Part shown: piece after piece, positions 1 to 24,736 of the stretch
Numbering within the stretch: the stretch's first letter is position 1
Layout of the letters: each line of letters begins with the position of its first letter
Virus record (IMG/VR): IMGVR_UViG_3300034375_006990
Location: 1-24,736 of that record
Length of the DNA stretch: 24,736 nt
Reading direction: 5' to 3' (one strand)
Source of the DNA: a virus
The notes under the pieces: generated by a model
The model's input: only the letters and a program-made list of their open reading frames with translations
Database searches by the model: none
Told to the model about the DNA's origin: nothing
Made by a program: the position numbers and the translations under genes

Positions 1-1
1 T

Positions 2-34
2 GGAACCGAACCTTCTTATGGAACTGAGGTATAA
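2..34 (+). CDS. 3' end of an upstream gene (frame uncertain)
   Basis: The first bases probably hold the end of the preceding virion gene. Frame 2 reads GTEPSYGTEV and stops with TAA at 32-34; frame 3 reads EPNLLMELRYK and stops at 36-38. Frame 2 is slightly preferred because its stop sits inside TATAAATA exactly as the giant gene's stop does at 14045-14047. Too little is visible to name a product. Confidence 0.25.
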   Translation, partial: GTEPSYGTEV

Positions 35-37
35 ATA
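30..37 (+). promoter_or_regulatory. T4-type late promoter upstream of gp25
   Basis: An exact TATAAATA, the T4 late promoter -10 element recognised by phage sigma gp55 with the gp45 clamp, lies 30 nt before the gp25 ATG. T4-type late promoters need no -35 box, and none is visible. The transcript would have a very short leader of about 15-20 nt with no clear Shine-Dalgarno sequence. It could serve gp25, gp6 and the giant gene as one late unit of nearly 14 kb. Confidence 0.7.
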
Positions 38-59
38 AGTTCAGAAAACTCTAACCAAA

Positions 60-461
60 ATGGCGGTTCAAAGGATATCAAGATCATTTAAAGATATTAG
101 TTTATCCTTTGAACCACATCCTGTGACAAAGGACTTACCAATCCTTAAAAATGAGAATGCAATTAGAAGATCTGTACGAAATTTGGTAGAAACCATACCA
201 ACTGAGAGATTTTTTAACTCTCTTCTTGGTTCTGAAGTTCGTTCAAGTTTATTTGAGTTTGTTGATTTTGGTACTGCTTCGGTAATTCAGCAACAAATTG
301 AGATTACGATTGAAAATTTTGAACCAAGAGTTGAAAATCTTCAGGTTCTCGTTGATCCTCGTCCAGACTTAAACGAATTTGAGGTTACTGTAATATTTGA
401 TATTGTGGGTCAGGAGTTTCCGACACAAGAATATTCGTTCCTACTAGAGGCAGCAAGATAA
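60..461 (+). CDS. gp25: Baseplate wedge protein gp25 (GPW/gp25 family)
   Basis: A 133-residue protein; T4 gp25 is 132 residues. It carries the family signature EPR at residues 88-90 (NFEPRVENLQV), the loop shared by T4 gp25 and type VI secretion TssE that docks the first sheath ring on the baseplate. The fold expected from the family is a small alpha/beta domain: helices in the first ~65 residues, then strands. It should sit in the inner wedge with gp6 and the gp7-type protein. Translation starts at an ATG 22 nt after a TATAAATA late promoter; the leader is A/C-rich with no obvious ribosome binding site. The stop is followed after one base by the gp6 ATG, so the two genes are probably translationally coupled. 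Size, motif and context all agree. Confidence 0.95.
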   Translation: MAVQRISRSFKDISLSFEPHPVTKDLPILKNENAIRRSVRNLVETIPTERFFNSLLGSEVRSSLFEFVDFGTASVIQQQIEITIENFEPRVENLQVLVDPRPDLNEFEVTVIFDIVGQEFPTQEYSFLLEAAR

Positions 462-462
462 T

Positions 463-2439
463 ATGCCTTTTACTAAGTTTACAAATCTAGATTTTGATCA
501 GATAAAGACCTCAATCAAGGACTATCTTCGTGCTAACAGCACATTTAGTGACTTTGATTTTGAGGGATCAAACTTTTCTGTACTAATTGATACATTAGCA
601 TATAACACTTATATTACGGCATTTAACTCCAACATGATTGTTAATGAGTCCTTCCTGGACTCGGCAACACTCCGTGAGAATGTCGTTTCTTTAGCAAGAA
701 ATATTGGTTATACACCACGCTCTAGAACCGCAGCAAGGGCGACGATATCCTTTACTGTATCAACTAGCGAAAACACACCTACACTGACCTTACAGAGGGG
801 TTTGGTGTGCGTAGGGAATGCAAATGATACTACCTATACATTCTCCATACCAGAAAACATAACCGCGACTGTAGTTGATGGTGTGGCATCCTTTAGCAAC
901 ATAGACGTTTATCAAGGAACATATCTAACAAAAAGATTTGATTATGATGGATCTTTAGACCAAAGATTTATTCTCGATAACTCTTTTATCGATACCTCAA
1001 CATTATCGGTTTATGTTAGAAAAACAACAGAAAGTGGATTGGGTATTGAGTATGCCGGAATAGACAATATTTTACAAACTGATGGAAATTCTAGAATTTA
1101 TATTCTGCAAGAAGTTCAAGATGAAAAATATGAGATAAGATTTGGCGATGGAATAATTGGAAAAAAACTTGGAGATCAAGTTGGTGGTGATGGAACTGTT
1201 ATAACCGCAAATTATATTATTTCTGATGGTGAAGATGGAAATGGTGCCAGCGTCTTTTCTTTCTCGGGAAGCATTGTAACTGCCTCTAACACTCTGATTA
1301 ATCCTGGAAATATTACAATAACGACAAACCAGGCATCTCAAAATGGTTCTAGTATTGAACCGATTAATTCTATCAAATACTATGCACCAAGAATGTATTC
1401 GGCACAAAACAGAGCCGTTACTTCACGCGATTATGAAGCTATCATAAAAAGAATATATCCAGAAACTGAATCCGTCGCTGTTGTTGGTGGAGAAGAATTA
1501 GATCCGCCAGAGTATGGAAATGTTTTATTGAGTATTAAACCAAAGAACGGAAGTTTTGTCTCTGATTTTAATAAGTCAAGAATATTAAGTCAGTTAAAAC
1601 AATACACTGTTTCTGGTATCAATCCAAGAATAGTAGATCTTAAGATTCTTTATGTTGAGATAGATTCATCAGTCTATTATAATAGCACGCAAGTTTCTAG
1701 TGCGGATTCATTAAAAACGAGAGTATTAAATGGTTTGACAAAGTACTCAGAATCATTAGATCTTAATAAGTTTGGTGGTAGATTCAAATATAGTAAGGTT
1801 CTCAGAGTAATTGATGATACTGATACTGCAATCACTTCTAACATTACTAAAGTTAAAATAAGGAGAGATCTAAAGGCATCTTTAAATCAATTTGCCCAAT
1901 ATGAATTATGCTTTGGAAATAGATTTCATGTAAATCCTACCGGACTTAATATCAAATCCACAGGATTTAAAATTTCTGGCGAATCTTCCACAGTATATCT
2001 TACAGATACTCCCACAATTGCTTCTGGTGGAAGGGATATAACAAATGTTAGTGATGCTGGAAATCTATTTTTAACCAGACCAACTAATCTTAATGTGAAG
2101 ACGGGTGTTATTTCTGTAGTTAAAATGGATAGCACTGGCAATAGAACCACTGTTATTAAAGATGCTGGAACAGTTGACTATGAAAAAGGTGAGATTATTC
2201 TCAGTACAATCAATATAACATCCACTACTAAAGAAAACGGAATCATTGAGATACAAGCATTCCCAGAATCTAATGATGTTGTGGGATTAACAGATTTGTA
2301 CCTATCTTTTGATGTTTCAAAAAGCACAATAAATATGGTAAGAGATGTGATTGCCTCTGGCGATGAAATAACAGGAAATGTATTCACTAGAGATTATTAT
2401 ACATCAAGTTACTCAAACGGGAATTTAGCAAGAAACTAA
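463..2439 (+). CDS. gp6: Baseplate wedge protein gp6 (baseplate J type)
   Basis: At 658 residues it nearly equals T4 gp6 (660). The N-terminal helical segment has DFEGSNFSVLIDTLAYNT at 32-49, matching the T4 DFEGS...LAYNT region. A baseplate-J-type FGDGIIG lies at 227-233, and AVTSRDYEAII at 318-328 matches the T4 VTATDYD segment that opens the C-terminal part. In T4, gp6 forms a dimer in each wedge, and the dimers join into a continuous ring around the hub; with gp7 they form the core bundle on which gp25 sits. One base separates the gene from both neighbours, and both junctions read TAATATG. A weak AGAGG at 446-450 inside gp25 may help initiation. The C-terminal ~180 residues are Ser/Thr-rich beta sequence and less like T4. 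Confidence 0.95.
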   Translation: MPFTKFTNLDFDQIKTSIKDYLRANSTFSDFDFEGSNFSVLIDTLAYNTYITAFNSNMIVNESFLDSATLRENVVSLARNIGYTPRSRTAARATISFTVSTSENTPTLTLQRGLVCVGNANDTTYTFSIPENITATVVDGVASFSNIDVYQGTYLTKRFDYDGSLDQRFILDNSFIDTSTLSVYVRKTTESGLGIEYAGIDNILQTDGNSRIYILQEVQDEKYEIRFGDGIIGKKLGDQVGGDGTVITANYIISDGEDGNGASVFSFSGSIVTASNTLINPGNITITTNQASQNGSSIEPINSIKYYAPRMYSAQNRAVTSRDYEAIIKRIYPETESVAVVGGEELDPPEYGNVLLSIKPKNGSFVSDFNKSRILSQLKQYTVSGINPRIVDLKILYVEIDSSVYYNSTQVSSADSLKTRVLNGLTKYSESLDLNKFGGRFKYSKVLRVIDDTDTAITSNITKVKIRRDLKASLNQFAQYELCFGNRFHVNPTGLNIKSTGFKISGESSTVYLTDTPTIASGGRDITNVSDAGNLFLTRPTNLNVKTGVISVVKMDSTGNRTTVIKDAGTVDYEKGEIILSTINITSTTKENGIIEIQAFPESNDVVGLTDLYLSFDVSKSTINMVRDVIASGDEITGNVFTRDYYTSSYSNGNLARN

Positions 2440-2440
2440 T

Positions 2441-3340
2441 ATGATACAGACTGGATTTGATTCTAGAGTTAAAGTTCAGCAAATTATTGAGAGCCAACTT
2501 CCAAGTTTTATATTGGAAGAATCTCCAAATGCGTCTGAGTTTTTAAAGCAATATTATATTTCTCAGGAATATCAAGGCGGATCAATAGATATTGCCGAAA
2601 ATTTAGATCAATATCTTAAGATAGAAAATCTTACACCAGAAGTAGTAGTAGACAGCTCTATATTATCTTCCAGCATCTCATCTTCTGATAGTGAAATACA
2701 AGTATCAAGTACTAAAGGATTTCCAAAAAAATATGGATTATTGAAGATTGATGAAGAGATTATTACGTATACGGGAATAAGTGGAAATACTTTTACTGGA
2801 TGTATTCGTGGATTCAGTGGAATTACTAGTTACCACCAAGATTTAAATCAAGAAGAACTAACTTTTACATCATCTTCTGCAGCATCGCACGCTTCAAATT
2901 CTAGTGTCCAAAATCTAAGTTCACTATTTTTAAAAGAGTTCTATCAAAAATTAAAGTATACCATTGCACCAGGTCTTGAGAAAACTGACTTTGCATCAGA
3001 ATTAAATGTAGGAAATTTTTTAAAGGAATTAAATTCTTTTTACAAAGCAAAAGGCACTGATGAATCGTTTAGAATTTTATTTAATGTTTTGTATAATGAA
3101 AATCCAAAGATTGTAAATTTAGAAGAATTTTTAATCAAACCTTCATCATCAAAATATGAGAGACAAGAAGTAGTAATTGTAGAAGTAATATCTGGTGATA
3201 ACCCCCTTAATCTTCTGGGGCAAACCGTAAAAAAATCAACAGATGATAGTACTAGTGCTTCAGTTTCATCCATAGAACCTTTTAATAGAAATTCTGAACA
3301 ATATTATAAATTATATTTGTTTGTGGGGAACAATGAATTT
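2441..3340 (+). other. gp7-like (tail protein I-like) helical domain of the giant protein
   Basis: Residues 1-70 and 150-300 resemble the C-terminal part of T4 gp7 as I recall it. FYKAKGTDESFRILFNVLYN (200-219) pairs with FYSTKGIEASYKFLFKVLYN, and LLGQTVKKST (258-267) with LVGQTIYTAT. IIESQLPSFILEESPNASEF near residue 15 resembles the T4 segment before it. This part of gp7 joins gp6 in the wedge core bundle and corresponds to tail protein I of simpler phages. In T4 it lies at the C-terminus; here it opens the protein. Confidence 0.7.
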
Positions 3341-6300
3341 TCCGCTATTGAAGGAAATTTCTCAATCACTCCAAATACAAAAACTGTTAGTGCATCATCA
3401 GTATCTTCGTCAGTAATTACAGTCGATTCCACTTTAGGATTTCCACAGAGTGGCACATTAGTATCTGGAAACAATACTATCACTTACACCGACAAATCAA
3501 TTAATCAATTTTTAGGATGTTCTGGCATTAATGAGAATATATCAAAAAATTCGTTAGTCAGAAATACAGACACCTACTTTGGTTATGAAGATGGTGATAC
3601 TACCAAAAAAGTAGAATTTAGAATTCTGGGAGTATTATCCGATTTTGTACCAACATCGGAGGATATTAATGTTTCTGAAGGTGATATTATAACAATTAAA
3701 AATGTTGGCGATTTAATCAAAAACCCACAAAACAAAACCTATAAAGAAGTATTTGCAAATTCGTGGATATATAACACTTCTGCTAGGTACAAGGTATCTG
3801 AAATAGGATCAAATTATGTATTGGGAAGTAGCATTGACAGATCCAGTTTAAAGGTTGGAGACAGAGTAGAACTCTTAGAAAGAGATACAGAAATTTTAGC
3901 ACCTGAGAACAACAACCCACATATTAGTCAAATTATTTCAGATAATACTGTAAAGATAGAGGGATCTTTTACAGTTGATTCCAGCAAAGTATATGATTTA
4001 AGAAGAAAGACTAACTTTGCTAGTAGTTCTGGTGTTTCTATTGAATATGGAAATGATGCGATTACTTCAGACATACAAAATCTCTATACAGATGGTGAAG
4101 ATTTCTCATATGTCGCATCCAATTCTTTACCATCATCAAACATTTCAGGATTTTCCTATCCATACAGATACACAATAACGAGCAACATTAAAAGTGCTGG
4201 AATATCTTCGGAAAGTAATCTTTTTGATGCAGATTCAGATGGTAATTATAGTACAATAGGTTTTTCAGATTCTGCACCATTCTTAACAGGGGACAGGATT
4301 TATTATCAACCAAATTCAACACCACTTGTTGGTTTGGATACTGGTAGCTATTATGTTGAAGTACTTCCATCAAATAATAAAAGAATTCGTTTATATTCTT
4401 CGAGTTCATTTATAGGTGGATCTTCTTTCTTAAAATTTAGTGTTCCAGATTCTGGACTTGATCTTCAAACGTTTACATTATATTCACAAAGATCATCTGA
4501 AATTGGTATTCAGAAAACACTTAAAAAATTCCCATTGAAGTCAAAAATAAGAAATCCTGGAAAAGAAACAATTCCTGGAACAACAGGAATGTTGATCAAT
4601 GGTGTGGAAATTGGAAACTATAAGTCTTTAGATAAAGTTTACTATGGTCCTTTAAAATCAATAGATGTATTGAGTGGTGGAGAAAATTATGATGTTATTA
4701 ATTTGCCAACAATATCAATTTCTTCAGGATCTTCCAGTGCATTAGCACAACCAGTAATAAGTGGATCCATTAAAGAAGTTTATATAGATTCTCAAAATTA
4801 TGATATAGACAAAGTTGTTTCAGTTGATATCTCTGGTGGAAATGGTTCTGGTGCAATATTAGAACCAGTAGTCATTAAAAGATCTAGAGACATAACTTTT
4901 GATGGAAGAACGTTAGAAACTGGTGGTGGAATTAGTACAACAGGAAATAGAATTACATTTTTAAATGACCACAACTTAAACAATGGAGAGCAAGTAGTAT
5001 ATAACTCAAATGGAAATTTTCAAGTTGTAATTGGAATAGGAACGTCCACATTAATAAACAATGCGTCTTATTTTGTAAAAGTTGAAAATAATAATACCGT
5101 TAGATTGTTTGAATCATTGACAGATTATAATTCAGATTCAAATTCTGTTGGATTTTCTACTGGAACTCAAGGGATACACAAGTTCAGCACTGTAACTCCA
5201 AAAAATACAATATCTTCTATAAAGATAATTGATGGTGGTAGTGGATATACTAACAGAAAATTAATTGTTAAAGGTTCCGGAATATCTACAATTAATAATT
5301 CGGTTAATTTTGCAAATCATGGATTTAATACTGGAGATCTTGTAACCTATGATTATGAAACTAGTGGTATATCTGGTCTGTCAACATCAAATCAATATTA
5401 CATTTTAAAAGTTGATGATGATTCTTTTAGAATTTGTAATGCTGGAGTTGGTGGAACTAGTACATCAGACTTTAATAGAGAAAACTATGCAAAATTCTCT
5501 GATACTGGATCTGGATATCAATACTTTGCTTATCCTTCAATTTCCGTTACCGTAAAATATAATCCAGTTGGTTTTGGAACCAGTACTCAAACTTACCAAG
5601 AGATCGTTACAACACCAATTATCAGAGGATCTATAGAGAATGTTTATCTCTATGAAAATGGAACTGGGTATGGTTCTACGATTTTAAATTATGAGGATAC
5701 TCCATCATTAACAATTAAAAATGGTAAAAATTCTTCATTGATACCAAATGTTGTTAATGGTCAAATTGTTTCTGTAAACATACAATATGGTGGAGAAGAA
5801 TACTACTCTCTTCCAGATTTAATTGTAAATGATTTGAGTGGATCTGGATCTGGTGCAAAACTTAGACCAGTCATCACTAATGGAAAGATAACTGATGTTA
5901 TTGTAGTAAGTACTGGTATTGGTTATTCAAGTACTGACACCTCCATTTTGGTAAAAGCGGCTGGAATCAACGCAGTTCTGTCTCCAAAAATTAGAGATCT
6001 TACAGTAAATAATAATTATAAATTTGGTAATGAAATATTATTAGAATCTAACAATAAGTTAAAGTACACAGTATCTGGTTATTTTGACGGTTTAAGAAAT
6101 TCATTCGGAGAAAGTTCTGGAAATATATCGGGAATTATTGGATGGGCATATGATGGGAATCCAATTTATGGTCCTTTTGGATACTCGGATCCTGAAAACA
6201 TTTCATCGTCAATAGCAAGGTTATCATCAGGGTATACTTTAGATACATCATATGTTGATAGACCCTCTGGTTTTACATCTGGATTTTTTGTAGAGGACTA

Positions 6301-9300
6301 CAGATTTACAAATTCTGGGAATCTGGATCAATATAATGGAAGATTTGGTAAGACTCCAGAATTTCCAAACGGCGTTTATGCATATTTTGCATCAATTAAT
6401 GCATCTGGTACTCCAACATTCCCATACTTTATTGGAAATTCATACAAATCTCAGACATTAGATGAGAATACAACATTAGATCAAACATTTGATTTTACTA
6501 ATACTAATTTACTAAGAAATACTTTACCATATAAAGTTTCAGACAATAATGCGGGATATGATTTTATTTCGGAAATAGATGACATCACTCGTCAGAAAAT
6601 TGTAGTTGAGTCTGTTACACGAGGTGGTGTGGAAAGTTTTGTTATAAAAAATGCGGGAACGGGATATAAAGTTAATGATATTCTCAATTTTGATAACTCT
6701 GGTACAGATGGTGGCGGAGCTTACTCGTCCATTTCTTTTGTTGAAGGTAAGGAGATAACAGAAATAAACACAACAGTGAGTACATATGAAGATTCAGTAT
6801 TCACTTGGGTTGATGGATCTAAGATAAAAGTAACAATTTCTCCAAACCACACTTTAAATGATAATGATTATGTTTCTATTTCTGGTTTCTCTACAAGTTT
6901 ATCCTCACTAAATGGAGTTCATAAAATAAATGTAGATGTTAAGAATTCTGTTGCTATTTCTTCAATTCCATCTACTGCAAGTATTGGTGGAACTGAAATT
7001 TATGTCTCAAGAATTCCTGAAAATATTTCAGTGGGAAGTAGCATTGGAATAGGATCTGAAACTTTAAAGGTTTTGGGTCTATTTAAGAATCAGAATATCA
7101 TAAGAGTTGAGAGGGGGTTGACAGGAACATCACACAATGAAAATTCTTCCATATCATTCCTCCCAGATTCATTTACGATTGATAGTCAAGTTGATTTCTT
7201 TGATTCAAAAGTAAACGATAAAGTTTTCTTCAATCCAACAGAATCTGTCGGATTTGGAACAACACCAGGTCAGTATCACTTATCAACCTTTGATTTTGGT
7301 GATAAATCTGGAGTTACTAGAGGGATACCTAGTAAGTCAATATACCTTGAAAACCATCCTTTTAAAAATAACCAGAGGATCACATACACCACTAATGGAA
7401 CTAATATTTTAATTTCCACCGACGGTGTAAACACAAGCAATTTGCCATCCGATCTTTTTGTAATTAATAAAGGATCCAATCTAATTGGATTAAAAACTAG
7501 TTTAAATTCTAGTGAATTATTCTATCATAGTGGTGGTGATGATGATGATTTATATTCTTTTGAGTCATCTTACAGTCAAATAACTGGAAAAGTTGAAAAA
7601 ATAAAAGCAACTGTTTCAGTATCAACTTCACATCAGATGTCAGTAAATGATGTTGTAGAACTTACTGTAAATCCAAATCTTTCGGTAGGAATAGGTACGT
7701 CAACGTCGGTAAGAGTTTCTAGAAATAGTGTGACCGAAAAATTATTGATAAATCCAATTGGATTTAGTTCTACAGGAGTTAATACTAATACAAATACAAT
7801 TACGGTTAATAACCACCAATTAGATACTGGAGACAAAATTCATTATTCTTCAGATTCAGTAGCATCTGGATTATCAACAGGCAGTTACTATGTGTTTAAA
7901 ATTGATTCTAATACCGTAAAACTTTGTGAAACGTATAAAGATTCTTTATCAATACCTCCAGTTTCTGTAAGTATTGCAAGCACCGGCGGTGAATCACAAT
8001 TTTTATCTTTAATTAATCCAAAGATTGAAACAGTAAAAAATAATAATTTAGTATTTGATTTATCAGACTCTTCTCTGTCAGGGTATGACTTTAAAATTTA
8101 TAGAGATAATCAATTTAAAGATGAATTTGTCTCTACTGCATCTACATCATCATTTAATTTGGGATATGGAACAACCATTGGAACAGTTGGAGCTGCATTG
8201 ACAATTTCTTATGACTCCAGTTTACCAAAAACTCTTTACTATAATATAGAAAAGTCTGGATTTATAAGCACTGCCGATACTGATGTAAAAAATTACTCTG
8301 AAATAGTACTAGTTGATAGTTTATATAATGGAAAATATAATGTTGTAGCGGTAGCAGCAACTACATTTGATATTGTTTTAGAAGAAGTTCCAGAGAATCT
8401 ATCATACACTAAAAATAACTGCGATGTATTAAAGTATATTACGTCATCTACAACATCTACTGGAGGAATAGGGAAACTAAACTTAATATCTAATGGATAT
8501 GGTTATAAGAACTTACCAATTGTAGATGGAATTTTGACACAAAATGGAAAGGATTCCTACGTTCTTGCAAAATCTAATAGTGTAGGTAATGTAAATCAGA
8601 TTAGAATTAAAAACGAAGAATTTGAATATTCATTTGATCCCACATTAAATCCAACTGCATTTGTTTCTCCTAATATTATTTTAAATAATTCAAACACTTT
8701 AGAATCTATTACCGTCAATAACGGTGGAAGAGGATACACAGAATCTCCAGATGTTGTAATTGTTAATTCATCTACGGGAGAAAAAATTGATTCTGGATTA
8801 TTAACCGCAAACTTGGTTGGCGAATCTGTAAATTCTATAACAATAGAAGAAAATCCAAAAGGACTTCCCGAAGACTCTGTTAGATTATTTACTATTAATA
8901 ATACAAATGGTATAAGTGTTCAAAGAGTAGAATCCAATTCTACTGGCATATTTACTTGCTCTATAACAGTACCACCTCTTGGTTTTTCCACATATCCATT
9001 TGCTGCTGGAGATCAAGTTTTTGTTGAGGGAATACAAAAATTTAGTTCAAGTGGTTCTGGTTTTAATTCTGAAGATTATGGATATGTTTTATTCTCTGTG
9101 GATTCTTATATAGAATCATCTCCATATCATAAGGTTGTTTTTGATCTTTCTAGTGTATCTAATGGCGGATTAACAACTAATACTGGAATTGCTAAAACCA
9201 TCCAGGATGGATTTGCGACTTTAATACACGAAGATGAATATCCAACGTTTGATATAACACAAAGAAGATTGAATTTCAGTATTGGTGAGCAGATTGTCTC

Positions 9301-12300
9301 TAATAACATTGTAAGAGATTTGTTTGTTTCGGATTATGATGGAACTATTCTTAAGGTATTTGGTACTTACGATCTAAGTTTAAATGAAGTTATAATTGGT
9401 AAAGAATCAGGAACAGTAGCAACTGTCAATGAAATTGGCATTAACTCTGGAACATTTAAAATTGGATATTCAATACCACAAAATATTGGATGGATTGACG
9501 AAGTTGGAAAACTAAATTATGACAATCAAGTTACTCCAGATAATGACTACTATCAAAATCTTTCATATTCAATACAGAGCACTAAGGAATATAGTGAAAT
9601 CCAATCCAAAATTAAACCATTACTACACACTAGTGGATTAAAGGATTTTGCAGATACTGGTATTACCTCAACAACAGACGCATCAGATCTTGTAGGAACT
9701 GATGAAACAATAGTTGTTCGTGATTTTATAGATGATCTTAGAGTAGATACAATTTACGATTTTGATTTGGTTCAGGATATTGACATTGATTCGGCAACAG
9801 GAAATTCAAAATATCTAAAATTAAAAAATACAAAACTTACAGATTATATCAAAAATATTGGTAATGATGTTTTATCCATTGATGATATAAGTGATCGTTT
9901 CTCAAATTCAGAAAGTAACCCTAGTGAATTTTTTAACATCATTAAACTCGACTCTTCAAACTCTTATGAAAACTTCTTAATTCGTGTCACAAGTTCGGAT
10001 AACAGTGAAATTCAATTCAGCGAAGTTGTAATTTTAAATGATGGAACTAATAGTTATCTTGTAGAAAAGGGTAGCATTGTAAATGTGGGAGTTGATACAA
10101 CTTTACACTCATTGAATGAGCAGTATGGTGAATTTTCTGTAGTAGTTGATGATCTTGGTGATAGTTATCTTAGGTTTATTCCTGTAGATCCATATGATAC
10201 AGATTATGATTTAAAACTTGTAAGAAATACCTTTACTTCGTCCTCTGTCGGCGTCGGAACAACATCAGTTGGTTTCTCAAACTTGGTAAGTTCTACAGGA
10301 ATAGCGACCTCTGGAATAACAACAAACATAGCCTCATTTAGCACTGCAGATTTTGAGTCTCTATATGCAAATGTTCAAGTAGTTAATTCCGCAACAAATG
10401 ATATGAATTTTGTTGAGGTATATGTTTCTGCGGCAGGAACAGATACTTATATTTCGGAATACTATTTTGATTCAGATCAAAATCTGAACTTCTCAAATAA
10501 TTTTATAGGATCATTTGGAGCAAATATTTCTTCTGGAGTTCTAACATTAGATTACACCAATACTTCTTCAGATGATAATTTACTGAGAGCAAAAATTGTT
10601 GGTTTTGGAACAACATCTACTGGTGTTGGAATTCCTTATAGATTTAAATTGGATAGACAACCAACAGGATCTGAAAGAACAGTCATCTATCAATCCGATT
10701 TTACTGTCGGTGTTGGAACAACTTCAATAGTTTCTGTAGATAAAACCTTATTCAATTCTATAAAATCACTAGTAGAAGTGAGCATTGGATCTACAAAAGC
10801 AGTTCATCAAGTAATGATGATACAAGATGATAATGATGTTTACGTACAACAATCAGCTCTTCTTAGTGTTAGTTCAAATTCCACATTTGATGATGTATTG
10901 GGAATAGGTACTTTTGGTGGAAATAATAGTGGATCAAACCTAGAACTCAACTTCTACCCAGATTCGGAGTTTTCTGCGGAAAATATTGTAATATCCGCAT
11001 TTAGTCAGTGTTTTTATAATGATTTAGATACAGAAAATACACCACCAACTCTTAATTATGGAAATATTCAGGAATCTGTAGATCTCAAGTTTTACAACGC
11101 TATAAATGGTGACAGAATTAATAGATCTAATTTTAATTTAACATCTGGTGGAACTCAAATATTTGTAAAATCATTCGATCCACAGGATACTTCAGTATTA
11201 AACTCCTCTACAGGAACTTTTACAGTACAAAATCACTTCTTTAAAAATGGTGAAGAGTTAATTTACACTCCAAAATCATCAATAATTGGAATTGCAACAA
11301 CTGCAATGACCTATACTGATGGCAGTGTTACAGATCTACTTCCCTCTACAGTTTTTGCAATTGTAAATAACCTAAATGCTGATGTTTTCCAAATATCAAC
11401 AGTAAGAAGTGGAACAGCAGTAACATTCACTGATCTTGGCGGTGGAAATAATCACCAATTTGAAATGTCTAAAAAGAATGAGAAATCCATTATCGTCATT
11501 GACAACTTAATTCAACATCCATTAATTTTTACAAACATTTCTCACACTTTATCTGAATCTATTGAAACATCTACCACTACTTTTAGTTTGAGTGGAATAT
11601 CCTCCATTAATCCACTCGATATTCTTAAAATAGATGATGAATTTGTCAGAGTCAATAATGTTGGTTTGGGGACAACAAGTGTAGGTCCAATCACTAATTC
11701 CGGATCGTTTAATTTGGTAGAAACTGATAGAGGATTTGTCGGAACGTCATCAACATCACACACATCTTCAACACAAGTCGATATTTATAGAGGATCTTTT
11801 AATATTGTAGAAAATGAAATACATTTCACAGAATCTCCTAGAGGAAATCCTCAAATTACAAAAACAGAGTCTAATTTAGATTTTGATACGTCAACTTTTA
11901 GTGGGCGTGTATTCCTGAGATCTGATTATACCACCAATAAAATATATGATGACTTGTCCGAACAGTTTAACGGCATCGGAAGAACTTTCACATTACAAGT
12001 TGGTGGTGCAAATACAACTGGAATTGGATCTATTGGGGGTAGTGGAATTGTTCTCATAAATGGAATATTCCAACAACCAACCACAACAAATAATCCAAGT
12101 GGCAATTATAAGATATTAGAAAATACTGTTGTTGGTGTTAGCACCATAGAATTTTCTGGTATTACAAAACCAGAAACAGATCCTCTGGAGTATGTTATTT
12201 CAGATTATGATGTTAATCAAAATGAGACTCCAAGAGGTGGAATTATTGTTTCACTAGGATCAACACCAGGTCTTGGTTTTGCACCACTTGTAGGTGCTTC

Positions 12301-14047
12301 TGTAACTGCCATAGTGGGTGCAGGAGGATCTATTTCTGGAATAACAACTGCACTTCCTGGAGGTTCTTATGGTTCTGGTTATAATGGATTAACATCTATT
12401 GGAGTAACTGTTTATGATCCAACGCAAGATGCTGGTGGTGATCCAGCAATAATAACGGCAACTGTTGGAGCAGGAGGAACCCTTTCATTCTCAATTGTTG
12501 GATCTGGTGGAACTGGATATAATAATCCCAAAGTACATGTTTCTGAACCAACTTATGAAAATCTTTCTGTTATTGGTGTTTCTAGACTTGGTATTGGCAA
12601 TACAACTCAGACGGGTATTGGTCTTTCTGTAAGTTTGAAAGTTGGTTCAGTTGGTATAGCATCAACATATTTTGGAGTGACTGAATTTGATATAACCCGA
12701 AATGGTTATTCCTTTAGAAGAGGTGATGTTTTTAAACCTGTCGGACTTGTTACAGACTCTACACTTTCCTCACCAATTTCAGAATTTGAACTAACCGTTA
12801 TTGAAACTTATTCTGATAAATTTGCGGCATGGGAATTTGGTGAACTAGATTTTATAGATTCTATTTCCGATTACCAAGATGGTGTAAGAACAACATTCCC
12901 ACTATTTTATAACGGGGAACTTCTAAGTTTTGAGAAAGATCTTGATTCCAGAATAAGTCTGATAAACTGCTTATTAATCTTTATAAACGGAGTACTCCAA
13001 GAACCAGGTATTTCTTATGAATTTGATGGTGGAACATCGTTTAAATTTACAACCGCACCAAAAGTAGAAGATAAAATCTCAATTTATTTTTACAAAGGCA
13101 CAAATTCTGATGTCCAACTTATAACTGGAGTCTCAGAAACTCTGAAAAAAGGTGACATTGTTCAGGTTCTTAAGAGTAATGATTATCCAGGAATATTGGC
13201 TCAAGACAAGAGAACAATATATGATTTATCATTCTCCGATAAATTTGAAACGAATTTGTATTCTGGTCCTGGAATTAGCGCAGAGTATAGACCACTCAGT
13301 TGGACTAAACAAAAGGTTGACAAAAAGATTAATGGAGAATTAGTATCAAAATCTAGAGACTCAATTGAATCTCTTGTATTCCCAACAGCAAATATAATAA
13401 GTGGTCTGTCCACAAGTGATACTCAGGTATTCGTAGATACTGTTGAATTGTTTAGATATGAGAATCCAGATTTGTCATCATTCGATTGTTTGATTGTTAA
13501 TGGAATATCAACCAGTGCTAATGGATCTGTAGAATTAGTATCTAACTTTACAACAATACAAGGTGATTCTGGATCTATAGTTGGAATAGCATCAACTACC
13601 ACACCAAATTTGGCAATAGAATTTACTCTAGATTCTTTAGTTTCTTCCAATTTACAAGTTGGATATCCTATTTACATATTTGATACTTTAGTTGGAAATG
13701 GCGTAACTTCTATTATAAGTTCAGATAGTGAAGTCATTGGAATAGGAACTACTTATTTGGATAATGTTTATCATGTTGAGGCAATAAACAACTCAACTGG
13801 AATTATTACTTGTCGTGTTCATTCCGCTTCATCTCTCTTAGGAATTAATACAACTGGAACTTCTAGTTATCCAGTTGGTAGATATTCATGGGGTAGATTG
13901 TCAAATACATCTGGTTTGGTTAGATCTTCTAATCCAATATCTATTGGTGTAACTGGAGGATTAGTTTCGGGTTTATCAACATATCCAACTATTCAGAGGA
14001 GGAATGTTGGTATAAGGTCTACTGGCGCTCTACCTAAACTGTTATAA
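2441..14047 (+). CDS. Giant gp7-type baseplate wedge / virion structural protein (3868 residues)
   Basis: One uninterrupted 3868-residue frame fills the slot held by gp7 (1032 residues in T4) between gp6 and gp8. Order along the protein: a gp7/tail-protein-I-like helical region (1-300) with a small beta module inserted; FANSWIYNTSARY at 438-450, a string I recall from cyanophage virion proteins; a nested array of GGxGY and NHxxxxGDxVxY modules (~600-1185); a YHYH-like domain (~1205-1345); more modules (1500-1850, 2000-2180); YQNLSYSIQS at 2371-2380; three tandem ~100-130-residue repeats (~2508-2865); two INGxxQ modules (3206-3212 and 3515-3521); and TNLYSGPGI...RPLSWTKQ (3604-3624) near the end. 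It is almost free of Cys (about ten) and Trp (about seven), with no signal peptide or membrane segment. Ser, Thr, Gly, Asn and Asp dominate. Likely role: the wedge core through its N-terminus, with a large peripheral extension toward fibres or the cell surface. A generic 'virion structural protein' label would also fit; the gp7 link rests on the first 300 residues. Confidence 0.85.
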   Translation: MIQTGFDSRVKVQQIIESQLPSFILEESPNASEFLKQYYISQEYQGGSIDIAENLDQYLKIENLTPEVVVDSSILSSSISSSDSEIQVSSTKGFPKKYGLLKIDEEIITYTGISGNTFTGCIRGFSGITSYHQDLNQEELTFTSSSAASHASNSSVQNLSSLFLKEFYQKLKYTIAPGLEKTDFASELNVGNFLKELNSFYKAKGTDESFRILFNVLYNENPKIVNLEEFLIKPSSSKYERQEVVIVEVISGDNPLNLLGQTVKKSTDDSTSASVSSIEPFNRNSEQYYKLYLFVGNNEFSAIEGNFSITPNTKTVSASSVSSSVITVDSTLGFPQSGTLVSGNNTITYTDKSINQFLGCSGINENISKNSLVRNTDTYFGYEDGDTTKKVEFRILGVLSDFVPTSEDINVSEGDIITIKNVGDLIKNPQNKTYKEVFANSWIYNTSARYKVSEIGSNYVLGSSIDRSSLKVGDRVELLERDTEILAPENNNPHISQIISDNTVKIEGSFTVDSSKVYDLRRKTNFASSSGVSIEYGNDAITSDIQNLYTDGEDFSYVASNSLPSSNISGFSYPYRYTITSNIKSAGISSESNLFDADSDGNYSTIGFSDSAPFLTGDRIYYQPNSTPLVGLDTGSYYVEVLPSNNKRIRLYSSSSFIGGSSFLKFSVPDSGLDLQTFTLYSQRSSEIGIQKTLKKFPLKSKIRNPGKETIPGTTGMLINGVEIGNYKSLDKVYYGPLKSIDVLSGGENYDVINLPTISISSGSSSALAQPVISGSIKEVYIDSQNYDIDKVVSVDISGGNGSGAILEPVVIKRSRDITFDGRTLETGGGISTTGNRITFLNDHNLNNGEQVVYNSNGNFQVVIGIGTSTLINNASYFVKVENNNTVRLFESLTDYNSDSNSVGFSTGTQGIHKFSTVTPKNTISSIKIIDGGSGYTNRKLIVKGSGISTINNSVNFANHGFNTGDLVTYDYETSGISGLSTSNQYYILKVDDDSFRICNAGVGGTSTSDFNRENYAKFSDTGSGYQYFAYPSISVTVKYNPVGFGTSTQTYQEIVTTPIIRGSIENVYLYENGTGYGSTILNYEDTPSLTIKNGKNSSLIPNVVNGQIVSVNIQYGGEEYYSLPDLIVNDLSGSGSGAKLRPVITNGKITDVIVVSTGIGYSSTDTSILVKAAGINAVLSPKIRDLTVNNNYKFGNEILLESNNKLKYTVSGYFDGLRNSFGESSGNISGIIGWAYDGNPIYGPFGYSDPENISSSIARLSSGYTLDTSYVDRPSGFTSGFFVEDYRFTNSGNLDQYNGRFGKTPEFPNGVYAYFASINASGTPTFPYFIGNSYKSQTLDENTTLDQTFDFTNTNLLRNTLPYKVSDNNAGYDFISEIDDITRQKIVVESVTRGGVESFVIKNAGTGYKVNDILNFDNSGTDGGGAYSSISFVEGKEITEINTTVSTYEDSVFTWVDGSKIKVTISPNHTLNDNDYVSISGFSTSLSSLNGVHKINVDVKNSVAISSIPSTASIGGTEIYVSRIPENISVGSSIGIGSETLKVLGLFKNQNIIRVERGLTGTSHNENSSISFLPDSFTIDSQVDFFDSKVNDKVFFNPTESVGFGTTPGQYHLSTFDFGDKSGVTRGIPSKSIYLENHPFKNNQRITYTTNGTNILISTDGVNTSNLPSDLFVINKGSNLIGLKTSLNSSELFYHSGGDDDDLYSFESSYSQITGKVEKIKATVSVSTSHQMSVNDVVELTVNPNLSVGIGTSTSVRVSRNSVTEKLLINPIGFSSTGVNTNTNTITVNNHQLDTGDKIHYSSDSVASGLSTGSYYVFKIDSNTVKLCETYKDSLSIPPVSVSIASTGGESQFLSLINPKIETVKNNNLVFDLSDSSLSGYDFKIYRDNQFKDEFVSTASTSSFNLGYGTTIGTVGAALTISYDSSLPKTLYYNIEKSGFISTADTDVKNYSEIVLVDSLYNGKYNVVAVAATTFDIVLEEVPENLSYTKNNCDVLKYITSSTTSTGGIGKLNLISNGYGYKNLPIVDGILTQNGKDSYVLAKSNSVGNVNQIRIKNEEFEYSFDPTLNPTAFVSPNIILNNSNTLESITVNNGGRGYTESPDVVIVNSSTGEKIDSGLLTANLVGESVNSITIEENPKGLPEDSVRLFTINNTNGISVQRVESNSTGIFTCSITVPPLGFSTYPFAAGDQVFVEGIQKFSSSGSGFNSEDYGYVLFSVDSYIESSPYHKVVFDLSSVSNGGLTTNTGIAKTIQDGFATLIHEDEYPTFDITQRRLNFSIGEQIVSNNIVRDLFVSDYDGTILKVFGTYDLSLNEVIIGKESGTVATVNEIGINSGTFKIGYSIPQNIGWIDEVGKLNYDNQVTPDNDYYQNLSYSIQSTKEYSEIQSKIKPLLHTSGLKDFADTGITSTTDASDLVGTDETIVVRDFIDDLRVDTIYDFDLVQDIDIDSATGNSKYLKLKNTKLTDYIKNIGNDVLSIDDISDRFSNSESNPSEFFNIIKLDSSNSYENFLIRVTSSDNSEIQFSEVVILNDGTNSYLVEKGSIVNVGVDTTLHSLNEQYGEFSVVVDDLGDSYLRFIPVDPYDTDYDLKLVRNTFTSSSVGVGTTSVGFSNLVSSTGIATSGITTNIASFSTADFESLYANVQVVNSATNDMNFVEVYVSAAGTDTYISEYYFDSDQNLNFSNNFIGSFGANISSGVLTLDYTNTSSDDNLLRAKIVGFGTTSTGVGIPYRFKLDRQPTGSERTVIYQSDFTVGVGTTSIVSVDKTLFNSIKSLVEVSIGSTKAVHQVMMIQDDNDVYVQQSALLSVSSNSTFDDVLGIGTFGGNNSGSNLELNFYPDSEFSAENIVISAFSQCFYNDLDTENTPPTLNYGNIQESVDLKFYNAINGDRINRSNFNLTSGGTQIFVKSFDPQDTSVLNSSTGTFTVQNHFFKNGEELIYTPKSSIIGIATTAMTYTDGSVTDLLPSTVFAIVNNLNADVFQISTVRSGTAVTFTDLGGGNNHQFEMSKKNEKSIIVIDNLIQHPLIFTNISHTLSESIETSTTTFSLSGISSINPLDILKIDDEFVRVNNVGLGTTSVGPITNSGSFNLVETDRGFVGTSSTSHTSSTQVDIYRGSFNIVENEIHFTESPRGNPQITKTESNLDFDTSTFSGRVFLRSDYTTNKIYDDLSEQFNGIGRTFTLQVGGANTTGIGSIGGSGIVLINGIFQQPTTTNNPSGNYKILENTVVGVSTIEFSGITKPETDPLEYVISDYDVNQNETPRGGIIVSLGSTPGLGFAPLVGASVTAIVGAGGSISGITTALPGGSYGSGYNGLTSIGVTVYDPTQDAGGDPAIITATVGAGGTLSFSIVGSGGTGYNNPKVHVSEPTYENLSVIGVSRLGIGNTTQTGIGLSVSLKVGSVGIASTYFGVTEFDITRNGYSFRRGDVFKPVGLVTDSTLSSPISEFELTVIETYSDKFAAWEFGELDFIDSISDYQDGVRTTFPLFYNGELLSFEKDLDSRISLINCLLIFINGVLQEPGISYEFDGGTSFKFTTAPKVEDKISIYFYKGTNSDVQLITGVSETLKKGDIVQVLKSNDYPGILAQDKRTIYDLSFSDKFETNLYSGPGISAEYRPLSWTKQKVDKKINGELVSKSRDSIESLVFPTANIISGLSTSDTQVFVDTVELFRYENPDLSSFDCLIVNGISTSANGSVELVSNFTTIQGDSGSIVGIASTTTPNLAIEFTLDSLVSSNLQVGYPIYIFDTLVGNGVTSIISSDSEVIGIGTTYLDNVYHVEAINNSTGIITCRVHSASSLLGINTTGTSSYPVGRYSWGRLSNTSGLVRSSNPISIGVTGGLVSGLSTYPTIQRRNVGIRSTGALPKLL
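4657..5990 (+). repeat. Nested array of GGxGY and NHxxxxGDxVxY modules
   Basis: Within the giant protein (about residues 740-1183), strands of the type SIxxxxGGxxY followed by GSGA and P recur: LSGGENYD, IDGGSGYT, YENGTGYG, YGGEEYYS, VSTGIGYS. Two units of a second type interrupt the series: DHNLNNGEQVVYN near 4970 and NHGFNTGDLVTYD near 5316, each followed by a YFVKV or YYILKV strand. The second type recurs at about 4240, 7340, 7790 and 11215. Such patterns usually mean short beta-hairpin or beta-sandwich units in phage fibres; function is not known. Confidence 0.65.
6050..6480 (+). other. Degenerate YHYH-like domain in the giant protein
   Basis: GWAYDGNPIYGPFGY (about residues 1234-1248) matches the DGxPIYGPYGY hallmark of YHYH-domain proteins. 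LDQYNGRFGKTPEFPNGVYA (1295-1314) matches their second block, which in free-standing proteins reads roughly LDxCNGR...PxGxYHYH. Here the histidines are gone (VYAYF at 1312-1316) and the Cys is Tyr. Order and spacing of the two blocks are kept, so the fold is probably retained without the metal-type residues. Confidence 0.7.
9953..11040 (+). repeat. Three tandem diverged beta modules in the giant protein
   Basis: Starts near residues 2508 (YENFLIRVTSS), 2638 (FESLYANVQVV) and 2771 (FNSIKSLVEVS). Each runs: hydrophobic strand, a short xEVxIxxDGTxxY-like strand (SEVVILNDGTNSYLVEKG, VEVYVSAAGTDTYISEY, HQVMMIQDDNDVYVQQS), a GSFGANISSG-like strand, an LxFxP/LxYTN strand, and a closing GVGTTS-type turn. 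The GSFGANISSG form resembles a module I recall from many marine phage virion proteins (GTFDADISSG). Confidence 0.6.
12840..13330 (+). other. gp10-like segment near the C-terminus of the giant protein
   Basis: LLIFINGVLQEPGISYEF (3511-3528), then FKFTTAP, KISIYFYKG and TNLYSGPGI (3604-3612), follow the same order as FNGILQE, ILHFDS, INITWFNN and NLYVSQGPGV in T4 gp10 as I recall it. The INGxxQ unit alone is a common phage structural module and occurs a second time at 3206-3212, so shared modules are as likely as true orthology. Confidence 0.4.
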
Positions 14048-14050
14048 ATA
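14043..14050 (+). promoter_or_regulatory. T4-type late promoter upstream of gp8, overlapping the giant gene's stop
   Basis: An exact TATAAATA begins two bases before the TAA stop of the giant gene and lies 27 nt before the gp8 ATG. The following bases, TCTA, resemble those after the promoter at 22911 (TCTG). It would let gp8 and the DUF4815 gene be transcribed independently of the 11.6-kb gene in front. No hairpin terminator is visible in the 22-nt gap. Confidence 0.7.
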
Positions 14051-14069
14051 TCTAAAAAACTATGTTAAT

Positions 14070-15596
14070 ATGGCTGCTGTCGTAACAGATCAATTTAGAA
14101 TATTGAATGCGAATAATTTTGTAGATTCAGTTTTAGATGATAATAATTCATACTATGTGTTTTTAGGTCTTCCAAATTCAAGTGTCACTGGATTTGGAAG
14201 AACCTCTGATTGGAATACTTCGTCTAGTGGACCACCAAGTCCTACAGATAATTTGCAATATTTGTCTCATTACAAAGATACTGGATTGTTTGGTAAGAGA
14301 GTCACGAGTGCAAACATTAGAAGAGTTATAAGAAAAGTTCAATGGACAACCAACACTGCCTATGACATGTATAGGCATGATTATAGTGTATCAAATCCAA
14401 CACCAAATTCCCAAACAAGTAGGTTATACGACTCAAATTATTATGTAATTAATAGTGACTATAAGGTGTATATCTGTATTGATAATGGATCGTCGGGTAC
14501 AAATATTACTGGAAGCAGATCAAAATTTGAACCAACATCTACAGATCTGCAACCATTTTCTGCAGGTTCTGATGGATACTTGTGGAAGTATTTGTTCTCA
14601 ATCTCCCCAAGCGACGTTATAAAGTTTGACTCTACCGAATATATTGTAGTTCCAAACGATTGGGCAACTACATCAGACTCACAAATTCAGTCAGTTAGAG
14701 AGGCTGGGGATTCAGACACTAATAATAATCAAATTAAGAAAGTTTATATTAAGAGTGGTGGAACAGGTTATTCTAATGGAACATACGATATTCTAGGAGA
14801 TGGATCTGGTGCTAAGGTTTCTGTAACTGTTGATAGTAATGGTACAATTACATCAACAAACATAACCTCTGGTGGAAGTGGATATACTTTTGGTATAGTT
14901 GATTTAAAACGAACTGGAACAATATCTAGTGCAGCAAACTTAATACCAATCATACCACCATCAAAAGGTCATGGATATGATATCTACACCGAACTTGGAA
15001 CGGATAGGGTCTTAGTTTACTCTAGATTTGATAGTTCAACTAAAGATTTTCCAGTTGATACTAAATTTTCACAAGTTGGGATTGTGAAAAATCCAAAAGA
15101 ATATGCAGGTGTTTCTACATTTACTGGATCAACTTATTCTGGTCTATATGCACTAAAATTAGACGCCTCTTATACAGGAACACCTACTGTCGGAGAAACA
15201 GTTTCCCAAACTCAATCAGCGTCAGAGATTGCAAAAGGATACGTTGCTTCATATGACAGCACCACTAAAGTTTTAAAGTATTTTAAAGATAGATCACTTT
15301 TCCTTACAAATGGTGTAAGTCAAGAAGATAGAACAACTATTGGTGTAAATTCTAAAATTATAGAATTTAATAATACTGATAGCATTTCCTTCACATCAGC
15401 AACTAGTACCACAGTTTCTGCTGGATTTACTGGAAGTTCTGAAAATGGAGTTAATCTCGGTGTAACCTTTACGGGTGGACTTGCAAATCCAGAGATAAAT
15501 AAAAAGACGGGTGATATTATCTACATCGATAATAGACCTGAAGTTGAAAGAAATCTTAGGCAAAAAGAAGACGTTAAAATCATTCTGGAATTCTAA
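14070..15596 (+). CDS. gp8: Baseplate wedge protein gp8, enlarged
   Basis: 508 residues against 334 in T4. DGYLWKYLF (168-176) and EYIVVP (190-195) match T4 DGYVWEYLF and EYIVVP. RFDSSTKDFP (319-328) and GIVKNP (337-342) match AYLDSVYFP and SIITNP. The C-terminus GDIIYIDNRP (481-490)...IILEF matches GEMIYMENRP...ILFTF. In T4, gp8 is a dimer that binds gp7 and gp10 on the wedge. The extra length is in two insertions: about 200-315, with GGTGY (230-234) and GGSGY (268-272), and about 347-478, with VGETV and GYVASYDSTTKVLKYFKDRS. The start ATG has no clear Shine-Dalgarno; an ATG at 14062 is out of frame and soon stops. Five bases separate the stop from the next gene. Confidence 0.93.
   Translation: MAAVVTDQFRILNANNFVDSVLDDNNSYYVFLGLPNSSVTGFGRTSDWNTSSSGPPSPTDNLQYLSHYKDTGLFGKRVTSANIRRVIRKVQWTTNTAYDMYRHDYSVSNPTPNSQTSRLYDSNYYVINSDYKVYICIDNGSSGTNITGSRSKFEPTSTDLQPFSAGSDGYLWKYLFSISPSDVIKFDSTEYIVVPNDWATTSDSQIQSVREAGDSDTNNNQIKKVYIKSGGTGYSNGTYDILGDGSGAKVSVTVDSNGTITSTNITSGGSGYTFGIVDLKRTGTISSAANLIPIIPPSKGHGYDIYTELGTDRVLVYSRFDSSTKDFPVDTKFSQVGIVKNPKEYAGVSTFTGSTYSGLYALKLDASYTGTPTVGETVSQTQSASEIAKGYVASYDSTTKVLKYFKDRSLFLTNGVSQEDRTTIGVNSKIIEFNNTDSISFTSATSTTVSAGFTGSSENGVNLGVTFTGGLANPEINKKTGDIIYIDNRPEVERNLRQKEDVKIILEF
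14727..14910 (+). repeat. GGxGY module pair inserted in gp8
   Basis: Two strands, VYIKSGGTGYSNGTYDI and NITSGGSGYTF, flank GDGSGAKVSV. This is the unit seen repeatedly in the giant protein and once in the DUF4815 protein (near 20950). T4 gp8 lacks it, so it is an insertion in the wedge protein. Confidence 0.65.
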
Positions 15597-15601
15597 AAAA
15601 G

Positions 15602-18600
15602 ATGGCACAAAAAACAGACTTAAATATCAACCCTTATTTTGATGATTTTGATTCGGGTAAAAACTTTTATAAAGTCTTATTTAAGCCAGGATATCCAGTT
15701 CAGGCACGAGAACTGACTACTTTACAATCAATACTTCAGAACCAAATTGAATCTTTTGGAAGTTATACTTTTAAGGAAGGCACAGTTGTAATTCCGGGAA
15801 ATGTTGCATATGATGGTCAGTTTTATGCCGTAAAATTAAATTCCACCACATTTGGTGTTGACATATCATTATACATCAATGAGTTTATAGGTAAAAAAAT
15901 AACAGGTCAAAATTCAGGAACTACTGCAACTATCCAATATGTTGCTCTACCTGATGGTGACTCAGTTGAAGAAGTTACAATTTATGTAAAATACGTAGAT
16001 TCTAATAATAATTTTGTTTTTGATCAATTTGAAGATGGAGAGTCTTTATACGCGGACGAAAATGTAGTTTATGGAAATACTAATATCAGTGCCGGAACTC
16101 CTTTTGCATCTTTAATCAATAACAATGCAACTTCTATTGGATCAGCAGCGTCCATAGGAGAAGGAGTTTATTTCATTAGAGGATTCTTTGCAAATGTTTC
16201 AAAACAAACAGTAATATTAGACTATTATACAAATACCCCATCATATAGAGTTGGTTTATCTGTACAAGAATTGTTAATTGGTGCAAAGGATGATTCTTCC
16301 TTATATGATAATGCTAAGGGATTTACCAATTTTGCAGCACCTGGAGCAGACAGACTTCAATTAAATTTAACATTAACAAAAAAATTAATCACAGATACTA
16401 ACGATACAGACTTTATAGAACTTCTTAGAATAGAAGATGGAAGAATAAAAAAAATTGAGAATAAAACTCAACTCAATAGACTTGGCGATTATATTGCGGA
16501 AAGAACATATGAAGAATCTGGTCACTATGCATTAGATAATTTTAAAGTTGCATTGCATAATTCCCTCAACGATAAATTGGGAAATGATGGATTATTTTTT
16601 GAAACTCAATCAACAGAACAATTAAACACACCATCAGATGATTTAATGTGTGTAAAAGTTTCTCCAGGAGAAGCTTATGTTGGTGGTTATAATGTAGAAA
16701 AAGTTTCTACTACTATTATAGATGTAGAAAAACCGAGAGATACTGCAACCGTATCAACTGCAAATATTCCCTTTGAGATGGGAAATCTTTTGAGAGTTAA
16801 TAATGTATCTGGCGCACCAAAACAAAAAGAATCTATTGACTTATTCAATCAATTTGCGGGCGGAGGAACACAAATTGGTGATGCAAGAGTCTATACATTT
16901 AATTTAACAGGATCTTCCTATCAAGACGAATCAACAAATTGGGATTTGTATCTATACGACATTCAAACATATACATCTTTAACATTAAATACACCGGTAA
17001 TACCTTTAGGATTAATAACGTCATCATACATTAAAGGTAAGAGTAGTGGAGCTAGTGGTTATGCAGTTTCTTCTGGATCTGGCAGCACTGTAAACATTAG
17101 ACAAACTTCTGGGACTTTTTCTGTTGGGGAACAACTTACCATCAATGGTATTGATGTCTCTGCCACAGTTTCATCAGTTATAGTATACGGAACAAGAGAT
17201 ATTAAATCAGTTTCTCAATCTGGTGTATCTGGTTTCCCAACATTTACAGCAGATTCTCTCTTAGATTCTATAAGTTTACCAAATGGTGTTGTTGCTGGAA
17301 CTATCAGTGGTGGAAATACATTAGTAAGTCCAGGTAAAGTTTTTACTGGTGTTAAAGTTGGCGACATTATTAGATATCAAACATCATCTGGAGATGAAAC
17401 ATTTAATAGAGTAACTGCAAATAATACCACGTCTCTCACATTAGCGTCTTCTACGACTGTTTCTGGCGTTCATGCAGGATCTGTTTCTAATGGAACATAT
17501 TCCTCAATCAAACTCGGAATACCAGTTTTAAGAAATCAAGAAAGAGCATATTTGTATGCAGAACTTCCAGATTCCAACATTGAGTCTGTTAATCTTTCAG
17601 GTTCTACTTTAAAAATATCCGAACAAATTACAGGAGAAACCACAGATTCTTCTGGCGTATTAACTTTTAATCTTTCGTCTATTAGTGGTATCACTAGTGC
17701 ATTCTTTGATCCATTTGATGAAGAAAGATATTCTGTTCACTATACAGGTGGTGGAATTGGCACTGTAACATCAGATGCTTTTTCAATAAGTTCAAATACC
17801 GTAACTATTAATGGATTGACACCATCACAATCAAGCATTGTTGTTAATACGTCTCTGACAAAAAATGGTATTCAAAGTAAAATTAAAGATTACACGAGAA
17901 GTGCTGCTCTAGATGTAATATATTCAAAATATCCACAGTCTGGCGTAGGTGTTAATACTTCTGTCAATGATGGATTAACATATAATGCAAATTATGGTTT
18001 ACGAGTTCAAGATGAAGAAATTTCATTAAATTGGCCAGACGTAGTAAAAGTTCTTGCTATTCTTGAGTCTTTAGATGAAAATTCTCCAACCTTAGATCAA
18101 ATTCAATTTTTCGACACATCTGTTGTAAGTAATGCTATTATCGGAGAAAATATCATCAGTTCTTCTAGTAATGCAGTTGCAAGAGTTGTTGCTAAACCAT
18201 CTGCACTTGTTTTATCTGTAGTTTATTTAAATCAAGATAGATTTATTTCTGGGGAATCAGTTACATTAGAGGAATCAAATAATACGGTACAAATTCAGTC
18301 GTTAACTAAGGGATCATATAAAGATATAACATCTTCCTTTATTTTAGATAAGGGTCAAAAAGAACAATATTATGATTACTCTAGATTAATTAGAAGTTCT
18401 TCCACACCAACACCATCAAGAAGATTAAAAATTATATTTGATCATTATACAATACCTGCATCAGACAATGGAGATGTTTATACTGTATTGAGTTATGGTG
18501 ATGACAGATTTGCGGAGGATATCCCCGAAATAGGACCAAGAAGAGTAAGAGCTTCGGATACCCTCGATTTTAGACCAAGAGTATCTCAATTTACTGTAAC

Positions 18601-21600
18601 TAATAAATCGCCATTTGACTTCGACTCAAGAAGTTTTGGTACGCTACCAAAACTCATATTAAAACCAAAAGAGACCTCTCTGATTGGATATAATTATTAT
18701 TTACCTAGAATTGATAAGGTTTATTTGGACACCTTTGGCAATTTTATTGTTCAAAAGGGAATTTCTGGCATAAATCCAAAAGCTCCATCAAATAATAATC
18801 CCAATGGATTAATGGAACTGGGAACTATTACACTTCCAGCATATCTTTATGATCCCAATGACGCCAATATATCACTCGTTGATAATAGAAGATATACAAT
18901 GAGAGATATTGGTAAACTTGAAGATAGAATTGAAAATTTGGAAAGAGTTACTTCACTTTCTCTCTTGGAAGTTAATACCCAAACACTTCAGGTCCAAGAT
19001 TCGCAAGGAAATAACAGATTTAAAACTGGATTCTTTGTAGATGACTTTAAAAATAATTCTCTTATTAATCTGGATGTTTCCTCAATACAAGTCAACACTG
19101 ATTCGCAAGAATTAACAACAATTGTAAGTAGTAATACTCTTAAAGGACAAATTGCACCATCTACAGATATCACGGATGAAAATTTAGACCTTTCAACTAA
19201 CTTTAGTTTGTTAGATTCTAATGTCCAAAAAACTGGAAATGCTATTACACTCAAGTACAATAGTGTTGGATGGATTGAACAACCCCTCGCAACTAAAGTA
19301 GAAAATGTTAATCCATTCCATGTAGTTTCTTACAATGGATTTGTTAAGTTGTCTCCATCTAGTGATAGTTGGGTGAGAACTATAAGAATTCCTGGGACCA
19401 ATTCTTCTATTACAAGAAACGTTCCAGATCCAAATCGTCAGGGATCAACTGCCACAACAGTTACGTCAAATGATGTCTTAATTTCTTCTGGTAACGAACA
19501 ATATATGCGTTCCAGAAATACTCAATTTTCTGCAAATAATTTAAAACCATTAACTAAATTCTATCAATTCTTTGATGGAAATGGGAGTGTGGATTTTATA
19601 CCAAAACTTCTTGAAATTTCCAATGATTCCACATTAGTAAACTATGGATCTGTCGGATCTTTTGAGGTTGGAGAAACTGTAATTGGTTACAGTGATGGAA
19701 ATGAATTGATCAGATTTAGATTGTGTTCTGGAAATCATAAAGAGGGTTCTTTTAACTCACCATCAAAGACTTTCAATATAAACCCATATGTAAAAGCAGA
19801 AAATCTTTCTGCAGCATATAGTCAGTCTTCCAAAGTCTTAAATATTGACACATTTGCACTTTCCGAAGAAGCACAGGGTAAGTATTATGGATATGTCAAA
19901 GCAGGAACAAAATTAGTTGGACAAACTAGTGGGGCAATTGCATATGTTAAGGATCTTCGTCTTATTAGTGATAATTATGGCGATCTTTTAGGTTCTTTCT
20001 TCTTAAGAAATCCACACACAGTTCCATCTCCTGCTGTTAGAATTACAACGGGAACAAAAACTTACAAATTAACCAATAGTTCAACTAATGCTGCTCCCAT
20101 TCCTGGAAGCCAATTACAATCAACTGCAGAAACATCATATAAATCTGAAGGTAGATTTGAGGTTCGTCAACGTCAAACTACCACAGTAACTTCTAACTTC
20201 TATGATCCACTTGCACAATCATTTAGTGTCGGTGGAACAATTGATGCACCAGATTTAAATGGACAAAATAGTGATGCTAATGGAGCATTTTTGACTGCTG
20301 TAGATCTATTCTTTGCTAACAAACCATCTGGAAATGATCCTGTAAGAATTGAAGTTAGAACGGTCGAGTTAGGAACTCCAACTAGAACAATCATTGGAAA
20401 TCCAGTTACTCTAACACCACCTGAAGTAAACATTTCATCAAACGGTACAACTGCAACAACAGTAACATTTGATTATCCAATTTTCTTAGCACCTGGACAA
20501 GAATATGCGATTGTTGCTGTTGCAGAAACCACTGATGAATATGAATTGTGGATAGCAGAGATGGGAGAAAGAACTGTAAATACACAATCTCTCCCAGATG
20601 CAGAAGCAGTCATATATTCCAAACAGTTTGCCCTTGGAAGTTTGTTTAAATCTCAAAATGGGTCTATTTGGACTGCTAATCAGTATCAAGATCTTAAATT
20701 TAAATTATATAAGGCAAGTTTTACATCAACTACTGGAACAGCGTTCTTCTATAATCCAACTTTGGATGAAAGTAATGGGTATGTTGAAACATTAAATAAT
20801 AGTCCCATTACAACTTTACCAAAAACATTAACTCTTGGAATCACAACGGTCACTGATGCTGGAATTATTGGAATTTTAACAACTGGTAGGAAAATTTCTG
20901 GTTCGAATGGATTTGGATATGGATATGTTGTAGGATCTGGAAGTGCAGTTTCTAATGTTGCAATAACTGATGGTGGATCAAACTATCCAACAGGAACTTT
21001 TGCAAACTTAGAAACCACAAATATAGTTGGTAGTGGATCTGGTCTCAGATTAAGCATCACTGCTTCTGGTGGTGTCGTTACTGGTGTTGCAGCAACAACT
21101 GCAACAGGAAATGGATATCAAGTTGGTGATGTTGTTGGAATTGTTACAACTCTTGGAAGAGATGTAAGATTTACTATTGAGTCTATCAGTGGATTAGATA
21201 CACTTTATCTCTCCAATGTACAAGGTGAAAAAGGAGCATCTAAGTCATTCCAAGTTGGTGCAGCAGTTAGTTACTACAATGATGCAGGAACTATTGTATC
21301 TCTTGCAACAACTACAATTACTGATAGGACATCAGAAGGTGCAAATCTGAACTCTGGAAATTATCTGAGAGTAAGTCATTTTGATCATGGAATGTATTCT
21401 TCCACGAACAAGGTTGTTCTTTCTGGAATTGAACCAAATGTCCCATCCACAACACTATCTTCATCTCTCAATATAGATGAGACAGCAACTATTAGTGTTG
21501 CAAGTACATCAAACTTTGCCACATTTGAGGGTCAAACTGTTTCAGGTTCTTATCTTGGATATGTCAAAATTGGAGATGAAATAATCTCATATAATGATGT

Positions 21601-22696
21601 TGGAAGTGGAACATTATCGATAAGTTCAAGATCTGTAGAAGGAAAAGTTCAACCACATGAATCTGGATCTTTAGTTACAAAGTATGAACTTAATGGTGTA
21701 TCTCTCAGAAGAATTAATGGAGTTACTCATGACATAAGTTCTTTGGGTAATGACATTGATCAATATCATATTGCGATTGACATGTCTACTAATGGATCTG
21801 ACAGATCAAATGATGGAGATACATCTGGAACTCCTCAACTTTCATTTAATTCCGAAGCATCTCTTGGAGGAGCAAATTGTAAAGCAACTGAAAATATTCA
21901 ATTCAATGAAATTGTTCCAAATTATGATATTTTGACTCCAGGTTCCTCAACTTCTGTAACTGCATCCGTAAGAACGACTACAGGAACAAGTGTAGATGGA
22001 AATGAATCATCTTTTGTTGACAATGGATTTGAAAATGTTGAGATAAATGAAGTAAATAGATTGAGTTCTGTTAGACTTGTAGCATCAAACATTAATGAAA
22101 CAACGAGACTTACAAATCTACCTAGAAATAAGTCTTTCACTACAGGAATAACATTAAACACATCAGATACTAATTTATCACCGATAATCTACACTGATAC
22201 TGCACTGACTGAATTTAGACTGAATAGATTAAATAATCCTATTTCGGACTATACGACAGATAATAGAGTAAATTCACTACTATTCGATCCACATTCAGCA
22301 GTTTACGTTTCTAATACTGTAAATCTTACACAAGCTTCAACTTCTTTAAAAGTGATACTTGCAGCATACAGACATGAATCTGCTGATTTTAGAGTTCTTT
22401 ATAGTTTAATTAGAGCAGACTCTAGTGAAGTTACCCAAGAATTTGAGTTGTTCCCTGGATATGATAACTTAACTGTTGGTGCTGATGGAGCACTTTCTCC
22501 AGTTGATTCTGCTAAAAATAGTGGAAGACCTGATACCTTTGTTCCTGCAAGTTTGGAAAATCAATATCTTGAGTATGAATTTACTGCTAATGACTTAGAT
22601 CTGTTTACTGGTTATACAATTAAAATTGTACTGTCTGGAACTGATCAGGCACATGCTCCAAGAATCAAAGATTTGAGGACAATCGCTCTGGTATGA
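15602..22696 (+). CDS. Large DUF4815-type virion structural protein (2364 residues)
   Basis: The N-terminus has PGYPVQARELTTLQSILQNQ at 29-48, the signature I associate with DUF4815 phage structural proteins, followed by VSPGEAYVGGY (353-363), SDTLDFRPRV (985-994) and a helical, probably coiled-coil stretch at about 1100-1125 (DIGKLEDRIENLERVTS). DPLAQSF (1535-1541) starts a beta-rich, jelly-roll-like region ending at YELWIAEMGE (1647-1656). A GGxxY module follows at about 1781-1860 and an IGDEIISY module at about 1950-2035 that matches four units in the giant protein. The C-terminal block (~2228-2364) contains FELFPGYDN and ends IKDLRTIALV. It lies after gp8, where T4 has genes 9 and 10, so an outer-baseplate or fibre-mount role is likely, but no sequence match to gp9 or gp10 was seen. 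Its stop overlaps the next ATG (ATGA). Confidence 0.85.
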   Translation: MAQKTDLNINPYFDDFDSGKNFYKVLFKPGYPVQARELTTLQSILQNQIESFGSYTFKEGTVVIPGNVAYDGQFYAVKLNSTTFGVDISLYINEFIGKKITGQNSGTTATIQYVALPDGDSVEEVTIYVKYVDSNNNFVFDQFEDGESLYADENVVYGNTNISAGTPFASLINNNATSIGSAASIGEGVYFIRGFFANVSKQTVILDYYTNTPSYRVGLSVQELLIGAKDDSSLYDNAKGFTNFAAPGADRLQLNLTLTKKLITDTNDTDFIELLRIEDGRIKKIENKTQLNRLGDYIAERTYEESGHYALDNFKVALHNSLNDKLGNDGLFFETQSTEQLNTPSDDLMCVKVSPGEAYVGGYNVEKVSTTIIDVEKPRDTATVSTANIPFEMGNLLRVNNVSGAPKQKESIDLFNQFAGGGTQIGDARVYTFNLTGSSYQDESTNWDLYLYDIQTYTSLTLNTPVIPLGLITSSYIKGKSSGASGYAVSSGSGSTVNIRQTSGTFSVGEQLTINGIDVSATVSSVIVYGTRDIKSVSQSGVSGFPTFTADSLLDSISLPNGVVAGTISGGNTLVSPGKVFTGVKVGDIIRYQTSSGDETFNRVTANNTTSLTLASSTTVSGVHAGSVSNGTYSSIKLGIPVLRNQERAYLYAELPDSNIESVNLSGSTLKISEQITGETTDSSGVLTFNLSSISGITSAFFDPFDEERYSVHYTGGGIGTVTSDAFSISSNTVTINGLTPSQSSIVVNTSLTKNGIQSKIKDYTRSAALDVIYSKYPQSGVGVNTSVNDGLTYNANYGLRVQDEEISLNWPDVVKVLAILESLDENSPTLDQIQFFDTSVVSNAIIGENIISSSSNAVARVVAKPSALVLSVVYLNQDRFISGESVTLEESNNTVQIQSLTKGSYKDITSSFILDKGQKEQYYDYSRLIRSSSTPTPSRRLKIIFDHYTIPASDNGDVYTVLSYGDDRFAEDIPEIGPRRVRASDTLDFRPRVSQFTVTNKSPFDFDSRSFGTLPKLILKPKETSLIGYNYYLPRIDKVYLDTFGNFIVQKGISGINPKAPSNNNPNGLMELGTITLPAYLYDPNDANISLVDNRRYTMRDIGKLEDRIENLERVTSLSLLEVNTQTLQVQDSQGNNRFKTGFFVDDFKNNSLINLDVSSIQVNTDSQELTTIVSSNTLKGQIAPSTDITDENLDLSTNFSLLDSNVQKTGNAITLKYNSVGWIEQPLATKVENVNPFHVVSYNGFVKLSPSSDSWVRTIRIPGTNSSITRNVPDPNRQGSTATTVTSNDVLISSGNEQYMRSRNTQFSANNLKPLTKFYQFFDGNGSVDFIPKLLEISNDSTLVNYGSVGSFEVGETVIGYSDGNELIRFRLCSGNHKEGSFNSPSKTFNINPYVKAENLSAAYSQSSKVLNIDTFALSEEAQGKYYGYVKAGTKLVGQTSGAIAYVKDLRLISDNYGDLLGSFFLRNPHTVPSPAVRITTGTKTYKLTNSSTNAAPIPGSQLQSTAETSYKSEGRFEVRQRQTTTVTSNFYDPLAQSFSVGGTIDAPDLNGQNSDANGAFLTAVDLFFANKPSGNDPVRIEVRTVELGTPTRTIIGNPVTLTPPEVNISSNGTTATTVTFDYPIFLAPGQEYAIVAVAETTDEYELWIAEMGERTVNTQSLPDAEAVIYSKQFALGSLFKSQNGSIWTANQYQDLKFKLYKASFTSTTGTAFFYNPTLDESNGYVETLNNSPITTLPKTLTLGITTVTDAGIIGILTTGRKISGSNGFGYGYVVGSGSAVSNVAITDGGSNYPTGTFANLETTNIVGSGSGLRLSITASGGVVTGVAATTATGNGYQVGDVVGIVTTLGRDVRFTIESISGLDTLYLSNVQGEKGASKSFQVGAAVSYYNDAGTIVSLATTTITDRTSEGANLNSGNYLRVSHFDHGMYSSTNKVVLSGIEPNVPSTTLSSSLNIDETATISVASTSNFATFEGQTVSGSYLGYVKIGDEIISYNDVGSGTLSISSRSVEGKVQPHESGSLVTKYELNGVSLRRINGVTHDISSLGNDIDQYHIAIDMSTNGSDRSNDGDTSGTPQLSFNSEASLGGANCKATENIQFNEIVPNYDILTPGSSTSVTASVRTTTGTSVDGNESSFVDNGFENVEINEVNRLSSVRLVASNINETTRLTNLPRNKSFTTGITLNTSDTNLSPIIYTDTALTEFRLNRLNNPISDYTTDNRVNSLLFDPHSAVYVSNTVNLTQASTSLKVILAAYRHESADFRVLYSLIRADSSEVTQEFELFPGYDNLTVGADGALSPVDSAKNSGRPDTFVPASLENQYLEYEFTANDLDLFTGYTIKIVLSGTDQAHAPRIKDLRTIALV

Positions 22697-22890
22697 TAAG
22701 AGTTGACGGACATAAAAATCTCTACAGGGATGAAAAAAGTGGTGCCATAGTAAACTGTGACACCACTTCATATAATCAATATGTAAATTCTCTACAACAT
22801 AAAGAGATGCAAAGACAGGAATTGGATAGAATGAAAAATGATATCGATGAGATAAAATCACTACTAAAGGAATTGCTAAATAAGAAATAA
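22693..22890 (+). CDS. Small conserved cyanophage protein with a coiled-coil tail
   Basis: 65 residues. The N-terminus (VDGHKNLYRDEKSGAIVNCD) resembles small proteins I recall from other T4-like cyanophages near virion genes; no function is known to me. Residues ~36-65 form a charged amphipathic helix with heptad-like spacing (LDRMKNDIDEIKSLLKELL), suggesting coiled-coil oligomerisation. Its ATG overlaps the previous stop as ATGA, and GAGGA at 22675-22679 may be a distal ribosome binding site, so it is probably translationally coupled to the DUF4815 gene. Good coding character and overlap support a real gene. Confidence 0.8.
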   Translation: MIRVDGHKNLYRDEKSGAIVNCDTTSYNQYVNSLQHKEMQRQELDRMKNDIDEIKSLLKELLNKK

Positions 22891-22910
22891 TTTAATGGAC
22901 GTGCTGCAAA

Positions 22911-22918
22911 TATAAATA
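22911..22918 (+). promoter_or_regulatory. T4-type late promoter upstream of the fibre cistron
   Basis: Exact TATAAATA in the 55-nt gap between the small gene and the 111-residue gene, 35 nt before the ATG at 22946. It shares TATAAATATCT with the promoter at 14043. No hairpin terminator is seen in the gap. An AGGA at 22924-22927 is 18 nt from the ATG, too far to be a good ribosome binding site. Confidence 0.7.
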
Positions 22919-22945
22919 TCTGTAGGAATACTTTTAAATCTAATA

Positions 22946-23281
22946 ATGGCAGTTTATGTATCTAACATTGTAATTGAACAGGGATTTGACTTTGACACGT
23001 CTTTCCAGCTGGAAGATACTAGAACAAATTCTCCATTGGATTTAACTGGCACTACTACTTCAGGGCAACTAAGAAAACATTATGGATCTACATCTAAAGT
23101 ATCTTTTGCATCTACAGTGAGTAATGCTGAAGGTGGTGTCATTACAATTTCATTGACTGGTACTCAAACACTTGATTTAAAACCGGGGCGATATGTTTAT
23201 GATGTGAAGATATTAAATTCTGGTAGAGAGTATAAAGCCGTTGAAGGGTCAGCACTAGTACGCGGGGGAGTCACCAGGTAA
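22946..23281 (+). CDS. Small beta-rich virion protein, possible fibre adaptor
   Basis: 111 residues. The sequence alternates strands and turns throughout: FDFDTSFQLEDTRTNSPLDL, then GQLRKHYGSTSKVSF, GVITISLTG, and LKPGRYVYDVKI leading to a VEGSALVRGGVTR end. This order resembles the N-terminal Ig-like domain of receptor-binding-protein adaptors of the BppU type, by pattern only. Similar small proteins precede tail-fibre genes in related cyanophages as I recall. It has its own late promoter, and its TAA stop shares one base with the ATG of the fibre gene (TAATG), so the two are probably made together. No catalytic motif is seen. Confidence 0.75.
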   Translation: MAVYVSNIVIEQGFDFDTSFQLEDTRTNSPLDLTGTTTSGQLRKHYGSTSKVSFASTVSNAEGGVITISLTGTQTLDLKPGRYVYDVKILNSGREYKAVEGSALVRGGVTR

Positions 23282-24736
23282 TGCCTAATATTAACGACAG
23301 GATTGGGTCACAGAACGTAATTAGGGTATTATCTAACGCTTCTGCACCCCCAACACGAATAGTCAACTTAAATGACATAGACACCACCCTAAAGACAAAG
23401 GACGGGGTGCTTCTTGTTTGGAACCTCTCGGATGAGAAGTTCTATATGACGGATACGATTGATTCGTCTTCGTTAATTGCCACAGGAATAGTTACATTTT
23501 CTAATACCACACAATCTACGTCAACCACAACTGGAGGAGTAATTTTTAGTGGTGGTGTTGGTATTGCAAAGGATTTAAACGTAGGTGGTAACGCAAAGGT
23601 AGTAGGTGTCGTAACATTTGGAACTGGAACCATTGTTGTAAATGGTGATAGTAACATCATAACCGTAGGAACTGGTGTAACTATAAGTTCTTCGGAAGGA
23701 ATAACGGCACCATCTCTCAATATTCTTGGACCACTAACAGCACAGTCACTGAATATTAGTGGAGTATCAACACTCGCTTCTGCTGGAGGAATCACAACCA
23801 CTGGCGGAAATCTTTTTGTAAACAATGATTTAACTGTTGGTCAAAACTTAAAGGTTGATGGTACATCTGAATTTATTGGTATTGTAACCTTTAGGGGAGG
23901 AACTATAAATCTTGGTGATGCTGTTAGTGATGACATTAACATTGGTGGTGAATTTATATCAGATCTGAATCCAAGTGATGATGCAAGTTATGATCTTGGT
24001 ATTACAACACAAAGATGGAGAAATGCACGATTCTCCGGTCTTGTAACAACAACGGATTTATTCGTATCTGGTGTATCTACCTTTATTGGTGATACAAATA
24101 TTGATGGTAATGTTGATGTTGATGGAAACTTAGTAATTGATGACCTTCTGGTCTCTGGAATCTCAACATTTTCCTCGGATATTGACATCAATGCTTCTAT
24201 TGATGTTGATGGTTTATCAGAACTTGATGAACTGAATGTTTCTGGTCTATCAACTTTTGCATCGGACGTAGATGTAAACGCATCGGTAGATATTTCCTCT
24301 AACCTAATTGTAGATGGATTATCAGATTTAGATGAACTAAATGTTGCAGGTCTTTCTACATTCGCTTCCAATTTAGACATTAATGCTTCTGTAGATATAA
24401 GTAGCAATTTAGTTGTTAATGGCAATCTGCAGACAGTTGGAGTAACAACACTTGCTTCTTCTGGTGGTATTACTACAACTGGTGGAAATCTTTTTGTAAA
24501 CAATGATTTAACTGTTGGTCAAAACTTAAAGGTTGACGGCACATCTGAATTTATTGGTATTGTCACATTTAGAGGTGGAACGATCAATCTTGGTGATCAA
24601 GACACTGATGATATTAATATTGGTGGCGAATTTGTATCAGATCTGAACCCAAGTGATGATGCAAGTTACGATTTGGGTATTGTCGGCAAACGCTGGAAGG
24701 ATGCAAGATTTTCTGGTCTGGTAACCTCAACAAATT
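23281..24736 (+). CDS. Tail fibre protein, N-terminal part (runs off the window)
   Basis: Open from ATG at 23281 to the window end (485 codons, no stop). A GGGGAG at 23265-23270, 10 nt upstream, is the best ribosome binding site in the window. The N-terminus (RIGSQNVIRVLSNASAPPTR ... DGVLLVWNLSDEKFYMTDTI) is the probable attachment domain. A TTGGVIFSGGVGIAKDLNVG strand follows (~residues 87-106), typical of cyanophage fibres, then repeated beta-type units with VSGVSTF/LSTF turns and NPSDDASYDLG...RW.(D/N)ARFSG blocks at residues 230 and 456. Such fibres often end in an S74 self-cleaving chaperone domain, but the end lies outside this window. Host recognition is the likely role. Confidence 0.85.
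   Translation, partial: MPNINDRIGSQNVIRVLSNASAPPTRIVNLNDIDTTLKTKDGVLLVWNLSDEKFYMTDTIDSSSLIATGIVTFSNTTQSTSTTTGGVIFSGGVGIAKDLNVGGNAKVVGVVTFGTGTIVVNGDSNIITVGTGVTISSSEGITAPSLNILGPLTAQSLNISGVSTLASAGGITTTGGNLFVNNDLTVGQNLKVDGTSEFIGIVTFRGGTINLGDAVSDDINIGGEFISDLNPSDDASYDLGITTQRWRNARFSGLVTTTDLFVSGVSTFIGDTNIDGNVDVDGNLVIDDLLVSGISTFSSDIDINASIDVDGLSELDELNVSGLSTFASDVDVNASVDISSNLIVDGLSDLDELNVAGLSTFASNLDINASVDISSNLVVNGNLQTVGVTTLASSGGITTTGGNLFVNNDLTVGQNLKVDGTSEFIGIVTFRGGTINLGDQDTDDINIGGEFVSDLNPSDDASYDLGIVGKRWKDARFSGLVTSTN
23749..24057 (+). repeat. Fibre repeat unit, copy 1
   Basis: About 103 residues from LNISGVSTLAS to RNARFSGLVTTTD. It recurs 678 nt (226 codons) downstream. A 53-nt core (23806-23858) is identical in both copies; the rest of the shared part differs mostly at third codon positions. 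Confidence 0.9.
24148..24426 (+). repeat. Short LNVxGLSTFAS ladder in the fibre
   Basis: Three diverged units start at LLVSGISTFSS, LNVSGLSTFAS and LNVAGLSTFAS, spaced 29 and then 35 residues. Each continues with DINAS(I/V)D; the longer unit adds an ISSNLIVDG strand. This ladder fills the gap between the two copies of the large fibre repeat. Confidence 0.8.
24427..24736 (+). repeat. Fibre repeat unit, copy 2 (cut by window end)
   Basis: Second copy of the unit at 23749-24057, running from LQTVGVTTLAS to the window edge. Its identical core is at 24484-24536. Main protein changes are AVS to QDT before DDINIGG, I to V in GGEF(I/V)SD, and TTQRWRN to VGKRWKD. Confidence 0.9.

Follow-up and report, generated by a model that had tools for sequence, protein, structure and literature searches.

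The window, by which we mean the whole 24,736-base stretch of a virus record, carries genes that, as far as they could be identified, all lie on the plus strand (Table 1), and its longest DNA matches among phage records were to the Synechococcus phages S-SKS1 and S-SRM01. The gene order is gp25, gp6, a giant open reading frame (ORF), gp8 and a VrlC-like ORF. T4 has these genes in the order 6, 7, 8, and since the giant ORF lies between gp6 and gp8 it occupies the place of gene 7. At the far end, from 23281 to 24735, there is an open-ended ORF of 485 residues; its residues 290-439 match phrog_8215 ("baseplate wedge initiator", E 3.2e-9), and the label has probably been carried over to further proteins through a domain they have in common.

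Table 1. Genes of the window and segments of the giant protein (residue numbers are those of the giant protein).
Feature	Residues or length	Position	Strand	Basis
gp25 (sheath initiator / wedge subunit)	133 aa	60..461	+	PF04965 E 2.6e-11; phrog_261 E 2.8e-51
gp6 (wedge subunit)	658 aa	463..2439	+	PF21379 E 1.7e-17; phrog_219 E 1.7e-203
Giant gp7 orthologue (baseplate wedge initiator)	3868 aa	2441..14047	+	phrog_2885 "baseplate wedge subunit" E 0; core homology; gp6 and gp8 flanks
First wedge-core helices (T4 gp7 ~643-690)	1-66	2441..2638	+	hhalign
Small beta domain inserted in the core	67-148	2639..2884	+	without counterpart in T4 or compact relatives (hhalign)
Core helices with FYxxKGTxxSxxxLFxxLY motif (T4 ~724-759)	160-226	2918..3118	+	profile searches and hhalign
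Core strands (up to T4 ~830)	227-320	3119..3400	+	profile search and hhalign
Insert of ~2045 residues interrupting the gp7 core	321-2365	3401..9535	+	flanked by both T4-homologous blocks
YHYH domain within the insert	1225-1321	6113..6403	+	PF14240 E 4e-24, 86.1 bits, cut-off 25
Second T4 gp7 block, YYQ..SYSI.S...HTSG (T4 ~862-892)	2366-2410	9536..9670	+	compact-only profile; broad-profile hhalign
C-terminal extension, ~1458 aa	2411-3868	9671..14044	+	follows the second block
gp8 (wedge subunit)	508 aa	14070..15596	+	PF09215 E 1.8e-13; phrog_438 E 3.2e-152
VrlC-like structural protein	2364 aa	15602..22696	+	S-SRM01 neighbour "virulence-associated VriC"; PF16075 DUF4815 E 1.7e-56

The first-pass annotation had proposed that the N-terminal 300 or so residues of the giant protein, with FYKAKGTDESFRILFNVLYN at 200-219 and LLGQT at 258-262, resemble the C-terminal part of T4 gp7. 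Judged from one sequence alone this resemblance is weak. When residues 1-320 were compared with PDB sequences by phmmer the sole match was T4-type gp7 (E 0.13), and a single-sequence search with the full-length protein gave nothing at E 0.1. The T4 gp7 PHROG (phrog_964) matched residues 193-224 (E 4.5e-4), Pfam PF23786 matched residues 1-320 at E 0.037, under its cut-off, and Tail_P2_I (PF09684, P2 gpI) gave no match to residues 1-320 at E 1, while it matched 4 of 44 compact relatives (best E 2.3e-5).

Profiles confirmed the resemblance. With core profile A1, built from 78 sequences, the only significant matches among the 177,635 PDB sequences searched were gp7 chains (9f4a, E 2.1e-7, and T4 gp7 in 5hx2/5iv5, E 7.3e-5), the next match being an RNA helicase at E 0.092. 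The profile-profile comparison against T4 gp7 suggested by the annotation aligned window residues 10-317 with T4 gp7 643-830 (hhalign, probability 96.8, E 2.3e-10). A first profile of 91 sequences had a profile-profile score of 76.2 against T4 gp7, with maxima of 26.8 for 100 column-shuffled and 29.3 for 50 block-shuffled T4 alignments, and for each of three profiles none of the 150 shuffles scored as high. Residues 1-320 are thus confirmed, at the level of sequence, as homologous to the T4 gp7 wedge core. Structure prediction placed helices at 5-19, 22-27, 31-43, 48-53 and 55-59 of the first segment, with low to middling confidence, and strands at 242-248, 272-283 and 286-294. As T4 gp7 has 1032 residues and the alignment begins at its residue 643, the first ~640 T4 residues have no counterpart before the window core, which starts near residue 10; the T4 gp7 family profile found no other match anywhere in the giant protein beyond the core. 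The large N-terminal domains of T4 gp7 are absent, as had been proposed.

A second gp7 block lies far downstream. The T4 gp7 family profile weakly flagged deeper sites in several cyanophage proteins, with the motif YYQ..SY.I.S...HP.G, where the window has HT in place of HP. A compact-only profile, made from 70 fragments of compact relatives that had themselves been found with a profile including the window family, phiM19 and pf16, matched window residues 2351-2413 (E 8.5e-11) and located the block in 11 of 12 cyanophage proteins, the twelfth (S-SSM4) being cut off in the locus used. On T4-type gp7 this profile gave E 4.1e-4 for RB49 and 0.15 for T4, and since window gp8, the expected negative, gave 0.23, it does not by itself tie T4 in. 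The first profile matched the T4 block weakly (E 0.012). With a broad profile the block was aligned by hhalign to T4 864-910 at E 1.1e-4, a result equalled by none of 100 and none of 50 shuffles, and it is on this broad profile, together with structure, that the link to T4 rests.

The window matches come in the T4 order, at 11-38 (weak, E 0.29), 190-293 and 2351-2413. As both conserved blocks are present in this order, the core contains an insertion of about 2045 residues and is followed by about 1458 more. The first-pass annotation had counted ~3500 residues added behind the core and had read a reversed domain order; the additions are real but are divided between the inside of the core and the region after the second block, and the order is not reversed, only interrupted. 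The YHYH domain of the insert sits in a phage baseplate protein, and the Sf-CH1b record names its matching gene after YHYH. In DSL-LC02 the first ORF stops at the block and a separate ORF of 1432 residues follows, suggesting that the C-terminal part forms an independent module.

Two compact proteins, gp93 of Sinorhizobium phage phiM19 (1007 aa) and gp212 of Pseudomonas phage pf16 (523 aa), bridge the window family and T4. The window N-terminal profile matched them with best-domain E-values of 7.4e-18 and 6.1e-16, the T4 profile with 1e-9 and 1.9e-5, and in both the core stands at the start and the second block near the C-terminal end. Further compact relatives came from 81 viral-contig loci, which were not dereplicated and held 70 complete ORFs of 486-1557 residues between stops. 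With a profile that included the window family, phiM19 and pf16, core and block were found in T4 order in 69 of the 70. In the exception (L190) one in-frame stop parts a core ORF from a block ORF, with frames from near 1404 and 2988, and this two-ORF gene may be a natural split or a sequence error. A profile of the compact relatives had only T4-type gp7 as significant PDB matches (E 4.1e-6 and 6.3e-6), and hhalign related them both to T4 gp7 (probability 96.4) and to the window protein (probability 97.6, E 4e-12). The T4 gp7 PHROG matched 21 of 44 compact relatives (best E 5.5e-9), and Pfam gp7 domain models matched 3 and 2 of the 44, weakly. With ME01 residues 1-330 as query no relatives were found among viral contigs, and pf16 found only one record there, of the same length and 100% identical. 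Four PHROGs that match the gp7 core (phrog_4406, phrog_701, phrog_19630 and phrog_3465) appear to be misclassified, being assigned to the head and packaging category or named "head closure Hc2".

Gene neighbourhood was conserved as well. A gp6-like ORF lay upstream in every locus with at least 600 bases there (77 of 77, 78 of 78 and 81 of 81, the last being the compact loci), and gp8 followed in 67 of the 69 compact loci with room for it but not in the single window-like locus that had room (0 of 1). The gap from core end to block measured 142-882 residues in 69 compact ORFs, 1963-2272 in 41 window-like loci and 1445-2635 in 11 isolates. The other 39 window-like loci either run off the locus end before the block (37) or have an internal stop (L024 and L077), and in L024 the block was located in another ORF. 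Total length varies widely among the cyanophage records examined; from annotated coordinates the orthologues have 1942 (ME01), 2514 (DSL-LC02), 3048 (S-PM2), 3515 (S-RSM4), 3884 (S-CAM9), 3895 (S-SRM01), 4225 (ACG-2014f), 5195 (P-SSM2), 5512 (S-H38), 6376 (Syn33), 6932 (S-SSM4) and 7312 (P-SSM4) residues. In S-SKS1 the orthologue (16337-28724; L001/L002) is broken across frames, with the core in a 710-residue and the block in a 1113-residue frame, and 16337-23334 is without annotation; the same gene is one ORF in S-SRM01 and in the window.

The core of the window protein is also interrupted by a small beta domain. Related stretches occur in the same protein at 320-361 (E 6.3e-6) and in the VrlC-like protein at 1948-2020 (E 3.5e-6), and a BLAST self-comparison of the window proteins at E 0.01 gave no repeat inside the giant protein. 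In the predicted structure residues 69-162 resemble domains of tail-tip proteins (8vjh, Z 9.8, rmsd 1.8, 75 aligned). As the domain is common to the VrlC-like protein and the gp7 core, it seems mobile among structural proteins. At this same position S-H38, Syn33 and S-SSM4 carry a further ~510 residues inside the core.

We then compared predicted structures. The AlphaFold2 model of window residues 1-320 was of modest quality (mean pLDDT 70.4, pTM 0.44). Foldseek ranked the gp7 chain of 9f4a at the top (E 2.6e-4, TM-score 0.15) and T4 gp7 fifth (E 0.051, TM-score 0.14), and with both Foldseek and VIA-align most matches were to beta domain 69-162 (tail-tip and other phage domains and many F1-ATPase barrels); VIA-align had no gp7 chain in its best 50 entries. 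Because the beta domain dominated these matches, a compact relative without it was modelled (L253, 591 residues, alignment A2 of 44 sequences). The mean pLDDT was 77.8, with ten-residue-block means of 46-66 over residues 1-90 and 57-79 over 531-570. The top three of 739 Foldseek matches were gp7 chains (5iv5, E 1.9e-7; 9f4a, 8.2e-7; 5hx2, 2.1e-4), at TM-scores of 0.12 to gp7, and the fourth match had E 0.12. VIA-align paired residues 78-572 with T4 gp7 709-896 in 5iv5 (Z 11.1, 157 aligned) at an rmsd of 13.8, so that the relative placement of the parts is not reproduced in the model. Tighter alignments, of lower Z and in the range of common arrangements, were obtained for residues 97-571 with 294-374 of a P1 baseplate chain (81 residues; Z 5.9, rmsd 2.8, 70 aligned) and for 81-571 with AlgoCIS 812-916 (Z 6.0, rmsd 3.5, 83 aligned); the XM1 gp7-type protein was absent from the best 50 entries. 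As these P1 and AlgoCIS stretches are short, residues of about 100-200 and about 540-571 of the compact model are brought together in a single small domain, and the stretch between them loops out. By extension from this model, which is of a compact relative and not of the window protein, residues 160-320 and 2366-2410 of the giant protein would close one domain around the 2045-residue insert.

Other readings of the locus have to be weighed against these results. Absence of gp7 from T4-like cyanophages, with VrlC in its place, would leave the giant protein as an unrelated structural protein. The available text of a 2020 pelagimyophage paper describes gp7 as absent and apparently substituted by VrlC, and this is in print for both phage groups, read as pelagimyophages and cyanomyophages (PMC7029224). 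A VrlC-like gene does follow gp8 in the window, S-SRM01 and phiM19, and it lies downstream in 15 of the 81 compact loci, many of which end earlier. It is the giant protein, however, that sits in the place of gene 7 and is matched by the T4 gp7 family profile (best domain 193-224, E 1.2e-5), whereas the 2364-residue VrlC-like ORF gave no match to that profile at E 10. In the VrlC-like protein the one significant match of the core profile was to the beta domain that both proteins share (68-130, E 3.5e-6); a further stretch matched weakly, at E 0.05. We therefore find this reading very improbable; VrlC was rejected as gp7, and the VrlC-like ORF is a different gene, in which no gp7 core was detected. 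That the giant ORF encodes a paralogue of gp6, or else a second wedge protein, is extremely improbable. Core domains of the gp6 and gp7 type share a fold, as the available text of PMC6300606 describes for TssF/TssG and gp6/gp7, and chains of AlgoCIS, P1 and phi812, known here by shape match alone, also match the compact model, but the true gp6 lies next door, and the significant PDB sequence matches are gp7 and none is gp6.

A more modest alternative keeps the homology and gives up the split, so that only the N-terminal ~320 residues would derive from gp7 and residues 2366-2410 would be a separate, common phage motif. The E-values of the block against T4 with the first and the compact-only profile fit such a motif, as does the missing HP pair in the window, and a coreless open frame of DSL-LC02 (1433 residues) matches the block profile too, weakly (E 0.0012). 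Against this, none of the 150 shuffles reached the score of the broad profile, the block follows the core in nearly all compact ORFs and cyanophage proteins that were searched, and the structural alignments put both segments in one domain, which makes an unsplit core unlikely. The reading that we prefer, and consider very likely, is that the 3868-residue ORF is the cyanophage orthologue of T4 gp7, in which residues 1-66, 160-320 and 2366-2410 jointly form the wedge core. The homology and the order of the blocks are observed; their folding into one domain is suggested by the model of the compact relative.

The identity of the gene is already in public annotation. Residues 1-320 matched 462 of the 50,697 phage records; the names of 372 matching records begin with Synechococcus, of 61 with Cyanophage, of 24 with Prochlorococcus and of 5 with Marine. 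Among the 60 matches listed, the gene is called "baseplate wedge initiator" in 11, while many orthologue records say hypothetical or virion structural protein. Proteins so named (S-SRM01 QPX48159.1, P-SSM4, ACG-2014f and S-CAM9; phrog_2885) stand in the same place after gp6, with gp8 next where visible; the S-SRM01 orthologue is 65.6% identical to the window over residues 1-316, and the cyanophage orthologues share the second block. The P-SSM4 record (AAX46881.1) names the gene gp7, and its sequence has core and block. The first-pass annotation had presented the giant protein as the missing wedge partner of phages usually described as lacking a recognisable gp7. By homology and position it is gp7, yet it was not missing, since the S-SRM01 and P-SSM4 orthologues were already labelled as baseplate wedge initiators. 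The description does exist in print: in the text available to us Sullivan 2010 (PMC3037559) counted gp7 among the non-cyanophage core genes and expected cyanophages to have divergent copies of host-specific functions, and PMC7029224 reported it absent, whereas cyanophage records and papers already say baseplate wedge initiator. According to the accessible parts of these papers, P-SSM4 gp7 (7312 aa) appeared in a 2021 list as the largest bacterial virus protein (PMC8553790), and S-SZBM1_208 (6619 aa) was found in virions with 71 peptides under the name baseplate wedge initiator, a name shared by S-SZBM1_205 (615 aa, 6 peptides) (PMC9146016). Similarly, the accessible part of PMC10665884 gives, from mass spectrometry, 91 unique virion peptides for S-CREM2 ORF 122, a "baseplate wedge protein, intermediate" that follows a wedge gene and has 1937 aa by its coordinates. 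From their position, name and size we take S-CREM2 ORF 122 and S-SZBM1_208 to be orthologues. A search of open-licence papers, part of them represented by the opening of the abstract, turned up no account of cyanophages in which the gp7 core is split; the split core is a new detail of a gene whose name is not new.

Like T4 gp7 (5IV5 and 5HX2, with 9F4A as the Klebsiella phage KP1 variant), the window protein has FYxxKG helices, strands and second block in the same order. T4, however, has ~640 residues before an uninterrupted core, whereas in the window the core is preceded by next to nothing, broken by the insert and followed by the extension. The compact proteins (phiM19 gp93, pf16 gp212 and phrog_17744) agree with the window in their N-terminal core, downstream block and upstream gp6, and differ in the far shorter gap and in that their alignment has no beta domain between the core helices. 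XM1 gp17 (242 aa) and A-1(L) gp32, compared here through their descriptions in the available text (PMC10457771, PMC10966104), have an N-terminal core bundle without giant insert or tail. With the core at the N-terminus of these two proteins the N-terminal addition of T4 looks like a special case, and as pf16 gp212, phiM19 gp93 and XM1 gp17 all start with the core, the N-terminal domains appear to mark the T4 branch and not the family.

In the structures of XM1, A-1(L), P1 and, through the same papers, T4, described in the parts available of PMC10457771, PMC10966104 and PMC12810830, one chain of the gp7 type and two of the gp6 type together make up a helical bundle and trifurcation unit under a gp25-type sheath initiator. 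By analogy, the wedge core of the window protein would pack with two copies of gp6, for which the window gp6 is the presumed partner, in such a bundle and unit under gp25, with one gp7 copy per wedge and six per baseplate; this stoichiometry and these contacts are carried over from T4, XM1, A-1(L) and P1. In the window protein the small beta domain comes after the first core helices and before those with the KG motif, the ~2045-residue insert parts the strands from the second block, and the ~1458 residues extend beyond the core C-terminally. From the same partial texts, XM1 gp17 binds tail spikes via a loop within the core domain and its C terminus (PMC10457771), and the C-terminal loop of A-1(L) gp32 contacts the long fibre (PMC10966104). 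Since the window additions are at places comparable to these fibre sites, a role in holding fibres and forming the baseplate rim appears likeliest. Most likely these additions project outward, build the peripheral baseplate, hold the tail fibres and relay receptor contact to the wedge. A farther-reaching possibility, which we put forward only tentatively, is that cyanophage gp7 is itself the peripheral baseplate, one chain of 1900-7300 residues replacing T4 gp9-gp12 in fibre holding and contraction signalling, its core split by ~1450 to 2640 residues (11 isolates), in some with ~510 more, and extended by up to ~3650.

In conclusion, the giant protein is, on sequence, a real gp7 orthologue, already so labelled in relatives, with its core in T4 order, split by a giant insert and with a long tail behind. 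It adds one more member to a known family, and its architecture is instructive. By homology this speaks to the printed disagreement over the presence of gp7 in marine T4-like phages, and it places P-SSM4 gp7 in a family of wedge proteins that has grown by inserting and appending thousands of residues round a conserved core. For expression or modelling with gp6 and gp25 the core boundaries are 1-320 plus 2366-2410, while insert and tail are the variable part of the cyanophage baseplate and probably bear the fibres.
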